From positions 310,001 through 374,000 of the forward strand of contig NZ_CP053440.1 of assembly GCF_000769405.2 (NCBI RefSeq): DNA of 64,000 nucleotides, in the 5' to 3' direction. Below are positions 1 through 64,000 of the stretch, piece by piece. Under the pieces are notes generated by a model, which ran no database searches, was not told where the DNA came from, and was given only the letters and a program-made list of their open reading frames with translations. This DNA is from Rhizobium brockwellii. GTDB lineage: Bacteria; Pseudomonadota; Alphaproteobacteria; Rhizobiales; Rhizobiaceae. A program made the translations under genes and the position numbers. The first letter of the stretch is position 1. Each line of letters starts with the position of its first letter.

Positions 1-238
1 CGACGCGCAAGGCGGTCTTGTGCTCGTCGACGGCGCGCTGAACGATCTCGACATGCGTCCCAGGGTTTGCCGCTTCGAAGTCCGTCGCCACCTTCTTCAG
101 AGCCGTGTTGGCAGCATTGTTGTCGAAGTTGAGGGTCCAGAGCGTGATGTCCTCCGCAAGAACCGGCGTTGCCGATAGCGACGCCACGGCGATTGCAACG
201 ATGCTCGCAGTCTTCAATTTCGCAGAAAGGGTCAGCAT
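1..238 (-). CDS. Sugar ABC transporter solute-binding protein, N-terminal part (runs off the left edge)
   Basis: Only the first 79 codons are in the window. The start is ATG at 238, preceded on the coding strand by a strong AGGAGG-type ribosome site. Residues 1-24 form a signal peptide ending ...ATPVLA, and the mature part begins EDITLWTLNFDNN. That beta-strand opening, then an NxAAxxALKKVATDFEA segment, is typical of family 1 extracellular sugar-binding proteins, so a periplasmic sugar receptor is likely; the ligand cannot be told. It lies 72 bp after dhaL, with a copy of the GntR-linked 15-bp motif (296-310) between them. I infer that it opens a separately started transcription unit inside the same regulon as the apiose genes. 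Confidence 0.75.
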   Translation of the reverse strand, partial: MLTLSAKLKTASIVAIAVASLSATPVLAEDITLWTLNFDNNAANTALKKVATDFEAANPGTHVEIVQRAVDEHKTALRV

Positions 239-295
239 TACCGTCCTCCTCTTGTAAAGCCGGGCCCCTTGTTGCAGATAGTCGTCGACATGTCA

Positions 296-310
296 ACTGG
301 TATGATGAGT
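296..310. promoter_or_regulatory. Putative GntR operator, copy 1 (ACTGGTATGATGAGT)
   Basis: The 15-mer ACTGGTATGATGAGT is identical to that at 10118-10132 and differs at two positions from that at 12855-12869. It overlaps the last base of the dhaL stop codon and lies 58 bp upstream of the sugar-binding protein start at 238. All three copies have the same orientation and lie upstream of minus-strand start codons, as expected for an operator of the divergent GntR gene at 12959. Binding is inferred. Confidence 0.55.
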
Positions 311-954
311 TAACCATCACGACGATGAGCAAATTTGGCCATCGCGGCGATGACGATGACGGCGGATGCGGCGCCGGGATCGATGTGCCCGATCACACGG
401 TCCCCCAATCGTGAAGCCCGTCCCTTGGTCGCCGTCATGTTGCCGGTCGCTTCGCAGCCTGCGCGCGCTGCCCGCTCGGCCGCCTCGAAGCATTGGGGCA
501 GGGGCTTTCCCGACTGCCAGGCATCGAGTGCTGCGTCGGCCGCGGGTTTCCAGGCGTCAACCATCGTCTTTTCACCGGGTTCGGCCTTTCCGCGTTCCTG
601 GATTCCCTGCGCCATTGCCGCAAAGACACGCAGGAAATCGTCATCGCTCAATGTCTGCTTGTCTTTGGCGGCTGCTCCGGCGCGCATGAAGGCGGTGGCA
701 TATAGCGGGCCGGACGAAGCGCCGACCGCATTCAGGAATGCCTTAGCCGCGACGTTGAATGCGGTTGTCGGGGCAATCCCGGCGTCGAGTTCGCCGACCG
801 CTTTCGCTGCGGCCTGGCAGCCTGCATCCATGGCAAGGCCGTGATCTCCATCGCCGATGGCGCCGTCCAACGCGCAGAGATGGTCGCTCTCCGCCGCAAT
901 ATCCTCGGCAATCCCGGCAAACATGCGCTGAAGGTCTTCGGTCGTAAACGTCAT
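310..954 (-). CDS. dhaL: Dihydroxyacetone kinase L-like subunit (nucleotide-binding DAK2 domain)
   Basis: 214 residues, about the usual length for DhaL. The N-terminal third carries the family's Mg-ADP site, read as DGAIGDGDHG (three acidic residues plus His), followed by an ASSGPLYATAF helix and the TMVDAW segment; one DAK2 helical barrel fills the protein. In the family DhaL binds the nucleotide and works with DhaK to phosphorylate a short ketose. It starts 3 bp after dhaK and ends the apiose operon. The OiaX route is expected to yield an erythrulose phosphate, so in this context the partner substrate may be L-erythrulose or dihydroxyacetone (inference). No DhaM phosphoryl donor is in the window, so either ATP is used directly or DhaM lies elsewhere. 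Confidence 0.85.
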   Translation of the reverse strand: MTFTTEDLQRMFAGIAEDIAAESDHLCALDGAIGDGDHGLAMDAGCQAAAKAVGELDAGIAPTTAFNVAAKAFLNAVGASSGPLYATAFMRAGAAAKDKQTLSDDDFLRVFAAMAQGIQERGKAEPGEKTMVDAWKPAADAALDAWQSGKPLPQCFEAAERAARAGCEATGNMTATKGRASRLGDRVIGHIDPGAASAVIVIAAMAKFAHRRDG

Positions 955-957
955 CGA

Positions 958-1962
958 TTACCTCACAAACATCGCGCAATCACAGGGGTGGTCGATCAAT
1001 CGCTGAAGCTCGTCGTCGAGATGCATGACCGTGATCGACGCGCCGGCCATTTCGAGAGAGGTGCAGTAGTTTCCGACGAGCGATGTATGGATAACGAGCC
1101 CGGCATCGTCGAGCCGGGACTTCACGCGCCGCATCATGATGTAGAGTTCCATCATCGGGGTCGAACCCAGCGAATTGACGAGCACGGCGACACGATCGCC
1201 CCGGTCTGCTTTCATTTCGCGAAGAATGCTGTCCATGAGTTCGTCGGTCACCGCGTCGGCCGGCCTCAGCGGCTCACGCGCCACGCCACGCTCTCCATGA
1301 ATGCCCATTCCGATCTCCATCTCCCCTTCGCCGATCAGGAAGTTTGGTCGGAGGGTCTGGGGCAGCGAACAGGGGGAAAGCGCGACGCCCATCGTGTAGG
1401 TTCGCGCATTGGCATGGCGGGCGGCGCGCTCGACATCGTCGAAAGAGTAGAGAAGATCGCAGGCTGCGCCGGCGGCCTTGAAGATGAAGACGTTGCCCGC
1501 CACGCCCCGCCGCTTGTCCTTTTGATCGGCAGGTGCGGACGCCACGTCATCCGTGGTCAGCACGGTGCGCACCTCGATCTCGTCAAGCGCCAGCATTTCG
1601 GCGGCCATGTCGAAGTTCATCACGTCGCCGGCATAATTGCCATACATGAACAGGACGCCGACGCCACCGTCGACCGCCTTGGCGCAGGCGATGATCGGAT
1701 CGGGCGGCGGCGACGCGAACACATTGCCGATTGCGGCCGCGTCTGCCAGCCCCTTGCCGACAAACCCCAGAAATGTCGGTTCGTGCCCGGATCCGCCGCC
1801 GATGACCAAGCCGACCTTGCCCTTACGCGGCCCATTTCTGGCAATGATCCCGCGGGGCACGTCTTCCACGGCGTACAGGTGGCGCGGATGCGCCGCCAAC
1901 ACCCCTTGCAGCATTTCATCGACGGCATCTGCGCCGGCATTGATAAGCTTTTTCGTCTTCAC
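958..1962 (-). CDS. dhaK: Dihydroxyacetone kinase K-like subunit (ketose-binding DAK1 domain)
   Basis: 334 residues, normal for DhaK. The start is GTG at 1962, fixed by a GGGAGG ribosome site about 8 bp upstream. The protein has the glycine loop GLVIGGGSGHEPTF near residue 55 and the catalytic segment GMGIHGE near residue 219, whose histidine forms the hemiaminal with the carbonyl of the bound ketose in known DhaK proteins. With dhaL it forms a complete two-subunit kinase. Position after apnL and apsD suggests it handles a triose or tetrulose from apiose breakdown; an L-erythrulose kinase role is possible. Its sequence alone does not separate dihydroxyacetone from erythrulose. Confidence 0.88.
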   Translation of the reverse strand: MKTKKLINAGADAVDEMLQGVLAAHPRHLYAVEDVPRGIIARNGPRKGKVGLVIGGGSGHEPTFLGFVGKGLADAAAIGNVFASPPPDPIIACAKAVDGGVGVLFMYGNYAGDVMNFDMAAEMLALDEIEVRTVLTTDDVASAPADQKDKRRGVAGNVFIFKAAGAACDLLYSFDDVERAARHANARTYTMGVALSPCSLPQTLRPNFLIGEGEMEIGMGIHGERGVAREPLRPADAVTDELMDSILREMKADRGDRVAVLVNSLGSTPMMELYIMMRRVKSRLDDAGLVIHTSLVGNYCTSLEMAGASITVMHLDDELQRLIDHPCDCAMFVR

Positions 1963-2016
1963 GCTGATCCTCCCAGTGCAAGCTCCGCCTGCATAATGCG
2001 GTTGCAGCGCCGAAGG

Positions 2017-3876
2017 TCAATCCGCCAGCGGGAGAGCCGCGGTCGCGAACGGCGCGAGCAGCAACTCTTTGCCTGAATCTGCCGGCCGGCATGCGCCGCA
2101 ATCGACCTTTCGTTCTTCGCCCGTCAGATTGACGACGTGAAGTCTGGCGCCCGCGGCATCCCGTGCAATGAAAGACAGGACCTCGGAGGGTGAGGAAGAG
2201 ACGCATGCCTGCCAGGATGCGCCAGCCAATCGGGACAATGCCCGAACGGTGTTGAACAGCGGGCGCCGCCCGCCGTGCTCGGTCGGTTCGGCCGGACCGG
2301 CGATCAACCCGAACGGGCCTGACAAGGCCGAGAGCGTCAGGCATTCCAGATCGGCATCCAGCACCCGTGTCGCGTAACCGAGCGCGAAGGCCTCCGCGAA
2401 ACGTCCATTATGGCGGGGGTCGCGATCGGCCATGGCAATGCGCGCGCCCACCGGATTGTCCATCGTGCGGCTGCCATAGGGGTTCTGCCGCATCGGGATC
2501 GTCGATGGGCCGATCCGGTAGGGTTTGTCACCGTAGATCGCCCGAATGGATCGCGTGATGAAGGGCAGCGCTTCCAATGTCTGCATGACGCTGAGATCGT
2601 CGGCGGCGTGGACGATCGGATTGGTGCAGTGGCTGACGAAGTCGAGCTGTCCATCCGGGACGCGCTTGCGGTTGAGCTCGGTGAAGTAGCTCAGCATGCC
2701 GCCGCCGATGCGAATGCCGGGAAAGGCGGCGCGGGCGGCGGCATAGACTTCATCCAGCGGCGGGCACTCCGGCCATGTGCTGCCGGGTGGCGTCGATTGC
2801 CGGTCGACGGATGGCGAGATCATGATGGCATCCGGTCTGAATTTCGCCAGCCGCATCTGGTGGGCGATCTCGGCCGCCTCGCTTGACGGCGACGATTTGC
2901 AGGGAAGGGCGATCTCCAGCGTCGAGCGGCCGCGATGGATCGCGGCGATCGCAGCAAACCGCCTGAGCGCTTCGACGCCGTGCCCGGCGCCGGGGTCGAA
3001 ATGGAAGAGCAGTTCCTGGGGAGCGATTTCCGTCAGCACGGACTTTGCCGATAGCGTCGCATCGGTCTCTTCGGGCGTAACGATCACGCCGATATCAGGC
3101 ATGGTGCCGGTTCGCGCCCCGAGTTCGAGTTTTATGGCGCCGCCCGACATCACAGGAGGATGCCGTGTCGAACCGCGTGCGTCCCTGATGACCAGCGACG
3201 TTTTCTGCCGAAAGGGCCGATTGGCGGCAATTTCATACGGCCAGGGCAGGGCGAGCGGTCTGACATAGGTCTTGTAGGATGCGTCCGACCAGTTCCTTTG
3301 ATCTTCCATTTCAAAAGTGTCGCCCTCCATCCGGCATTCCGCCTGAACGCCAGGCATGACCGCGTGGGTGATGGCGCGCATGTTCTTGAACGGCTGCCAG
3401 GGCTCGATGAGATCGGGAAACCGTGTCGCCACGATCTCCCCGCCGACATGCTCGACCGTCGCCGGCGAGCCCGCTACGCCGACGATCGGATGCAGGATGC
3501 AGAAGCCGCAGCGATTGGTCTCGAAGCCGGTTGGGGCGACAGCTTCGGCCTCGAAGTCAAGCCGATCCGCGTTTCCGCTGATGCGAACATCGATGATGAG
3601 TTTGGTATCATCCGGTCCCGCGCAGCGGGCGAGATAGGCGACCTCGAAACGATCGTCATTCTGCTCGATCCGGAGGTCGGTGATTTCAGGGCTGTACGTC
3701 CCCCAGTCCCGGTCGCGGACAAGGTAGGAAATCGCTCGCAGCACCTCGGTCCCATTGTAGCGGATGGTGCGGAGGTTGCCGTTGGCGAGATCGGCTTCCA
3801 GTTTTCCGGCTCTCAGGCGAACCGGCGGCGTTTCGACGAGGCGAGTGCCGTAGAGCTGGAATGCATCAATTGTCAT
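2017..3876 (-). CDS. apnL: D-apionate lactonase
   Basis: 619 residues, cytoplasmic, no signal peptide. In the described apiose pathway this family hydrolyses D-apionolactone to D-apionate. The call rests on overall likeness to that family (start MTIDAFQLYGT, an ETNRCGFCILHP segment near residue 140, a TIM-barrel-like second half with DFVSHCTNPIVHA near residue 417) and on context. Its ATG at 3876 overlaps the stop of apsD in an ATGA junction, so the enzyme that makes the lactone and the one that opens it are translationally coupled. It ends 54 bp before dhaK. No catalytic residues are claimed because the active site of this family is not one I can point to in sequence. Confidence 0.8.
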   Translation of the reverse strand: MTIDAFQLYGTRLVETPPVRLRAGKLEADLANGNLRTIRYNGTEVLRAISYLVRDRDWGTYSPEITDLRIEQNDDRFEVAYLARCAGPDDTKLIIDVRISGNADRLDFEAEAVAPTGFETNRCGFCILHPIVGVAGSPATVEHVGGEIVATRFPDLIEPWQPFKNMRAITHAVMPGVQAECRMEGDTFEMEDQRNWSDASYKTYVRPLALPWPYEIAANRPFRQKTSLVIRDARGSTRHPPVMSGGAIKLELGARTGTMPDIGVIVTPEETDATLSAKSVLTEIAPQELLFHFDPGAGHGVEALRRFAAIAAIHRGRSTLEIALPCKSSPSSEAAEIAHQMRLAKFRPDAIMISPSVDRQSTPPGSTWPECPPLDEVYAAARAAFPGIRIGGGMLSYFTELNRKRVPDGQLDFVSHCTNPIVHAADDLSVMQTLEALPFITRSIRAIYGDKPYRIGPSTIPMRQNPYGSRTMDNPVGARIAMADRDPRHNGRFAEAFALGYATRVLDADLECLTLSALSGPFGLIAGPAEPTEHGGRRPLFNTVRALSRLAGASWQACVSSSPSEVLSFIARDAAGARLHVVNLTGEERKVDCGACRPADSGKELLLAPFATAALPLAD

Positions 3877-4907
3877 CGCAGCATCGCTCCGACATCGATC
3901 GTCTGTCCCCTGGCCGCACTGTCATAGGCGGCCTCGACGAGCGCAAAAGTTTTCAGATTGTCGGCCCCTGACGTCGAGTGTTCCGCGCCGCGCTCCAACT
4001 GATCCACCCAATGCTGCTGGATCGCGTAGACGCTCTCCTGGATGTTGTGCCAGGGCCGCGAGGCCCATGACAGCAGCTTCGGAGACACATCCGTGGTGGT
4101 GGTGCCCCTGGCGTTGGTGACTTCGAGCCCGTAACCCTGGGTCAGGCGGATCGTGCCTTCCGAACCGTCGAGCTCGATCAAGGTCTCGGGGAACGGCTCC
4201 CTGGAAAGCCTGGTGGCGTAGCTGACGTCGACGACCGACGTGGCGCCGTTTTCGTGATCGAGCAGAATGGTCGCGACATCCTCGCCCTTGATTCTCGGAT
4301 TGACCCGCTTGGTGCGGGCCGTGAGCGATCGAACGTCGCCGAGGATATAGCGAGCGATATCCAGCGTATGGATACCGAGGTCTTCAATTATGAACCGTTC
4401 CCCTTCGGCGAGATAGGGCTGGCCGGAGAAGACGTCGTAAGCCGAACGGAAGGAGAAACGGCCCCAGAAGGGCGTGCCGATCGCATCCGCGTCCAGCGCC
4501 TTGCGCACCGCCTGGATCGGCGTCTGCCAGCGAAAGTTCTCGTGCACCATCAGGGGGATACCGGCATTGCGGCACGCCTCGACCATCGCCTTCGCGTCCG
4601 ACAAGGTCTTGGCGAACGGCTTCTGGCAGATGGTCGGCACTTTGTTCCGAGCCGCCATTTCGACGAGAAAGCGATGACTTTGGACGGTCGTAGCAATATC
4701 GACGAAATCAAAACCGCCATCGGCGAACAACGCCTCGGCATCGCAATAGCGGCGATCGATGCCGAATTGGTCGCCAACGATCTTCAGCCGCTCCGGGTCG
4801 CGGTCGCAGATCGCGACGATGCCGGCACCTCGAACGTCGTTCCAGGCATGCATCTGGTTGATCGCAAAGAAGCCGCAACCGATCAAAGCCCCTTTCAATT
4901 CCGTCAT
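3873..4907 (-). CDS. apsD: D-apiose dehydrogenase (Gfo/Idh/MocA family)
   Basis: 344 residues. An open frame continues upstream, but ATG at 4907 (MTELKGALIGCGFFA) is chosen because the NAD-binding beta strand follows at once and the permease gene ends at 4909. The glycine-rich GALIGCGFFAINQ lies at residues 5-17, the lysine motif ICQKPFAKT near residue 95, and the DLGIHTLDIARYILGD segment, with the family's catalytic Asp/His pair, near residue 180. Known members oxidise D-apiose to D-apionolactone with NAD. It sits between the sugar importer permease and the lactonase, exactly as the chemistry requires. Confidence 0.85.
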   Translation of the reverse strand: MTELKGALIGCGFFAINQMHAWNDVRGAGIVAICDRDPERLKIVGDQFGIDRRYCDAEALFADGGFDFVDIATTVQSHRFLVEMAARNKVPTICQKPFAKTLSDAKAMVEACRNAGIPLMVHENFRWQTPIQAVRKALDADAIGTPFWGRFSFRSAYDVFSGQPYLAEGERFIIEDLGIHTLDIARYILGDVRSLTARTKRVNPRIKGEDVATILLDHENGATSVVDVSYATRLSREPFPETLIELDGSEGTIRLTQGYGLEVTNARGTTTTDVSPKLLSWASRPWHNIQESVYAIQQHWVDQLERGAEHSTSGADNLKTFALVEAAYDSAARGQTIDVGAMLR

Positions 4908-4908
4908 C

Positions 4909-5973
4909 TCAACCTGCCTTTGCCATCTGCATGAGGGTAACGCGCTGTTGCAGGCGGCGTTGCGCCTGATCGACGACGACGGCAATGATGATGACGAGGC
5001 CCTTGATGACCATCTGCCAGAAGGAGGAAACGCCCATCATCACCAATCCATCGGAGAGGATGCCGATGACGAAGGCGCCGATGATCGTGCCGCCGATCGT
5101 GCCGCGGCCGCCCGACATCGAGGTGCCGCCGAGCACGGCTGCGGCTATCGCATTGAGTTCGAAGCTTTCGCCGGTTGCTGGATGGGCTGCCATCAGTTCG
5201 GAGGAGATGACGACGCCGACGATAGCGGCGCACAGTCCGGAGAACATATAGACGAAGATCTTTACGACATCGACCCGGATACCGGACATGCGCGCGGCCC
5301 GCTCATTGCCGCCGACGGCGAAGATGTGACGGCCGATCGGTGTCGAGCGGGCGACATAGGCGGCCAGCAGGGCAAGCACGATCAGAATCCAGATTGAAAC
5401 CGGCAGGCCGAGGATGCGCCCCGCGCCGAAGAAATCGAAGCCGGTCGTTGCGTATTCAAGCCGGCCGACAAGGTTCGGAAACGTCTGGCCGTCCGATGAC
5501 AGCAGGGCGAGACCGCGGGCGATATAGAGCGTGCCGAGCGTGGCGATGAAGGGCGCGACGTTGAGTTTGGTGATCAGCAGACCGTTGATCAGACCGATGA
5601 GCAGGCCGATCGACAGGGTGATCAGCACGATCTCGAAGAGGTTGAAAAAGATGGTATAGCCGATCGGCAATTCGATGCCGTAAAGGATCAGGCCGCCGGC
5701 GACCATGCCGCAAAGCCCGACGATCGATCCGACCGAGAGATCGATGCCGCCGGTGATGATGACGAAGGTCATGCCCATCGCCAGGAAGGCGTTCAGCGCC
5801 ACATGCTTCGACATCAGGATCATGTTCGCCGTCGAGGTGAAGTTCGGGGCGAAGATCGCAAAGAAGATGATGACCGCGAATAGCGCGATGAACGTCCTGA
5901 GCTTCATCAGCGTCAGAAGCGCCGAGCCGTTGGCGCCCTTCGGCGCAAGAGTGGTTGATGTAGCCGCCATCAT
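4909..5973 (-). CDS. Ribose-type sugar ABC transporter permease (probable D-apiose importer)
   Basis: 354 residues with eight to ten hydrophobic segments, beginning near residue 25 (LRTFIALFAVIIFFAIFAP). The RbsC/BPD_transp_2 hallmark GGIDLSVGSIVGLCGM is near residue 70, and the coupling loop ALNAIAAAVLGGTSMSGGRGT near residue 278 contacts the ATPase. Two ATG codons (5973, 5970) overlap the stop of the ATPase gene, giving translational coupling. It forms the membrane channel, presumably as a homodimer, with the ATPase (5970-7520) and the binding protein (8235-9176). D-apiose as substrate is inferred from the enzymes encoded on both sides. Confidence 0.88.
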   Translation of the reverse strand: MMAATSTTLAPKGANGSALLTLMKLRTFIALFAVIIFFAIFAPNFTSTANMILMSKHVALNAFLAMGMTFVIITGGIDLSVGSIVGLCGMVAGGLILYGIELPIGYTIFFNLFEIVLITLSIGLLIGLINGLLITKLNVAPFIATLGTLYIARGLALLSSDGQTFPNLVGRLEYATTGFDFFGAGRILGLPVSIWILIVLALLAAYVARSTPIGRHIFAVGGNERAARMSGIRVDVVKIFVYMFSGLCAAIVGVVISSELMAAHPATGESFELNAIAAAVLGGTSMSGGRGTIGGTIIGAFVIGILSDGLVMMGVSSFWQMVIKGLVIIIAVVVDQAQRRLQQRVTLMQMAKAG

Positions 5974-7520
5974 GACGCGAGTTTCCCTTGGTGTCCGTGT
6001 CCTTTGGCCGAAGCCGCGATAATGGCTTCTTCGGTGGCCTCGTTCCGATCGAAGACGGCGACCAGCTGGCCGTTGCTCAAGACCGCGATGCGATCGGAAA
6101 GCGCCATGACCTCCTCGAGGTCGGAAGTTGAAAACAGAATGGCGAGCCCGTTTGCTGCCAGCCGCCGCATGGTGCGGAAGACATCGGCCTTGGCGCCGAC
6201 ATCGATGCCTCGGCTCGGCTCGTCCATCAGAAGCACTTTCGGATTGGTCATCAACGCCTTACCGATGACGACCTTCTGCTGATTGCCGCCCGACATCGAG
6301 GTCACCTCGAAATCCGGGTTCGGCGCCTTGATCGAGAGATCGCGGATCGCATCGCGAATGGCGTTCTTCTCCGCACCTCTGTCGATATGGAAGAGCCGGG
6401 TGAAGCGGCCAAGGCTTGCCAGCGTCAGGTTCGAGGCGATGGAAAGCACCTGGACCAGACCTTCGCGCTGCCGGTCTTCCGGAATGAGCGCAAGGCCGCG
6501 GCGGATGCGCCGGGTGGTGTCGCGGGCGCGAACATGCTTGCCGTCGATGAAGATCTTGCCGGTCGAGTGCGTGTGCCGGCCGATCACGCATTCGAAGAAT
6601 TCGCTGCGCCCAGCACCCATCAGGCCGTAGATGCCGAGGATTTCGCCTGCCCTGACCGACAGGGAGACATCGTTGACCGAAAGCCCACCCGTCGGCCGCG
6701 GCAGGCTGATGTTTTCGGCGCGAAAGACCTCGGCTCCGACGGTGTGGTCCACGGACTTCGCAAAATCCTTGGCATCCGAGCCGATCATGGAGCGCACGAT
6801 CCAGCGTGTGTCGATATCGCGGACCATCGCTTCGCCGGTGACCTGGCCGTCACGCAGCACCGTGACGTAGTCGCCGATCCGCATCAGCTCTTCGAGCCGG
6901 TGCGAGATATAGACGATTGCCACACCCTGGGCCTTCAGCTCCGCGATCACCTTGAACAGGATCTCGACCTCGGCCGCCGAAAGAGCCGAGGTCGGCTCGT
7001 CCATGATCAGGATCCGGGCATTCAACGACATGGCCTTGGCGATCTCGACGAGCTGCTGCTGGCCGATCGGCAAATCCTCGACCATCGTATCGGCCTCGAT
7101 GCCGGCATCGAGACGCTTCAAAAACGCATTGGCCTTTTGCACCTGTGCCTTGTGATCGATGCCAAGGATGCCGCGGGTGATTTCGCGCCTGACGAAGATG
7201 TTCTCGGCGACCGACATGTTGGCGAAGAGATTGAGTTCCTGGAAGATCATGCCGATGCCATTCGCCTGCGCGTGCGCCGGGCTGTCGAAGGATACCGGCT
7301 TGCCATCGAGGATGATGCGGCCGAGCGTCGGACGCTCGACACCGGCGATGATCTTCATCAGCGTCGACTTGCCTGCACCGTTTTCGCCGACGAGGACGTT
7401 CACCGCACCGCGGCGCAGCTCGAGATTGGCGCGCTTGACGGCGACGATGCCCGAATAGACCTTCGACACCTCGTCGAGGCGCAGGATGATGTCGTCCTTT
7501 TCTGCCTCTCCTGTGGTCAT
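5970..7520 (-). CDS. Ribose-type sugar ABC transporter ATPase (duplicated nucleotide-binding domains)
   Basis: 516 residues, typical for the RbsA/MglA class. The start at 7520 (MTTGEAEKDD) is chosen because it overlaps the preceding stop codon as ATGA; the longer open frame upstream has no domain. The N-terminal half has Walker A GENGAGKST (45-53), an atypical signature LPIGQQQLVEIAKAM and Walker B ILIMDEPTSAL. The C-terminal half has the degenerate Walker A usual in this class (GLMGAGRSE) and a regular signature SGGNQQKVVIGKAL. It energises the permease encoded next in the operon. Confidence 0.92.
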   Translation of the reverse strand: MTTGEAEKDDIILRLDEVSKVYSGIVAVKRANLELRRGAVNVLVGENGAGKSTLMKIIAGVERPTLGRIILDGKPVSFDSPAHAQANGIGMIFQELNLFANMSVAENIFVRREITRGILGIDHKAQVQKANAFLKRLDAGIEADTMVEDLPIGQQQLVEIAKAMSLNARILIMDEPTSALSAAEVEILFKVIAELKAQGVAIVYISHRLEELMRIGDYVTVLRDGQVTGEAMVRDIDTRWIVRSMIGSDAKDFAKSVDHTVGAEVFRAENISLPRPTGGLSVNDVSLSVRAGEILGIYGLMGAGRSEFFECVIGRHTHSTGKIFIDGKHVRARDTTRRIRRGLALIPEDRQREGLVQVLSIASNLTLASLGRFTRLFHIDRGAEKNAIRDAIRDLSIKAPNPDFEVTSMSGGNQQKVVIGKALMTNPKVLLMDEPSRGIDVGAKADVFRTMRRLAANGLAILFSTSDLEEVMALSDRIAVLSNGQLVAVFDRNEATEEAIIAASAKGHGHQGKLAS

Positions 7521-8161
7521 GGGCCGACCTTCAGTTCTGAAGGCGTTATGAGCGGCAGCTCGCCGCTCTTCGGCAGCGGAAAGGCGCCGATTGCGGTCAC
7601 TGTCTTGCCGACCAGACCTTCGCGCGGGACGGCTGACAGAAAGGCCGAATTGGCCTTCTCGTTGAAGGCCTTGCCGAACTGCGCCCACTCGATCTGGTTC
7701 TTGAATTCGTTGAAATTGACGAACTCCAGCGTGTCGCGCAGCGCCGTGCCGCGCAGCGCCGGACCGATCTGGACCTTGGCGTCGGCCCCGCCGTCGCCAT
7801 CGGCGTCGACATCGAGCGTTGCCGCGCGCGAGGCCGTATCGGCCGCGACGACCTTGCCGGTGATCTTCACCGCATAGGTCCATGGCGAGCTGCTCTGCTT
7901 GCGGGGATTGCCGTATTTCTCGCCGGCGGCGTCGGGGCTGGAGGCGGAAAGCTGCATGACGTCCTTGAGGTCACCGGCGCGCTTTTCGAAGTAGGGCACT
8001 GCCTCGGACTGCCAGATCGCTTCAACCTTTGCATTCGGGTCGAAGGCGGTCTTGGCCGCTGCCGCAGCCTTTTCCTCAGCGGTCGGCGTCTTGATGATCT
8101 TGCAACCGGGCAAGGCGGCCGCCACGACGGCAGCGAGCAGGGCGCCCTTCATTCTCAACAT
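7517..8161 (-). CDS. DUF2291-family predicted periplasmic lipoprotein in a sugar ABC operon
   Basis: 214 residues. The N-terminus has a positively charged start, a hydrophobic stretch and a lipobox ALPGC with Cys at about residue 19, so export and lipidation are likely. The body fits the DUF2291 family (VEAIWQSEAVPYFEK, QIGPALRGTALRDTLEFV, FNEFKNQIEWAQFGKAFNE). The family recurs beside ribose-type importers, but its role is unknown to me; an accessory of the binding protein or permease is a guess. Its stop overlaps the ATPase start (ATGA), and a 34-bp perfect palindrome separates it from the binding-protein gene upstream. Confidence 0.78.
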   Translation of the reverse strand: MLRMKGALLAAVVAAALPGCKIIKTPTAEEKAAAAAKTAFDPNAKVEAIWQSEAVPYFEKRAGDLKDVMQLSASSPDAAGEKYGNPRKQSSSPWTYAVKITGKVVAADTASRAATLDVDADGDGGADAKVQIGPALRGTALRDTLEFVNFNEFKNQIEWAQFGKAFNEKANSAFLSAVPREGLVGKTVTAIGAFPLPKSGELPLITPSELKVGP

Positions 8162-8190
8162 GCTTTAAACCTCGACGTCTTGCGAAATGC

Positions 8191-8224
8191 ATTGCGGAGG
8201 GCGCAGCGCTGCGCCCTCCGCAAT
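8191..8224. repeat. 34-bp perfect palindrome between the binding-protein and DUF2291 genes
   Basis: ATTGCGGAGGGCGCAGC is followed directly by its exact reverse complement. In RNA this folds into a very stable GC-rich hairpin just after the binding-protein stop codon. There is no T-run, so partial termination or 3'-end protection of the upstream mRNA is likelier than full termination. Such hairpins are known to raise binding-protein expression over that of permease and ATPase. Confidence 0.8.
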
Positions 8225-8234
8225 TCGCGGCTGA

Positions 8235-9233
<999 letters not shown>

Positions 9234-9251
9234 TTACCTCCCCAAGCCGGT

Positions 9252-10079
9252 TCAGGTGATGCGCCGGATGCTTTCGGCGATCTCCTGCGGTTCGAATACC
9301 TTTTTCCAGTCGTCGCGCATCAGCGCCGGGATGCCGAACTCGATCGCCTTGTTGCAGGCATCCGAGAACACGCCGTCGACTTCCTTGAAGATGACCGCGC
9401 CGAGCACGTTCATATGGCCGAGCAGGAAGTCGCGGGCTGCCTGTTCAGGGACGCCACGTGCCACGCATTCGTCCATGGCCTGTCGCATGACAACGAGCAG
9501 CGATGCGCAGACGGTCTCCGACAAGCCCGGTTCGAGCATGGCAAGCTGGTCGACTGTGACCCGGTGCGAACGCATGACCGGTGCCCAGATCAGCTTGGCG
9601 ATTTCCTCACCGAGCGCATAGGCGCTTTCCGGGCCCTGCATCAGCGCCGAAACGATATGCTGCTTGGCGAAGAGGCCGCCGAAGTGGTCCTTTTTCGCCT
9701 GCATGTCCGTCTCGTCATTGAAGATCGGCGGATGGCAGGGATGGGTGACGAAATAGGTAAGATCATCGCGCTTCGGCAAGTGGCCGGCAAAGGGAGCCGC
9801 AGCGTCCAGCGCAATCACCATGGTGCCTGATGCGAGCTTGTCGACGATGCCTGCAGCCACTTTGCCGATCGCCGTGTCCGGCACGGCAAGGATCACCACC
9901 TCAGCGCCGTCGAGCCCGGCATCGACAGGCACGCAATCGACGCCGAGATCACTTTTCAAACGGGCCTTGCCTGCGTCACTCACCTCGACATGGCGGACTT
10001 CGAAACGCGAGCCTTTAAGATTTTTGGCGAGCCGGTATCCCATTTTCCCGCCTGCGCCGAAGAGGGCAATCTTAGTCAT
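9252..10079 (-). CDS. apnO: D-apionate oxidoisomerase
   Basis: 275 residues. The start at 10079 (MTKIALFGAGGKMGYRLAKN) is chosen for its GTGAGGAAAAC ribosome site and because the Rossmann GxGGxxG strand begins at residue 4; the longer frame crosses the operator. The enzyme family oxidises D-apionate with NAD and moves the hydroxymethyl group, giving 3-oxo-isoapionate. VVILAVPDTAIGKVAAGIVD near residue 62, VIALDAAAPFAGHLP and FVTHPCHPPIFNDE near residue 118 fit a 3-hydroxyacid-dehydrogenase-like fold. It appears to have its own promoter: an exact copy of the 15-bp GntR-linked motif lies 39 bp upstream. Confidence 0.85.
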   Translation of the reverse strand: MTKIALFGAGGKMGYRLAKNLKGSRFEVRHVEVSDAGKARLKSDLGVDCVPVDAGLDGAEVVILAVPDTAIGKVAAGIVDKLASGTMVIALDAAAPFAGHLPKRDDLTYFVTHPCHPPIFNDETDMQAKKDHFGGLFAKQHIVSALMQGPESAYALGEEIAKLIWAPVMRSHRVTVDQLAMLEPGLSETVCASLLVVMRQAMDECVARGVPEQAARDFLLGHMNVLGAVIFKEVDGVFSDACNKAIEFGIPALMRDDWKKVFEPQEIAESIRRIT

Positions 10080-10117
10080 GTTTTCCTCACCTTTTCCGTT
10101 TCTGGATAGGATCATAT

Positions 10118-10132
10118 ACTGGTATGATGAGT
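10118..10132. promoter_or_regulatory. Putative GntR operator, copy 2 (upstream of apnO)
   Basis: An exact second copy of ACTGGTATGATGAGT in the 121-bp gap between oiaK (stop 10201) and apnO (start 10079). The flanks are AT-rich, unlike the coding DNA, as expected of a promoter. It suggests that apnO and the transporter genes can start their own regulated transcript. Confidence 0.6.
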
Positions 10133-10200
10133 CAATCACCATATCACTTTATTCATATGATCCACACGTTTTTCTGTGCCAAGCCGGATCGGGGAAACCA

Positions 10201-11538
10201 TCAGTGCTTCCTTCCATCGCGGATCTGCGTGAAATAGCCGTCCGTCCCGACCTGACCGCCTTTGAGCGCGATCTGCAGGCCGTTGGTCGGCAGATAATCG
10301 CCATGCGCAAGGCAAAGCGGAGAACCCGGCGTCTGGGGCAGCGGAAGAAGCGTCGTCAGCGCGTCGATCTTCAATTGCCTGAGGGCATGACTGGACGTGT
10401 CGCCGCCGGCGATGACCGCACGTGAAAGTCCTTCGCTCTCGATCAGGCGGCGCAAGATCGTGCCGAGCGCGCTGCCGAGCCGGTGACGCGCCCCCGGAAG
10501 CCTGTCGATGTCGGCGCCACGGTCTGCGGACGGGCCAAGCGCGGTATAAAGGATGACGCTCTTGCCTTGCCGGAGCATCTGGATGCCGGCCTCGACCGCT
10601 GCATCCGCCGCGCCTTCGCCATGCTCCGAGACCAGGGTGAGCGGATCGAGCGCAATACTCTCGAAGCCGTTGTCGACAGCCGTCCGGATCTGGCGCTCGG
10701 TCGTTGGCGATACGCTGCCCGACACGACGGCGAGGCGATCAACCGGGCCGATATCGGGAAACTCCGCGCTGTTCGCGCCGATGAAACCGCTCCGCCGCCA
10801 CGCGCTGAGCAGGGCGTATTCGACCCCCGAGGAGCCGGCGACGAAGCTTCCCGAACGGCCGGTGGCACGAAGCAGTTGTCGGCCCGCGGCCTCTTGCGTC
10901 GCCTCGGAGTCGACATCGATGAGCAGGATCCCTTCTGAAGCCGACGCCAGTTCGTCGATCCGCGCATCGGCGTCCGGCGCGGTGATGGCGACCAGATCGG
11001 CGACCAGGACGGGAAGGCGGGTCTGCTTCGACAGGTGGACCGCAAGGTCCGCCTCGTCCATCGGGGTCACCGGATGGCGGCTCATGACGGGATGGCGGTC
11101 GATGCGAAAGATCCGGCCCTGATAGGCGGCAAAGAGATTGCCGAATGCCGTGTAGCGCTTCAGTTGCGGCGCGCCGATGATGACCGGCACGACGGATTGC
11201 CCGAACACCGATCGGCCGATTTCGATCGCCTTGCCGATATTGCCGATTTCTGGGCTGGAATCGAAGGTCGAGCAGACCTTGTAGTGGCAGATGTCAGCGC
11301 CGAGCGAATTCAGCCACTCGAAAGCGCGCGCAAGGTGCTCTCCCATCCATGCGGGGGTCTCGCTTCTGCTTGTCCCGGCAATGCCGATTGCCCGGCAATC
11401 CCTGAAGCGCGCAAGCAGTTCCGGCGTCGGAACGTCGAGGAAGAGCACGGTCGACACGCCGTTCGATGCCAATGCCTCCATGACATCGGTGGAGCCGGTA
11501 AAGTCATCCCCGTAATAGCTGACGAGAGGTCCATCCAT
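10201..11538 (-). CDS. oiaK: 3-oxo-isoapionate kinase (DUF1537 / four-carbon acid sugar kinase family)
   Basis: 445 residues from ATG at 11538 (MDGPLVSYYGDDFTG); the long frame upstream runs through oiaX in another frame and is not real. The family's N-terminal substrate motif YYGDDFTGSTDVMEAL is at residues 8-23 and the C-terminal ATP motif AVIAGGDTSSHALRQL near residue 396. The reaction phosphorylates 3-oxo-isoapionate at O4. It begins 5 bp after the oiaX stop, and a GTG overlapping that stop is an alternative start. In described pathways this kinase feeds the RuBisCO-like enzyme encoded directly upstream. Confidence 0.85.
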   Translation of the reverse strand: MDGPLVSYYGDDFTGSTDVMEALASNGVSTVLFLDVPTPELLARFRDCRAIGIAGTSRSETPAWMGEHLARAFEWLNSLGADICHYKVCSTFDSSPEIGNIGKAIEIGRSVFGQSVVPVIIGAPQLKRYTAFGNLFAAYQGRIFRIDRHPVMSRHPVTPMDEADLAVHLSKQTRLPVLVADLVAITAPDADARIDELASASEGILLIDVDSEATQEAAGRQLLRATGRSGSFVAGSSGVEYALLSAWRRSGFIGANSAEFPDIGPVDRLAVVSGSVSPTTERQIRTAVDNGFESIALDPLTLVSEHGEGAADAAVEAGIQMLRQGKSVILYTALGPSADRGADIDRLPGARHRLGSALGTILRRLIESEGLSRAVIAGGDTSSHALRQLKIDALTTLLPLPQTPGSPLCLAHGDYLPTNGLQIALKGGQVGTDGYFTQIRDGRKH

Positions 11539-11543
11539 CGCGG

Positions 11544-12800
11544 TCACGCGCCCTTGCCGTCGCTGAACTTTGCAATCGAAGCGGCGAGTTCCGGATGATC
11601 TTTCGCGTAGGTCTCCAACGGGATGTCCGCGACCGCGGCCTGCCAGGCCTGCTGCACGGCGCGAACGCCGGCTGCCGGGCCGCCGGGGTGGCTGACGATG
11701 CCGCCGCCGCAGAGATAGAGAAGATCGACGGTCCGGCCGGTTCGCTGATAGGTCTCCGGGGCCTGTCCTCCCCACTGGCCCGAACCGGCAACCGGAAGCG
11801 GGCAATCGGAGGCATTAAACAGTGGTGTGCTGACCGCCTTGAAGGAAGAGACGAAGCTGTCGTCCGGCTCCCAATATTTGACCCTGATACCGTTGATCTG
11901 AAACTGGTCGACCCCCAGCAGCCGCCAGAATTGCTGGTAGACCTTGAAATCCATGCCGGCGCCCGGGTCGCGCGTCAGCACATCCCAACCGTTTCGATGC
12001 GCGTGCAGCACCAGGTTGGAGCGCTTGCGCAGAAAGCTCATGCCGCCGAAGCCGATCGAGTTGATGTTGACGACAGCGCAGTTGCCGCCGGCCTTGGCGA
12101 CGATGTCGTGGTTGCGCATCATCTCGTCGGGGTCGGCATGCGAGATTCCGAAGGCATACATGACCTTCTTGCCGGTCTTCTGCTCGTGATCGAGAATGCG
12201 CGGCATGATCGCCGCAACGCGGTCCTTGAGCGGCGAATAGGCCGGGCTCATCAGTTTTTCGTCATCCTTGATGAAGTCGACGCCAGATGAGATCAACTCG
12301 CCGACGAGTTCCGCCGTTTCGTGCGGCCTGAGACCGAGCGCCGGCTTGACGATCGTTCCAATGATGGGCCGGCCTTCGACGCCGGTGAGGCGGCGGCTTC
12401 CAGGAATGCCGAACTGCGGTCCGGGATGCGCGCTTTTGAAGGCTTCGGGCAGCGTCATGTCGACGATGCGGATGCCGGTCATGCCCTTGATGGAGTAGAC
12501 GCCGCCGATCGCAATGGTCATCAATGCCGAAAGGTCGGTGCCGATCGCATCCAGTGGAAAGGCGATGTCGACATCGGCGCGATGAAGCAGAGTGCCGGGG
12601 GCGATCTCGGGCCAGGTCGGATGACGCGCATCTTCGAGTGGACGGATCGCCAGGACGCGGGCGGCGACGCGCGATTTCAGCTCTTCGGTCTCGCCGGGGA
12701 CGGGAACGAAGGTGCCGGTCGACTGGTCGCTCGCGATCTTTTCCGCCATCGCCTCGACGCTGCCGGGCGTTTCGATACGGTAGGTCAGGGTAATTATCAT
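11544..12800 (-). CDS. oiaX: RuBisCO-like protein, probable 3-oxo-isoapionate-4-phosphate decarboxylase
   Basis: 418 residues from ATG at 12800 (MIITLTYRIETPG). RuBisCO large-chain fold: GTLLHRADVDIAFP in the N-terminal domain, then barrel motifs GTIVKPALGLRP near residue 160, SGVDFIKDDEKL near 180 (the Lys that is carbamylated in RuBisCO is kept), FGISHADPDEMM, LHAHRNGWDVLTR and YLCGGGIVSHPGGP. The RuBisCO KPK lysine reads KPA, and loop 6 reads SGQWGGQ without the usual lysine, so it cannot be a true RuBisCO. Apiose context makes OiaX (decarboxylase) likelier than OiaT (transcarboxylase/hydrolase), but sequence alone leaves both open. It is first gene of the operon, under the 12855 operator and divergent from GntR. 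Confidence 0.8.
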   Translation of the reverse strand: MIITLTYRIETPGSVEAMAEKIASDQSTGTFVPVPGETEELKSRVAARVLAIRPLEDARHPTWPEIAPGTLLHRADVDIAFPLDAIGTDLSALMTIAIGGVYSIKGMTGIRIVDMTLPEAFKSAHPGPQFGIPGSRRLTGVEGRPIIGTIVKPALGLRPHETAELVGELISSGVDFIKDDEKLMSPAYSPLKDRVAAIMPRILDHEQKTGKKVMYAFGISHADPDEMMRNHDIVAKAGGNCAVVNINSIGFGGMSFLRKRSNLVLHAHRNGWDVLTRDPGAGMDFKVYQQFWRLLGVDQFQINGIRVKYWEPDDSFVSSFKAVSTPLFNASDCPLPVAGSGQWGGQAPETYQRTGRTVDLLYLCGGGIVSHPGGPAAGVRAVQQAWQAAVADIPLETYAKDHPELAASIAKFSDGKGA

Positions 12801-12854
12801 GAAACGGACGGTTGCTCCTCTCGCCACGCAGATTACCATGGCGTCAACTTGTGA

Positions 12855-12869
12855 TCTGGTATAATGAGT
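12855..12869. promoter_or_regulatory. Putative GntR operator, copy 3 (oiaX / gntR divergent promoter)
   Basis: TCTGGTATAATGAGT differs at two of 15 positions from the other two copies. It lies in the 158-bp AT-richer gap between oiaX (start 12800) and gntR (start 12959), where it could control both directions. The core TGGTATGATGA resembles one good half of the TNGTNNNACNA operators of FadR-type GntR proteins. Confidence 0.6.
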
Positions 12870-12958
12870 ATTCCAACTCATGAAAAGTAGAATCTTCGGA
12901 TCCGCAAATTTTCGCCGACAGCTTTGTTCTCGACCCGGAAACTGTTAGGAGGAAACAT

Positions 12959-13681
12959 TTGAGCCAGCGAGATGTGATGACCCAGCCCCTCGACCAAATC
13001 GTCCGCCGGAAGCTCTCTGACGAAGTATTTGATCGACTTGAGCGAATGATCACCTCCGGCGAGCTTCAGCCCGGCGACGAAATGCCGTCCGAGCGGGTGC
13101 TGATGGAACGCTTCGGCGTTGGCCGGCCAGCGATCAGGGAGGCCATGCAGTCCCTTGCCAACAAAGGTCTGGTCAGCATTTCGCATGGCGAGCGGGCCAA
13201 GGTCCTCAGGCTGACGGCCAAATCGATATTTCGCCAGGTCGATCTCACCGCCAAGATCATGCTGTCGCAATCGTCGGATTCGTTGGAATACCTCAAGAGC
13301 GCCCGCATCTTCTTCGAGCGGGGCATGGCGCGCGAGGCCGCGCAGCGCGCCTCCGCAAATGATATCGCCGACCTCAGGAACATCATCGAACGCCAGCGAA
13401 TGTCGCTTGGACAGGCCGAAGAGTTCATCGACGCGGACATGGAATTCCACACCCGCATCGCGCAGATATCAGGCAACCCGATCTATGTCGCCGTCAGCGA
13501 AGCAATGCTTGCCTGGCTGAAGGAATATCACACCGAGATGCTGATCTGGACCGGCAAGGAAAAATTCACGCTCGCCGAACACGACGAAATCGTCGACCGT
13601 CTTGAAGCAAACGACGTGGATGGCTCAGAAACGGCTCTCCTCAAGCACCTCGAGCGGTCGCGAGCGCTTTACGCGAAATAG
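12959..13681 (+). CDS. GntR-family regulator of the apiose operon (FadR/FCD type)
   Basis: 240 residues. The start is TTG at 12959: AGGAGG at 12947-12952 sits 6 bp before it, whereas the in-frame ATG at 12977 is too far from the site. The N-terminal winged helix spans about residues 15-75 (SDEVFDRLERMITSGELQPGDEMPSERVLMERFGVGRPAIREAM). The C-terminal all-helical FCD effector domain (about 95-230) has the metal or effector ligands D-MEFHTRIAQISGN and ERGMAREAAQRAS. It is divergent from oiaX, with a motif repeated at three starts of the putative regulon, so I infer a local repressor released by an apiose pathway intermediate. Confidence 0.88.
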   Translation: MSQRDVMTQPLDQIVRRKLSDEVFDRLERMITSGELQPGDEMPSERVLMERFGVGRPAIREAMQSLANKGLVSISHGERAKVLRLTAKSIFRQVDLTAKIMLSQSSDSLEYLKSARIFFERGMAREAAQRASANDIADLRNIIERQRMSLGQAEEFIDADMEFHTRIAQISGNPIYVAVSEAMLAWLKEYHTEMLIWTGKEKFTLAEHDEIVDRLEANDVDGSETALLKHLERSRALYAK

Positions 13682-13844
13682 CTCGCGACCATTACCTCGT
13701 TTCCCGGCTCCTTTTCACGCGTTCAACTCTCGGCTTCGTCTGCGGCTCCGGGGCATAAGGCATATTAGCAATAGCTGGGGAACAATGATGTGCCGGCGAG
13801 GTTGTGGATTGGCAATCATGCAAGATCCCAAGGAGGACATCAGG

Positions 13845-14165
13845 ATGCGTATGAAACTTGTAACAGCTTCGCTTTTCGCTATCGGCATGGCCACGACCGC
13901 TTTTGCCCAATCGAATCCTGCGCCGGCTGGCGCGACGATGGACAAAAATCAGGCGGATCAAGGCGGCGGCGCCACCAGCGACACGAAGGCCAAGAAGCCG
14001 ATGGCAACGGACTCCACCACGACGAACTCCACCACCAGCGGCACGATGAAGATGGACAAGACCAAGTGCCCCAACCCGGTCAACAATTCCGCCAAGCTCC
14101 AGACGCAAGGCGGCACAAGCAACGCCACGCCGATGGATGAGGCCTGCGCAGCGCATAACAATTGA
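13845..14165 (+). CDS. Small secreted Thr/Asn-rich protein of unknown function
   Basis: 106 residues. AAGGAGG at 13830-13836 places the start at ATG 13845 (ATG 13851 is also possible). Residues 1-22 form a signal peptide with an AFAQS cleavage site. The mature chain is low-complexity: an Ala/Gly/Asp segment, then DSTTTNSTTSGTM, and two Cys residues (KTKCPNP and EACAAH) that could form a disulfide bond. No domain is recognised. It is a single gene with its own terminator at 14182-14204, and appears unrelated to either GntR system. The long frame opening at 13602 overlaps gntR and is a shadow upstream of 13845. Confidence 0.7.
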   Translation: MRMKLVTASLFAIGMATTAFAQSNPAPAGATMDKNQADQGGGATSDTKAKKPMATDSTTTNSTTSGTMKMDKTKCPNPVNNSAKLQTQGGTSNATPMDEACAAHNN

Positions 14166-14181
14166 TCACCCCTTCACAAAG

Positions 14182-14204
14182 AACCCCGCTTCGGCGGGGT
14201 TTTT
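14182..14204 (+). terminator. Rho-independent terminator after the small secreted protein
   Basis: AACCCCGC TTCG GCGGGGTT followed by a short T-run: an 8-bp stem with a TTCG tetraloop and a U-tract, 17 bases after the stop codon. Confidence 0.9.
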
Positions 14205-14293
14205 GCGCCGGGCTTCGCCTTTGGCCTCAACTCTCCTTCTGAGTTTATGCGGCCGATTGACGCGCAACCCCAGCAATGCTATTCAGGTAAAAA

Positions 14294-14314
14294 TTGGTCA
14301 GGCCAGTTGACCAG
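14294..14314. promoter_or_regulatory. Inverted-repeat operator upstream of the second gntR
   Basis: TGGTCA (14295-14300) and TGACCA (14308-14313) form a perfect inverted repeat with a 7-bp spacer, with an inner GGCCAGT asymmetry. FadR-type GntR proteins bind TGGT...ACCA palindromes, so this is a likely autoregulatory operator controlling the gntR-TRAP operon that starts at 14350. Confidence 0.6.
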
Positions 14315-14349
14315 ATGCGCGGCTTGAGGAGAAGCCGCCGGGGAGGCCC

Positions 14350-15111
14350 ATGATGTTTTCGCCTGTTGAATCACGCCGTCTTTATAGACAGGTCGCGGAT
14401 CAGATTCGCCTGATGATCGCCAGCGGCGAGCTTGCCGTCGGCCAGCGGCTGCCGGCTGAGCGCGACCTCGCGGAGCAACTGTCGGTCTCACGCCCGACCG
14501 TCCGCGAGGCGCTGATCGTCCTCGAGGTCGAAGGCCTCGTCAACATCCGCATGGGATCCGGCATCTATGTGGTGCGCCAGCATGCTGCGCCCGTCACTGG
14601 GGCCGAGCGCGAGCCGGTGGAGGGGCCTTTCGAACTGCTGCAGGCGCGGGCCCTCATCGAATGCGCCATCGCCGAAGAAGCTGCCGGTCGCGCCAAACCG
14701 GACGATATCGCTCTGCTCGATGACGCTCTGACACGCATGGGTGGCGTGGTCAACGATGCAATCGCAGTGCTCGATGCCGATCGCTCCTTCCACACCGGCA
14801 TTGCCGCCATCATTGGGAATGCGACATTGATCCGCGTGACGGGTGAGATGTTCGACATGCGCATGACCCCTTATTTCGCAAGGCTCGCCAGCCACTTCGA
14901 GGGGCCTACGACATGGCGCAGCGCCCTGGACGAGCATCGCGCCATTCGCGACGCGATCGCCGCCGGCGATGCCGCCGGCGCTAAGGCTGCCATGCGCGCC
15001 CATCTCACAATGTCGCAGAAGAGGTTTTCCGAGAGCTTCGGGGAGGAGTTCTCGGGGGAAGAGGAGCGCGGCCGCAACAAGCGGCCGTCGAAAGGAACGA
15101 CCAAGACTTAA
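14350..15111 (+). CDS. GntR-family regulator (FadR/FCD type) of the TRAP operon
   Basis: 253 residues. Starts with two ATG codons (14350, 14353) after GGGGAGG. The winged helix is at about 9-75 (LYRQVADQIRLMIASGELAVGQRLPAERDLAEQLSVSRPTVREAL). The FCD domain begins near residue 95 (ELLQARALIECAIAEEAAGR), with the metal-ligand segment DADRSFHTGIAAIIGNATLI near 147 and a C-terminal DEHRAIRDAIAAGD. This UxuR-like pattern is common for regulators of sugar-acid catabolism. It is first gene of an operon that continues 23 bp later with dctP, and a palindrome upstream suggests autoregulation. The last 20 or so residues are charged and probably disordered. Confidence 0.88.
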   Translation: MMFSPVESRRLYRQVADQIRLMIASGELAVGQRLPAERDLAEQLSVSRPTVREALIVLEVEGLVNIRMGSGIYVVRQHAAPVTGAEREPVEGPFELLQARALIECAIAEEAAGRAKPDDIALLDDALTRMGGVVNDAIAVLDADRSFHTGIAAIIGNATLIRVTGEMFDMRMTPYFARLASHFEGPTTWRSALDEHRAIRDAIAAGDAAGAKAAMRAHLTMSQKRFSESFGEEFSGEEERGRNKRPSKGTTKT

Positions 15112-15134
15112 CCCAAGCTCGGGAGGAGAGAGCA

Positions 15135-16109
15135 ATGAAAAGCAGACTGGCAACGATACTTTGCACCGCAGCCGCGATCATGGCGAGCAGCGCGATCGCG
15201 CAGGCCCAGACAGTGCTGAAATGGGCGCATGTCTATGAAACGTCAGAGCCCTTTCACACGGATTCCGTATGGGCCGCAGAAGAGATCAACAAGCGCACCG
15301 ACGGGCGCTACAAGATCGAGGTCTATCCGGCGTCGCAGCTCGGCAAGGAAGCCGACATCAACCAGGGCCTCAAGCTCGGGACGGTCGACATCATCATTTC
15401 TGGATCGAGCTTCGCGGCCCGTGACTACAAGCCGATCGGCGTGACTTACTTCCCCTATATCTTCCGCGGTCCCGATCACCTGATCGCCTACACCAAGAGC
15501 GATGTCTTCAAGCGTCTTGCCAAAGGCTATGAAGACAAGACCGGCAACCACATCGCTGCCGTCAGCTATTACGGCACGCGCCATACGACATCAAACAAGC
15601 CGATTGCCAAATGCGCCGATATGCAGGGCTTGAAGATCCGGGTGCCTGACGTTCCGGCCTATCTCGCCATGCCGCGCGCCTGCGGTGCCAACACGACGCC
15701 GATCGCCTTTGCCGAAGTCTATCTCGCTTTGCAGAACGGCACGGTCGAGGCACAGGAAAACCCGCTGACGACAATCGAGGCGAAGAAGTTCTACGAAGTC
15801 CAGAAGAACATCATCCTCACCGGCCACATCGTCGATCACCTCAACACCGTGATCTCGAAGACGCGGTGGGCGAGCCTTTCCGACGAGGACAAGAAGATCT
15901 TCGGCGAGGTCATGCAGGAGGCGGCCGAGCGCACCAGCAAGACGATCGCCGGCAAGGAAAATGGCCTCATTGCGACCTTCAAGGAAAAGGGTCTGAACGT
16001 CACCGAGGTCGACAAGGCCGATTTCGAAAAGACCGTGATGGAAAAGGTCAAGTTCGAGGATTTCGGCTACGAGAAAGCCGATTGGGAAGCAATCCGCGCG
16101 ATCCAGTAA
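15135..16109 (+). CDS. TRAP transporter solute-binding protein (DctP family)
   Basis: 324 residues with a signal peptide ending ...AIAQAQ near residue 25, so periplasmic. DctP features: LKWAHVYETSEPFHTDSVWAAEEI at the mature N-terminus, ASQLGKEADINQGLKLGTVDI near 72, and MQGLKIRVPDVP near 162, whose Arg usually salt-bridges a carboxylate of the ligand. NGTVEAQENPLTTI near 205 is also typical. A sugar acid (uronate, aldonate or similar) is therefore the likely ligand; the linked dehydrogenase and UxuR-like regulator agree, but the exact compound is unknown. A strong overlapping hairpin follows the stop codon. Confidence 0.9.
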   Translation: MKSRLATILCTAAAIMASSAIAQAQTVLKWAHVYETSEPFHTDSVWAAEEINKRTDGRYKIEVYPASQLGKEADINQGLKLGTVDIIISGSSFAARDYKPIGVTYFPYIFRGPDHLIAYTKSDVFKRLAKGYEDKTGNHIAAVSYYGTRHTTSNKPIAKCADMQGLKIRVPDVPAYLAMPRACGANTTPIAFAEVYLALQNGTVEAQENPLTTIEAKKFYEVQKNIILTGHIVDHLNTVISKTRWASLSDEDKKIFGEVMQEAAERTSKTIAGKENGLIATFKEKGLNVTEVDKADFEKTVMEKVKFEDFGYEKADWEAIRAIQ

Positions 16110-16117
16110 ACTATGCG

Positions 16118-16178
16118 GCGCGGCGCCTCACAGCGCCGCGCGTCTTTGAGACGCGCAAGGACGCTGTAACACTTTGGT
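16118..16178. repeat. Rhizobial intergenic palindromic repeat (RIME-like) between dctP and dctQ
   Basis: Two overlapping inverted repeats: GCGCGGCGC (16118-16126) with GCGCCGCGC (16133-16141), and GCGCGTCT (16138-16145) with AGACGCGC (16149-16156). The second is followed by AAGGACGCTGTAACACTTTG, a string I recognise from a mosaic repeat scattered through rhizobial genomes. The two hairpins share bases and so exclude each other in RNA. The element fills most of the 117-bp dctP-dctQ gap. Confidence 0.65.
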
Positions 16179-16226
16179 TGCTGCAGGCGCCGCGCTCCTT
16201 CATTCCGAACTGGAACAGGGCCGATC

Positions 16227-16799
16227 ATGTCGCAAGAAATTCATACGCAAATCACGGCCGAAGAAATCGGTCACGAGTTCGAAGGGCACGCTCCGACCGC
16301 AAACGTCTCGGACTATGCCATCGAGGACTGGATCACGCTGCTCGTCTTCTGGCTGATGGCTGGTTGCGTCTTCCTGCAGTTCTTCACGCGCTATGTGCTG
16401 AACGACAGCTACGCATGGACCGAGGAGATCGCGATCAACTGCCTGATCGGTGTCGTCTTTCTCGGTTCCGTCATGTGCGTGCGCACCTCGCGGCATATCC
16501 AGGTGGACGTGTTCTATCACTATATGCCGGCAGGCCTGGCGCGCGTGCTCGCCACTTTCGTCGATATCGTCCGCATCGGCTTCTTCGCCTATGGCTGCCA
16601 TCTGATGTGGCGCTACGTCGACATCGTGGCGGACGAGCAGATGGTCACCGTCGATCTGCCGCGCAACATCGTCTTCTACTCCGTTCTCATCGCCTTCGTG
16701 CTGATGTTGATCCGCGCGGTTGTCGTTTTCATCGCCAACATGCGCCGCGGCTACTCCGTTCTGGAGCGCCCCGAAGAATTCCAGACCATCGAGGATTGA
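16227..16799 (+). CDS. TRAP transporter small membrane subunit (DctQ family)
   Basis: 190 residues with four hydrophobic segments: LLVFWLMAGCVFLQFFTRYV near 37, INCLIGVVFLGSVMCV near 72, LARVLATFVDIVRIGFFAYG near 105, and FYSVLIAFVLMLIRAVVVFI near 150. The DctQ hallmark FTRYVLNDSYAWTEEI follows the first. It partners with the large subunit encoded 4 bp downstream to form the Na-driven secondary transporter. The N-terminal soluble extension of about 30 residues is slightly longer than usual. Confidence 0.9.
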   Translation: MSQEIHTQITAEEIGHEFEGHAPTANVSDYAIEDWITLLVFWLMAGCVFLQFFTRYVLNDSYAWTEEIAINCLIGVVFLGSVMCVRTSRHIQVDVFYHYMPAGLARVLATFVDIVRIGFFAYGCHLMWRYVDIVADEQMVTVDLPRNIVFYSVLIAFVLMLIRAVVVFIANMRRGYSVLERPEEFQTIED

Positions 16800-16803
16800 T
16801 CTG

Positions 16804-18210
16804 ATGCTGCTGCTTCTTGGCTCGTTTCTGGTGCTGATGCTGGTCGGGGTGCCCGTTGCCATCTCTATGGCCGTCGCATCCGTGCTTTACATCGTCCTTT
16901 ATGGCGTCGCGCCCGACATCATCGTCGCCCAGCGCATGATCGCCGGCGTCGAAAGCTTCCCGCTGCTCGCCGTACCGTTCTTCATTCTCGCGGGCAACCT
17001 GATGAACTCGGCCGGTGTCACCGGCCGCATCTATTCCTTTGCCGTCGCTCTCGTCGGCTGGATGAAGGGCGGTCTCGCGCAAGTCAACATCATCGGTTCG
17101 GTGATCTTCTCCGGCATGTCGGGCACGGCGCTCGCCGACGCAGCCGGTATCGGCACGATCGAGATCAAGGCAATGAAGGATCACGGCTATCCGGTCGAGG
17201 CCGCGGTCGGCGTCACGGCGGCTTCGGCAACGCTCGGCCCGATCTTCCCGCCGTCGCTGCCTTTCGTGATCTATGGCATGATGGCAAACGTCTCGATCGG
17301 CGCTCTTTTCATGGCGGGCATCCTGCCCGGCATTGTCATGACGCTGTTGATGATGATCACCGTCGCCGCCTTTGCTTATAAGAAGCGCTGGGGCTCGGAC
17401 GCACCGTTTAATGTCAGAGAGCTCCTGTCAGCGGGGATGGAAATCGTCGTCGTCCTGGCGGTGCCGCTGGCCATCTATCTGCTGATGCAGGCGGGCGTAT
17501 CGATGAATGTTGCGGCGGGCATTGCCCTTGCCCTGCTTCTCGCGCTCGACTGGTATTTCCGCTTTTCCGCCGTCATGGCGCTGATGACGCCCGTCATCCT
17601 GATCGGCGGCATGACGATGGGCTGGTTCACACCGACGGAGGCAGCCGTCGCAGCCGTCCTCTGGTCTCTGTTCCTCGGTCTGGTACGCTACCGCACGATG
17701 ACGCCGTCGACACTCGCCAAGGCAAGCTTCGATACGATCGAGACGACGGCATCCGTTCTCTTCATCGTCACCGCGGCATCGGTCTTCGCTTGGCTGCTGA
17801 CGGTGAGCCAGGCGGCCCAGCTGCTGTCCGATGCGATCCTGTCGATTACCGACAATAAATGGGTTTTCCTGATCCTCGTGAACCTGCTGATGCTCTTCGT
17901 CGGCTGCTTCCTGGATACGATCGCGGCCATTACCATCCTCGTGCCGATCCTTCTGCCGATCGTCCTGAAGTTCGGGATCGATCCGGTTCAGTTTGGTCTC
18001 ATCATGACGCTGAACCTGATGATCGGCCTGTTGCACCCACCGCTCGGCATGGTGCTTTTCGTGTTGTCGAGAGTCGCGAAGCTTTCCGTCGAACGCACGA
18101 CCATGGCGATCCTGCCCTGGCTCGTGCCGCTCTTCCTGGCGTTGATCCTGATCACCTTCGTCCCGGCCATATCGCTCTGGCTGCCGCAGCAGCTTGGGCT
18201 GTTGAGATAG
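16804..18210 (+). CDS. TRAP transporter large membrane subunit (DctM family)
   Basis: 468 residues, about twelve membrane segments, starting ATG 16804 (MLLLLGSFLVLMLVGVPVAI). Earlier in-frame starts lie inside dctQ. Family motifs include LLAVPFFILAGNLMNSAGVTGRI near 60, GMSGTALADAAGIGTIEIKAM near 103, TAASATLGPIFPPSLPFVIYG near 140 and GCFLDTIAAITILVPILLP near 363. It is the ion-coupled transport subunit. It is followed immediately by the dehydrogenase, so uptake and first oxidation are co-transcribed. Confidence 0.93.
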   Translation: MLLLLGSFLVLMLVGVPVAISMAVASVLYIVLYGVAPDIIVAQRMIAGVESFPLLAVPFFILAGNLMNSAGVTGRIYSFAVALVGWMKGGLAQVNIIGSVIFSGMSGTALADAAGIGTIEIKAMKDHGYPVEAAVGVTAASATLGPIFPPSLPFVIYGMMANVSIGALFMAGILPGIVMTLLMMITVAAFAYKKRWGSDAPFNVRELLSAGMEIVVVLAVPLAIYLLMQAGVSMNVAAGIALALLLALDWYFRFSAVMALMTPVILIGGMTMGWFTPTEAAVAAVLWSLFLGLVRYRTMTPSTLAKASFDTIETTASVLFIVTAASVFAWLLTVSQAAQLLSDAILSITDNKWVFLILVNLLMLFVGCFLDTIAAITILVPILLPIVLKFGIDPVQFGLIMTLNLMIGLLHPPLGMVLFVLSRVAKLSVERTTMAILPWLVPLFLALILITFVPAISLWLPQQLGLLR

Positions 18211-18220
18211 GATGGATACG

Positions 18221-19255
18221 ATGCGGACACGTCTGGCACGGCTTTACCAAAAGGGCGATCTCAGGATCGAGACCGCCGCGGTTGCGGCCCCTGGTCCCGG
18301 CGAGGTGCTTCTTAAAATGGCGGCCGCAGGGATTTGCGGCTCCGACCTGCATTATTATCAGGATGGCGGCTTCGGGCCGGTCAGGGTTCGCGAGCCGATC
18401 ATACCCGGCCACGAGGCCTCGGGGACCGTGAGCCAAACAGGCGAGGGGGTCGATCTGAAGGCCGGGACGCTGGTGGCGGTCAATCCCAGCCAACCCTGCG
18501 GGCATTGCGAATATTGTGAGAAAAACATGCCGATCCACTGCCTGGAAATGCGCTTCATGGGCAGCGCGATGCGCCTGCCGCATGAGCAGGGCATGTTCCG
18601 GGAATGGCTGGTGGCGCCGGCCAAGCAGTGCTTTGCGGTCGGAGTTGCGACAACCGCTGCAGAAGCGGCCTGCAGCGAGCCGCTCTCCGTCTGCCTGCAC
18701 GCGGCATCGCGCGCAGGCGATATCACAGGCCAACGCGTGCTGGTCACCGGCGCCGGCCCGATCGGTGCCCTAGCGGTTGCCGTCGCAGCTTATTATGGGG
18801 CTAGCGAGATCGTGGTGACCGATCTCGCGGATGCGGCGCTGGACAGGGCAAAAGCGATGGGCGCGACCCGCACGATCAATGTTTCCAAGGATGCCCCGGC
18901 GCTTGCGGCATACGAGGCGGGAAAGGGCTATTTCGATCTCGTCTTCGAATGCTCGGCCGCCGCTCCGGCCATCCGCGGCGCAATTGCCGCCATCAGACCA
19001 CGCGGAACGATCGTGCAGGTCGGCGTCACGGGAGACGTCCCGATCCCTCTCAATGCCATCGTCGGCAAGGAGCTTCAACTCCACGGAACGCAGCGCTTCC
19101 ACGAGGAATTTGCCACCGCCGTCGATCTGATCTCCAACCGCAAGATCGATGTCCGGCCGATCATCAGCCACAGCCTGTCGCTCGAAGAGGCCACCGCCGC
19201 CTTCACCCTCGCCGGTGACCGCGCGGCCGCCTGCAAGGTGCAACTGACCTTTTAA
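18221..19255 (+). CDS. Zinc-dependent medium-chain dehydrogenase, L-idonate 5-dehydrogenase-like
   Basis: 344 residues from ATG 18221, chosen for the AGGA 8 bp before it; ATG 18212 would add three residues. Catalytic zinc ligands are in AAAGICGSDLHYY near residue 37 and PGHEASG near 62. The structural zinc site is complete in CGHCEYCEKNMPIHC near 90-104. NAD(P) binding: VLVTGAGPIGALAVAVAAYYGA near 172. Family members oxidise L-idonate or polyols. It is probably the first catabolic enzyme for the TRAP substrate; nothing later in that route is in the window. Confidence 0.82.
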   Translation: MRTRLARLYQKGDLRIETAAVAAPGPGEVLLKMAAAGICGSDLHYYQDGGFGPVRVREPIIPGHEASGTVSQTGEGVDLKAGTLVAVNPSQPCGHCEYCEKNMPIHCLEMRFMGSAMRLPHEQGMFREWLVAPAKQCFAVGVATTAAEAACSEPLSVCLHAASRAGDITGQRVLVTGAGPIGALAVAVAAYYGASEIVVTDLADAALDRAKAMGATRTINVSKDAPALAAYEAGKGYFDLVFECSAAAPAIRGAIAAIRPRGTIVQVGVTGDVPIPLNAIVGKELQLHGTQRFHEEFATAVDLISNRKIDVRPIISHSLSLEEATAAFTLAGDRAAACKVQLTF

Positions 19256-19516
19256 AGCGCGTCGCGGAACTCACGCCTGTGCTCGGCGGGCGATGAGCAA
19301 TCGAATCCGCCCGGCCGACGCGTCTACGCGCGCCTCTCTGCGCCTGCGGCATTGCCGCCGCAGCCTTTCACGACGATCGGAGCAAAGATCCATCTCGCCT
19401 ATCGCGAGTGGAGTGCAGGATCCGAGTGACGAGGGACGACACCATCATTGTCGCCCGACGGCTCGTCCGGCCGGGACGGCGAACCGTTCCAGCAATGCCG
19501 AATCGATCGGTTCGCT
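19256..19516. other. Gap after the dehydrogenase; possible alpha/beta-hydrolase scrap
   Basis: No convincing gene lies between 19256 and 19687. One short frame, 19364-19429, reads FTTIGAKIHLAYREWSAGSE before a stop, which resembles the first strand of alpha/beta hydrolases and could be a decayed gene end. The rest holds nothing I can name; the promoter element of the next operon follows at 19517. Confidence 0.35.
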
Positions 19517-19561
19517 ATAAATAAACGCTATAGCGGCAGAGTGGAGTTGTGTTGGCCAGCG
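19517..19561 (+). promoter_or_regulatory. 45-bp conserved promoter element, copy A (upstream of the amino-acid ABC operon)
   Basis: 38 of 45 positions match 26629-26673, including the uninterrupted core CTATAGCGGCAGA and the block AGTTGTGTT. It lies 127 bp before the binding-protein start at 19688. Because the other copy precedes hyuA, and a LysR gene lies between the two operons, this is probably the activator site plus promoter of a two-operon regulon. Confidence 0.7.
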
Positions 19562-19687
19562 ACGCTTCCCTGAACCTACTGTGACGGTGTCAGCGCTGGG
19601 CTGACGCAACAAGAACCGCGGAAAGCGGTCAGGACTACGTTGGGCCATATGCCCAAGCGTTTGCACCCGAGAACATGGAGTGGGAAC

Positions 19688-20881
19688 ATGAAACTTACCG
19701 TAAGCCGCAGAGCACTTTTCATTTCTACAGCAGTCTTTTCACTGGCCGTGACCGTCTCCGGCCTGCCGGCGATCGCGCTGGCAGCGGACGGGACGATCAA
19801 GCTCGGACTTGTTGCGCCGATGAGCGGCCCGAATGCGCGCTACGGCGCATTTTCGATGCATGGAGCCGAACTCGCCGTCAAAGACATCAATGATGCCGGC
19901 GGCATCGATGGGATGAAAATTGAACTGCTCAACGCCGACAGCCAGGGCACGCCGGTCGAAGGCGTCTCGGCCGCCCGTCGTCTGATTGACCAGGATGGCG
20001 TCGACTTCATCATCGGCGATGTTTCCAGCTCGGTGACGCTCGCCATCCAGCCCGTCGCGGAAGATGCCGAAGTTCTCCTGCTGAATGCGGCATCATCCAA
20101 TCCGAAGATCACCTACCAGGCCGGCGTCGGCGGCTTCAAGTGGACCTATCGCAACTATCCGACAGATGAAAACCGGGCGCTGATCGTCGCCAAATATGCT
20201 GCAGAGCAGCGCGGCTTCACCAAGTTCGCCGTGCTCTCGGTCGACAGCGACTATGGCCGCTCGGCGATCACCTTCACGAAGAAGTACCTGCCTGACTTCA
20301 AGGGAGAGATCCTCAGCGAAGACTACTACAAGGAAGGCGAAGTCGACTTCCGCAGCGTTCTCGCCAAGATCCGCGACAATGGCGCCCAGGCGATCATCAT
20401 GTACGGCCTCGCCGATACGACGCCCATCATCGCCCGCCAGATGATCGAACTCGGAATAGCCGGCAAGGTCACGCTAATCGGCAATGGCGAGTTCAACACG
20501 GAAAAGACCATCAAATCAGCGCCGTCGGCGCTCGAAGGCGCCGTCGAAGCCGCCGCATGGCTTCCGCAGTTCGACTCGCCCGAAAGCAAGGCGTTCGTCG
20601 AGAAGTTCACGGCCACCTACAACGAAGCCCCGAATAACCACGCCTACGTTCACTGGGATACCGTCAATCTCCTCGCCGCGGCGATCAAGCAGGCCGGCAG
20701 CGCTGATAAGGTGAAGGTTCGCGACGCACTTTCGAAGATCAAATATAAGAGCCCGGTTGGCGAGGTTACCTTCGACGACCACAACCAGGCCCGCCTGCCG
20801 ATGATCCTGCTGCAGATCGAGAACGGCAAGCCGAGCATCAAGGGTGCATATACGGCGGACATTCAATATCCTGCCAACTAA
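19688..20881 (+). CDS. Branched-chain-type ABC transporter solute-binding protein (Peripla_BP_6)
   Basis: 397 residues from ATG 19688. Signal peptide to about residue 33 (...PAIALAAD). The mature protein reads TIKLGLVAPMSGPNARYGAFSMHGAELAV, the LivJ/LivK-like first strand, followed by DINDAGGIDG, RRLIDQDGVDFIIGDVSSSVT and SVDSDYGRSAITF. It delivers its ligand to the membrane proteins encoded next. Although the family is named for branched-chain amino acids, many members bind amides, ureas or aromatic acids; the linked hyuAB genes make a lactam or hydantoin-related ligand conceivable. Confidence 0.9.
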   Translation: MKLTVSRRALFISTAVFSLAVTVSGLPAIALAADGTIKLGLVAPMSGPNARYGAFSMHGAELAVKDINDAGGIDGMKIELLNADSQGTPVEGVSAARRLIDQDGVDFIIGDVSSSVTLAIQPVAEDAEVLLLNAASSNPKITYQAGVGGFKWTYRNYPTDENRALIVAKYAAEQRGFTKFAVLSVDSDYGRSAITFTKKYLPDFKGEILSEDYYKEGEVDFRSVLAKIRDNGAQAIIMYGLADTTPIIARQMIELGIAGKVTLIGNGEFNTEKTIKSAPSALEGAVEAAAWLPQFDSPESKAFVEKFTATYNEAPNNHAYVHWDTVNLLAAAIKQAGSADKVKVRDALSKIKYKSPVGEVTFDDHNQARLPMILLQIENGKPSIKGAYTADIQYPAN

Positions 20882-20903
20882 TCTGCCGGGAGGAGGTACG
20901 CCC

Positions 20904-21776
20904 ATGCTCTCGACCATACTCGAGCAAACTGTGAATGGAATCGTCACTGGTTCCGTTTACGCAATCGTCGCCGTCGGCATGACCATGATTTTCGGCGTGC
21001 TGAGAGCCATCAATTTTGCTCACGGCGAGTATTACATGCTCGGCACGTTCGGGGCCTGGTTTTCGATAGACTATCTCGGCCTGTCCTATGAAGCGTCGAT
21101 TATTGTGGGCGTTCTTGCGACAATCGCCGTTGCCTATGTGGTCGGGCAACTCGTCATGCGCCGGATGGTCGGCGCGCCCGCGGAGTCGGGCGTGCTCGCC
21201 ACCCTTGGCATCGCGCTGATCCTGCAGAACACCATCATTCTCGTCTTCGGCGGAGGCTACAAGTTCTTCGCCGGAGGCTATATCGAACCGGTTTCCATCC
21301 TGGGCTTCAGTCTGGCCCAGCAGCGCATCCTCATTCTCGTCGTCTGCCTGTTGGTGTTCATCGGCCTTGAGCTGATGGTCAGCTACACCCGCCTCGGAAT
21401 GGCGATGCGCGCCGTTTCCCAGAACGTCGAGTGCTGCAGCGTCGTCGGCATCGATGTACCGCAGGTGGTGCTTCGAACCTTCATGCTGGGGGCGGCCCTC
21501 GCAGCACTTTCAGGTGTTCTGACGGCGCCGGTCAATGTCAGCGTTTATGGCGGCATGGGCGAACTGATCACGTTCAAGACGCTGCCGATCATTATCATGG
21601 GCGGTTTGGGCAATGTGCGCGGCACTTTCGTCGCGGCGATGATCCTTGGCGTGGCCGAGAGCCTGGTCGCCACCTATGTCGGTCTGCAATTCCGCGACAC
21701 CGTCGGCTTCGCCACGCTGATCCTGATGCTGATGTGGCGACCGCATGGCCTCTTTTCGACGCAGGCGCGCTTCTAG
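20904..21776 (+). CDS. Branched-chain-type ABC transporter permease (LivH-like)
   Basis: 290 residues from ATG 20904, after GGGAGGAGG; it starts 22 bp after the binding-protein gene. About eight membrane segments. LivH marks: NGIVTGSVYAIVAVGMTMIFGVLRAINFAHGEYYMLG at residues 11-47 and GGLGNVRGTFVAAMILGVAESL near 235, which includes the ATPase-coupling loop. It pairs with the LivM-like protein encoded downstream. Confidence 0.92.
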   Translation: MLSTILEQTVNGIVTGSVYAIVAVGMTMIFGVLRAINFAHGEYYMLGTFGAWFSIDYLGLSYEASIIVGVLATIAVAYVVGQLVMRRMVGAPAESGVLATLGIALILQNTIILVFGGGYKFFAGGYIEPVSILGFSLAQQRILILVVCLLVFIGLELMVSYTRLGMAMRAVSQNVECCSVVGIDVPQVVLRTFMLGAALAALSGVLTAPVNVSVYGGMGELITFKTLPIIIMGGLGNVRGTFVAAMILGVAESLVATYVGLQFRDTVGFATLILMLMWRPHGLFSTQARF

Positions 21777-21819
21777 CAGCTGCGCCCGCCGACCTTTCTC
21801 GAACGACCGAGGACTCGAC

Positions 21820-22806
21820 ATGTCTCTGACGGAAACCGCTCAACAGGCACGCAGGCGCGACCTTCGCATACCGCTCGCCGCGGTCCTGATCGTCCTGGCA
21901 CTCGCCGCGCCGTTCATCGGCAGCCGTTACATCACCCATTCCCTGATCATCGCCCTGATTTTCATGCTTCCGGCACACGGGCTCAATCTGCTTGTTGGGT
22001 ATACCGGTCTTCTGTCATTGGCCCAGGCCGCGTTCTTCGGCATCGGTGCCTATACGGCGGGTCTTCTCGCCGTCACCTACGGAACGCCCTTCTACGTCAA
22101 TCTCCTCGCTGCAGGCGCCGTCTCAGGAGCCCTTGCTCTTCCGCTCGGCATTCCCGCCTTGCGTCTGCGCTCGACGTCCTTTGTCATGTGTACGCTCGGT
22201 TTCGTGATCATTGGCCAGGCCATCGCCAAGAACTGGATCTCGCTCACCCGCGGCGACATGGGTCTATCGAGCATTCCAAAACCATACTTCGAGCTAGGCC
22301 CGCTTTCGTTCACGGTGTCCGGTACGACAAACTTCTACTATCTTGCCCTGATCATCGGGACCCTCGCCACCTTCGCCGTCTGGGCAATCGTCCGCTCGCC
22401 CGCCGGGCGCAACATGGTGGCGATCCGCGAGAACGAAACGCTTGCCGAATCTCTCGGCGTTCCCACCTGGCACTACAAGCTGATCGTCTTCATGATCAGC
22501 GCGGTGTTTGCCGGAGTCGGCGGCTGCCTCTACGCCTATTACCTGACGGTCGTTAGCCCGCTGACCTTCCAGATGTACTATTCGACCACGATGCTGATCA
22601 TCGTGCTCGGAGGCGGGGCGGGGATGATTTCCGGCACCGTCTTCGGAAGCCTGCTCTTTGTCGGGCTGACGGAGGCGCTGCGCATAACACCCGAACTGCG
22701 GATGATCGCCTATGGCGTCTGCCTTCTCGTCCTCGTCTTCTGGTTCAAGAAGGGCTGCGCGCCGCTGATCAATCGCTTCTGGAATGCGATCGGAGGTGTG
22801 AAATGA
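21820..22806 (+). CDS. Branched-chain-type ABC transporter permease (LivM-like)
   Basis: 328 residues from ATG 21820 (MSLTETAQQARRRDLRIP). A short cytoplasmic lead precedes about nine membrane segments. HGLNLLVGYTGLLSLAQAAFFGIGAYTAGLL near 52 is the LivM signature, and ENETLAESLGVPTWHYKL near 206 with GGGAGMISGTVFGSLLFVG near 265 is the coupling region. The stop overlaps the start of the first ATPase gene by four bases (ATGA). Confidence 0.92.
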   Translation: MSLTETAQQARRRDLRIPLAAVLIVLALAAPFIGSRYITHSLIIALIFMLPAHGLNLLVGYTGLLSLAQAAFFGIGAYTAGLLAVTYGTPFYVNLLAAGAVSGALALPLGIPALRLRSTSFVMCTLGFVIIGQAIAKNWISLTRGDMGLSSIPKPYFELGPLSFTVSGTTNFYYLALIIGTLATFAVWAIVRSPAGRNMVAIRENETLAESLGVPTWHYKLIVFMISAVFAGVGGCLYAYYLTVVSPLTFQMYYSTTMLIIVLGGGAGMISGTVFGSLLFVGLTEALRITPELRMIAYGVCLLVLVFWFKKGCAPLINRFWNAIGGVK

Positions 22807-23576
22807 CCAGTCATCTTCCGCTTCTCGAGATCAAGAACCTCAGCAAGTCCTATGGCGCGGTGAAGGCTGTCAACGATGTCAGCATTCACATCGACCGAGG
22901 TGAGATCGCGGGCCTGATCGGACCGAACGGCTCCGGCAAGTCGACCTTCTTCGATTGCAGCACCGGCCTTGCGAAGCCAGACACCGGCACGGTCGTCCTT
23001 GACGGACAGGACATCACCGGTTGGTCCTTGAACCGCATCGCTAGGGAAGGCCGCATGCTGCGGTCTTTCCAGAAGACCGTGACTTTCAAGTCGCTCGATG
23101 TCGAGGAGAACCTGGTCATCGCCGGTCAGATGTTCACCTTCCCGTCCATTGCATCGACCTTCGGCCTCGGAAAGATGTCCCGCCAGCGCATCGATGGTCT
23201 CAGGGAAAGAGCCCGCGACCTGATCAAGATGGCGGGTCTCTGGGATGTGCGCCACCAGCCGGCGGGCAATCTGTCGGGCGGGCAGCAGAAGCTCATCCAG
23301 TTCGCATCCATGCTCATGCCCGAACCAAAACTCATCCTGCTGGATGAACCGATGGCCGGCATCAACCCGAAGATCATCGAACGCGTCGTCGACACCATCC
23401 TCTATGCCAACAAGTCGCTTGGCGTGAGCTTTCTGGTGATCGAGCATAATATCGATGTTGTCACCAGCATCTGCCAGCGCGTCATCGTGCTCGACCAGGG
23501 AGCCAAGCTCGTCGAAGGCTTACCGGGCGACATCATTCAGGATCAGCGCGTCAGGGAGGCCTATCTTGGCGGGTAA
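22803..23576 (+). CDS. Branched-chain-type ABC transporter ATPase 1 (LivG-like)
   Basis: 257 residues. Walker A LIGPNGSGKSTFF at about 39-51, signature LSGGQQKLIQFASML near 156, Walker B LILLDEPMAGINP near 178, H-loop VIEHNIDVV near 215. The C-terminal REAYLGG tail is the usual LivG end. It overlaps the following ATPase gene by 11 bp because that gene uses a TTG start. Confidence 0.93.
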   Translation: MTSHLPLLEIKNLSKSYGAVKAVNDVSIHIDRGEIAGLIGPNGSGKSTFFDCSTGLAKPDTGTVVLDGQDITGWSLNRIAREGRMLRSFQKTVTFKSLDVEENLVIAGQMFTFPSIASTFGLGKMSRQRIDGLRERARDLIKMAGLWDVRHQPAGNLSGGQQKLIQFASMLMPEPKLILLDEPMAGINPKIIERVVDTILYANKSLGVSFLVIEHNIDVVTSICQRVIVLDQGAKLVEGLPGDIIQDQRVREAYLGG

Positions 23577-24309
23577 TTCGAACCTTTCAATCCGCGACCT
23601 GCGTGCAGGTTACGGCAATCTGGACATCCTCAACGGCGTCGATCTCGACGTGCCCGCGGGACAGTTCGTGGCGCTCATGGGGCCGAACGGGGCGGGTAAA
23701 TCCACGCTTCTCAAGACGCTCTACGGCATGACGACCATCAAGCAGGGCAACATCGACTGGCGCGGCAAGAACATTGCGGGCTGCAAGTCGCGAGCCATTC
23801 TGGGCGAGGGGATTTCCTTCGTGCCTCAGGGGCGCTGCAACTTTCCCGTCATGAGCGTCGACGAAAATCTTCAGATGGCGGCCTATACCCTCCGCGACGC
23901 CAAGGTGAAGGCCGACCGCGATTACGTCTACGACCTCTTTCCGATCCTGAAGAAACGCCGTGCGACGCTCGCAGGCAATATGTCCGGCGGCGAGCAGCAG
24001 TTGCTCGAGGTGGCGATGGCGGTGCTGCAGCGGCCGAAAGTGCTGCTGGTCGACGAGCCGTCCGTGGGGCTGTCGCCGGCTGCGATCGGTATCGTCTTTG
24101 ACGAGCTTCTTCGACTTCACGCAGATGGCATGACGATCCTGCTGGTTGAACAGAACACCAAGAAAGCCATGGAAGTGGCGGAGCGCGCGGTCATTCTGAG
24201 ACTTGGCAAAGTGATCTGGGACGGCCTGCCGAAGGACATCACCCATGACGAACTCGGCGAACTTTTCCTGACCGGGAAGATGCGCGGCGAAACCGAAGCC
24301 GTCCACTGA
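23566..24309 (+). CDS. Branched-chain-type ABC transporter ATPase 2 (LivF-like), TTG start
   Basis: 247 residues. The start is TTG at 23566, inside the end of the preceding gene, supported by AGGGAGG at 23553-23559; no ATG or GTG fits before the first conserved strand NLSIRDLRAGYG. Walker A MGPNGAGKSTLLK, signature SGGEQQLLEVAMAVL, Walker B VLLVDEPSVGLSP and H-loop VEQNTKKAM are all present. A 16-base palindrome (24308-24323) overlaps the stop codon and precedes the aminotransferase. Confidence 0.92.
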   Translation: MAGNSNLSIRDLRAGYGNLDILNGVDLDVPAGQFVALMGPNGAGKSTLLKTLYGMTTIKQGNIDWRGKNIAGCKSRAILGEGISFVPQGRCNFPVMSVDENLQMAAYTLRDAKVKADRDYVYDLFPILKKRRATLAGNMSGGEQQLLEVAMAVLQRPKVLLVDEPSVGLSPAAIGIVFDELLRLHADGMTILLVEQNTKKAMEVAERAVILRLGKVIWDGLPKDITHDELGELFLTGKMRGETEAVH

Positions 24310-24351
24310 GGCGATCTCGCCTCTCAAGGAATCACAATCGAGGAAATCTCA

Positions 24352-25560
24352 ATGAGCACTTTCGTGCCTGCATCGCGTGTGTCCAGAATCAAGGTTTCGC
24401 CAAGCACGGCTGCGGCAGCCCGTGCTCGCGAACTGAAGGCGGCGGGTCGCGACATCGTCGATCTGACCGTCGGCGAGCCGGACTTCGATACGCCTGACAA
24501 TATCAAGGCCGCGGCGCATGCGGCCATCGACAGGGGCGAAACGAAATATACCGCCGTCAACGGCACGCCGGCGCTGCGCAAGGCAATCATCGGTGATATC
24601 AAGCGCCGGCTCGGCCTCAGCTACGCGGACAACGAAATCTGCGTTGGCGGTGGCGCCAAGCAGATTCTGTTTCTCGCACTGATGGCGAGCGTGGAAAACG
24701 ATGCAGAGGTGATCATTCCCGCACCATACTGGGTTTCCTATCCCGATATGGTCATTGCCAACGAAGGCAAGCCGGTCATCATCGAATGCCCGCAGGAAGC
24801 AGGCTTCAAGCTCACGCCGGAGGCTTTGGAAAAGGCGATCACGCCGAGGACCTTGTGGCTGATCCTCAACGCGCCGTCCAATCCGACGGGCGCGGCATAC
24901 GACAGGAGCGAACTCGAAGCCCTCGGCAAGGTGCTGCTGCGCCATCCCCACGTCTTCGTGCTCTCCGACGATATCTACGACCAGGTCTGGTTCAAGGACG
25001 AGCCGATGACGACGCTGGTTGCCGCCGTCCCGGAACTGAAGGAGCGTGTTCTGCTCACCAACGGCGTCTCCAAATCCTACGCCATGACTGGATGGCGTAT
25101 CGGCTACGCGGCGGGCCCGGCCGCCCTGATTGCGGCCATCAACAAGCTGCAGTCGCAGATGTCGTCCTGCCCATCGTCGGTCAGTCAGGCAGCCGCTGCC
25201 TATGCGCTGTCTTCTGACCAGTCATTCGTTTCGGAAAGCGTGAAGGTCTACAAGGAGCGCCGCGATTATGCGTGCTCACGGCTCAATGCCGTGCCCGGCC
25301 TCTCCTGTCTCGTACCTGACGGCGCTTTCTATCTGTTTCCGAACTGCGCCGGTGTCATCGGCAAGAAGACCCCCGAAGGCAAGACAATCGAGACAGACCT
25401 CGATTTCGTGCTCTATCTGCTCGATGGCGTCGGGGTCGCGGCGCTGCAGGGTGCCGCCTACGGGATATCGCCGCATTTTCGCCTCTCGATTGCGACGTCG
25501 ATGGAGGTGATCACGCAAGCATGCGATCGCATCGAACGGGCCGTTGCCGACCTGTATTGA
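24352..25560 (+). CDS. Class I PLP aminotransferase (aspartate aminotransferase family)
   Basis: 402 residues; ATG 24352 follows GAGGAAATCTCA. Fold-type I landmarks: GRDIVDLTVGEPDFDTPDN near 33, NAPSNPTGAAYDRSELEAL near 175, SDDIYDQVWF near 204 and the PLP-lysine segment NGVSKSYAMTGWRIGY near 237. Arg of the alpha-carboxylate site is in ISPHFRLSIATS near 373. It would convert an imported or derived amino acid to its 2-oxo acid. It is the last gene of the importer operon, implying that it acts on the transported compound or on a product of the hyuAB operon. Confidence 0.9.
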   Translation: MSTFVPASRVSRIKVSPSTAAAARARELKAAGRDIVDLTVGEPDFDTPDNIKAAAHAAIDRGETKYTAVNGTPALRKAIIGDIKRRLGLSYADNEICVGGGAKQILFLALMASVENDAEVIIPAPYWVSYPDMVIANEGKPVIIECPQEAGFKLTPEALEKAITPRTLWLILNAPSNPTGAAYDRSELEALGKVLLRHPHVFVLSDDIYDQVWFKDEPMTTLVAAVPELKERVLLTNGVSKSYAMTGWRIGYAAGPAALIAAINKLQSQMSSCPSSVSQAAAAYALSSDQSFVSESVKVYKERRDYACSRLNAVPGLSCLVPDGAFYLFPNCAGVIGKKTPEGKTIETDLDFVLYLLDGVGVAALQGAAYGISPHFRLSIATSMEVITQACDRIERAVADLY

Positions 25561-25638
25561 CTGCAAAGAGGTCGGCGGGACTTGCGCCCCACCGGCCGCA
25601 GGCTTTACGTTTTTTCGTGAAACAAGAAGCCGGTGGCC

Positions 25639-26577
25639 ATGAGCGTCGATTTCCGAAAACTGAAGAGCTTCGTCAAGATCGTCGATACGGGCAGCGTATC
25701 GCGAGCTGCGAGCCTTCTGCGGACGGCCCAGCCGGCGCTGTCGCAGCAGATTGCCGCTCTCGAGGCGCACTTCAAACACAAGCTTCTCATCCGTAGCAAT
25801 GTCGGCATTACGCCGACCGAGGCGGGGCTGATCCTTTATCGGCACGCCCAATTGATGTTGAAGCAGATCGAGCAGGCGCAGGTCGACATCGATCAGTCCG
25901 CCAAATCGGTGGCGGGCCGCGTCTCGATCGGGCTTGCGACCTATTCCTCGTCAAGCGCCTTGTCGCTGCCGATCCTCAAGGAGATGAAGGCGAGGCATCC
26001 CCATATCGTTGTCCACATCAATGACAGTTTCGGCCAGATCCTCAGCGAACTGATCATGACGGGCAAGATGGATATGGCGCTGATCTATGCCGCTGCCCCG
26101 ATCAAGGGCGTCACGCTGCAGCCATTGTTTCGCGAGGAAATGTTCCTGGTCTCGCCGCCGGGCATCGAACTCCCCGGGGATAGCAGCGCGCCGCTTCCCC
26201 TTTCTGCCCTCCAGGACATCCCGCTGCTTCTTCCCAGCAAAGCACATCTGCTCAGGCGGTTGATCGACGATGCCCTGGCGAGAGCCAGAGCCACCCCTGA
26301 TGTCGTCTCGGAAATCGAATCCGTTCCGGCTCTCAGCGCGGCGGTTCTCGACGGGCTTGGATCGACCATTCTCCCGGCTTCCGTGGTCACGGAGACGGCG
26401 ATTTTTTCGGGCGCGCAGGTAAGGGCGCTGACGAAGCCGGTGATCGACGCGACCGTGTCGCTCTGCGTCGCCGATCATCTGCCCCTGTCGGAACCGGCCA
26501 TCGCTGCGCGGTCGGTTCTCCTCGATGTCGTGGGCAAGCTCATGAGCAGTCATCATCCCGGAATCAGGCCGGCCTAG
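25639..26577 (+). CDS. LysR-family transcriptional regulator (Nac-like)
   Basis: 312 residues from ATG 25639 (GTG at 25633 is an alternative two codons earlier). The N-terminal helix-turn-helix is VDTGSVSRAASLLRTAQPALSQQIAALEAHF (about 17-47); the remainder is the two-lobed effector domain, with GRVSIGLATYSSSSALSLPILKEM near 94. The N-terminal DFRKLKSFVKIVDTGS most recalls nitrogen-assimilation-control (Nac) type LysR proteins. It lies in the same direction between two operons whose promoters share a 45-bp element, so it is the natural candidate regulator of both. Effector unknown. Confidence 0.88.
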   Translation: MSVDFRKLKSFVKIVDTGSVSRAASLLRTAQPALSQQIAALEAHFKHKLLIRSNVGITPTEAGLILYRHAQLMLKQIEQAQVDIDQSAKSVAGRVSIGLATYSSSSALSLPILKEMKARHPHIVVHINDSFGQILSELIMTGKMDMALIYAAAPIKGVTLQPLFREEMFLVSPPGIELPGDSSAPLPLSALQDIPLLLPSKAHLLRRLIDDALARARATPDVVSEIESVPALSAAVLDGLGSTILPASVVTETAIFSGAQVRALTKPVIDATVSLCVADHLPLSEPAIAARSVLLDVVGKLMSSHHPGIRPA

Positions 26578-26628
26578 CCGGCGGCCGATCCTCGCAACGG
26601 CAGTCTGACGGCGCATTCGCGCTCCGCC

Positions 26629-26673
26629 ATAAGCAAACCCTATAGCGGCAGACTGTAGTTGTGTTAGCCAACG
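26629..26673 (+). promoter_or_regulatory. 45-bp conserved promoter element, copy B (upstream of hyuA)
   Basis: Matches copy A (19517-19561) at 38 of 45 positions and lies 97 bp before hyuA (start 26771). The conservation stops abruptly on both sides, though a CCCTAACCT-like string also recurs a little downstream of each copy. The size, two blocks and promoter position fit a LysR binding region overlapping a promoter. Confidence 0.7.
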
Positions 26674-26770
26674 CGCCGGGCATTCCCCTAACCTCCAAGC
26701 AGACATCGGGTCCGGGCATCGGATCCGCATAGCGGCGCCTGCCGCGCCGAACAGTCGCTTCGAGGACAAC

Positions 26771-28834
26771 ATGGCAAAACTGGCTTTCGACACGGGCGGT
26801 ACCTTTACCGACTTCGCGCTCCTGGACGACAAGGGCGACCTTCACCTTCACAAGGTCCTGAGCACGCCGAAGAACCCTGCCGAAGCAGTCGTGCAGGGTG
26901 TGTCCGAGTTGCTGGAAAAATTCGCCGGCACCATCGCCATCGAGAACCTGCAGGTGCTGGGCGCCACCACCGTCGTCACCAATGCGGTTCTCGAGCGCAA
27001 GGGCGTCGAAACCGGGTTCGTCACCACCGACGGCTTTCAGGACATGCTGCGTATCCGCAACGAAGGACGCTACGACCTCTACGACCTGAACATCAAATAT
27101 CCCGACCCGCTGGTCACCCGTGCAAACAGCTTCGGCGCCAAGGAGCGGATCGCGGCCGACGGTTCTGTCATGACCGAACTCGAGGAAGAGACGGTTCGCG
27201 AAATCGCCGGCCGCCTGAAGGAGAAGGGCATCCGTTCCGTCGCCGTCTGCCTTCTCCATGCCTACAAATATCCCCAGCACGAACAGCGCGTCGCTGCGCT
27301 GCTGCGCGAGGAAGACCCAGATATCTTCGTCTCGCTCTCCTCCGAAGTCTGCCCTGAGATGCGTGAGTTCGACCGCGCGTCGACGACTGTTGTCAATGCC
27401 TATACCAGGCCGCAGATGGCTGGGCACGTCGCACATCTCCAGCGTGAGTTCGCTGCGAAGGGCATCGATCGCCAGGTCCTCTGGATGACGTCCTCAGGCG
27501 GGCTGGTGCCGAGCCGGCGTGCCGCAGAACTGCCGGTACGCCTGATCGAGTCGGGTCCGGCGGCCGGCGCTGTCGCCGCTGCCGAGTTCGGCCGCACGGC
27601 TGGTGAGGCGAGCGTCTTGTCTTTCGACATGGGCGGCACGACCGCGAAGCTTTGCCTGATCCCCGACGGTGAGCCGAACGTCGGCACCGATCTTGAAGTC
27701 GCCCATTATCAGCGCTTCCGCAAGGGATCCGGTTTCCCGCTGAAGATCCAGTCGATCCAGATGATCGAGATCGGCGCGGGCGGCGGTTCGATCGCGGCCA
27801 AAAACTCTCTCGGTCTGCTCGACGTCGGCCCGCACTCCGCAGGCGCGATGCCCGGACCGGCGGCCTACCAGCGCGGCGGCACTCAGCCGACCGTCACGGA
27901 TGCTGACATCCTGCTCGGATATATGGGCACCGAATCCTTCGTCGGCGGCTCTTTCAAAGTTTCTAAGGAAGCCGCCCACGAGGCGATGGCCAAACTTGCC
28001 GCCTCACTCGAGGTTTCGGTCGAGCGTTGCGCATGGGGCATCCATGACCTCGTCAACGAATCCATGAGCAAGGCGGCCGCCATGCATGCGACCGATCTCG
28101 GCGTCGATCCCCGTTCGCTGCCGATGGTCGCGTTCGGCGGCGCCGGTCCGGTCCACGCCTATGGCATCGCCCGCAAGCTCGGCATTTCCCGCATCATCTG
28201 CCCGACCGGTGCAGGCGTGAGCTCGGCGATCGGCCTGTTGATCGCTCCCGTGGCGGTCGATCTGTCCGCAAGCCATCCGATGGCACTCGACGCCTGGAAT
28301 ATGGACGCCATGAACCGTCTGCTGGACGAGCTTTCGGCCCAGGGCGCCGAAGTCGTGTCGGCGGCGGGCGTGCCGAAGGATACGATCAGCAACCGCTACA
28401 CCGTCGACATGCGCCATGTCGGCCAGGGCCATGAGATCACCGTGGTTCTGCCTGACCGGAGCCTGCCGAAGGAGGAATTCCTCAGTGAGCTCCGCGGCAA
28501 CTTCTTCAAGCTGTACCGCGAACTGTTCGGTCGTACCGTTGCCGCGCCGCTGGAGGTCATCACCTGGCGCCTGCGCGCCGGCGGTGAAAAGGATCAGGTC
28601 ACGCGGCCGCACGAGACCGTCGTTGCCGACGCGAAGAAGGGCAGCCGAAAGGTTTATTTCCAGGAGATCGGCGGCTTTGCCGAGACTGTGGTCTACGACC
28701 ACTACAAGCTTCCCGTCGGTGAAGAGGTCAGGGGTCCAGCAATCGTCGAGCAGCGTGAATCGACTGCGGTCGTCGGGCCAAGCGGCGTCTTCCACGTGGA
28801 TGCCCATGGCAACCTCGTGATCAACCTTCACTAA
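26771..28834 (+). CDS. hyuA: Hydantoinase/oxoprolinase A subunit (HyuA)
   Basis: 687 residues, the usual size. Two actin-like ATPase phosphate motifs are clear: AFDTGGTFTDFAL at 5-17 and SFDMGGTTAKLCLI near 285. GAGGGSIA follows near 336 and GGAGPVHAYGIARKLG near 457. The N-terminal domain is Hydant_A_N, then hydantoinase A, then the C-terminal domain of N-methylhydantoinase/acetophenone-carboxylase type. Family members use ATP to open cyclic amides (hydantoin, 5-oxoproline) or to activate a carbonyl. It pairs with HyuB, 11 bp downstream. The actual substrate cannot be read from sequence. Confidence 0.9.
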   Translation: MAKLAFDTGGTFTDFALLDDKGDLHLHKVLSTPKNPAEAVVQGVSELLEKFAGTIAIENLQVLGATTVVTNAVLERKGVETGFVTTDGFQDMLRIRNEGRYDLYDLNIKYPDPLVTRANSFGAKERIAADGSVMTELEEETVREIAGRLKEKGIRSVAVCLLHAYKYPQHEQRVAALLREEDPDIFVSLSSEVCPEMREFDRASTTVVNAYTRPQMAGHVAHLQREFAAKGIDRQVLWMTSSGGLVPSRRAAELPVRLIESGPAAGAVAAAEFGRTAGEASVLSFDMGGTTAKLCLIPDGEPNVGTDLEVAHYQRFRKGSGFPLKIQSIQMIEIGAGGGSIAAKNSLGLLDVGPHSAGAMPGPAAYQRGGTQPTVTDADILLGYMGTESFVGGSFKVSKEAAHEAMAKLAASLEVSVERCAWGIHDLVNESMSKAAAMHATDLGVDPRSLPMVAFGGAGPVHAYGIARKLGISRIICPTGAGVSSAIGLLIAPVAVDLSASHPMALDAWNMDAMNRLLDELSAQGAEVVSAAGVPKDTISNRYTVDMRHVGQGHEITVVLPDRSLPKEEFLSELRGNFFKLYRELFGRTVAAPLEVITWRLRAGGEKDQVTRPHETVVADAKKGSRKVYFQEIGGFAETVVYDHYKLPVGEEVRGPAIVEQRESTAVVGPSGVFHVDAHGNLVINLH

Positions 28835-28845
28835 GGGGTACTCAG

Positions 28846-30522
28846 ATGTCGAAACCCGCCACCGATTTCAACGACCCGATCAACCTTCAGGTGATGTGGA
28901 ACCGCCTGATCTTCATCGCAGACCAGGCTGACAACGTCCTCGGCAAGACGGCATTCTCGCCGATCGTCCGCGAGAACCACGATTACGTGACCGTCCTCTT
29001 GGACAGCAAGGGACGGGCGCTGGCGCAATGCACCTGGTCGATCCCGGTCTTCATTACCTCGCTCCCGGCCGCGGCCCAGAACTATTTCCTGCCGAAGTTC
29101 CCCGCAGACAAGCTCGAAGAGGGCGATGTGCTGGCGACCAACGATCCGGAGATCGGCACCGGCCATCTTCCCGATGTCACGATGATCACGCCGATCTTCA
29201 AGAACGGCAAGGTCGTCGCCTATGCCGGCTCCATCGCCCATCTTCCCGATATCGGCGGCGCCCCTCTGCATTCCGAAGCGAGCGATATCTACGAAGAAGG
29301 GATCCGCTTCCCGATCATCAAGCTGCTGAAGGCCGGCGTTCCGAACCAGGACGTCTTCGACATCATCGAAGCGTCGGTCCGTCTTCCGACCGAAGTGCGC
29401 GGCGACCTCGAATCGATGATCGCTGCCAACAATGTCATGGGCCGCGAACTCGTCAAATTCCTGGACGAATACGGTCTCGACGACGTCGAGGGCCTGGCGA
29501 CCGCCATCCATTCCCGCTCCGAAGCGCAGACCCGCAAGGCGATCCGCGAATGGCCGAACGGCAGTTACGCGGCCGAGGTTCTGCTCGACGGTTACGATGT
29601 CGATGTGACGCTGAAGGCTTCGGTCATCATCAAGGACGACTCGATCCACGTCGACTACACCGGTACCTCCGACCAGGTTCTGCACTCGATCAACTGCCGG
29701 ACGAACTATCGCTACGCCCATTCCGTCTATGCTCTGAAGTGCCTGCTCGACCCCGAGACGCCGAATAATGAGGGCTGCATCGTCCCGATCACCGACGAGG
29801 CGCCGCTCGGCTGCATCCTCAACCCGCAACACTGGACGGCGGGCAATTCGCGGAACCTGATCGGGCACGTCATTCCCTCGCTGATCTTCAAGGCGCTCGA
29901 AGGGGTGGTGCCCGAGAAGGTCATGGGCGACAGCGGCGGCGCGCCGATCTGGGCCGCCAATTGCGTCGGTCAGCGCAACGACGGCACGCAGTATGGCTCG
30001 GTCCAGAATTTCCATGGCGGGCAGGGCGCGCGCGCGGAGCTCGACGGTCTGGACACGCTGAGTTTCCCCTCGAACTGCAAGGTAACGGCCATCGAGATGT
30101 TCGAGGTTGCCGTTCCCGTGCTGACGGAGCGGAAGGAACTGATCGCCGACTCCGGCGGAGCAGGCAAGCATCGCGGCGGTCTCGGCCAGCGTGTCGTGCT
30201 GCGCAACCTCGGCAAGAACCCGATGAACATCTACCTCGCCTCCGAGCGTGTTCGCCATCCCTGCTTCGGTGTCGTCGAAGGCCAGAGCGGATCGGCAGGA
30301 AAGGTCATGAAGGACGGCAAGCCCCATTTCCCGAAGGGCAAGGTGGTCCTGAAGACAGGCCAGCGGCTCGAGGTGGAGACGCCAGGCGGCGGCGGTTGGG
30401 GACCTGCGAGCGATCGTTCGTCTGCACTGATCGAGCAGGATCTTTCCGAAAACCTGATCACCGCGAAGGCTGCGAAGGAAATTTACGGCTATTCTGGCCC
30501 GATCGCTGCTGCGGCCGAATAA
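28846..30522 (+). CDS. hyuB: Hydantoinase/oxoprolinase B subunit (HyuB)
   Basis: 558 residues from ATG 28846 with AAGGGG upstream. HyuB-family segments: NRLIFIADQADNVLGKTAFSPIVRENHDY near residue 15, LATNDPEIGTGHLPDVTMITPIF near 95, DSGGAGKHRGGLGQRVVLR near 435 and the C-terminal TPGGGGWG motif. It forms the second catalytic subunit of the ATP-dependent cyclic amidase. No third small subunit, as found in acetophenone carboxylase or acetone carboxylase, is next to it, which favours a hydantoinase/oxoprolinase-like reaction. Confidence 0.9.
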   Translation: MSKPATDFNDPINLQVMWNRLIFIADQADNVLGKTAFSPIVRENHDYVTVLLDSKGRALAQCTWSIPVFITSLPAAAQNYFLPKFPADKLEEGDVLATNDPEIGTGHLPDVTMITPIFKNGKVVAYAGSIAHLPDIGGAPLHSEASDIYEEGIRFPIIKLLKAGVPNQDVFDIIEASVRLPTEVRGDLESMIAANNVMGRELVKFLDEYGLDDVEGLATAIHSRSEAQTRKAIREWPNGSYAAEVLLDGYDVDVTLKASVIIKDDSIHVDYTGTSDQVLHSINCRTNYRYAHSVYALKCLLDPETPNNEGCIVPITDEAPLGCILNPQHWTAGNSRNLIGHVIPSLIFKALEGVVPEKVMGDSGGAPIWAANCVGQRNDGTQYGSVQNFHGGQGARAELDGLDTLSFPSNCKVTAIEMFEVAVPVLTERKELIADSGGAGKHRGGLGQRVVLRNLGKNPMNIYLASERVRHPCFGVVEGQSGSAGKVMKDGKPHFPKGKVVLKTGQRLEVETPGGGGWGPASDRSSALIEQDLSENLITAKAAKEIYGYSGPIAAAAE

Positions 30523-30531
30523 GGGAAAACC

Positions 30532-31335
30532 ATGGGACTTCTCGAAGGAAAAATTGCTCTGGTGACGGGAGCCGGCTCCGGCATCGGTCGCGAAACCGCC
30601 CTGCTGCTGGCAAAGGACGGCGCCACCGTCGTGCTGACCGGGCGGCGGATCGAACCGCTGCGCGAGGTGGCGGCCTTGATCGAAGAGGCTAATGGCAAGG
30701 CCGTCGTGCGTGCGCTCGATATCGAGACGCGTGAAGAGATCTTTGCGGCCGTGACGTGGATCAAGGATAGCGTCGGACCCGTCGATATCCTGGTGAACAA
30801 TGCCGGCAGCGCAAGCAAGGTGCTGAACCCGCGTTTTCTGAGCGAGGTGGAGTGGATCTCCACCATCAACGTCAATCTGACGGCGGTCTTCAACCTGACC
30901 CAGGCGGTCCTTCCGGACATGATCGCGCGCGGCGAGGGAACGATCATCACGGTCTCGTCGCTCGCGGTGATCAACCCCAACCTGCTCGGTGGAGCGGCCT
31001 ATGGTGCGGCCAAGGCCGGCGTGAAGAACTTCATGAGCTTCCTGCACAACACCTATCGTAATCAGGGGATCCGGGCGACGACGATCCTGCCCGGCGAGAC
31101 CAATACGCCGATCATGGACAATCGCGCGCGGCCTCCTCTGCAGGAGGAACGTGCCGTCATGATGGATCCTCATGACGTCGCCCGTGCGATCGTCCTCTGC
31201 GCCAGCCTCAACAAGAGCGCCGTGATCCCCGAGCTTCACATCTGCCCGACATTCATGCGGGACACGTCGGCCGACATCGAAATTGCGCGTTGGGTCGGTG
31301 CGCCGGCCGATACGCCGGATATGCCGAAAAAATAG
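30532..31335 (+). CDS. Short-chain dehydrogenase/reductase (SDR)
   Basis: 267 residues, classical SDR. Cofactor motif VTGAGSGIGRETALLL at 10-25, an R-containing GRRIEP after the second strand (NADP possible), NNAG near 89, catalytic Ser in ITVSSLAVI near 142 and YGAAKAG (Tyr-xxx-Lys) near 157. It begins 9 bp after hyuB in the same operon. It is probably an alcohol dehydrogenase or oxo-acid reductase acting on the ring-opened product, but direction and substrate are unknown. Confidence 0.88.
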   Translation: MGLLEGKIALVTGAGSGIGRETALLLAKDGATVVLTGRRIEPLREVAALIEEANGKAVVRALDIETREEIFAAVTWIKDSVGPVDILVNNAGSASKVLNPRFLSEVEWISTINVNLTAVFNLTQAVLPDMIARGEGTIITVSSLAVINPNLLGGAAYGAAKAGVKNFMSFLHNTYRNQGIRATTILPGETNTPIMDNRARPPLQEERAVMMDPHDVARAIVLCASLNKSAVIPELHICPTFMRDTSADIEIARWVGAPADTPDMPKK

Positions 31336-31351
31336 AATTGGGAGGATATTG

Positions 31352-32053
31352 ATGAACGGAGCCAAATTGCGCGCCCGACTGTTGGCCGGCGAGGCGATCA
31401 CCATGTATACGCCGCACCACTCCTCGTCGGGGCTGGCAGCCCGACTGGTGGAGCTCGGCGCCGATTCCGTCTTCGTCGACTGCGAACACGGAACCTGGAG
31501 CTTCGACGATGTGCGCATGACTGCACAGATTGTCCGTTCTGTCGGCGGAGCGGCGATCGTCCGGCCACATTCGCACGAACGCCCGATCATCATCAGATAT
31601 CTGAATGCGGGAGCCGACGGCATCATGGTCCCGATGGTGGACACGGCCGAACAGGCGCGCGCCGTCGTCGATGCCGTCCGCTACGCTCTTCCGTCCGACT
31701 TCGACAAGCGCCTGGTGGTGGCGATGATCGAGACGGTGGATGCCATAGACAATCTCGACGATATGTTGAAGGTCGATGGCATCGACGTCTTCTTCATCGG
31801 ACCTGGCGATCTCTCGCAGAATATGGGCTATCCGCCGGCCCCGCCCTTCGGCGAGCCGCGTCCTGAAGCGGTCATGGCGAAGGTCGCGGTCGCAGTCGAC
31901 AAGATCCGCGCAGCAGGCAAGGTTGCAGGCACGCTGGCCACCGCCGATGAACTGCCTCATTGGCTTCAGAACGGTGTTCAGTTCTTCTATATCCACAGCG
32001 ATCCCTTCCTGCGCCGCGGGATTGCGGGCATCAGGCAGACGCTGGCGCGGTAG
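31352..32053 (+). CDS. HpcH/HpaI-family 2-oxo-acid aldolase
   Basis: 233 residues, slightly short for the family (about 250), from ATG 31352 with GGGAGGATATTG before it. TIM-barrel landmarks: DSVFVDCEHGTWSFDD near 37, AIVRPHSHERPIII near 67, GADGIMVPMVDTAEQA near 85, metal ligand Glu in VVAMIETVDA near 126, and FFIGPGDLS near 149 (second metal ligand Asp). Members cleave 4-hydroxy-2-oxo acids to pyruvate plus an aldehyde. As the last gene of the hyu operon, it probably does the final carbon-carbon cleavage. Confidence 0.87.
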   Translation: MNGAKLRARLLAGEAITMYTPHHSSSGLAARLVELGADSVFVDCEHGTWSFDDVRMTAQIVRSVGGAAIVRPHSHERPIIIRYLNAGADGIMVPMVDTAEQARAVVDAVRYALPSDFDKRLVVAMIETVDAIDNLDDMLKVDGIDVFFIGPGDLSQNMGYPPAPPFGEPRPEAVMAKVAVAVDKIRAAGKVAGTLATADELPHWLQNGVQFFYIHSDPFLRRGIAGIRQTLAR

Positions 32054-32136
32054 TCGCCCGGATTTTGAGTGGGGATAAAACCGCGCGGTCGCCAAGGCTA
32101 CGGCACTCGAATTGATATAGGTTCGATGATTGCGGT

Positions 32137-32601
32137 TCAGCGCCTGCCTCGCGTGCGCGTCGCCAGAACATTGCGGATCGAGAAGCTGGAATGAATCCTG
32201 AGGACACCGGGCAAGGCCGACAGGATCTCCTTGTGGATCCGCTCGAACTCGCCGGCATTGGCGACCTCGACGCGCAGCAGATAGTCCGAACCGCCGGTCA
32301 TCAGAAAACACTCCCGGATCTCGGGATGCCGGCGGACCGCCGCCTCGAGGCGGTCGAGATAGTCCTCCGTTTGTCGTTCGAGGGTGATGTTGATGATCAC
32401 GGCGATCATTTCATCCGCATTGCCGGTGTCGACCAGCACCGTATAGCCGCGGATAACGCCTGACTTTTCCATGATCTTGATGCGCCTGAGGCAGGCTGAT
32501 GGTGAGAGACCGATCTCGGCGGCGAGCTTGGCATTGCTCATGCGGGCATCGAGACGCAGCAGTCTCAGAATGTTGCGATCAATCGCGTCGAGGGCAGCCA
32601 T
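32137..32601 (-). CDS. Lrp/AsnC-family regulator, divergent from the alanine racemase gene
   Basis: 154 residues. N-terminal helix-turn-helix: LDAIDRNILRLLRLDARMSNAKLAAEIGLSPSACLRRIKIME. The RAM ligand-binding domain follows (GYTVLVDTGNADEMIAVIINI..., GGSDYLLRVEVANAGEFERI). It is divergent from dadX across a 126-bp AT-rich gap. Lrp-type regulators commonly activate dadAX in response to alanine, and this gene is the obvious local candidate. Confidence 0.9.
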   Translation of the reverse strand: MAALDAIDRNILRLLRLDARMSNAKLAAEIGLSPSACLRRIKIMEKSGVIRGYTVLVDTGNADEMIAVIINITLERQTEDYLDRLEAAVRRHPEIRECFLMTGGSDYLLRVEVANAGEFERIHKEILSALPGVLRIHSSFSIRNVLATRTRGRR

Positions 32602-32727
32602 GGCGGATCATTCCAAATTTTGATTGATTATGCGAATAATAGTCAAATCATGCAATAATGAACTGCTAAATAACCGGCAATTTCGCTCATTCTTTCATAA
32701 ACTCCCTGAGATCGAAAAGGGGTGGAC
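32602..32727. promoter_or_regulatory. AT-rich divergent promoter region, Lrp-type gene / dadX
   Basis: A strikingly AT-rich 126 bp (for example TTTTGATTGATTATGCGAAT and AATAATGAACTGCTAAATAA) between two divergent genes in otherwise GC-rich DNA. The repeated AATAAT/ATTAT-like steps at roughly helical spacing fit cooperative Lrp binding; no single operator can be fixed by eye. Confidence 0.5.
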
Positions 32728-33861
32728 ATGGATAGCGATATTTTGGTTTCCCGCGCACGCATTGCGACGACCATGCAGGGAGCCACGGGCTATCTGACGA
32801 TCGACCTTGCCGCCCTCGGCCGTAACTACCGCAAACTCGTATCGCTACTGGCACCGGTCCGCGCCGGCGCCGTCGTCAAGGCCGACGCCTATGGTCTCGG
32901 CGCCGAGCGGGTCGCCAGAACGCTTTACAGTGAAGGTTGCAGGCTTTTCTTCGTCGCCCAATTTGTCGAGGCCTTGAGGCTCCGGCCGACCCTTGCGCCC
33001 GATGCCCAGATTTTCGTGCTGAACGGCTTGCAGCCGGGTAACGAGATCGCCTGCGCCGAGATGGGCATCGTTCCGGTTCTCAATTCATTGGCGCAGTGGC
33101 AGCAATGGTCGGCGGCTGCGCGCATTCTGAAGCGCTGCCTGCCAGCTGTCCTGCAGTTCGACACCGGCATGTCGCGGCTCGGTTTTCCCAGTGAAGAGCG
33201 AGCAGAGCTGGCGGCGGCTCTTCGCGATGGCACCAATGTCGAAATCCTGTTCATCATGAGCCATCTGGCTTCGGCCGATGACATGGACAGTGAGCAGAAC
33301 GGCGAACAGTTTGCCGAGATGTCCCGCATCCCCGACGAGTTTCCCGGCTTCGATATTTCCTTTGCCAATTCCGGCGGTATTTTCCTGGGCGACGCCTATC
33401 ACGGCGTACTCGCCCGTCCCGGCATCGCACTTTATGGCGGCGCTCCGAACGCCGGCGAGAAGAACCCGATGGAGCCGGTCGTCAGCCTAAATGTCGCCGT
33501 CGTGCAGACGCGCACCGTGCCCGCGGGGGCGAAAGTCGGCTATGGCGGCGCGCATGTCACGCAACGCGAAACCCGTCTCGCCACCATTGCCGCCGGCTAT
33601 GCAGATGGGCTGCCGCGGTGCCTGGGAGATCGCGGCGCCGTCTATTTCAAGGGCATCCGCCTGCCGATCGTCGGCCGTGTGTCGATGGACAGCGCGACCA
33701 TCGACATCACGGCACTGCCCGAATGCGCGCTGACCTTCGGCAGCCTCGTCGAAGTGCTCGGCCGCCATCAGACGCTCGAGGACATCGCCCGCGACGCCGG
33801 CACCATTTCTTACGAAATCCTAACCGGCTTGGGCGATCGTTACGACAGGCAATATCGCTGA
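32728..33861 (+). CDS. dadX: Alanine racemase, catabolic type
   Basis: 377 residues from ATG 32728 (GTG 32722 is possible, but AAAAGGGG fits the ATG). The PLP-lysine motif [17 protein letters not shown] is near residue 50, the barrel strand [12 protein letters not shown] near 138, and the partner-subunit catalytic Tyr is in [11 protein letters not shown] near 267. [12 protein letters not shown] near 232 and [13 protein letters not shown] near 315 are further family marks. It interconverts L- and D-alanine. Its position before dadA, with a divergent Lrp, identifies it as the catabolic rather than cell-wall enzyme. Confidence 0.9.
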
Positions 33862-33890
33862 GAGCCGGCGGCTCCATCATTGGGAACATT

Positions 33891-35141
33891 ATGAAAGTCA
33901 TCGTTCTAGGAGCCGGCATTGTCGGCGTCACATCCGCTTATCAACTGGCCAAGGCCGGCCATGACGTCACTGTCGTTGACCGGCAGTCGGGCCCGGCGCT
34001 GGAGACGAGCTTTGCCAATGCCGGCGAAGTCTCCTTCGGCTATTGTTCGCCATGGGCGGCACCCGGTATTCCCATGAAGGCCATGAAGTGGCTGTTCATG
34101 AAACATGCGCCGCTCGTCCTGCGACCGAAACTCGATATGGCCATGCTCTCCTGGATGGCCAGGATGCTGTCGAACTGCACCTCCGAGCGCTACGCGATCA
34201 ACAAGAGCCGCATGCTGCGCCTTGCCGATTACAGCCGCATCGCGCTGGCCGATCTTCGCGCCGAGACCGGCATCGCCTATGACGAACGCATGCAGGGAAC
34301 CCTGCAACTGTTCCGCACGCAGCAGCAGTTGGAGGCCTCGGCAAAGGATGTCAAAGCGCTGGCTGCCGACGGCATTCCCTACGAGGTGCTGGACCGGGAC
34401 GGCTGCATCCGCTTCGAGCCGGCCCTGAAACATGTACGCGACAAGATTGTTGGCGGTCTGCTGACGCCGAAGGACGAAACCGGTGACTGCTTCAAGTTCA
34501 CCAATGCGCTGGCCGCCAAGGCAGAGGCGCTCGGTGTCCGCTTCGATTACGGAACGACGATCAAGGCACTGGATGTCGAGGCCGGCCGGGTGCGCGGGGT
34601 CATCACCGATCGTGAGCGGATGAGCGCGGAGGCTGTGGTGGTTGCGCTCGGCAGCTATTCGCCGCTGTTGCTGAAGCCGCTCGGCATCAGGCTGCCCGTC
34701 TATCCCGTCAAGGGCTATTCGCTCACCATCCCGATCACCGATGCGTCACGCGCGCCGGAATCGACCGTCATGGACGAGACCTACAAGATCGCGATCACCC
34801 GGCTCGGTGATCGCATTCGCGTCGGCGGCATGGCTGAAATATCAGGCTATACCAATGATCTTGGCCTCGCCCGCCGCAGCACGCTGGAACATTCGGTCAC
34901 CGATCTCTTCCCCGGCGGCGATATTTCCAAGGCCTCCTTCTGGTCCGGTCTGCGCCCAATGACGCCTGATGGCACGCCGGTCATCGGCCCGACAAAGGTC
35001 GCCGGCCTCTTCCTCAATACCGGTCACGGCACGCTCGGCTGGACCATGAGTACCGGTTCGGCCCGGCTCATCGGCGATCTCGTCGGCGGCGGCCAGCCGG
35101 AAATCGACGTGAGAGATCTCGCAATCAGCCGCTACGGCTGA
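33891..35141 (+). CDS. dadA: D-amino acid dehydrogenase, small subunit (FAD)
   Basis: 416 residues from ATG 33891. The dinucleotide motif [20 protein letters not shown] opens the protein, followed by the typical [22 protein letters not shown] near 44. [16 protein letters not shown] near 346 and [13 protein letters not shown] near 370 close the FAD site. It oxidises D-alanine and other D-amino acids to 2-oxo acids, feeding the respiratory chain at the inner membrane. With dadX it forms a complete alanine catabolic pair, 29 bp apart. Confidence 0.92.
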
Positions 35142-35170
35142 AACCGCCCGGGGCAACACAAAGAAGAGGG

Positions 35171-35239
35171 ATGAACATGATTGCGCAAATCCATTATCAC
35201 TTGTGTACATCGTCTTTCGAGGTCACGAATGTCGGTTAA
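35171..35239 (+). CDS. Possible 22-residue leader peptide before the AraC gene
   Basis: ATG 35171 follows AGAAGAGGG and opens a 22-codon frame (MNMIAQIHYHLCTSSFEVTN...) that ends at 35239, 8 bp past the AraC start at 35229. Overlap with the regulator start suggests translational coupling. It could also be chance; no homologue is known to me. Confidence 0.25.
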   Translation: MNMIAQIHYHLCTSSFEVTNVG

Positions 35240-36251
35240 TTCTCATATACATAACGATGGCAGCCACGCCCGACAGCTGGCGGTGCAGAGCATGTTATTT
35301 CGGGAAACGGCGCACAGCGGGACGGACGCGGATGAACTCTCGGAAATATTGTCGACGCCAACCTCCCCGATCAAGGTTGCGGCGGAAGGCAATATGCCGA
35401 TTGCATACCACTGCAATTTCGTCTCCGTGGGAGAAGAGGTAACGGTAGCCGATTGTACCTACGAAGGCACAATCCTGATCAGGCGGGAGGCGCCCAGCGA
35501 CAGGATGATCGTTTTTCTGCCGATGGCAGGGAACGCATCCTTCGAAGGCATGCGGGAGCAAATATATTCCGTTCCCGCTCGTGGCACGATCCTTGAGGCA
35601 GGCCGTGTCGCGGGTGCTCGCCTGTTTGGGCCTCGCCGTCATTTCGGCCTGTTCGTCGATCAGGCGAAGATCACCAGCCACCTCACGCATATGTTCGACA
35701 GAACGATCAGCGGCGACGTCGATTTTCATCCGCACATCGATCTGACGACCGGTCCGGGGCTTGTATTGCAGCAAATTGTCTCGAGCCTCCATCGCGGCCT
35801 CAGCGGGAACGGACCGCTACAGCGGTCGCCGCTGGCTGCCGGTTCGCTCTGCGACGCGGCGATCTATCTGCTTCTGGAGACCTGCCCCAATCGTTATTCG
35901 AACGAGCTTGCGCTGCCTGCTCCGGCGCCGGCCCCGCGCCATGTGAAATGGGCCATCGACTTCATGCAGGAACACGTCGCCGAGCCGATTTCGCTCAACG
36001 ATATCGCGATGGCCGCCAAGGTCAGCGTTCGGACTTTGCAACAGGGTTTCCGGCAGTTCAGGGATACGACCCCGATGGCCTATCTGCAGGAGCTTCGCAT
36101 GGCTGCCGCCCATCGCGATTTGCTCGCGTCTGACGCGAAGCAAGGCATTGCCGACGTGGCGCTGAGATGGGGCTTTACGCATCTGGGGCGATTTGCAGCC
36201 GAATACAGGAAGCGTTTCGGCCTGCTGCCGTCACAGACCTTGAAGCGCTGA
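35229..36251 (+). CDS. AraC-family transcriptional regulator
   Basis: 340 residues from ATG 35229; a TTG start at 35181 would lengthen it by 16 residues, with no better ribosome site. The N-terminal 200 residues form a ligand-binding domain (FVSVGEEVTVADCTYEGTILIRR, MIVFLPMAGNASFEGM). The C-terminal double helix-turn-helix spans about 240-340: ISLNDIAMAAKVSVRTLQQGF and GIADVALRWGFTHLGRFAAEYRKRFG. It is not divergent from an obvious target; dadA precedes it and the M20 gene converges. The effector and target are unknown; by position, the dad genes or the convergent amidohydrolase operon are candidates. Confidence 0.87.
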   Translation: MSVNSHIHNDGSHARQLAVQSMLFRETAHSGTDADELSEILSTPTSPIKVAAEGNMPIAYHCNFVSVGEEVTVADCTYEGTILIRREAPSDRMIVFLPMAGNASFEGMREQIYSVPARGTILEAGRVAGARLFGPRRHFGLFVDQAKITSHLTHMFDRTISGDVDFHPHIDLTTGPGLVLQQIVSSLHRGLSGNGPLQRSPLAAGSLCDAAIYLLLETCPNRYSNELALPAPAPAPRHVKWAIDFMQEHVAEPISLNDIAMAAKVSVRTLQQGFRQFRDTTPMAYLQELRMAAAHRDLLASDAKQGIADVALRWGFTHLGRFAAEYRKRFGLLPSQTLKR

Positions 36252-36272
36252 GCGCTCACCCGGTCTCACAAA

Positions 36273-37433
36273 TCAGCCTGTCTGGAGCCGTCGACGAACA
36301 ATCCCTGCGTGGAAGTTTGCTCCATGCGAGAGGCCGGCGTCGTTGAAGTCATAGGTCGGGTTATGGAGCGGCGGCGAGTGCTCGCCATTGCCCAGGAATA
36401 CGAAACAGCCCGGCACCCGCGAGAGGAACTGCGCGAAGTCTTCGGATCCGGTCATCGGCTTGCGTGCAATGACGACATTCGAAGCACCGTAGAGATCGCG
36501 TGCCACAGTCAGGGCCTCCTCCGTCAAGACAGGGTCGTTCATGAGAGGCACGAATTCCCTAGTGTAGACGACATCGGCCCTGACGTTGTAGGTCATGGCC
36601 GCGCCCTCAGCGATCAGACGCATCTGCTTCTCGATCGTCTCGCTGATCTCCGAACGGAAGCTGCGGGCATCGCCCAGAATGCGGGCGAGGCCGGGAAGCG
36701 CATTCCTCGTGCCGTCGGTGATCAGTTCCGTGACGGACACGACGCCGATATCGGCCGGATCCAGCCGCCTGGAGACGATGGTCTGCAGGTTGGTCACGAG
36801 CGCGCAGGCCGCGACGAGCACCTCGTTGCCCCAGTGCGGTCGTGCGGCATGGCCGCCGACGCCCGTTAGCGTAATCTCGAAATTGTCCTCGGCCGACATG
36901 ATCTCGTCAGGACGCGTTTGGAAGCTGCCGACGCCGATCCCCGGCATGTTGTGGATGCCGTAGATTTCGTCGAACGGGAATCTTTCGAAGAGCCCGTCGG
37001 CGATCATCGCCAGCGCGCCTTTGCCCCATTCTTCGGCCGGTTGGAAGATGAAGTGCACGGTGCCGTCGAAACCGCCTTCACCGGCCAGGATCTTTGCTGC
37101 ACCGAGCAGCATCGTCGTGTGGCCGTCGTGACCGCAGGCATGCATGATTCCCGGGTTTTGGGACCGGTGCGAGAGCTCCGTCTGTTCGTTGATCCTGAGC
37201 GCATCCATATCGGCGCGCAGAGCAACGGCGCGATTGCCGCTGCCACGCCTCAGCGTTGCGACGACTCCTGTGCCGCCGACGCCCTCGACGACCTCGTCGA
37301 GCCCGAATTCCCGCAGCTTGGCGGCGACGAAGGCCGACGTCCGCTGCTCCTCGAAGCCGAACTCGGGGTGAGCGTGAAGATCGTGTCTCCACGCCGTCAT
37401 TTCCGCATGAAGCGCGTGCCTGTCGATGGTCAT
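36273..37433 (-). CDS. M20-family amidohydrolase (hippurate hydrolase/N-acyl-amino-acid type)
   Basis: 386 residues, no signal peptide. Metal-binding segments: ALRADMDALRI near 71, GIMHACGHDGHTTMLLGAA near 95, IFQPAEEWGKGA near 128 (the catalytic Glu pair), YGIHNMPG near 160, and PMTGSEDFAQFL near 335. The dimerisation domain carries GVGGHAARPHWGNEV. It removes an acyl or related group from an amino-acid nitrogen. It is the last of three coupled genes: its ATG overlaps the stop of the ureido/carbamoyl amidohydrolase. Confidence 0.88.
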   Translation of the reverse strand: MTIDRHALHAEMTAWRHDLHAHPEFGFEEQRTSAFVAAKLREFGLDEVVEGVGGTGVVATLRRGSGNRAVALRADMDALRINEQTELSHRSQNPGIMHACGHDGHTTMLLGAAKILAGEGGFDGTVHFIFQPAEEWGKGALAMIADGLFERFPFDEIYGIHNMPGIGVGSFQTRPDEIMSAEDNFEITLTGVGGHAARPHWGNEVLVAACALVTNLQTIVSRRLDPADIGVVSVTELITDGTRNALPGLARILGDARSFRSEISETIEKQMRLIAEGAAMTYNVRADVVYTREFVPLMNDPVLTEEALTVARDLYGASNVVIARKPMTGSEDFAQFLSRVPGCFVFLGNGEHSPPLHNPTYDFNDAGLSHGANFHAGIVRRRLQTG

Positions 37434-38677
37434 GCCGGCAATCCTTCCGTGGCAAGCCGGCGAACGATGTCAAGCAGGATATTCGTGCCTGCGACGAGAT
37501 CTTCGTCGGCGGTATATTCCTTGGGATTATGGCTGATGCCGCCGATGCTCGGCACGAAGATCATCGCCGACGGGGCGATCCTGGCGATCATCTGCGCATC
37601 GTGGCCGGCCCCGGAGGTCATCCGCCGGCAGGCGAGACCCCGGTTCCGCGCAGCCTTTTCGATGAGTCCGACGATCCCTTGGTCGAACTTCACAGGCTCG
37701 AACCGGGCAAGCCTTTCCACCGATATGCCGACCTGCTCCTCGGTTGATAGAATCTCCAGGAAGTTGGTGAGCGCGGTCTCCTCTTCTCTGAGGCGATCCT
37801 CGTCCGGATCGCGAAGGTCGACGGTGAAGGTTGCCCGCGACGGGATCACGTTGATGACATCAGGTTCGAAACGCATGCAGCCGACTGTCGCGACCGTCGG
37901 CGTGTTCGAGGCCTTCGCCCGGTCGCGCAGGAAGGTGACGACCCGTGCGGCGGCATGGCCCGCGTCTCGGCGCATCGAAATCGGCGTAGTTCCCGCATGA
38001 TTGGCGTCCCCCGTGATAACAACTCTCTGCCAGGAAATGCCTTGCAGATGTTCCACGGCGCCGACGGGAATGCCCTCGCGTTCGAGGATCGGCCCCTGCT
38101 CGATATGCAGCTCGATATAGGCATGCGGTCTGAGGAACCCCGGTTGATGTTCGCCGGCATAGCCTATCCGCTCGAGTTCATCGCCGAGCATCGTTCCATC
38201 GGTGCCGATGGTGGCAAGCGCCGTATCGACATCCAGGCCGCCCGCATAGACCAGGGATCCCATCATATCGGGTGCGTAGCGCACGCCCTCCTCGTTCGTG
38301 AAAGCCGCAACGACGATCGGACGAGATGGCGTCAAGCCTTCTGCCTTCAGCGTTTCGATCACTTCAAGCCCGGAAAGGGTGCCGTAGCAGCCGTCGTAAA
38401 TGCCGGCGCCGATGACCGTGTCGATATGCGAGCCAAGCATTAGGGGCGCGGCGTCAACGGTACCTTCAGGCTTCCAGATGCCGAAGATATTGCCGATCCG
38501 ATCGACGGCGACCTCAAGTCCTGCGCCCTCGATCCAGCCGACGAACCGGTCGCGGCCGAGCTTCTCCGTATCGGAAGCCGCCAGCCGGATCAGCCGGCCG
38601 TCGGTATCCCGGCCGATCTCGCCGAGCGTCCGGATCCGTCCGAGCAGACGCGCCGCATCGATCGATTGTCCGGTCAT
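37430..38677 (-). CDS. Zinc-dependent amidohydrolase, N-carbamoyl-L-amino-acid hydrolase / allantoate amidohydrolase type
   Basis: 415 residues. M20 subgroup with metal ligands in LGSHIDTVIGAGIYDGCYGTL near 82, FTNEEGVRY near 126 and YIELHIEQGPILE near 188, and a conserved SGAGHDAQMIARIAPSAMIFVPS near 368. This subgroup cuts ureido (carbamoyl) groups from amino acids or allantoate, releasing ammonia and carbon dioxide. Start and stop both overlap neighbours by ATGA, between dpaL and the M20 amidohydrolase, so the three enzymes are made together and probably act on one compound. Confidence 0.88.
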   Translation of the reverse strand: MTGQSIDAARLLGRIRTLGEIGRDTDGRLIRLAASDTEKLGRDRFVGWIEGAGLEVAVDRIGNIFGIWKPEGTVDAAPLMLGSHIDTVIGAGIYDGCYGTLSGLEVIETLKAEGLTPSRPIVVAAFTNEEGVRYAPDMMGSLVYAGGLDVDTALATIGTDGTMLGDELERIGYAGEHQPGFLRPHAYIELHIEQGPILEREGIPVGAVEHLQGISWQRVVITGDANHAGTTPISMRRDAGHAAARVVTFLRDRAKASNTPTVATVGCMRFEPDVINVIPSRATFTVDLRDPDEDRLREEETALTNFLEILSTEEQVGISVERLARFEPVKFDQGIVGLIEKAARNRGLACRRMTSGAGHDAQMIARIAPSAMIFVPSIGGISHNPKEYTADEDLVAGTNILLDIVRRLATEGLPA

Positions 38678-39885
38678 GTCAGCGCTCCTTCATGGTTCTT
38701 GCCAACGACTGCTGCGGGCGACAGTCCGACGATCTCTTGATATTTGCCCGGATCGGTCGCACCTTCCGTGTTGACGACGAAGATGCGGGAGCGTTGGTCG
38801 ATCGAGAGCGCCGCCTTGACCGCCGGATCGGCGACGGCCTTCATGGCCCCTGCGAGGCCGACACCGCCGCTTTCGCCGGCGACGACCGCGGGATCACCGG
38901 AGACCGGGTGCGCAAGGCGCTTCATGACGTCGGTCGCATCTGCCTCGTCCACCGTCATGAAGGCGTCGGCGGTGCGGGAGAGAACCCGCCAAGCGACGAG
39001 AGAGGGTTCGTAACATTCGAGCATGGCCATGACGGTCGGTTCGCCATGGGCGATCGTGACCGGACGTCCGGCGCGCGCCGTCTCGAACAGGCATGCAGCG
39101 CGGGCGGGATCGACGACCGTGAAGAGGGGACGACTTTCGCCGAGTGCAATTGCTAGGTGGCCGGCCACCGCTGCGGCAATTCCCCCGACGCCGGACTGGA
39201 TGAACACATGGGTCGGCGGCTCCGGCATCTGCCTGAGAGCTTCCCTGACAAGGGCGGTATAACCTTGCATAACCAAACCGGGGATCCGCTCATAGCCCGG
39301 CCAGGACGTATCCGAAACGATGATCCAGCCGTTCGCCTTGGCCACGCGGGCCGCCTCCCGGACGGAGTCGTCATAGGTTCCCTGGACACGGATCATCTCG
39401 GCGCCGAGGCGGGCGATGGTGGCGACGCGTTCGTCGCTGACGCCTGAGTGTACGAAGATTGCGGCGCGCGCACCGACCAGCTGCGCGCCTTGGGCCACCG
39501 AACGGCCATGGTTGCCGTCGGTCGCGCAGGCGACCGTCATCGCCTGCGCAACGGCGCGGACATCAGGCGAATGCAGCTCCGCCATGTCGACGACGCGGCC
39601 GAGCCGCTGCTCGGCCTGTTCGAGGACAAGGCGGATCACCGCATAGGCTCCCCCGAGCGCCTTGAAACTTCCAAGCCCGAGGCGATGGCCTTCGTCCTTG
39701 ACGTGGATCGCGGCGACGCCGATTTCGTTCGCCAATCCGGGCAAAGCCACGAGCGGCGTTACCCCATGGTCCCTCCGGGAAGCGAGGTGGCGTTCCACCT
39801 CCACGGCGGCGGAGGCGTCGAGCGCTTTCTCATCCCTCGGGTCAAGTGCCAGACGATAGTCCGCTGTGGTGTTCAAAAGAAACAT
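38674..39885 (-). CDS. dpaL: Diaminopropionate ammonia-lyase
   Basis: 403 residues, fold-type II PLP enzyme. PLP-lysine in LGLGSFKALGGAYAV near 75, the DGNHGRSVAQGAQL motif near 122 (phosphate and substrate site), IQSGVGGIAAAVAGHL near 226 and VAGESGGVGLAGAM near 337. The family turns 2,3-diaminopropionate into pyruvate and two ammonia. The ATG at 39885 is divergent from an Lrp gene. Linkage to two amidohydrolases suggests the diaminopropionate is released from an N-substituted precursor. A serine/threonine dehydratase-like role is the alternative. Confidence 0.85.
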   Translation of the reverse strand: MFLLNTTADYRLALDPRDEKALDASAAVEVERHLASRRDHGVTPLVALPGLANEIGVAAIHVKDEGHRLGLGSFKALGGAYAVIRLVLEQAEQRLGRVVDMAELHSPDVRAVAQAMTVACATDGNHGRSVAQGAQLVGARAAIFVHSGVSDERVATIARLGAEMIRVQGTYDDSVREAARVAKANGWIIVSDTSWPGYERIPGLVMQGYTALVREALRQMPEPPTHVFIQSGVGGIAAAVAGHLAIALGESRPLFTVVDPARAACLFETARAGRPVTIAHGEPTVMAMLECYEPSLVAWRVLSRTADAFMTVDEADATDVMKRLAHPVSGDPAVVAGESGGVGLAGAMKAVADPAVKAALSIDQRSRIFVVNTEGATDPGKYQEIVGLSPAAVVGKNHEGALT

Positions 39886-39990
39886 CGCGCACCTTTATGT
39901 GTGGTTTCGCTGAACTCTATTGCAGCACAGACGAAAAGGGCGCTGATATTTGACCGTTCATTTGCAATTTTGTTTCATTGGAGTATCGAT

Positions 39991-40473
39991 TTGCGCAACC
40001 CCGTTCACCAGCCGCATCTCGACGATTTCGACCGGAAGATCCTCGCAATTCTCCAGCGGGACAATATGACCCCGCAGCGAACGATCGGCGATGCGGTGAA
40101 CCTTTCCGCGCCGGCAGTTCAGCGACGGATCAAGCGCATGCGGGAGGAGGGGGTCATCCGGGCGGATGTTTCGATCATCGAGCCGCAGGCGGTCGGACAA
40201 TCCATCACGATCTTCGTCGAGGTGGAGGTCATCAGCGAAACCGCCGAGCAGATCGAGCAGGCAAAGACTGAGTTCGCGGCTGCGGCCGAAATCCAGCAAT
40301 GTTACTACGTCACCGGCGAAGCGGATTTCATTCTGGTCATCATCGTGCCGTCAATGGCCGACTACGAGGCTCTGACGCGCAGGCTGTTCTTCGGGAACAA
40401 CAACGTCAAACGCTTCCGGACCTTCGTCGCGATGGATCGGGTCAAGGTCGGGCTTGGGGTGCCTGTGGGATAG
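39991..40473 (+). CDS. Lrp/AsnC-family regulator, divergent from dpaL (TTG start)
   Basis: 160 residues. TTG at 39991 is chosen because GGAG lies 8 bp before it and the conserved HLDDFDRKILAILQRDN begins at about residue 7; the long frame upstream overlaps dpaL. Helix-turn-helix IGDAVNLSAPAVQRRIKRMREEG near 27, then a RAM domain with QQCYYVTGEADFILVIIVPSM. It closely resembles the Lrp protein encoded at 48275-48781, including the C-terminal AMDRVKVGL pattern. By position it regulates the dpaL operon. Confidence 0.87.
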   Translation: MRNPVHQPHLDDFDRKILAILQRDNMTPQRTIGDAVNLSAPAVQRRIKRMREEGVIRADVSIIEPQAVGQSITIFVEVEVISETAEQIEQAKTEFAAAAEIQQCYYVTGEADFILVIIVPSMADYEALTRRLFFGNNNVKRFRTFVAMDRVKVGLGVPVG

Positions 40474-40514
40474 GAGGATGCGACGGCTGGTTTACCGCCG
40501 CATCGGGAGCGGGC

Positions 40515-41849
40515 CTATGCGGCGCACTTCAGCGCATCACTGAGCGTCGAGACGATCGTGTCGATCTGGCTTTTCTCGATGATGAGCGGCGGCGAGAGGG
40601 CGATAATGTCGCCGGTCACCCGGATCAGCAGGCCCTTGTTGAAGCAGTCGACGAAGATTTCGTAGGCGCGGGTTCCCGGCGCGCCGTCACGAGGAGCCAG
40701 TTCGACTGCACCGACCAGTCCGAGATTGCGGATGTCGACGACATGAGGCAGGCCTTTCAGTGAATGGAGGGCCTCCTGCCAGTACTCGGCCAAATCGGCT
40801 GCGCGGGTCAGCAGGCCTTCCTCCTCGTAGATCTCGAGCGTAGCGAGCCCGGCGGCGCAGGCGACCGGATGGCCGGAATAGGTGTAGCCATGGAAGAGTT
40901 CGATCGCATTTTCCGGTCCGACCATCAGGCCGTCATAGACCTTGCGGCTGGCAAAGACCGCGCCCATCGGGATCGTGCCGTTGGTGATGCCCTTTGCCGT
41001 GGTGATGAGGTCGGGCACGACGCCGAAATAGTCGGTCGCAAAAGGGGTGCCGAGACGCCCGAAGCCGGTGATGACCTCGTCGAAGATCAGCAGGATTCCG
41101 TGCTTGTCGGCGGTTGCGCGCAGCTTCTCCAGATAACCCTTCGCAGGCAGAACCACGCCTGCCGATCCCGACATCGGCTCGACGATGACGGCTGCGATGG
41201 TTTCCGCGCCGTGCAGTTGCACCAGGCGCTCGAGATCGTCCGCCAGTTCCACGCCGTGAGCGGGAAGACCCTTTGAGAACGCATTGCGCTCGATGTCGAG
41301 CGTGTGGCGCATATGGTCGGCCGGTATTTGCGGGAAGACCCGCCGGTTGTTGACGAGACCGCCGACGGAAATGCCGCCGAACCCGACGCCATGATATCCC
41401 TTCTCGCGCCCGATGATCCGCGTGCGGGTGCCCTGGCCGATCGCCCGCTGATAGGCGATCGCAATCTTGAGCGCCGTATCGACCGATTCCGAGCCTGAGC
41501 CGGTGAAGAATATCCTGTCGAGCTTGGCTTGCGGGCCGCCCGGCGCGTTCGCAGCCAACTTCGAGGCGAAGTCGAAAGCGATCGGATGCCCCATCTGAAA
41601 GGTTGGCGCATAGTCCAGCGTTGCCAGTTGTCGCTCGACGGCTTGGGAAATCTTCTTGCGGCCGTGGCCGGCATTGCAGCACCAGAGGCCAGCCGTGCCG
41701 TCAAGCACCTGATGTCCATCGATGTCGGTGTAATACATGCCCTCGGCGGCTGCCAGAAGGCGCGGCGTTGCCTTGAATTGCCGGTTCGCGGTGAACGGCA
41801 TCCAGAAATTTTCGAGTACGGGCGCGTTCGTTTTGCTGAGCTGGTCCAT
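40515..41849 (-). CDS. Class III aminotransferase, omega-amino acid:pyruvate (beta-alanine) type
   Basis: 444 residues. Start MDQLSKTNAPVLENFWMPFTANRQFK is the usual opening of omega-amino-acid:pyruvate aminotransferases. GTAGLWCCNAGHGR near 50, FFTGSGSESVDTALKIA near 115, LLIFDEVITGFGRLG near 252 (Asp to PLP N1), PLP-lysine in ITTAKGITNGTIPMG near 282, and ELFHGYTYSGHPVACAAG near 316. It moves an amino group from beta-alanine or a related omega-amine to pyruvate. It is divergent from a PuuR-type regulator and probably under its control. Confidence 0.9.
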   Translation of the reverse strand: MDQLSKTNAPVLENFWMPFTANRQFKATPRLLAAAEGMYYTDIDGHQVLDGTAGLWCCNAGHGRKKISQAVERQLATLDYAPTFQMGHPIAFDFASKLAANAPGGPQAKLDRIFFTGSGSESVDTALKIAIAYQRAIGQGTRTRIIGREKGYHGVGFGGISVGGLVNNRRVFPQIPADHMRHTLDIERNAFSKGLPAHGVELADDLERLVQLHGAETIAAVIVEPMSGSAGVVLPAKGYLEKLRATADKHGILLIFDEVITGFGRLGTPFATDYFGVVPDLITTAKGITNGTIPMGAVFASRKVYDGLMVGPENAIELFHGYTYSGHPVACAAGLATLEIYEEEGLLTRAADLAEYWQEALHSLKGLPHVVDIRNLGLVGAVELAPRDGAPGTRAYEIFVDCFNKGLLIRVTGDIIALSPPLIIEKSQIDTIVSTLSDALKCAA

Positions 41850-41992
41850 CCTGGCCTCCTTTGGGGTGGCGCCGAGAATGGCAATTTCTCTCTTTCAAAC
41901 AAGTCCTTTTCTTCGTATTTGTAAGCCATTGAAATTAAACGAATGAAAGGGTATTATTTTTGATATTCTGGACAACACAAACGAGCCGCATC
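41850..41992. promoter_or_regulatory. AT-rich divergent promoter, aminotransferase / PuuR-type regulator
   Basis: 143 bp with long A/T tracts (CATTGAAATTAAACGAATGA near 41930, then TATTATTTTTGATATT). It holds back-to-back promoters. A TGAAA/TTTCA-type arrangement on both sides could be the operator of the cupin-HTH protein, but no clear palindrome stands out. Confidence 0.45.
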
Positions 41993-42541
41993 ATGTCAGT
42001 CGATATCGGCAGCCGTCTTCGCTATCTCCGCATCGCTCATAAGCTTTCCCAGCGTGAGCTCGCCAAGCGCACTGGAGTGCCCAATTCGACGATCTCGCTG
42101 ATCGAATCGAACGCCTCCAACCCGTCGGTCGGGGCCTTGAAGCGAATTCTGGATGGCATCCCCATCGGCCTGGCGGAATTCTTCGCCTTCGAGCCCGAGC
42201 GTCCAAGGAAGGCCTTCTATGCGGCCGAGGAGCTGGTGGAGATCGGCAAGGGCGCCATCTCCTACAGGCAGGTTGGGGAAAACCTGTTCGGGCGCAGCCT
42301 GCAAATCCTCAAGGAATGCTACCAGCCGGGCGCCGACACCGGAAAGGTTCCCCTTGTTCACGAGGGGGAGGAGGGCGGGATCGTGCTCTCGGGAAGGCTC
42401 GAGGTGACGGTCGATGACGAGCGGCGTATCCTTGGGCCGGGTGACGCCTACTATTTCGAAAGCAGACGCCCGCACCGCTTCCGCTGCGTCGGACCGGTGC
42501 CCTGCGAGGTCATCAGCGCCTGCACGCCGCCGACTTTCTAG
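41993..42541 (+). CDS. XRE-type HTH regulator with C-terminal cupin (PuuR-like)
   Basis: 182 residues from ATG 41993. Helix-turn-helix at about 4-60 (IGSRLRYLRIAHKLSQRELAKRTGVPNSTISLIESN), cupin at about 110-180 (VHEGEEGGIVLSGRLEV, LGPGDAYYFESRRPHRF). PuuR-type regulators repress polyamine or amino-acid catabolic genes and sense a small metabolite through the cupin. It is divergent from the class III aminotransferase. Its stop overlaps that of the convergent ProC-like gene in the four bases CTAG. Confidence 0.9.
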   Translation: MSVDIGSRLRYLRIAHKLSQRELAKRTGVPNSTISLIESNASNPSVGALKRILDGIPIGLAEFFAFEPERPRKAFYAAEELVEIGKGAISYRQVGENLFGRSLQILKECYQPGADTGKVPLVHEGEEGGIVLSGRLEVTVDDERRILGPGDAYYFESRRPHRFRCVGPVPCEVISACTPPTF

Positions 42542-43320
42542 TTCTTGCCCTCGATCCGGGCAAGTACACCGTCGAGTGCAGCGGTCAACGCGGCAAGGCC
42601 GCCCTTCTTCTCGAAGTCGGAGAAAACCTGCTCGTTCAGTCCGCCCTTGGTCGCGAATTCGCGGCTCAGCGCGCTGAACGGTTCGTTGCCGGGGCTATTC
42701 GCTTTCTGCGCGAGGCTTGCAAAGAGCGGGGCAATGTAGGCCTGTCCCTTCGCCTTTTCGAGGCCGCTTCTTTCCAGCCAGACGGCAACCTGTTCCATGA
42801 TGCCGAAATAGGTCGACATCATTGCGCTCGCTGCTGCGAGAAGATCATATTCCTTCCTCGACCGGCATTGGACAGCCGTTCCGAGCGCATCGAACAGCGC
42901 TGCGACGGCGGTATCGGGCGGATAGATGGCAGTGACGCCTTGCCGAGCGGCGACGAACGGCAGGGGAATCGCCTGCACGAGATGCACGTCGGCGGCGATC
43001 CATTCGGAGAGGGCCTGGCGCTCCGTCGCCGCAACGAGGCTGACGACCATTTGCCCATCCCTGAACGATAGCGCGCGCACGACCTCCTCGGCGACTTGCG
43101 GCCGTATCGCCAGGAACACCATGTCGCTGCGCTCGACGACGTCCTGATTGTCCTTGGCAATTCTCACAGCGGCGAATTCGTCTGCCAGAGTCGCGGCGAT
43201 GTGAGCGCTTCGAGGAGATACGTGAATCTCGGAGGCATAGGCCGGCTCAGTGAGAATCCCTCGAACCATCGCTTCGGTAATCGCGCCGGTGCCGACGAAT
43301 CCGATACTGTCGATTTTCAT
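42538..43320 (-). CDS. Pyrroline-5-carboxylate reductase-like protein (ProC family)
   Basis: 260 residues from ATG 43320 (MKIDSIGFVGTGAITEAMVRG). Rossmann glycine motif GFVGTGAITEA at 7-17, VFLAIRPQVAEEVVRAL near 68 and the C-terminal helical dimer domain with EFATKGGLNEQVFSDFEKKG near 222, matching the ProC GGxxxE segment. Family members reduce cyclic imines to proline-like products or work in reverse on related imino acids. With a neighbouring omega-aminotransferase, whose products may cyclise, reduction of a cyclic imine is plausible. It is probably not the main biosynthetic ProC. Confidence 0.85.
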   Translation of the reverse strand: MKIDSIGFVGTGAITEAMVRGILTEPAYASEIHVSPRSAHIAATLADEFAAVRIAKDNQDVVERSDMVFLAIRPQVAEEVVRALSFRDGQMVVSLVAATERQALSEWIAADVHLVQAIPLPFVAARQGVTAIYPPDTAVAALFDALGTAVQCRSRKEYDLLAAASAMMSTYFGIMEQVAVWLERSGLEKAKGQAYIAPLFASLAQKANSPGNEPFSALSREFATKGGLNEQVFSDFEKKGGLAALTAALDGVLARIEGKN

Positions 43321-43361
43321 TTGACTACTCCGCAGCCCGCAGGGCCCCAGCGCGACGTCCC

Positions 43362-43612
43362 CGCGCCGAACCACATCACCTATAATACGGCAAAGACGGC
43401 GGTTGCCCCTTCACCAGAACTTCGCCCGGGACTATGCACCTGACAAAGTTGCGGTCAATGCCGTCTGCCCCGGCGAAATCGATACGCCGATGCTCGACGC
43501 CGTTATTACGCGCGCCGGCGGATGGTTTGATCCTGCTTTCGTTTCGGATTTCACCCGTTTACAAGGCGAGGAGGCTGCGAACATTCGACCGAACGGAAGG
43601 CATCGATCTTGA
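43362..43612 (+). pseudogene. Remnant of a short-chain dehydrogenase (C-terminal half, frameshifted)
   Basis: One frame reads NHITYNTAKTAVA, the Tyr-xxx-Lys active-site helix of an SDR. After a frame change near 43405 the next frame reads LHQNFARDYAPDKVAVNAVCPGEIDTPML, the adjacent SDR strand with its VNxVCPG motif. The frame ends at 43612 without the normal C-terminal end. The N-terminal half is absent, cut off by the ProC-like gene. It is a decayed gene, not a functional enzyme. Confidence 0.75.
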
Positions 43613-44466
43613 ATCTCATGCGTCGCGCGCTCTTGGGGGCCATAGGGACGATGATCGGCGGGAAACCGTCATCGGCCAAGGAAACCCGCCCGGATTCCGG
43701 CGGGGAAACGACGACCCAAAACGAGGCGGAGGAATCGTCGGTGACGCCCCGGCATGTCGTATGTTTTCTCGGCAAGGAGCGTGACCTCAGCCGCTTGTCA
43801 GATGCGGCGTCGCAGGCGATCCGTGACTTCGCCAAGGGCTTCAGCATCGACGAGGACTACTCTCAGTCCGAGCCTGATGACCGGATGAGCCAGTCATTCG
43901 CCGTGTGCTGGGATCGGGTCGAAGCCAATGCGTGGAGCCCGGCAGACGAAGATGCCGTCGCCGATCATCAGTCAGTCCTTTATATCCTCGGGCCGAGTAT
44001 GGCGCAGGCTGAGACGGTGAAGGTTTCGATGCTGGCGCTGCGCCTCGTCGAGCGGTTGATTGATGCGGGAGCGGTTGCGGTAAAGGGCGAAAGTGCCGGC
44101 ATTGCCCACGGCCTCGACCGGTGGAGAGAGCTGATCCGGCAAGGCGCCGAGGCAACAGAGGCCGCCGACCCGCTGTCTGAGCAGCGGATCGGCCGACTGG
44201 CCTTTGCGAAACGGCCGCTATCGGTTCCGGGATATCTGGAGAGCGTCGGTTTCCATCTCGTCGGATTGCCGGAGGTCTATGTGCCTGAGACGGCCGGCAG
44301 CGAAAGGCAGATCGTCGCCATCATGGACGCGGTTGCCGACGAGATTGCGCAGCAGGGCCTCGAGCCGACGCTCAAGGGTCGCCGCGCAGGCCTCTCCTTC
44401 GATTCGACTTACGCAGTGGATGAGTTCAAGTTCAACCCATACGGCATCGTCAGGCTGCCAAAGTGA
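43609..44466 (+). CDS. Hypothetical protein, possibly DUF4261-like C-terminus
   Basis: 285 residues. TTG at 43609 has GGAAGG 8 bp upstream; ATG 43618 gives a protein three residues shorter. The N-terminus MNLMRRALLGAIGTMIGG is basic then hydrophobic, a weak export or anchor signal. Residues 20-50 are acidic and polar, then a folded domain starts at RHVVCFLGKERDLSRL. C-terminal GYLESVGFHLVGLPEVYVPE (about 205-225) and GLEPTLKGRRAGLSFDSTY suggest a two-part alpha/beta protein; a DUF4261-type domain is possible but uncertain. It is followed by convergent tad-like genes and looks like a single-gene unit. No function is proposed. Confidence 0.6.
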   Translation: MNLMRRALLGAIGTMIGGKPSSAKETRPDSGGETTTQNEAEESSVTPRHVVCFLGKERDLSRLSDAASQAIRDFAKGFSIDEDYSQSEPDDRMSQSFAVCWDRVEANAWSPADEDAVADHQSVLYILGPSMAQAETVKVSMLALRLVERLIDAGAVAVKGESAGIAHGLDRWRELIRQGAEATEAADPLSEQRIGRLAFAKRPLSVPGYLESVGFHLVGLPEVYVPETAGSERQIVAIMDAVADEIAQQGLEPTLKGRRAGLSFDSTYAVDEFKFNPYGIVRLPK

Positions 44467-44502
44467 GTCTGGGCTGTCGTCCCCGGGGCTTCGATTTCCT
44501 CC

Positions 44503-45087
44503 TCAATTGTAAGTGATCTTGTCGCCGACCCTCGGGCGATTGAAGTAATGGCGATCGAAGCTGTAGCCATTCTGCCCGGTGAAGTTTGAAAAGAACGCCG
44601 AGACAGGCGTCGTCAATGTGTACTGCACCCGGGTCAGCACGACCTGCACGCCGTCATTCTGGATCTCCGAAGGGACCTCGATTGTGCTCGCCGCGCCGGA
44701 GTTAAGTGCGGAGGTGTTGAGTGCTGCAGACCAGTTGACCGTCGCGCTGCCGCTCTTGGCGATATCGTCCACCGCCAGCGTGATCGTCAGCCCCGTCGTG
44801 TCATAGGGCTGCAGGATGAAGCTGGCGCCGGAGAGAAGCTTGGCGACGTCGGACTTCGTCCAGGAGCCCTGCTGTGAAATCATGTCGCCGGTGGAAGAGG
44901 CGATCTCGTCTATCTTTCGGCTGACCGTGAGCGCATGGCCGAGATCGACGGTGCCGAACAGGAGCATCACCAGGATCGGCAGCACCAGCGCGAATTCTAC
45001 GCCCGAAGCCGCCGACCGGTCGCGCATGAAATGACGGGCACGGGATCGGGCAACGCGGAAAAAGGACAGGCTCCGTTTTATGATCAT
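44503..45087 (-). CDS. TadE-like pseudopilin-family protein (second)
   Basis: 194 residues from ATG 45087 (MIIKRSLSFFRVARSRARHF). The TadE signature is clear: a basic N-terminus, then RSAASGVEFALVLPILVMLLFGTVDLGHALTVSRKI (about residues 24-60), that is a Gly-x-x-x-Glu-Phe motif at the head of one membrane helix. The remainder is an exported beta-rich domain with many Ser/Thr. TadE and TadF proteins are minor pseudopilins of Tad pili. It starts 1 bp from the end of the first TadE-like gene and is the last of the three-gene set. Confidence 0.82.
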   Translation of the reverse strand: MIIKRSLSFFRVARSRARHFMRDRSAASGVEFALVLPILVMLLFGTVDLGHALTVSRKIDEIASSTGDMISQQGSWTKSDVAKLLSGASFILQPYDTTGLTITLAVDDIAKSGSATVNWSAALNTSALNSGAASTIEVPSEIQNDGVQVVLTRVQYTLTTPVSAFFSNFTGQNGYSFDRHYFNRPRVGDKITYN

Positions 45088-45088
45088 G

Positions 45089-45619
45089 TCAGAAAGGCTC
45101 GTTGCGGAACAGAACGGAAGATCCGAGCAGGTAGCGGCCGTCGGAAAGCTTGGCGCTCGACAGGCTGAAGAAATTGACGACGGCTGTCCATGGCAGGAAC
45201 GTCTGAACCAGGATGTAATCGCTGCCCTTGCCGATATCATAGGTCTCGGTGACCGTGAGATTGCCGCTGTCGTCGATGGGGTCGGTGCTGGCGGCGGACG
45301 AGAGGTCGGAAAGCACGATCACCTTGACCAGCAGACCGCTGGAACAGCTGAACGACAGAAGCATGTCGTTGCAGATTCTGGCCTTGAAATCGGCCAGCGT
45401 AATCTTGGAGGACGCAACCTCGCCGGTGCGGATCATTCGGGAGATCTTGTGCACGGATGCGTCCAGCGCCGAGTTGACGAAGAACATCAGCGACACTTCG
45501 ATAATGCCAAATATCATGATGAAGAGCGGCAGAGCCAGGATCGCAAATTCGATCGCAGCGACCCCTTTGCGATCGCCAAGCAGACGGCGCAACGATGCGA
45601 AGCGTTTCCCTCGCCTCAT
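45089..45619 (-). CDS. TadE-like pseudopilin-family protein (first)
   Basis: 176 residues from ATG 45619, whose ATGA overlaps the stop of the TadG-like gene; the long frame upstream is a shadow. The signature is RKGVAAIEFAILALPLFIMIFGIIEVSLMFF at about 18-48, one membrane helix with a conserved Glu-Phe. The exported domain contains two Cys (RICNDMLLSFSCSS) likely to form a disulfide. It resembles the following protein in architecture but is shorter. Confidence 0.83.
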   Translation of the reverse strand: MRRGKRFASLRRLLGDRKGVAAIEFAILALPLFIMIFGIIEVSLMFFVNSALDASVHKISRMIRTGEVASSKITLADFKARICNDMLLSFSCSSGLLVKVIVLSDLSSAASTDPIDDSGNLTVTETYDIGKGSDYILVQTFLPWTAVVNFFSLSSAKLSDGRYLLGSSVLFRNEPF

Positions 45620-46977
45620 TGGGTCAGCCGGACGGATGCGAGGTATTGGGTGAAAAGCGCCGACAGGCCCGCGGTGATTTCGGTCGACGACGCCGCCGAT
45701 ATGAATAGGCTCTTGGAAGATGCGCAGTCGGAAAGCGCATAGGGGATGTAATCCCGTCTCGTGATGCTGGTCGACACGCCACTTTGCATGGTGCCACCAT
45801 AGGTGCCTTTCCAGTTGGCGCTTGCCATGGTCGAACCGACGGTTGCGTTGTAGCCCCAATCCGACGTCAGCGGCAGGTATTCGGTATAGAGAACCGCCAT
45901 GGTGGCGGACTGGTTTTTGAGGTAGTCGCACCAGGCTGGATTGAGAGGCGCCACTTTGTTCCAATATGCCCCGGACGTCGCCTGCCCGTTCTTCCACGTC
46001 ACCTTGTCGGTCACCCATTCGCGCTGCGACTGGACGCCGTCCGTCAACAGCAGAACCAGCTTGAGCGGCGAACCCGAGGACGTTCCGTCCCCGCCGGTGC
46101 CGACTTTCTGCTTGAGCGTTGCAAGCGACACGTCAAAATAGGTGGCTGCCTTCGAGGTCGCGCTGGTGAGGCCGTAGCTTGCGTCCGCGAGGCGGTTGCG
46201 CGCCGTGTCGGTGCTGAGCGTCGGGGCCAGAACTTCCGTGAGGGTATCGCCGAGGCTATATAATCCGACCTTGATGCGTTGATGATTGCTGTCTGAGGTG
46301 TCAATCAGGGCAAGCACGTCCTTGACGGCATCACCGGCGACATCGGCGCGCAGCTTTATGTTCTTGGCCGTGCTGTATTCGTAATTGTTGTTGTATGTCT
46401 TGTTGCCGATTTTGTGCGCATCGCCCGTGTGGCAGGCGAACTGGCAGCCGATGCCGGAATACATGGTCGACTGGCCGGCGGTTGTTGCCGCCAGAAGCAT
46501 CGATGGGGATGTGTCGATGACGATATAGACATTGAGATAGGAGGTGGCCGGCCCCTTGACGGCGCTTGCCACGCTGACGTCAACGGTGTCGATGTTGGCG
46601 ATCTTCATCAGTGTCGTCGGAACGGTGCCGCTCGCCGTCGCCGTGATCTTATGGTTTGATGTATCGATGTCGATGTCGCCAAGCGTATAGCTGTTTTCCA
46701 CCTGCGCGTGGAACCAGTCGGAAACTTTTTCCTTGAGGGCGTCGGTGTCGTCGGTATCGATCTCTTTGACTGCGGCGATCAGGGCCGTGTCGAGGTCGCT
46801 CTGCATTCTCTGCCGGACATTGTAAGTGCGAATATAGTCAAAGCTCGCGCCGACTGCGACGATCATCGGCACCAGGGTGAGGGCAACGACGATCGCGACA
46901 TTGCCGCCCCTGTCCCTGCCGAGACCGCAAAGGGCTTTGAAGACCCGAGCAAGTGAATGTGAAAGACCCGAGCGCAA
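45616..46977 (-). CDS. TadG-like protein with von Willebrand factor A domain, TTG start
   Basis: 453 residues. The start is TTG at 46977; no ATG lies before the conserved N-terminal segment RDRGGNVAIVVALTLVPMIVAVGASFDYI, the Tad-type membrane helix. It is followed by RTYNVRQRMQSDLDTALIAA, then a Ser/Thr-rich stretch and a vWA domain starting VYIVIDTSPSMLL near 152, where DxSxS is an intact metal (MIDAS) site. LKLVLLLTDGVQSQ near 305 is the next vWA strand. Cys pairs (GCQFACHTG, WCDYLK, DCASS) suggest an extracytoplasmic domain. It heads a three-gene operon with two TadE-like genes. Confidence 0.85.
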   Translation of the reverse strand: MRSGLSHSLARVFKALCGLGRDRGGNVAIVVALTLVPMIVAVGASFDYIRTYNVRQRMQSDLDTALIAAVKEIDTDDTDALKEKVSDWFHAQVENSYTLGDIDIDTSNHKITATASGTVPTTLMKIANIDTVDVSVASAVKGPATSYLNVYIVIDTSPSMLLAATTAGQSTMYSGIGCQFACHTGDAHKIGNKTYNNNYEYSTAKNIKLRADVAGDAVKDVLALIDTSDSNHQRIKVGLYSLGDTLTEVLAPTLSTDTARNRLADASYGLTSATSKAATYFDVSLATLKQKVGTGGDGTSSGSPLKLVLLLTDGVQSQREWVTDKVTWKNGQATSGAYWNKVAPLNPAWCDYLKNQSATMAVLYTEYLPLTSDWGYNATVGSTMASANWKGTYGGTMQSGVSTSITRRDYIPYALSDCASSKSLFISAASSTEITAGLSALFTQYLASVRLTQ

Positions 46978-47272
46978 AATACCACCGTCAAATAAGTCAT
47001 ACTAATATGCAAGAAATATCCGAAGTGCTTAAGCCTTTGTTAATTCCTGCATTTTTTGAGAGTAAGTGGGCTGCTGGCGCAGTGTTTCCTGCGCAAATTG
47101 TATATGTTTGCGAAATATGGATAGCCGTGGAATGACCTATCATCTTACTCATGCTGCGGGGGTCCGAACGCGTGAGGGAAGCCGGAAGCGGGACCCGCCC
47201 GGCGCCATCCGCGACCTCTCCAGCGTTTTCATTCGACAGCCTGAGCTACCCAAGTACTGAGATCAGCGCCAT
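46978..47272. promoter_or_regulatory. AT-rich gap upstream of the TadG-like gene
   Basis: About 295 bp between the TadG-like start and the PHP pseudogene. The first 150 bp are markedly AT-rich (TAATTCCTGCATTTTTTGAG, AAATTGTATATGTTTGCGAA) and probably hold the tad promoter. The remaining GC-rich part may contain the lost N-terminus of the PHP gene but gives no readable frame. Confidence 0.45.
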
Positions 47273-48120
47273 ATGGCGAAAGCACGGGCATACCTCGCCA
47301 ACGGCGGTGCGGTCGTCGTCGATACCGCCATCGAACGCGGTTTCACGCATTACGGGCTCAGCGAACATTGCCCCCCGCTACCGCGCGCAGGATCTTTATC
47401 CCGGCGAGGAAAAGCTTGGCATAGCCGGTCTTGCAGCTGCTTTCGAAGCCTATGTGGCACGTGCCCTCGACCTGCGCGATGCCCGTGCCGGGGAGATCGA
47501 GCTGTTCGTCGGATTCGAAACGGAAACGCTTCCGCCCGAGGGATGGCTTCAGGCCATGATGACGGTGCGGGATGCCTATCCGTTCGACTATATCGTTGGC
47601 AGCGTCCACGACATCTGTGGCCGCTGGGTCGATTTCTCTCCGGCGGACACAGCCGCGCTGACAGCGGATCTCGGCGGACCGGAAGCCTTGCAGATCGCCT
47701 ATTTTCGATGCAGTGACGAACATGGTCGAATCGCTCCGGCCCGATATCGTTGCGCATCTCGATCTGGTGCGCAAATATGAGCCGGTCGGATTCAGTTTCC
47801 CTCCGCGCGCGCTACGCGCGATCGAGACAACGCTCGAGGCAATCGGGACCTCTGGCGGTGTTCTCGACGTCAACTGCGCAACATTCCGCAAGGGATACGG
47901 GCCGGTCTACCCACTGCCGCAGATCCTGGAGCGGGCAAGGGCCATGGGCATTCGTGTGACCTTGGGGGATGATAGCCACGGGGCGCAGACGGTGGGTGTC
48001 GGACTAGACCAGTCGCTGGCCGCGATAGCGGCGGCGGGCTATGAAACGGTCGCCTACCTCACGCGCGCGGATGGATGGCGCGAAGCGGCACTCGACACGC
48101 TCGGGCCGCGCCGGGGCTGA
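47273..48120 (+). pseudogene. PHP-family histidinol-phosphatase-like gene broken by two frameshifts
   Basis: Three consecutive frames give one protein. Frame 1: DTAIERGFTHYGLSEHC. Frame 2, after a C6 run near 47371-47376: YRAQDLYPGEEKLGIAGLA, then FVGFETETLP and DYIVGSVHDICGRWVDF. Frame 3, after a T4 run near 47702: FDAVTNMVESLRPDIVAHLD, then VLDVNCATFRKGYGPVYPL and VTLGDDSHGAQTVG. These are PHP metal-site strands of the HisK type (Glu-His, SxHD, HLD, DSHG). The first HxH motif is missing at the N-terminus. Both breaks lie in homopolymers, so sequencing error is possible, but the lost N-terminus favours real decay. Confidence 0.75.
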
Positions 48121-48122
48121 TC

Positions 48123-48210
48123 ATGATCGAGAAAGACATGCGCCAGAGCGCCACTGCACAGTCCCTGACGGTCGAGCCGGCCAGTGCCGCCGACATTCCC
48201 TTCATCATCT
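48123..48210 (+). pseudogene. N-terminal stub of a GNAT acetyltransferase
   Basis: ATG 48123 (or 48138) begins a frame whose LTVEPASAADIPFII segment is the standard first strand and helix of GNAT acetyltransferases. Likeness stops abruptly at about 48210, and the frame continues into unrelated sequence antisense to the Lrp gene. It looks like a gene cut by insertion of the 48.2-57.6 kb cassette. Confidence 0.55.
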
Positions 48211-48274
48211 CACCCACGAGCAAAGACGTCCTCCCGAAATCGCGTGATGGTTATGGCGGAGACACTCAAATTCC

Positions 48275-48781
48275 TTACGAGAAGTCGTCGAAGTCGATCG
48301 GCACCGAGAAACCGACCTTGACACGATCCATCACCACCATCGTCTTGAACCCCTTGATGTCGGGATTCTCGTAGAAGAATTTACGTGTAAAACCCTCATA
48401 GTCTTCCATGCTACGAGCCGTGACAATCAACACGAAGTCTGAATCCCCGGTGACGTAGTACCCGTTCATGACCTCGGGTGTCTGGCGGATCGACTGCTTG
48501 AAGCGGTCGACGATATCGGCACGCTCGCGTTCCAACGACACCAGCACCAGCATCGCGATGGGGCGTCCGATTGTCTTTGGTTTGACGATCGAAACGTCCG
48601 CCTCGATAATACCTTCTTCTCGCAATCGTTTCACGCGGCGCTGAACGGCCGTCGCGGAAAGTCCTACCAGTGCGCCCAGTTCTTCCGTGCTGTGACGGTT
48701 ATGGGATTGGAGAATACTGAGAAGTCGCGCATCAAGTCGATCGAGCTGCATCAGATTTTCACAGATTTTCATCGTATTCAT
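48275..48781 (-). CDS. Lrp/AsnC-family regulator of the amine/amino-acid cassette
   Basis: 168 residues; the core starts at MQLDRLDARLLSILQSHN near residue 11, so a shorter start is possible. Helix-turn-helix ELGALVGLSATAVQRRVKRLREEG near 35; RAM domain with MNGYYVTGDSDFVLIVTARSM. It is a close relative of the Lrp at 39991-40473. It is divergent from the aldehyde dehydrogenase across 104 bp and is the presumed activator of the cassette. Confidence 0.9.
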   Translation of the reverse strand: MNTMKICENLMQLDRLDARLLSILQSHNRHSTEELGALVGLSATAVQRRVKRLREEGIIEADVSIVKPKTIGRPIAMLVLVSLERERADIVDRFKQSIRQTPEVMNGYYVTGDSDFVLIVTARSMEDYEGFTRKFFYENPDIKGFKTMVVMDRVKVGFSVPIDFDDFS

Positions 48782-48885
48782 GCAAAATAAAGCAGGGTTT
48801 CTTCGTCATGGCAAGCAAGCTTGCTGAATAAGCGCGCTGCACTGCACATAAGCTTCTCGCCAGAGGGATCAAAACGAGAGGCGAA

Positions 48886-50373
48886 ATGTTGAACACAATA
48901 CCGACAGCACGCCATGCATTGACGCAATTGAGCGATACTGCTTTGCTCCGCGACAGGTCGTATATTGCGGGTGCCTGGGCAGGCTCGCAGACCTCCACAG
49001 CCGTGCAGGACCCAGCGACTGATGAGGAGCTCGCACAGGTAGCGGACTGCGATACGGAGATGCTTGACCAGGCGATACAAGCTGCCGAACAAGCCTTCAC
49101 AGGCTGGCGCGAGCTTTTGGCGCGCGAGCGCGGCAAGGTCCTCCTCAAATGGGCTGGCCTTATTCGCGATCATGCCCAAGACCTGGCAATTATCCTGACT
49201 GCCGAACAAGGCAAACCAGTTAGCGAGTCGGAAGCGGAGATCCTTTATGGCGTTGGCTTCATCGAGTGGTTTGCTGCCGAAGGAGAGCGTGCCTATGGCG
49301 AGGCGATCCCTGCTCATAAGCCGTCGAGCCGCCTCTTCGTCTCTATGCAACCGGTCGGCGTCAGCGCTGCAGTGACCCCATGGAATTTCCCAAGTGCGAT
49401 GATTGCCCGCAAGGCGGCGGCGGCTTTGGCTGCCGGATGCCCGGTCATCGTTAAGCCAGCTGTCGAGACACCGCTTTCCGCACTCGCGCTCGCCGAGCTC
49501 GCTCATCGCGCAGACTTTCCCGCAGGCGTGTTTCAGGTCGTCACCGGCGATGCTGTGCTTCTGACCGAAGGACTTCTCGCCGATGAGCGGGTTCGCGCTT
49601 TCAGTTTCACAGGCTCGACTGAAGTTGGCCGTCTTCTGTTGGGCAAAGCGGCGCAGACGGTCAAGAGAGTCTCGATGGAGCTTGGCGGCCATGCACCGTT
49701 CATCGTCTTTGACGATGCGGATTTGGATGAGGCGGTTGAGGGTTGTCTCGCCGCGAAATTCACGACCTCGGGTCAGGATTGCTTGGCTGCGAATAGGATC
49801 TACGTGCAGGATGGTATCCATGATGCCTTTGTCGAACGTCTGCGGGTGCGTATCGGGCGCCTGCAGGTCGGACCCGGCTTCGAGCCTGGGGTTGACATTG
49901 GCCCAATGACCAAGGCAGCGGTCGTCGAAAAGTGCCGATCGCATGTCATTGATGCCATAGAGAAAGGGGCGAAGGTCATTGCGGGCGAAGTTCCGAGCTC
50001 CCAGACCGGCAACTTCGTCTACCCCACGCTTCTGGTTGGTGTTCGCGATGACATGCTCATTGCTTCCGAGGAGACCTTCGGTCCAGTTGCACCGATTTTG
50101 CGGTTCGACAACGAGGAGGATGTCCGGGCGGCGGCGAATGCTAGCGAAATGGGTTTGGCTGCTTACCTCTACACCCGCGATCTGAAGCGCGCGATGCGCC
50201 TCTCCGACGCTCTCGAATACGGCATGATTGGCGTCAATACAGCATCCTTTACCGGCGCACCCGTTCCCTTCGGTGGCTGGAAACAATCGGGGCTAGGTAG
50301 GGAAGGCTCGCGGCACGGTCTGCGGGAATTCATGGAACTGAAATACGTCTGTTTTGGCGGCCTAGCCGCGTGA
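48886..50373 (+). CDS. Succinate-semialdehyde dehydrogenase-like aldehyde dehydrogenase
   Basis: 495 residues, GabD-like. TPWNFPSAMIARKAAAALAAGC near 163 and FSFTGSTEVGRLLL near 241 bind NAD(P). The catalytic Glu is in SMELGGHAPFIVF near 263 and the nucleophile Cys in TTSGQDCLAANRIYV near 296-304. PFGGWKQSGLGREGSRHGL closes the protein. It oxidises an aminoaldehyde or semialdehyde to the acid. The next gene is a class III aminotransferase that could make that semialdehyde. Confidence 0.9.
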   Translation: MLNTIPTARHALTQLSDTALLRDRSYIAGAWAGSQTSTAVQDPATDEELAQVADCDTEMLDQAIQAAEQAFTGWRELLARERGKVLLKWAGLIRDHAQDLAIILTAEQGKPVSESEAEILYGVGFIEWFAAEGERAYGEAIPAHKPSSRLFVSMQPVGVSAAVTPWNFPSAMIARKAAAALAAGCPVIVKPAVETPLSALALAELAHRADFPAGVFQVVTGDAVLLTEGLLADERVRAFSFTGSTEVGRLLLGKAAQTVKRVSMELGGHAPFIVFDDADLDEAVEGCLAAKFTTSGQDCLAANRIYVQDGIHDAFVERLRVRIGRLQVGPGFEPGVDIGPMTKAAVVEKCRSHVIDAIEKGAKVIAGEVPSSQTGNFVYPTLLVGVRDDMLIASEETFGPVAPILRFDNEEDVRAAANASEMGLAAYLYTRDLKRAMRLSDALEYGMIGVNTASFTGAPVPFGGWKQSGLGREGSRHGLREFMELKYVCFGGLAA

Positions 50374-50383
50374 GGAAATGAAG

Positions 50384-51784
50384 ATGACTAATATCGCTGA
50401 GATCGCTGAAATGGACCGCAGGACAGTTCTTCATCCCTTCACTTATCTGAAAGACTACGCAACGGGGGATGCCGATCCCACTATCATGGAGACGGGTAAA
50501 GGCGTGCGCATCCAGGATGCCACTGGGCGCGAGTACATCGACGGTTTCGCCGGACTATATTGCGTGAACATTGGCTATGGCCGCACGGAAGTAGCCGAAG
50601 CTATTGCCCGGCAAGCCTATAAGCTGGCCTACTACCATTCCTATGCTGCTCACACCACCGAAGAGCTTGCACGGTTGTCTGACCGGCTGGTCAAAATGGC
50701 ACCCGGCAACATGTCCAAGGTGTTTTATGGCTTGTCAGGGTCGGATGCGAATGAGACCCAAGCGAAAATCGTCTGGTACTACAATAATTTGCGTGGCAAG
50801 CCACTGAAGAAAAAGATCATTTCGCGCGAGCGTGGCTACCATGGCTGCTCAGTCGTCGCAGGTTCAATGACCGGCCTGAGTTTCTACCATGAGCACATGG
50901 ACCTGCCGGTTTCCGGCATCTTGCGAACCGGTGTTCCTCACTTCTACCGTGGTGCTCATCCGGGTGAAACCGAAGAGGCCTTCTCGCAGCGTCGCGCCGA
51001 CGAGCTCGAAGCACTCATTATCGCGGAAGGTCCGGACACGGTCGGAGCGTTTATCGCCGAGCCTGTTCTCGGAACGGGAGGCATCACGCCGCCGCCTGCC
51101 GGATACTGGCCAAAGATCCAGGCTGTGCTGCAGAAATATGATGTGTTGCTTATCGCCGATGAAGTAATTTGTGGTTTCGGGCGCACTGGCGCCATGTTTG
51201 GTTCCCACCTTTACGGCATGGAACCGGATCTGGTGACGGTCGCCAAAGGCTTGACCTCCGCATATGTCCCCCTGTCCGCATCCATCGTGTCGCAGAAGAT
51301 TTACGACGTCATGGAAGAAGCAACGCCACGCGTTGGTTCGTTCTCTCACGGCTACACATACTCCGGTCATCCGATTGGTGCTGCAGCGGCAAACGCCGTG
51401 CTTGATATCGTCGAGCGCGAAGATCTTGCAGGGCAATCGGCAAAGAAAGGTGCTTACCTGATGATGCGACTGAAAGCAGCCTTCGAACAGAATCCGATCG
51501 TCGGTGAGGTGCGTGGCGTTGGCATGCTTGCGGCCGTCGAGTTTGTCGCCGATCGCGGAAAAAAGGCCGCATTCGATCCGGCACTCAAGGTCGGTGCGCG
51601 AATTTCCCAGGCTGCTCGCAACCGCAATCTGATCGCGCGTGCGATGCCACATGGTGACATTCTTGGTTTCGCACCCCCGCTTATCATGACGGAGGCGGAA
51701 ATCGATGAGATGGTTTCGATTGCCAAGGCTGCCGTCGATGAGGTCTTGAAGGAACTCGATAGCCAGGATGCTGTGAAAAGCTGA
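50384..51784 (+). CDS. Class III aminotransferase
   Basis: 466 residues. ATG 50384 is preferred to ATG 50378 because AGGAA at 50372-50376 is otherwise too close. GREYIDGFAGLYCVNIGYGR near 45, FYGLSGSDANETQAKIVWYY near 112, SRERGYHGCSVVAGSMTG near 145, IADEVICGFGRTGAMFG near 257, and PLP-lysine in VTVAKGLTSAYVPLSAS near 285. It belongs to the omega-amine/diamine group also containing putrescine- and GABA-pyruvate aminotransferases. Its stop overlaps the ABC ATPase start (TGATG). Confidence 0.9.
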   Translation: MTNIAEIAEMDRRTVLHPFTYLKDYATGDADPTIMETGKGVRIQDATGREYIDGFAGLYCVNIGYGRTEVAEAIARQAYKLAYYHSYAAHTTEELARLSDRLVKMAPGNMSKVFYGLSGSDANETQAKIVWYYNNLRGKPLKKKIISRERGYHGCSVVAGSMTGLSFYHEHMDLPVSGILRTGVPHFYRGAHPGETEEAFSQRRADELEALIIAEGPDTVGAFIAEPVLGTGGITPPPAGYWPKIQAVLQKYDVLLIADEVICGFGRTGAMFGSHLYGMEPDLVTVAKGLTSAYVPLSASIVSQKIYDVMEEATPRVGSFSHGYTYSGHPIGAAAANAVLDIVEREDLAGQSAKKGAYLMMRLKAAFEQNPIVGEVRGVGMLAAVEFVADRGKKAAFDPALKVGARISQAARNRNLIARAMPHGDILGFAPPLIMTEAEIDEMVSIAKAAVDEVLKELDSQDAVKS

Positions 51785-52593
51785 TGGATGGTCGCCCCAC
51801 TGGAGAGCCCGCGCGGATGAGGGAAGTCCTGAAGGTCCACGATCTCGTCAAGTCGTTTGGCACCGCAAAGGTGCTGGAAGGGGTGAGCTTCCGCATGCGT
51901 CAAGGAGAGGTCATCTCCCTGATTGGCTCTTCCGGTTGCGGCAAGAGCACGGCGCTTCGCTGCGTCAACTTCCTTGAAACGCCGAGCTCGGGCCAGATCG
52001 AAGTGATGGGGAACGCAATTTCGGTAAGTTCCGGTGAGCGTGGCGAAAGCGTCGTCGTCAATGCGGCGAACATCATACGCTTTCGCCGACAAATCGGGAT
52101 GGTGTTTCAGAACTTCAACCTCTGGCCGCACCGTACTGTGCTTGGCAATGTGACGGAAGCGCTGATCTACGTGCTGAAGCTTCCAAAGAAGGAGGCTGCG
52201 GAGGTTGCTCTCGCGTCTCTGGCAAAGGTCGGCATGGTCGACTTGCGGGATCGCTATCCCCACCAGCTATCGGGTGGACAGCAACAGCGTGTCGCAATCG
52301 CTCGTGTTCTGGCGATGCGTCCGAAGCTGATGCTGTTTGATGAGCCGACATCAGCGCTTGACCCGGAGCTGGTCGGCGAAGTGCTAAAAGTCATACGAAC
52401 ACTGGCTGAGGATGGGGCAACCATCCTTCTTGTCACGCATGAGATGCGGTTCGCTCGTGATGTGTCGAACCGAATGATATTCCTGCAAAAGGGGCGCCTT
52501 GAGCAGGATGATACGCCAGAGGAATTGTTTCGCAATCCCGCTTCGCAAGCGGTCAGACGGTTTCTCTCCAGCGTCATGCCGGCTAATGCCTGA
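51784..52593 (+). CDS. Polar amino-acid ABC transporter ATPase
   Basis: 269 residues; ATG 51784 overlaps the preceding stop, and an internal ATG at 51817 (MREVLKVHDLVKSFG) is also possible. Walker A LIGSSGCGKSTALR near 46, Q-loop GMVFQNFNLWPHRT near 104, signature HQLSGGQQQRVAIARVLAM near 158 and Walker B LMLFDEPTSALDPELVGEV near 180 match the HisP/GlnQ group. An insert before the Q-loop (SVSSGERGESVVVNAANIIR) is typical of the lysine/arginine/octopine branch. Confidence 0.92.
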   Translation: MDGRPTGEPARMREVLKVHDLVKSFGTAKVLEGVSFRMRQGEVISLIGSSGCGKSTALRCVNFLETPSSGQIEVMGNAISVSSGERGESVVVNAANIIRFRRQIGMVFQNFNLWPHRTVLGNVTEALIYVLKLPKKEAAEVALASLAKVGMVDLRDRYPHQLSGGQQQRVAIARVLAMRPKLMLFDEPTSALDPELVGEVLKVIRTLAEDGATILLVTHEMRFARDVSNRMIFLQKGRLEQDDTPEELFRNPASQAVRRFLSSVMPANA

Positions 52594-52631
52594 GGGCGGG
52601 CCAAATCAAAAACCATAAAGGGGTAACAGAA

Positions 52632-53450
52632 ATGATCAGCAGCAAGTTTCTCAAAGCCGCATTCGCATCAAGCTTCCTCCTGGCCGCGGCCGCTAGCACA
52701 GCCTTTGCCGAGGAGGGTGTCCTTCGTATCGGTACCGAAGGCGACGCGCCGAAATTCAGCATGGCCGATCCCAGCGGCAACGTGACTGGTTTCGACGCCG
52801 ATATCGCCAACGGCATTTGCGCCGAGCTCAAGGTGAAATGCAAATTCGTCGTTCAGACGTTCAGCTCGCTCGTTCCCTCCATGGACAGCGACCGCTTCGA
52901 CGTCATTATCTCTGGTCTCAGCATCACAGACGAGCGCGCCAAGAAGATTGATTACTCCATCCCTTATGCCACGACCCCTCAGTATTTTGTGGTGGCAAAG
53001 GACTCTCCTCTGGCTAAGCTGAAGACCCTTGCCGAAGTCGAAAAGGCCTTGGATGGAAAGAGCGTCGGTGTCGTCACCGGTACGACATACGCACAGTTTG
53101 TCCAGAAGAACATTCCTTCTGCCGATTTGAAGACCTACGATGCAACAACGCAGCAGCTTGCGGATCTCGCGAGCGGCCGCATCGACGCAGCCTACGGCGA
53201 CTCGCCGACTTGGATGGACTTCCTTTCAACATCTGACGGCGCGAACTTCACGAAGATCGACGTCAAGGTGATGGCGATGGATGATCCCGACACTCTTGGC
53301 AAAGGCATGGGTGTCGGCATGCGCAAGGGCAATACCGAACTCAAGGCCAAGATCGACGCAGCACTGTGCAAGATGATTAATGACGGTAAGGTCAAGGAAT
53401 CGTCGATGCAATGGTTCCAGGACGATTATACCATCCCTTGCAAGAACTGA
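52632..53450 (+). CDS. Polar amino-acid ABC transporter solute-binding protein
   Basis: 272 residues with a signal peptide ending ...STAFAEE near 27. Mature start VLRIGTEGDAPKFSMADPSGNVTGFDADIANGIC is the SBP_bac_3 opening. FDVIISGLSITDERAKKIDYSIPY near 97 carries the ligand-carboxylate Arg, and GVVTGTTYAQFVQ near 142 is the second lobe. Two Cys in KVKCKFV and a C-terminal TIPCKN may pair. Ligand: a cationic amino acid, opine or related amine by family, not resolvable here. A strong hairpin follows at 53465-53494. Confidence 0.9.
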   Translation: MISSKFLKAAFASSFLLAAAASTAFAEEGVLRIGTEGDAPKFSMADPSGNVTGFDADIANGICAELKVKCKFVVQTFSSLVPSMDSDRFDVIISGLSITDERAKKIDYSIPYATTPQYFVVAKDSPLAKLKTLAEVEKALDGKSVGVVTGTTYAQFVQKNIPSADLKTYDATTQQLADLASGRIDAAYGDSPTWMDFLSTSDGANFTKIDVKVMAMDDPDTLGKGMGVGMRKGNTELKAKIDAALCKMINDGKVKESSMQWFQDDYTIPCKN

Positions 53451-53464
53451 TCCTCCGACAAGAC

Positions 53465-53494
53465 GACCTGCCTCGGCACTCTTCGGGGCAGGTC
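53465..53494 (+). promoter_or_regulatory. Hairpin between binding-protein and permease genes, overlapping the permease ribosome site
   Basis: GACCTGCC (53465-53472) pairs perfectly with GGCAGGTC (53487-53494) and three further pairs extend it to 11. The 3' arm contains the AGG used as ribosome site for the permease ATG at 53501. Folding should protect the upstream mRNA and lower permease translation. Confidence 0.65.
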
Positions 53495-53500
53495 AGTGCG

Positions 53501-54223
53501 ATGGTGTCCATGCTGAATGATTTCTGGGTACTGATGGTGGAGCGCGGCTGGGCGCTGGCTCTGCTGCAGGGTGGTGTTGTCACAATGGCGATCGGCCTGC
53601 TTGGCATGTCCGCGGGTTTCGTCGTGGCAACGCCGCTTGCGGTGCTTCGCTGGAAAAAAGTTGTCGGTGTGTCACACCTAGTCGACGCCTACAGCATCGC
53701 GATCCGCGGTGTTCCTGGTCTGCTGGTAATCTATCTTTTGTTTTTCGGTTCCATCGACTGGATCCGCGCAGTGGCAACGGTGTTTGGTTTTCAGGCAGGC
53801 GCCGAGAACGCCTACCCGTTCATAATAGGTGTATTGGCGATCGCTGCCATTTCCTGCGCTTATTCGATCGAAGTCATCAGAGGCGCGCTCGAGGCTGTGC
53901 CCCGCGGTGTCCTTGAGGCGTCAGAATCGCTGGCGTTGCCACGCAAGGTTATGTTTTTCAAGATTGTCCTGCCGCTCGCCCTGAGACTGGCGCTCGGTGG
54001 CATAAACAATGTCTGGCAAATGACGATCAAGGATACGTCGCTTATTTCCGTTGTCGGGCTGCAGGAGTTGATGCGGACAGCGGCGATTGCTGCAGGGATT
54101 ACCCGTTCTCCCTTGCTGTTTTACTGCATAGCCGCGGTGATGTTCTTTTGCATGACTGCTCTTAGTCAGTCGCTTTTTTCTAAAGTCGAGCGTTCACTCA
54201 ACCGCGGTTTCAGGGGGCGCTGA
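53501..54223 (+). CDS. Polar amino-acid ABC transporter permease 1
   Basis: 240 residues from ATG 53501 (ATG 53510 is also possible); the frame upstream overlaps the binding-protein gene. About five membrane segments. HisMQ-type features: ALLQGGVVTMAIGLLGMSAGF near 16, IAIRGVPGLLVIYLLFFG near 62 and the EAA loop GALEAVPRGVLEASESLALPRKVMFFKIVLP near 128. It forms a heterodimer with the permease encoded 2 bp downstream. Confidence 0.88.
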   Translation: MVSMLNDFWVLMVERGWALALLQGGVVTMAIGLLGMSAGFVVATPLAVLRWKKVVGVSHLVDAYSIAIRGVPGLLVIYLLFFGSIDWIRAVATVFGFQAGAENAYPFIIGVLAIAAISCAYSIEVIRGALEAVPRGVLEASESLALPRKVMFFKIVLPLALRLALGGINNVWQMTIKDTSLISVVGLQELMRTAAIAAGITRSPLLFYCIAAVMFFCMTALSQSLFSKVERSLNRGFRGR

Positions 54224-54225
54224 TT

Positions 54226-54906
54226 ATGGATTTCAGCATCATCAGCTATGCGGTGCCGTTCCTGCTCATTGGGATGAAGACAACGCTACTGATTGCAGTT
54301 TTCGGCGTTGGGCTGGGGTTGCCTTTCGGCGTTCTAGTTGGCCTCGGGCGCGGAGCGAAAAGCAAGGTCCTGCGCCGCGTCTGCGACGTGTACTGCGCGG
54401 TTTTTCGTGGCACTCCGATGCTAGTCCAGATTTTCATTATTTACTACGGCCTGGCACAAGTGAGTTTCATAAGACACAACCCGGTGATCTGGTGGATGAT
54501 CGGTAACGGATTGAACGCCGCGATATTGGCTGTGATCCTCAACACTGGCGCCTACACGGCTGAGATATTTCGCACTGCGTTTCTGTCATTGCCAAAAGGC
54601 CTCATTGAAGCAGCAGAGGCTTGCGGCATGTCACCCTGGTACGTGTTTGCACGGATCAAGTTCCCACTGGCACTGCGCCAGGCACTTCCGTCCTACAGCA
54701 GTGAAGTTGCCATCATCGTCAAGGAGTCGAGCCTCGCATCAACCATCACCGTCCTTGAAATCACCGGTTATGCCAAGCGGCTGATGAGCGAGACCTTCGC
54801 CATCATGGAGATCTTCATCATCACTGCCGCTTTTTACCTCGCCATAAACGTCGTCGCACTGACGTCCCTGAAACTCCTTGAGCGGCGCCTGTCGTTCAAC
54901 CGATAA
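54226..54906 (+). CDS. Polar amino-acid ABC transporter permease 2
   Basis: 226 residues, about five membrane segments. FRGTPMLVQIFIIYYGLAQ near 62 and the EAA loop FLSLPKGLIEAAEACGMSPWYVFARIKFPLALRQALP near 120 are typical of HisM-type permeases, as is KESSLASTITVLEITGYAKR near 165. It lies 2 bp after permease 1 and completes the importer. Confidence 0.9.
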   Translation: MDFSIISYAVPFLLIGMKTTLLIAVFGVGLGLPFGVLVGLGRGAKSKVLRRVCDVYCAVFRGTPMLVQIFIIYYGLAQVSFIRHNPVIWWMIGNGLNAAILAVILNTGAYTAEIFRTAFLSLPKGLIEAAEACGMSPWYVFARIKFPLALRQALPSYSSEVAIIVKESSLASTITVLEITGYAKRLMSETFAIMEIFIITAAFYLAINVVALTSLKLLERRLSFNR

Positions 54907-54929
54907 ACTCGATTTTAGAAAGGCCTATC

Positions 54930-55283
54930 ATGTCCAAGCTCACATTTATCGACCAGAACAACCTTCCGGAGCCTCGTAAAGGTCAGCCACTGCCGGAACG
55001 GCTTCTCGAGGGCGACCCGCGCTTTCTCTCTTGGGACATTGCAAAGACCGAGGACGGTCAGGTCTCATGCGGCCTTTGGGAGGCAACGCCAGGCGCTTAT
55101 CGTTCGATCAAGGGCAAGGTATTCGAATTCTGCTACATCCTGTCCGGCGTATCCGAGCTGAGCGAAGAAGGTGGCGAGACGCGCCGCATTGGCGCCGGCG
55201 ATTCTTTCGTCATGCATCCCGGTTTCGAAGGGGTCTGGAAGGTCATCGAAACCACTCGCAAGATCTGGGTCGAACGCAGCTGA
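54930..55283 (+). CDS. Small cupin protein (DUF861/cupin_3 family)
   Basis: 117 residues, single cupin domain. Core motifs EFCYILSGVSELSEEGGETRRIGAGDSFVMHPGF near 67-100 and WKVIETTRKIWVER at the end. The usual metal ligands are partly replaced (no HxH pair visible), so it may bind a small molecule rather than act as an oxygenase. This family often lies beside FAD amine/amino-acid oxidases in proteobacterial polyamine and amino-acid clusters, as here. Role unknown. Confidence 0.82.
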   Translation: MSKLTFIDQNNLPEPRKGQPLPERLLEGDPRFLSWDIAKTEDGQVSCGLWEATPGAYRSIKGKVFEFCYILSGVSELSEEGGETRRIGAGDSFVMHPGFEGVWKVIETTRKIWVERS

Positions 55284-55311
55284 TCCAAGCTGTACCCCCC
55301 GCAACGTCAAT

Positions 55312-56643
55312 ATGGTACCTCTCATGCCACAAGCCAGCCAGAAATTGGTTCAATCGACACCTTATTGGTGGGATGACTGCGATTTCCCCTCTTTGCCAGT
55401 CCGGCCAGTCAGTCTGGCCTGCGATGTGGCGATTGTGGGGGGCGGGTACACAGGTCTTTCTGCTGCAATCGAGCTTGCGCGGGCCGGCCGGCACGTGCAG
55501 CTCTTTGACCGGCAGCCTCTTGGTAAGGCAGCTTCGAGCCGTAATGGCGGTATGGCCAGCGGCAGTATCAGGCTGAGCCGAAAGGAACTGATCAAACGGT
55601 TCGGAGAGGCGCGTGCCAACGGCATTTTTCTTGAAGGCAAGGCGGCTCGCGAGGATCTATGGCGCTTCATGGAAGAGGAGAAAATCGACTGCGACTTCTT
55701 CCTCTCCGGTCTCTTCGACGGAGCGATGACTTCAGAGGAGGCGGAAGACCTGCGTCGCCATGCGGAGCTCCTTCATCGGATGCTCGAGATCGAGGCCTTT
55801 TCGGTGGAGAATGCTGATGTTCGCAAATATATCGGCACTGACCTATACTGCGGAGGACTGGTTAGAAAAGACATCGGCGGACTGCAGCCGGCAAAGCTAC
55901 TTGCTGGGATGATCAGGATTGCCGCCTCGTCGGATGCCGTGATTCATGAAAACACCGCGGTGCTGGGTTCAACCGACGAAGTTAACGGCGTGCGGATCAA
56001 AACCGAGCGTGGCGAAATCCTTGCTAAGAAGCTTCTGGTCTGCACGGACGGTTACACCGATGGTTTCGACCCATGGCTCCGTCGTCGTCTGGTGCCGGTG
56101 CGCAGCCGCATCATCGCTACCGAGCCGCTCGACAAAGACGTCATGGATCGACTGATGCCGGCGCGCATGATGCACGGGGATATGCGCAAGCTGAGTTACT
56201 ATTACCGCCCTTCGCCGGATGGCTCCCGCATTCTCTTCGGCGGTCGGGACGGCACGACCGAAGGCGATCCGAGTGCTCCCACGGAGCACCTCCAAGCAGA
56301 ACTTGCGCGCCTTTTTCCCGAGTTGGCCGGAGTAGGGCTGACCCATACTTGGTTTGGCTATGTCGCGATGCACCGCGACATGGTCCCTCGAATATTCGCA
56401 ACACGCAATACGGTCTATGCCACGGGGTACTGCGGCTCAGGCGTCGTATGGGCACGCTGGTTAGGAAAGAAGGCCGCATTTAAAGTTCTCGGTGACAAGG
56501 AGCAGGCACGTTGCGCCTTCGATTTCGACCCAGCGCCCAAAGCAATCCCGTTTTACAATGGGCGCCCTTGGTTCATTCCAATTGTCTACTCGATGTACGA
56601 GCGTCACGATAAGAAGACGCTCAAGCATCTAAGGCAGCGGTGA
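55312..56643 (+). CDS. FAD-dependent amino-acid/amine oxidoreductase (DAO family, PuuB-like)
   Basis: 443 residues from ATG 55312 (ATG 55324 is an alternative; neither has a strong ribosome site). The opening TPYWWDDCDFP resembles gamma-glutamylputrescine oxidase-type proteins. FAD motif CDVAIVGGGYTGLSAAIELARAGRHVQLFD near 37-66, then KAASSRNGGMASGSIRLS near 72 and IDCDFFLSGLFDGAM near 120. C-terminal GYCGSGVVWARWLGKKAA completes the fold. It oxidises an amine or N-substituted amino acid to an aldehyde or oxo acid; an opine oxidase is possible because this fold also serves opine catabolism. Confidence 0.85.
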   Translation: MVPLMPQASQKLVQSTPYWWDDCDFPSLPVRPVSLACDVAIVGGGYTGLSAAIELARAGRHVQLFDRQPLGKAASSRNGGMASGSIRLSRKELIKRFGEARANGIFLEGKAAREDLWRFMEEEKIDCDFFLSGLFDGAMTSEEAEDLRRHAELLHRMLEIEAFSVENADVRKYIGTDLYCGGLVRKDIGGLQPAKLLAGMIRIAASSDAVIHENTAVLGSTDEVNGVRIKTERGEILAKKLLVCTDGYTDGFDPWLRRRLVPVRSRIIATEPLDKDVMDRLMPARMMHGDMRKLSYYYRPSPDGSRILFGGRDGTTEGDPSAPTEHLQAELARLFPELAGVGLTHTWFGYVAMHRDMVPRIFATRNTVYATGYCGSGVVWARWLGKKAAFKVLGDKEQARCAFDFDPAPKAIPFYNGRPWFIPIVYSMYERHDKKTLKHLRQR

Positions 56644-56649
56644 GACGAG

Positions 56650-57582
56650 ATGGTCTTCCTGTTCCTCTGTGACGCCGAGCGCGGCGCTGTCTTCGCAAAG
56701 GCATTCGCCGAGCATCTATCTGACGTCCGGTTCTCCATGGAAGCGGCTTCAGTAGCTCCTGACAATGTTCGCTACATCATGACCTGGAAGCCGCCAGAGG
56801 ATCTCGAACGCTACCCCAACCTCGACGCAGTCTTCTGTATCGGTGCTGGCGTCGACCAATTTGCCAATGCCAGCCTGCCATCAAAGGTCAAACTAATCCG
56901 GATGGTCGATGAAAGCATCACACGCATGGTGGTGGAGTATGTGATGATGGCCGTTCTGTGCCTTCATCGCAATCTGCATGTCTACATCGATCAACAGCGC
57001 CGCCATGTCTGGCATGAAGTGATCCCGCAGCCTCAGTCCGCAGATCGCCGAGTGTCTGTGCTGGGCATGGGTGTTCTTGGCGAGGCGGCGCTCTCCAAGC
57101 TGCAAGGATTTGGGTTCAAGCTTTCCGGATGGAGCCGTTCCCAGCGATCTATCGATGGCGTTGCATGCTTCAGTGGCGAGGATGGCCTCCGCGAAATGGT
57201 GGCCAATACCGACATCCTCGTCTGCCTGCTGCCGCTGACGCCGGAGACGACCGGGATTCTCAACAAGGAGCTGTTTGCGCTTCTGCCCTTAGGCGCGAGC
57301 CTTGTACATGCGGGCAGGGGCCGTCAGCTCGACTGCGATGCATTGATGTCGGCTCTCGACAGCGGACATCTCTCAGGTGCGTTCCTTGACGTTGTCGATC
57401 CCGAGCCCCTTAATTCAGATCATCCCCTTTGGGCCCACCCGAAGGTGGTCATCACGCCACACATCGCGGCGATTACTCAGCCCGCGTCAGCGGCAATGAC
57501 CACAATCGAAAACCTGAGGCTGTTGCATGTCGGCCGGAACCCGGTCGGGCTTGTCGACAAAGCGGGTCTCCATCGTCAATGA
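56650..57582 (+). CDS. D-2-hydroxyacid dehydrogenase (glyoxylate/hydroxypyruvate reductase GhrA-like)
   Basis: 310 residues. NAD(P) motif [20 protein letters not shown] near 138, [28 protein letters not shown] near 197, [21 protein letters not shown] near 218 (catalytic Arg/Glu region), and catalytic His in [13 protein letters not shown] near 275. It reduces glyoxylate or 2-oxo acids. It is last gene of the cassette, probably disposing of an oxo acid released by the FAD oxidase or aminotransferase. The IS110 remnant starts 15 bp after its stop. Confidence 0.88.
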
Positions 57583-57597
57583 ATGGTATCGAAGGAT

Positions 57598-57945
57598 TCA
57601 CTGGAGCGAAGTGCCATCGACCCAGTTGCAGTGCCAGGATGACCGCCAGTTTGCGGGCGACGGCGACCTGTGCCTTCTTCACGCCATTGCGCTTGGCCAG
57701 TCGCAGGCCCCAAGCCTTCAGCGCCAACGCCTTGTTCGATGCAGCACCACACTGGCCGCCTCGAAGAGATAGGTTCGCTGTAGGCGATCGCCCCATCCAG
57801 AGATATGGCCTGTGGCATCCGTCTCGCCCGACTGCTTGCGCCGCGGCGTTGGGACCAGATGGGCGCCCCAACTGATGCGGCGCTTCGGAAACGGGACGGA
57901 TCATCAATGGTATGGCGGAAGGACATCGCCGTCCCCCCGCAACGG
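57598..57945 (-). mobile_element. IS110-family transposase remnant (C-terminal part, frameshifted)
   Basis: Reading the minus strand across frames gives [76 protein letters not shown] and VARKLAVIL, the C-terminal transposase_20 domain of IS110/IS116/IS902 elements. At least two frameshifts interrupt it, including an extra G before the final [11 protein letters not shown]. The N-terminal half is gone. It marks the right border of the 48.2-57.6 kb cassette. Confidence 0.8.
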
Positions 57946-58048
57946 CCACGAGATGTGTCTGCAGAAATCTGGAGCGAGTTCGACGTTTCCGCCGAGTGGA
58001 TCTCCCGGTGCGGGCGGTTAGGCCAGCTTTAGCCTGAGGCGAACGAAT

Positions 58049-58420
58049 TCATCCGTAAGCGCTGTTTTCGTCCCACCTTCCGGATCGGCGTTCGATTGTT
58101 GATGTTATGCCCGAACAGGGCTTCGACATATGACGATTACAGGGTTTACGCCTAGCACCAAGACGGATGAGATGGTGCAGCGGTTTGAGGTTTTCACTGC
58201 AACTCCCGAAGCGCAAAACACCAAACACAAAGCCGAGGATGCCGACGATGATGATCGCGATAAATAACTGATCGACGCCGTACCCGCCACCTTCATGTGC
58301 GAGGTGGTCGAGCTTCTCATGCAGTTCGTATACCAGGGCGAGATGCGACAAGACCACGCCGAAAATCGCCAGTGCTATCGCTTCCATCCGAGCGCGGTGG
58401 TGACGTATGAGATGCAGCAT
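58049..58420 (-). pseudogene. Truncated membrane-protein gene (two-helix N-terminus only)
   Basis: 123-residue frame. Residues 1-65 look real: ARMEAIALAIFGVVLSHLALVYELHEKLD, then GGGYGVDQLFIAIIIVGILGFVFGVL, two membrane helices with a loop as in the N-terminus of some rhizobial sensor kinases or GGDEF proteins. After about residue 68 the composition changes to Cys/Arg/Ser-rich, which looks out of frame, so the signalling domain is probably lost. A small functional membrane protein cannot be ruled out. Confidence 0.45.
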
Positions 58421-58511
58421 GTGAACCTATTTAAAATGCGAGCGTCATGGCGCGTACCGGAGGGTGGCGGCCCATCGCTCAGCGAACCTCCCGATATGAA
58501 GAGATGAGAGC

Positions 58512-58739
58512 TTACCCCCAGCTTTCTTCGTCCGGTATGTTGCTGTTTGCCGTCTCCAACAGACCAGCGGAGTTCGTCGTCACCTTCGCCAGTCGGTCCA
58601 GGATGGCGATCAGCGAATTGGAGACGGCCTGAATCTGCTCGCGGGCAGCCTCCATTCGCTCCTGTGCAAGTAGATCGATCTCGCCCGGCTTCACGACGTC
58701 GCCAGGGTGGGTGATGGGGAATGCGATAACATTGCTCAT
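58512..58739 (-). CDS. 75-residue protein of unknown function in a chemotaxis operon
   Basis: ATG 58739 (MSNVIAFPITHPGDVVKPGE) is preceded by AAGGAGTTTC, a strong site. The chain has a short polar start, then one long amphipathic helix (LLAQERMEAAREQIQAVSNS... to about residue 60) with heptad-like spacing, ending in an acidic EESWG. No signal peptide or membrane segment. It lies 37 bp after cheW in the chemoreceptor operon. A helical partner of the receptor-CheW array is a guess; no family is recognised. Confidence 0.7.
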   Translation of the reverse strand: MSNVIAFPITHPGDVVKPGEIDLLAQERMEAAREQIQAVSNSLIAILDRLAKVTTNSAGLLETANSNIPDEESWG

Positions 58740-58776
58740 TGAAACTCCTTCGGTTTGAAAATGTCCGGCCAAGCCG

Positions 58777-59259
58777 TCAGGCTGCGACGGTCTCGATGTC
58801 TCTTGGTTGGAAAAGGCGGCAGAGGCTGAGGAAGCAGATCATGCCGCTGTCGTGCGTGATGAGGCCTTCCGTGACGCTGCGGTCGAAGGAGGCGGTGATT
58901 TCCGGCACGGGTTGAACCTGAGCGGTGCTGACCGTCAGAATATCCGAAACGCCGTCGACGACTAGGCCGAGCACCATGCCATAAACCTCAGCCATGACGA
59001 TAGCGCTGCGCTCGGTGGCCTCCGTGCTTCTCATGCCAAGTTTGTAAGCCAGATCAATGATCGGGATCACCAAACCCCTGAAATTAATGACACCGATGAC
59101 GTCCGGCGGTGAATGCGGCACCGCAGTCGAGGGAGCCCATCCGCGAATCTCGCGGATGGTGGTCGTTCTGACGCAAAATTCCTGATCACGGAACCGGAGG
59201 GCGATGATTTCGAAGGTTTCGTTACCGGTTCCCGCGCGCAGACGGACGGGGTTGGACAT
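58777..59259 (-). CDS. cheW: CheW-type chemotaxis coupling protein
   Basis: 160 residues from ATG 59259, overlapping the receptor stop (TGATG) with GAGGAG upstream. CheW core: FEIIALRFRDQEFCVRTTTIREIRGW near 20, PHSPPDVIGVINFRGLVIPIIDLAYKLGM near 53, and GLVVDGVSDILTVSTAQVQPVP near 102. It links receptor to CheA kinase. No cheA, cheY or cheR gene is in the window, so it must use a kinase encoded elsewhere. Confidence 0.92.
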   Translation of the reverse strand: MSNPVRLRAGTGNETFEIIALRFRDQEFCVRTTTIREIRGWAPSTAVPHSPPDVIGVINFRGLVIPIIDLAYKLGMRSTEATERSAIVMAEVYGMVLGLVVDGVSDILTVSTAQVQPVPEITASFDRSVTEGLITHDSGMICFLSLCRLFQPRDIETVAA

Positions 59260-60941
59260 CAAAACTCCTCCCATGAACTCTCAGCCACAGCGGCATTGCC
59301 GCTCGTTGCGTAGGCTTTGGCGAGCTTACCGCGGAGTTCGTGGGCGGGGGAACCTTGTGGCCGCGATGGCCCGGTTGTCTGCCGCTGCGGCGCGCGGGAA
59401 GGCGATGCCTTGCTGATATCGAATTCGCTCAGCATCTGGGCGATTCGGCTGACCTCGCGGACGAGTGCATGGCTGGCGGCGGTGGATTGCTCCACCATGG
59501 CGGCATTCTGCTGGGTACCTTGGTCCATGGTGCTGACGGACGTGTTGATCTCCTGAAGCGCTATCGATTGTTCGCGGGCGGCCTCGACAATGGCATTTAT
59601 ATGCCGGTCGATCTCCTTGACCTCATCGACAATGATCGTCAGCGCGTTACCGGTATCTCCGACAAGGGCAACGCCGCTTTTGACCTGCTCTCCGGAATTG
59701 TTGATCAATTCCTTGATTTCCTTTGCCGCCTTGGCGGAACGCTGGGCAAGCTCGCGGACCTCCTGAGCGACGACAGCGAAGCCCTTGCCAGCGTCGCCGG
59801 CGCGCGCGGCTTCAACGCCGGCGTTCAGCGCCAAGAGGTTGGTCTGGAAGGCGATCTCGTCGATTACACCGATGATGTTCGAGATCTCGCGTGATGAGGT
59901 GTCGATGGCGCTCATGGCCGCCACCGCCTGCTGGACGATTTGTCCGGATTTTTCCGCGCCCACCTTGGCCTTGGCGACCAACTGGCCTGCCTCTTCGGCG
60001 CGTCTGCTCGAATCCTTGACGGTGGTGGTGATCTCCTCAAGCGCTGACGCCGTCTCTTCGATCGACGCGGCCTGTTGTTCGGTGCGCTTGGACAGATCTT
60101 CGGCCGCGACACGAATTTCCTCGGCGCCGGCGTGGATCTGCGAGGCCCCAGCATCGATCTGCTGAATGGTTGCGGACAACTGCTCTAGCGCGTTGTTGAA
60201 ATCGTCGCGCAGCCGGTGATACGCCTCCGGCAGGTCGTCATTGATACGATAGCTGACATCCTTGTCGACAATGGCCGACATCGCCTTGCCGAAACAGTCA
60301 CACACCAGCTTCTGCTCGGCTGCGATCGCTTCTGCCTGCGCCTTCTGTTTGGCAACCTCGGCCTCGTCGATATAGACGGAGATGGCAAGATCCATATCGA
60401 GCATCGCAGCCTTGACCAGGCTGGCCAGCGCCTTTCCGAACTCTGCCGGCTTCATCGTCTTCTTCGAGAATATCCCGCCTTTGGGAAAAATCTCTTCGAC
60501 GACGCTGTTAATCAGGTGATCGAGAATGATCGCGTAGCCGCCGATGTACCATTGCGGCTCCAGGCCGATGCGGGCGTGCACCGAACCGATCGTGCGAACC
60601 TTGCTGACGTAGTCCTCATCGAAGTTACCGTCGGAAATATTAACCCAATGGCCCTGCTGTGTCCCCTTGGCTCGTGCGATGTGCTCGTCGGAGGAAAAGA
60701 ACCGTTTGACCTGCGGGCTCTTGCTAAGCTGGGCATAGAATTTGTCGAGACCATGCGGCAGTTCGCGCTCGACCAGTGCTTTCAGCGAGCGGATGCTGGC
60801 TCTGCCTTGCGCGTCGAGCCCCATAAAGTCCAAACGCCGCTCGATGTTCTGATTCTTGGAATGCGCTCCGCTTGAGCTGGGAGACGCGCCGTGGGTGGGG
60901 TGAGCGTAGTTACCAGCATGGGCATGGGAGTGGTTCGACAT
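59259..60941 (-). CDS. Globin-coupled methyl-accepting chemotaxis protein (HemAT-like aerotaxis receptor)
   Basis: 560 residues, no membrane segment, so soluble. Residues 1-30 are His-rich ([17 protein letters not shown]). Residues about 35-195 form a protoglobin-type haem domain; [26 protein letters not shown] holds the probable proximal His. A short linker ([20 protein letters not shown]) leads to the signalling domain with the canonical tip [20 protein letters not shown] and [18 protein letters not shown]. The last five residues are SWEEF, a WxxF pentapeptide of the kind that tethers CheR. It likely senses oxygen or another haem ligand. cheW is coupled downstream. Confidence 0.9.
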
Positions 60942-61570
60942 TGCTACCTCTGTGAGACAAGGATTTCGGAAACAAAGCTGAGGAGAGCCAGGGCAAGCTG
61001 GCCGCGATCAGAGACAGGCCGGCGACGATGCCGACCAGGGAGGTTTTTACGCTTGGACGCGTCATCTAGAATACCTTCAAATATTGCACAGCGAATGTGG
61101 CTGGGTGCGGCGCAGGAACGCGATACGCTTGATCCGCGGTCGCACAGGGGACGCAAGACGCGTTATTTTTTGGGAACCAATCATTTTGCTAGTCCAGCGA
61201 AATCATTTCGCCGGAGCCGCTACAGGTGTATTGCGCGGCTGTCTGATCAAAAAGCGCCATTTCGGGACGGGTTGACTGGATGCGGAAGGGCGATAGCGCT
61301 TTGATAAAATGACAAAGCTGCGGCACTGGTTAACAAGTTCCTGCGCCTAAAAAATGCAAACAGGAATGGTGCGCCTATCGGACGATCCTACGCAAATTGA
61401 CTTAAACTTCACGCCGGGATTTGCAGCACGTGAACAGACGATCGGCCTTCAGGAAGTCAATTCCGCTATCGTCCAGTTGAAGTGCCCCGATGGCCCGGTG
61501 GACTGAGGATGTGCTTGCGGTGGCAAGTCGCCTGAACTGTGACGTCAAGCTCGAACGTCGTCTACTGTGA
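60942..61570. other. Non-coding stretch between the globin receptor and the IS5-type remnant
   Basis: About 630 bp. Near the left end it should contain the receptor promoter, as AT-richer patches (AATACCTTCAAATATTGCAC, CGTTATTTTTTGGGAACCAA) occur. No frame has recognisable protein features, and I see no RNA gene or repeat. It is probably a mix of promoter and insertion-sequence debris. Confidence 0.4.
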
Positions 61571-61834
61571 GGTCGCTATGCAGGCGATGGCGGGTATCAG
61601 GGCCCGACAGTCGAAGAGGCCAGTCCGCGACCGATGGAAATCGTCAAACGCAATCAGGTCGGCTTTCAGGTGCTGCCGAGGCGATGGATCGTCGAGCCGA
61701 CGCTGGAGTGGCTCGGCATAAACTGCGGAATGGCAAAGGATTTCGAGCGCTTCTCAGGCACAAGCCTCGCCTTCATCCAGACCGCTATCATCAAGCTAAT
61801 GACAAGAAGGCTCGCTCGATATCCGCTTTCTTGA
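61571..61834 (+). mobile_element. IS5-family transposase remnant (C-terminal part)
   Basis: A continuous frame reads RYAGDGGYQGPTVEEASPRP, then MEIVKRNQVGFQVLPRRWIV, EPTLEWLGINCGMAKDFERF and IIKLMTRRLARYPLS. That is the DDE C-terminal block of IS5-type transposases, with the Y-(2)-R-(3)-E-like region reading RRWIVEPTLEWL. The N-terminal two-thirds are missing and an in-frame stop lies just upstream (61568). Not functional. Confidence 0.8.
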
Positions 61835-61845
61835 ACGGACTCTAA

Positions 61846-62180
61846 GCCAAAGTCAGGCAGAAATTCCACTTATCCCGGCTGTTCAAAGTTCCCGAGCCAG
61901 CTCTCGGCACACAGCCAAAATACGCACAAAGATCCACAACACGCAATTTTTCGGATTTCTACTCGCGTCGCTCAAACTGAGTTAATTCAAAATAAACAAA
62001 CCAGGACAAATTGTACCACCACCAGCGTATGTATTACCCTTGGATGAGGGAAATGTACTGCTCATCCTGATCCAGGGGCGGAGTGTATTCCGCTCGTTGA
62101 AGCCTTCGACAGAATGATTCTGCTCCTCGGCAAATCCCCATGGCCCTGAAGGGCGCATGACTGTTCGGAGTTACCGCCTT
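61846..62180. promoter_or_regulatory. Gap holding the promoter of the right-edge chemoreceptor
   Basis: 335 bp. The middle is AT-rich (GAGTTAATTCAAAATAAACA near 61980) and is the likely promoter. GGAG at 62166-62169 is the ribosome site. No gene or clear operator is visible. Confidence 0.45.
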
Positions 62181-64000
62181 ATGTCCCGTCCTAAAATCAA
62201 AACTGCCCTGATCGGCATTCTTAGTGTGATCGCGGTCGCAATTGCAGCTTTCTCATATTTTTCTCTGCAGTCACTGGCCGCAATAAACGGGAATGTGACC
62301 GAGCTCGCCGGAAACTTAATGCCCAGCGCAATGACAGCGAAGGAAATCGACACGGCGCTTTCCGATCTGCGTGTGGCCTATCTCGAGCATCTCGCGGCAT
62401 CGGACCAAAAGACGCAAGATGAGGCGCAGACGGCAATCGATCGCGAGACCGCGCGCATCAACAACGAATTTAAAAATTACGAAGCTCTCGGTCTTGATGA
62501 TGGCGATCGAGAACTGATCAGAGGCCTGCGCGAAAATCTTGCGCTTCTGGGGAAAAGTGGCGAGAAGTATGTCAAATTTTCTGCAGCGTCTCAGGACGAC
62601 GATGCCAAGGTTGTCATGAATGACGAAATGTCCCCGATTGCCGACGCCATGGCCGACCAAATCGACAAACTCGTTGCCGTCAACACGGATAACGCAGCCA
62701 AGGCAAATGTCGAAAGCATGGCCAATTTCTCCTATACCGTAGAGGTGACATACGTCGCCATTACGCTTATCTTCGGAATTACCTTGGGCGCAATCTACTT
62801 TGCCCTGATGGGCATTTCACGACCGATCGGCAGAATAACAGCGTCCATGACCGATCTTGCGGGCGGCGACTCGGACAAGGCCATCCCCTTTGCGGGCCGC
62901 GCCGACGAAATCGGCGAAATGGCGGGTGCCGTCGAGGTCTTCCGTCAGGCAGCCATCACCAACAAGCGGCTAGAACAGGAAGCTGAAGCGGCCCGGGTCC
63001 AGGCTGAATCCGACCGCATCCGCTTGACCGCAGAGGCAGAAGCGGCTGCGCAGAAGCGCCTTCTGGAAGCGACATCGGGTCTGGCGACCGGACTACGCCG
63101 CCTGGCGGCCGGCGATCTTGGTTTTCAGCTGAATGATGCATTTGCACCGGACTTTGAAGCCCTGCGTCACGATCTGAACGGTGCGGTGGGGCAGTTGGGC
63201 GAAACGCTGCGCGCGGTCGCTCAGGCAACGACGCAGATCGACAGCGGCACCCGCGAGATTAGCCAGTCCGCCGAAGACCTGTCCAAGCGCACGGAGCAGC
63301 AGGCGGCCTCGCTGGAAGAAACGGCAGCAGCCCTCGACCAGATTACGGCGAACGTGTCGAACTCGTCGAAACGTGCCGACGAAGCACGAAGCGTTGCCGC
63401 GCAGGCCAACACCAGTGCCGCCCAGTCTGGCAAAGTGGTCGCCGACGCGGTCGATGCCATGCAGAAGATCGAGCAGTCGTCCAACCAGGTCTCCAACATT
63501 ATCGGCGTCATCGACGAGATCGCCTTCCAGACCAACCTTCTGGCGCTCAACGCCGGTGTCGAAGCGGCGCGCGCCGGCGATGCGGGCAAGGGCTTTGCCG
63601 TCGTTGCCCAGGAGGTGCGCGAGCTCGCCCAGCGTTCCGCCCAGGCCGCCAAGGAAATCAAGGAATTGATCCGCAACTCCTCGGTCGAAGTGCAAAGCGG
63701 CGTCAAGCTGGTCAGCGAAACCGGCGAGGCCCTGAAGACGATCGAAGGCTATATTGTTACGGTCAATCACCACATGGATGCGATTGCCACGTCGGCGCGC
63801 GAACAGTCGGTTGGTCTTGCCGAGGTCAACACGGCCGTCAATCAGATGGATCAGGTCACCCAGCAAAACGCCGCCATGGTCGAGGAAAGCAATGCGGCAA
63901 GCGCCGCGCTTGCCGGCGAAGCCAGCCGCCTCCGCGAACTCATCGGCCAGTTCCAGCTCGGCGGCGCGCTCCGCCAGCCGGCATCGGCCATGGCCGCCGG
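62181..64000 (+). CDS. Methyl-accepting chemotaxis protein, transmembrane, C-terminus beyond the right edge
   Basis: ATG 62181; 606 codons are in the window with no stop, so the end is missing. Membrane helix 1 at about 7-29 (KTALIGILSVIAVAIAAFSYFSL), a four-helix-bundle sensor domain (about 35-185), helix 2 at about 192-212 (YVAITLIFGITLGAIYFALM), then HAMP (GISRPIGRITASMTDLAGGD) and a second HAMP-like block (GLRRLAAGDLGFQL). The signalling tip [20 protein letters not shown] is near residue 448 and the chain runs past LIGQFQLGGALRQPASA. The ligand is unknown; the 4HB domain binds small acids or amino acids in known cases. Confidence 0.92.
   Translation, partial: MSRPKIKTALIGILSVIAVAIAAFSYFSLQSLAAINGNVTELAGNLMPSAMTAKEIDTALSDLRVAYLEHLAASDQKTQDEAQTAIDRETARINNEFKNYEALGLDDGDRELIRGLRENLALLGKSGEKYVKFSAASQDDDAKVVMNDEMSPIADAMADQIDKLVAVNTDNAAKANVESMANFSYTVEVTYVAITLIFGITLGAIYFALMGISRPIGRITASMTDLAGGDSDKAIPFAGRADEIGEMAGAVEVFRQAAITNKRLEQEAEAARVQAESDRIRLTAEAEAAAQKRLLEATSGLATGLRRLAAGDLGFQLNDAFAPDFEALRHDLNGAVGQLGETLRAVAQATTQIDSGTREISQSAEDLSKRTEQQAASLEETAAALDQITANVSNSSKRADEARSVAAQANTSAAQSGKVVADAVDAMQKIEQSSNQVSNIIGVIDEIAFQTNLLALNAGVEAARAGDAGKGFAVVAQEVRELAQRSAQAAKEIKELIRNSSVEVQSGVKLVSETGEALKTIEGYIVTVNHHMDAIATSAREQSVGLAEVNTAVNQMDQVTQQNAAMVEESNAASAALAGEASRLRELIGQFQLGGALRQPASAMAA

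Follow-up and report, generated by a model that had tools for sequence, protein, structure and literature searches.

The window, i.e. the whole 64-kb stretch of Rhizobium brockwellii DNA that was analysed, carries eleven genes between positions 19688 and 32053, all on the + strand, as assigned by profile searches against Pfam and NCBIfam. Gene content, order and coordinates proposed in the initial annotation were borne out by domain matches for 11/11 genes. The start of the binding protein gene is that of the syntenic annotated gene WP_011649170.1, and the lengths of LivH, LivM and LivF match their syntenic annotated counterparts.

18212..19255, +, L-idonate 5-dehydrogenase homologue adjoining a TRAP transporter; possible associated function
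19528..19561, +, promoter/operator-like element, copy 1, upstream of the binding protein gene: CTATAGCGGCAGAnTGnAGTTGTGTTnGCCAnCG
19688..20881, +, binding protein of a LIV-type (HAAT) ABC importer, 397 aa (PF13458)
20904..21776, +, LivH-type permease (PF02653)
21820..22806, +, LivM-type permease (PF02653)
22803..23576, +, LivG-type ATPase (PF00005)
23566..24309, +, LivF-type ATPase (PF00005)
24352..25560, +, aspartate-type class I aminotransferase (NCBIfam PRK06107)
25639..26577, +, LysR regulator scoring as NAC (NCBIfam NAC model)
26640..26673, +, promoter/operator-like element, copy 2, upstream of hyuA: CTATAGCGGCAGAnTGnAGTTGTGTTnGCCAnCG
26771..28834, +, HyuA, ATP-dependent hydantoinase/oxoprolinase subunit A (PF05378/PF01968/PF19278)
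28846..30522, +, HyuB, hydantoinase/oxoprolinase subunit B (PF02538)
30532..31335, +, SDR, proposed ketone reductase (PF00106; Asn-Ser-Tyr-Lys motifs)
31352..32053, +, HpcH/HpaI class II pyruvate aldolase (PF03328)

An alanine racemase/D-amino acid dehydrogenase pair downstream (32722-35141) was left out of the unit, because the racemase turned up in no more than three of 65 loci (L001, L002, L004) and because in 3841 the pair comes after an Lrp-type gene. Among the loci compared, the L-idonate 5-dehydrogenase homologue occupies an equivalent position only in L001-L003 and L066.

The shared promoter element described in the initial annotation is real and conserved in relatives. Exact copies of CTATAGCGGCAGAnTGnAGTTGTGTTnGCCAnCG (0 mismatches) stand at 19528-19561 and 26640-26673, and no third site with up to three mismatches was found in the window (shuffle expectation 0.00); a search of the 7.1 Mb genome with a 31-base form, again allowing up to three mismatches, gave these two sites only, against 0 in the control. 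Across the 64 loci scanned, the element lies upstream of both genes with at most five mismatches in 42 (41 without the duplicate L066), while one shuffled sequence per locus, used as a control, never gave a closest match below 10 mismatches. In 21 of the other 22 loci, hyuA starts 30-139 bases past livF, so that a separate hyuA promoter is probably absent there; the element is missing at hyuA in all 21, and those of them that were scanned showed no match within five mismatches at the binding protein gene either. The remaining locus, L071, has 8 and 5 mismatches to the element. The LysR protein scores 315.8 bits against the NAC model NF008410 (cut-off 309). Its genomic context favours a local regulator over global nitrogen control, and it is probably the pathway's own regulator, which probably controls both transcripts via the shared element.

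The H-type unit consists of LIV-type importer, aminotransferase, NAC-like LysR, HyuAB, SDR and HpcH/HpaI aldolase, and seven of its genes were scored in the 56 of 65 loci that had a HyuA of at least 60% and sufficient flank. All seven were present in 52/56 loci, which span Alpha- to Gammaproteobacteria; the initial annotation had proposed this comparison and held that a lack of co-occurrence would speak against its scheme, and no such lack was seen. HyuB, SDR, aldolase, permease and NAC were each found in 56/56 loci, the binding protein gene in 55/56 and the aminotransferase in 53/56. No aminotransferase was found at the Bosea (L033, L034), L042 and Terrarubrum loci. At least 80% of the unit lies together in one place on 39 plasmid records. 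At family level, the H-type SDR was detected in 2/199 genomes (E 1e-60), too few for statistics. The eleven genes almost certainly form a conserved catabolic unit. In the accessible parts of two expression papers (PMC3333776, PMC11103875), the unit, sought via locus-tag ranges guessed from map position, is not named.

With regard to import, the aligned binding proteins share the motif ADTTP (60/60, including that of the window), and the window protein has Thr where the solved LIV-type proteins 3ipc, 4gnr and 3td9 have Glu, a residue that presumably binds the ammonium of the ligand. The acidic residue marking branched-chain amino acid binding in LIV-type proteins is therefore missing, which makes it less likely, without proof, that the ligand is an ordinary branched-chain amino acid.

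PF05378, PF01968, PF19278 and PF02538 are all above cut-off in HyuA/HyuB. The closest solved relatives of HyuA are an N-methylhydantoinase (7hk5) and a 5-oxoprolinase (6yra), and the best NCBIfam models of the two subunits are CapA and CapB. A role of HyuAB as a carboxylase was rejected, since the closest solved relatives are hydrolases and carboxylase models score lower. The aminotransferase reaches 756 bits (cut-off 617) with the NCBIfam aspartate transaminase model PRK06107, and its closest solved structures are "Aspartate aminotransferase B" (6f35) and "A" (6f77). The SDR carries an NADPH-type Gly-Arg-Arg after the second strand, the Arg being present in 62/62 H-type and 24/24 P-type SDRs (see below), and pntAB transhydrogenase genes adjoin four loci; both features fit a reductive step. 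The hydroxyl adjustment ascribed to the SDR in the initial annotation is more plausibly an NADPH-dependent reduction of a ketone. The aldolase matches PF03328 with 92.8 bits (cut-off 25), and alignment to 2vws, 7et8 and 4b5s shows conserved His, Arg, Glu and Asp, which presumably have the roles assigned to them in HpcH/HpaI aldolases. Scores with the 4-hydroxy-2-oxoheptanedioate, rhamnonate and glucarate aldolase equivalogs stay at or below 106.5 bits (cut-offs 369-441), which places the enzyme in a separate HpcH/HpaI subfamily.

One alternative explanation is that a NAC-type regulator governs general use of lactam or hydantoin nitrogen and that the aldolase-family protein serves as an oxaloacetate decarboxylase after aspartate transamination. 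It agrees with the NAC score, with HyuA being nearest to caprolactamase and N-methylhydantoinase models and structures, and with the oxaloacetate decarboxylation also described for class II pyruvate aldolases (PMC5065237, accessible text), the class to which both types found here belong. However, HyuA (528.9/1000 bits) and HyuB (220.4/1000) fall far below the caprolactamase cut-offs (NF050156/NF050157), an oxaloacetate decarboxylase would hardly be needed, and neither the SDR nor the idonate genes described below would be explained, which makes this explanation very improbable. Caprolactam, N-methylpyrrolidone and hydantoin were rejected as substrates on the same cut-offs and because the conserved set has no matching downstream genes; indole-acetate type lactams were discarded because it holds no oxygenase or aromatic genes.

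Further evidence comes from parallel (P-type) clusters, in which the same aminotransferase family occurs together with a biotin-linked 5-oxoprolinase (PxpABC), a different SDR and a pyruvate aldolase of the RraA/CHA type. In Paracoccus, Bradyrhizobium and Burkholderia, the aminotransferase is 57-67% identical to that of the window, AccBC and PxpABC stand where the H-type has HyuAB, the SDRs show just 29-33% to that of the window, and the aldolases are RraA/CHA-type; the NAC-like LysR of the latter two genera shows 44-50% to the window protein. Transporters of the parallel clusters differ from the LIV-type importer. In Pantoea, HyuAB and an H-type SDR occur alongside an RraA-family protein and an MFS transporter. 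Identity of the aminotransferase drops to 46-50% in 11/17 P-type loci, where it is possibly not the same enzyme, although the same family still holds the transamination step. HMG/CHA aldolases have the motif D-X20-R-D or G-X20-R-D-X2-E/D. Of 18 loci compared, 10 have the D-form and 6 the G-form, while E replaces D in 2; the Pantoea RraA likewise has E. The existence of two motifs is described in the accessible text of PMC5065237. The P-type SDR was detected on 178 plasmid records (E 1e-70 or better) and in 6/398 genomes (E 1e-75). Individual steps can thus be filled by enzymes that are unrelated but of one type, which supports the reaction logic proposed earlier and, together with co-occurrence, favours import, ATP-dependent opening of a cyclic amide, transamination, an SDR step and cleavage of a 4-hydroxy-2-oxo acid.

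All non-core ORFs around 60 H-type loci were clustered. The commonest neighbours were gluconate 5-dehydrogenase-like (idnO, 13 loci), L-idonate 5-dehydrogenase-like (idnD, 11), gluconokinase (gntK, 10) and 2-hydroxyacid dehydrogenase (2HADH, 6+5) genes; the remaining top-eight families were antisense shadows of these. In A. larrymoorei, idnO-gntK-2HADH-idnD, with identical 2HADH proteins, comes after both the H-type operon, which pTi carries, and the P-type operon of a different plasmid, and in G128 and Shinella the P-type genes and the entire idonate block form a single run. At family level idnD-like genes occur in 73/199 genomes, and the chance of one falling in a random 22 kb stretch is estimated at roughly 0.2%, assuming genomes of ~5 Mb and independent placing. 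Near the window unit idnD stands alone (52% to the operon-type idnD); the complete block of this genome is found on a different contig, some 40 kb away from its own P-type cluster. The idnD proteins of the window (337.5 bits) and L068 (370.5 bits) stay below the cut-off of NF007375 (469), still the best family for both, and we infer the dehydrogenase substrate accordingly. Conversion of 2-keto-L-gulonate via L-idonate and 5-keto-gluconate to gluconate is described biochemistry (PMC5306355, accessible text). The neighbours therefore point to a 2-keto sugar acid as second aldol product: of the pyruvate plus aldehyde or glyoxylate expected in the initial annotation, pyruvate is retained, while the aldehyde or glyoxylate is probably wrong.

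The latter product pair would result from 4-hydroxy-5-oxoproline, cleaved to pyruvate and glyoxylate, or from 4-hydroxy-4-methyl-5-oxoproline, giving two pyruvates, with the idonate genes being unrelated. The enzyme types would be the same, the 5-oxoprolinase PxpABC replaces HyuAB in P-type clusters, the B. pyrrocinia cluster contains a glycerate/glyoxylate reductase-like gene and PEP carboxylase, and most loci have no idonate block nearby (none of the four genes in 43/63 H-type and 9/17 P-type loci, within the flanks available). CHA/HMG aldolase natively turns HMG into two pyruvates and, more generally, 4-hydroxy-4-R-2-oxoglutarates into two 2-oxo acids in a large active site (PMC5065237, accessible text). 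However, this leaves the SDR and the recurrence of 2HADH-idnD-idnO-gntK in both operon types unaccounted for; we consider it unlikely, and glyoxylate as sole aldol product was kept only as part of this alternative. Idonate use could also be a separate root-exudate function merely travelling with the island.

Our preferred reading, at a probability of roughly 55%, is a pair of operons for breaking down the lactam of a gamma-hydroxy-gamma-substituted glutamate of plant origin, most likely ascorbalamic acid or its lactam. We infer every reaction, the substrate and the role of the regulator; ring opening, transamination and pyruvate aldol cleavage are very likely, 2-keto-L-gulonate is a probable second aldolase product, and ascorbalamic acid itself has even odds of being the substrate. 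In its lactam form the substrate would be a 4-hydroxy-4-R-5-oxoproline, R being the remaining carbon chain of ascorbate; an aldolase releasing pyruvate and 2-keto-L-gulonate implies 4-hydroxy-4-(polyhydroxybutyl)-5-oxoproline. After uptake by the LIV-type importer, HyuAB would open the five-membered cyclic amide with ATP, and the SDR would use NADPH to reduce the ketone at ascorbate C3, before or after ring opening. HyuAB could also act on a different ring. The aspartate-type aminotransferase would then yield 4-hydroxy-4-R-2-oxoglutarate, which the HpcH/HpaI aldolase would split by retro-aldol reaction into pyruvate and 2-keto-L-gulonate. Finally, 2-hydroxyacid dehydrogenase, L-idonate 5-dehydrogenase, gluconate 5-dehydrogenase and gluconokinase would lead to 6-phosphogluconate; some relatives carry their genes next to the unit, R. 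brockwellii on a different replicon. The plant compound that we take to fit this skeleton is ascorbalamic acid, presumably a carbon-carbon conjugate of ascorbate and alanine able to form a gamma-lactam, or the lactam itself. The mass balance agrees: C9H13NO8 (ascorbalamic acid) plus H2O and 2H gives, once transaminated, C9H14O10 and from this pyruvate (C3H4O3) and C6H10O7, the formula of 2-ketogulonic acid.

Another sugar-acid-linked glutamate lactam, e.g. a stereoisomer or a conjugate of the Maillard or opine-like type, yielding idonate or 5-ketogluconate, with H- and P-type serving two isomers, appears rather improbable. Two related substrates are suggested by the parallel versions within one genome (R. 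brockwellii, A. larrymoorei) and by the P-type start adjoining the H-type unit in three Variovorax loci and L042, but a pyruvate aldolase would be superfluous for N-linked conjugates, and we are not aware of any further plant compound that is abundant and has this skeleton.

No earlier description of such a pathway was found in the literature searched. With some reservation, the ascorbalamic acid reading may represent the first catabolic pathway for this compound or its lactam, in two versions, each of which would pass 2-keto-L-gulonate on to an adjoining idonate/gluconate route; these may share aminotransferase family and NAC-like regulators, with non-homologous ring-opening and aldol enzymes and dissimilar SDRs. 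If true, a gene set present on numerous plasmids of rhizobia would gain a specific substrate open to testing; databases label these genes only by family name or, probably misleadingly, as nitrogen-control or oxoproline genes. It would also link plant ascorbate chemistry to the nutrition of root bacteria, as a common route by which these, rhizobia included, regain carbon and nitrogen from a derivative of vitamin C. It would further show that unbiased neighbour clustering combined with parallel-cluster comparison can narrow a pathway intermediate to one formula.

Compared to known systems, the two subunits and full domain set resemble HyuAB/OplAH hydantoinases/oxoprolinases and CapAB, whereas here they occur with an SDR and a pyruvate aldolase (56/56 loci). 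PxpABC fills the lactamase position in P-type clusters but is accompanied by biotin carboxylase and carrier genes, and HyuAB belongs to other protein families. HpcH/HpaI aldolase belongs to homoprotocatechuate degradation and, like the HMG/CHA aldolase of gallate/protocatechuate degradation, is a class II pyruvate aldolase; in contrast to those pathways, the conserved set holds no aromatic pathway genes, and the proposed R, unlike in HMG/CHA substrates, is a tetrahydroxybutyl chain. The L-idonate/gluconate pathway (E. coli idn; fungal gluD-gluE) shares the 2-ketoaldonate reductase, L-idonate 5-dehydrogenase, gluconate 5-dehydrogenase and gluconokinase types, here joined to a module for an amino-acid lactam. 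The catabolism of hydroxyproline in mammals, which runs via 4-hydroxyglutamate, has the same order of aspartate aminotransferase and then pyruvate aldolase acting on a 4-hydroxy-2-oxo acid, but proceeds without lactam opening or SDR and with another aldolase family, giving glyoxylate.

The unit at 19688–32053 is very probably a catabolic operon assembled from known enzyme families, with all of its reactions predicted from sequence. Its eleven genes, listed in the initial annotation, run in one direction with all reading frames open, and the start at 19688 matches the annotation of plasmid pRL12 of R. johnstonii 3841, whose syntenic region encodes a binding protein of 397 residues. The shared promoter element described there was recovered as well, with copies at 19528–19561 and 26640–26673; the rest of the window holds no third copy, and a whole-genome search with a 31-base form (≤ 3 mismatches) returned no further ones. 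Among the homologous loci compared (L-numbers), the element lies upstream of both transcripts with at most 5 mismatches in 42/64 (41 once L066, which duplicates L002, is discounted); a shuffled control for each locus always gave at least 10 mismatches. The 22 loci without the paired element stem mainly from Beta- and Gammaproteobacteria and Bradyrhizobium, plus L036, L042 and L071, and in 21 of them the gap from livF to hyuA measures 30–139 bases. The LysR regulator of these clusters (25639–26577 in the window, with many relatives) is automatically annotated as “nitrogen assimilation transcriptional regulator NAC”. Genomic context suggests that the NAC-labelled proteins are pathway-specific regulators. 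Directly after the unit lies the following feature:

32137–32601, minus strand: open reading frame, annotated as Lrp/AsnC in the syntenic region of strain 3841

The stretch 32137–36251 further contains an alanine racemase, a D-amino acid dehydrogenase and an AraC regulator, resembling a dad alanine-catabolism unit. The racemase was seen in only three (L001, L002, L004) of 65 HyuA loci.

These 65 loci came from a HyuA scan; 60 carry a HyuA at least 60% identical, and 56 of the 60 have sufficient flanking sequence. The nine loci outside the count have too little flank (L015, L049, L058, L062), are truncated (L059), or carry a distant HyuA (31–39%) with the module absent (L060, L061, L064, L065). 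HyuB, SDR, HpcH aldolase, LivH and the NAC-like LysR each occur in 56/56 of the loci with sufficient flank, the binding protein in 55/56 (below the detection threshold in Pseudomonas cerasi), and the aminotransferase in 53/56 (not detected in two genomes of Bosea and in one from a metagenome), the unit being called H-type hereafter; all seven tested genes stand together in 52/56. Gene order varies, the aminotransferase gene preceding that of the binding protein, following that of the aldolase or lying past the LysR gene, which argues that the linkage is not mere common ancestry of one block. The H-type SDR is rare, occurring in 2/199 genomes surveyed.

An aminotransferase search led to parallel clusters (P-type) in Paracoccus, Burkholderia pyrrocinia and peanut Bradyrhizobium, which combine this family with AccBC, PxpABC, another SDR, and an RraA-family or CHA aldolase; in Burkholderia and Bradyrhizobium a NAC-labelled regulator adjoins the cluster. 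Pairwise identities reach 56–69% for the aminotransferase (window, Paracoccus, Bradyrhizobium, Burkholderia) and 44–67% for the regulator (window, Bradyrhizobium, Burkholderia), whereas the SDRs share 29–33% between the two types and 60–69% within the P-type. Over 17 P-type loci, the aminotransferase is 56–67% identical to that of the window in six and 46–50% in eleven, where at this similarity it is not demonstrably the same enzyme; the P-type cluster of the window’s own genome belongs to the more distant set. The P-type SDR is also rare (6/398 genomes surveyed), and the scarcity of both SDRs speaks against the scheme. In Pantoea sp. SOD02 (L070, 8157–15970), HyuAB (41–42%) and an H-type SDR (60%) occur with an MFS transporter, a member of the RraA family and a different class I/II aminotransferase (34%). 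Thus, differing enzymes of the same general class fill each of four positions (lactamase, SDR, aldolase, importer), and these swaps support the order of chemistry independently of any one annotation. The 5-oxoprolinase subunits of the P-type point to a five-membered, 5-oxoproline-like ring. Most P-type clusters inspected encode a polar-amino-acid importer, which fits an open amino acid better than a lactam and counts against the scheme.

The window’s genome carries both types, with a P-type cluster at about 208–219 kb of contig C5. In strain 3841 the P-type cluster lies on pRL10, and A. larrymoorei has the H-type on pTi and the P-type on a second plasmid. P-type starts lie beside the H-type, at the edge of the stretch, in Variovorax (L046, L048, L062; RraA, second aminotransferase, NAC, AccC) and in an alphaproteobacterial metagenome (L042; NAC, P-type SDR, AccC). 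On plasmid pAMI1 of Paracoccus aminophilus (L075, 8970–19991), a CHA aldolase occurs together with a polar amino acid importer, two amidases and two aminotransferases, possibly a related version of the scheme that opens an amide. In Variovorax sp. RA8 (L076, 7075–13191), HyuAB, LysR and the aminotransferase stand next to amidases and to a binding protein of the tripartite-tricarboxylate type; the annotation of the stretch shows no SDR.

Both SDR families carry an arginine after the second strand (GRR in 62/62 H-type, AR in 24/24 P-type aligned members), a signature of the NADPH type, and pntAB transhydrogenase genes adjoin four loci (L030, L044, L073, L096), which together make a reductive step plausible. 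The window aldolase retains four residues of its solved relatives (His, Arg, Glu, Asp). In 60/60 binding proteins, the motif AASSNP places small residues where we assume the ligand carboxylate to lie, but a Thr stands where three solved LIV-type proteins have Glu, a change that would suit a ligand lacking a free ammonium group. Two points weigh against the scheme: the RraA motif has Glu instead of the expected Asp in the P-type relatives L073 and L090 and in Pantoea, and decarboxylation of oxaloacetate is a further activity of class II pyruvate aldolases (PMC5065237).

All non-core ORFs of at least 120 codons around 60 H-type loci were clustered after removal of core-overlapping ORFs, leaving out L049, L058–L061 and L064–L066; lineage labels (genus or single metagenome) were assigned in this analysis. 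The commonest family was a gluconate 5-dehydrogenase-like idnO (13 loci, 11 labels), followed by idnD (11 loci, 8 labels), gluconokinase (gntK; 10 loci, 9 labels) and two groups of 2-hydroxyacid dehydrogenase (2HADH; 6 and 5 loci). The remaining top-eight families are opposite-strand shadows of these genes, and the next genuine families, P-type RraA and AccC among them, reach 3–4 loci. By threshold counts, at least one of the four idonate-block genes occurs in 20/63 H-type loci (including the duplicate L066) and three or four in 9/63. The corresponding P-type counts are 8/17 and 6/17, in a set that includes two Paracoccus and two R. leguminosarum-type copies as well as L088, picked in the knowledge that it held both P-type and idonate genes. 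Most loci lack the block within the stretch examined. Where present, its arrangement differs: idnO-gntK-2HADH-idnD starts 10 bases after the aldolase in A. larrymoorei, in Shinella 2HADH-idnD-idnO-gntK follows the CHA aldolase at a distance of 14 bases, 2HADH-gntK-idnO-idnD comes after NAC in Polaromonas, the block is upstream and reversed in Variovorax J22R193, and Microvirga has idnO-2HADH-idnD-pntAB. The 2HADH protein of A. larrymoorei is identical in its H and P operons (945/948 bases).

The gluconokinase passes its named-model cut-off. The tested idnO passes a subfamily cut-off and fails the gluconate 5-dehydrogenase equivalog (345 against a cut-off of 408); the two tested idnD proteins score less than the L-idonate equivalog requires (337.5 and 370.5, cut-off 469), yet it is the best model for each; and the three tested 2HADH resemble GhrB-like models of glyoxylate/hydroxypyruvate reductase at scores under the cut-off. 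With scores mostly under equivalog cut-offs, the block’s activities are predicted ones. Since plants themselves make idonate, part of the association could stem from a common habitat. In the window’s genome, an idnD-2HADH/idnO-gntK block lies at 164,988–168,376 of contig C5, about 40 kb from the P-type cluster; the window’s own idnD belongs to a different branch. Directly upstream of the unit, 14350–19255 encodes a GntR regulator, an L-idonate 5-dehydrogenase homologue and a TRAP transporter, of the sialic-acid type by the 3841 annotation and a possible importer of idonate or of a keto sugar acid.

The idonate chain, as outlined in PMC5306355, leads from 2-keto-L-gulonate via L-idonate, 5-keto-D-gluconate and gluconate to 6-phosphogluconate. 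An aldolase releasing pyruvate and a 2-oxo acid would act on a 4-hydroxy-4-R-2-oxoglutarate, the same substrate class as that of HMG/CHA aldolase, whose family fills the aldolase place in P-type clusters and whose active site is large for its substrate (PMC5065237). The compound before transamination would be a 4-hydroxy-4-R-glutamate, and its lactam, a 4-hydroxy-4-R-5-oxoproline, would fit ring opening by HyuAB or PxpABC. If 2-keto-L-gulonate is the leaving group, R would be a tetrahydroxybutyl chain. A candidate plant metabolite with this carbon skeleton is ascorbalamic acid, reportedly described in the 1970s as a γ-substituted glutamic acid; its C3 is a ketone, which would be a job for the SDR. 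Its formula, C9H13NO8, appears in PMC9229034, where the name is tentatively given to a mass from an extract of potato roots, and in PMC3976912. The formulas balance: C9H13NO8 plus H2O and 2H, after transamination and cleavage, gives C3H4O3 and C6H10O7, those of pyruvic and 2-ketogulonic acids. The pathway logic of the initial annotation largely stands, strengthened by co-occurrence and enzyme swaps, and evidence from beyond the window would narrow its unspecified lactam to a specific, balanced route.

No published description of this pathway was found in the literature on hydantoinase/oxoprolinase, hydroxyglutamate, ascorbalamic acid and idonate, nor any paper combining idonate with hydantoinase, in a coverage lying mostly outside subscription journals; idonate and oxoprolinase co-occur in one plant review. 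By title and start of abstract, papers mentioning ascorbalamic acid concern metabolomics, food, animal diets, herbal or medical topics, and one of them deals with secreted products of Fusobacterium nucleatum; by title, none treats bacterial catabolism.

A lentil Rhizobium plasmid (L067, 9109–10317) carries the aminotransferase (98% protein identity) alone, between TIR/caspase-like genes and a nif/fix region. Four plasmid records of Ketogulonicigenium, a genus used for making 2-keto-L-gulonate, have DNA in common with the P-type region of the window’s genome.
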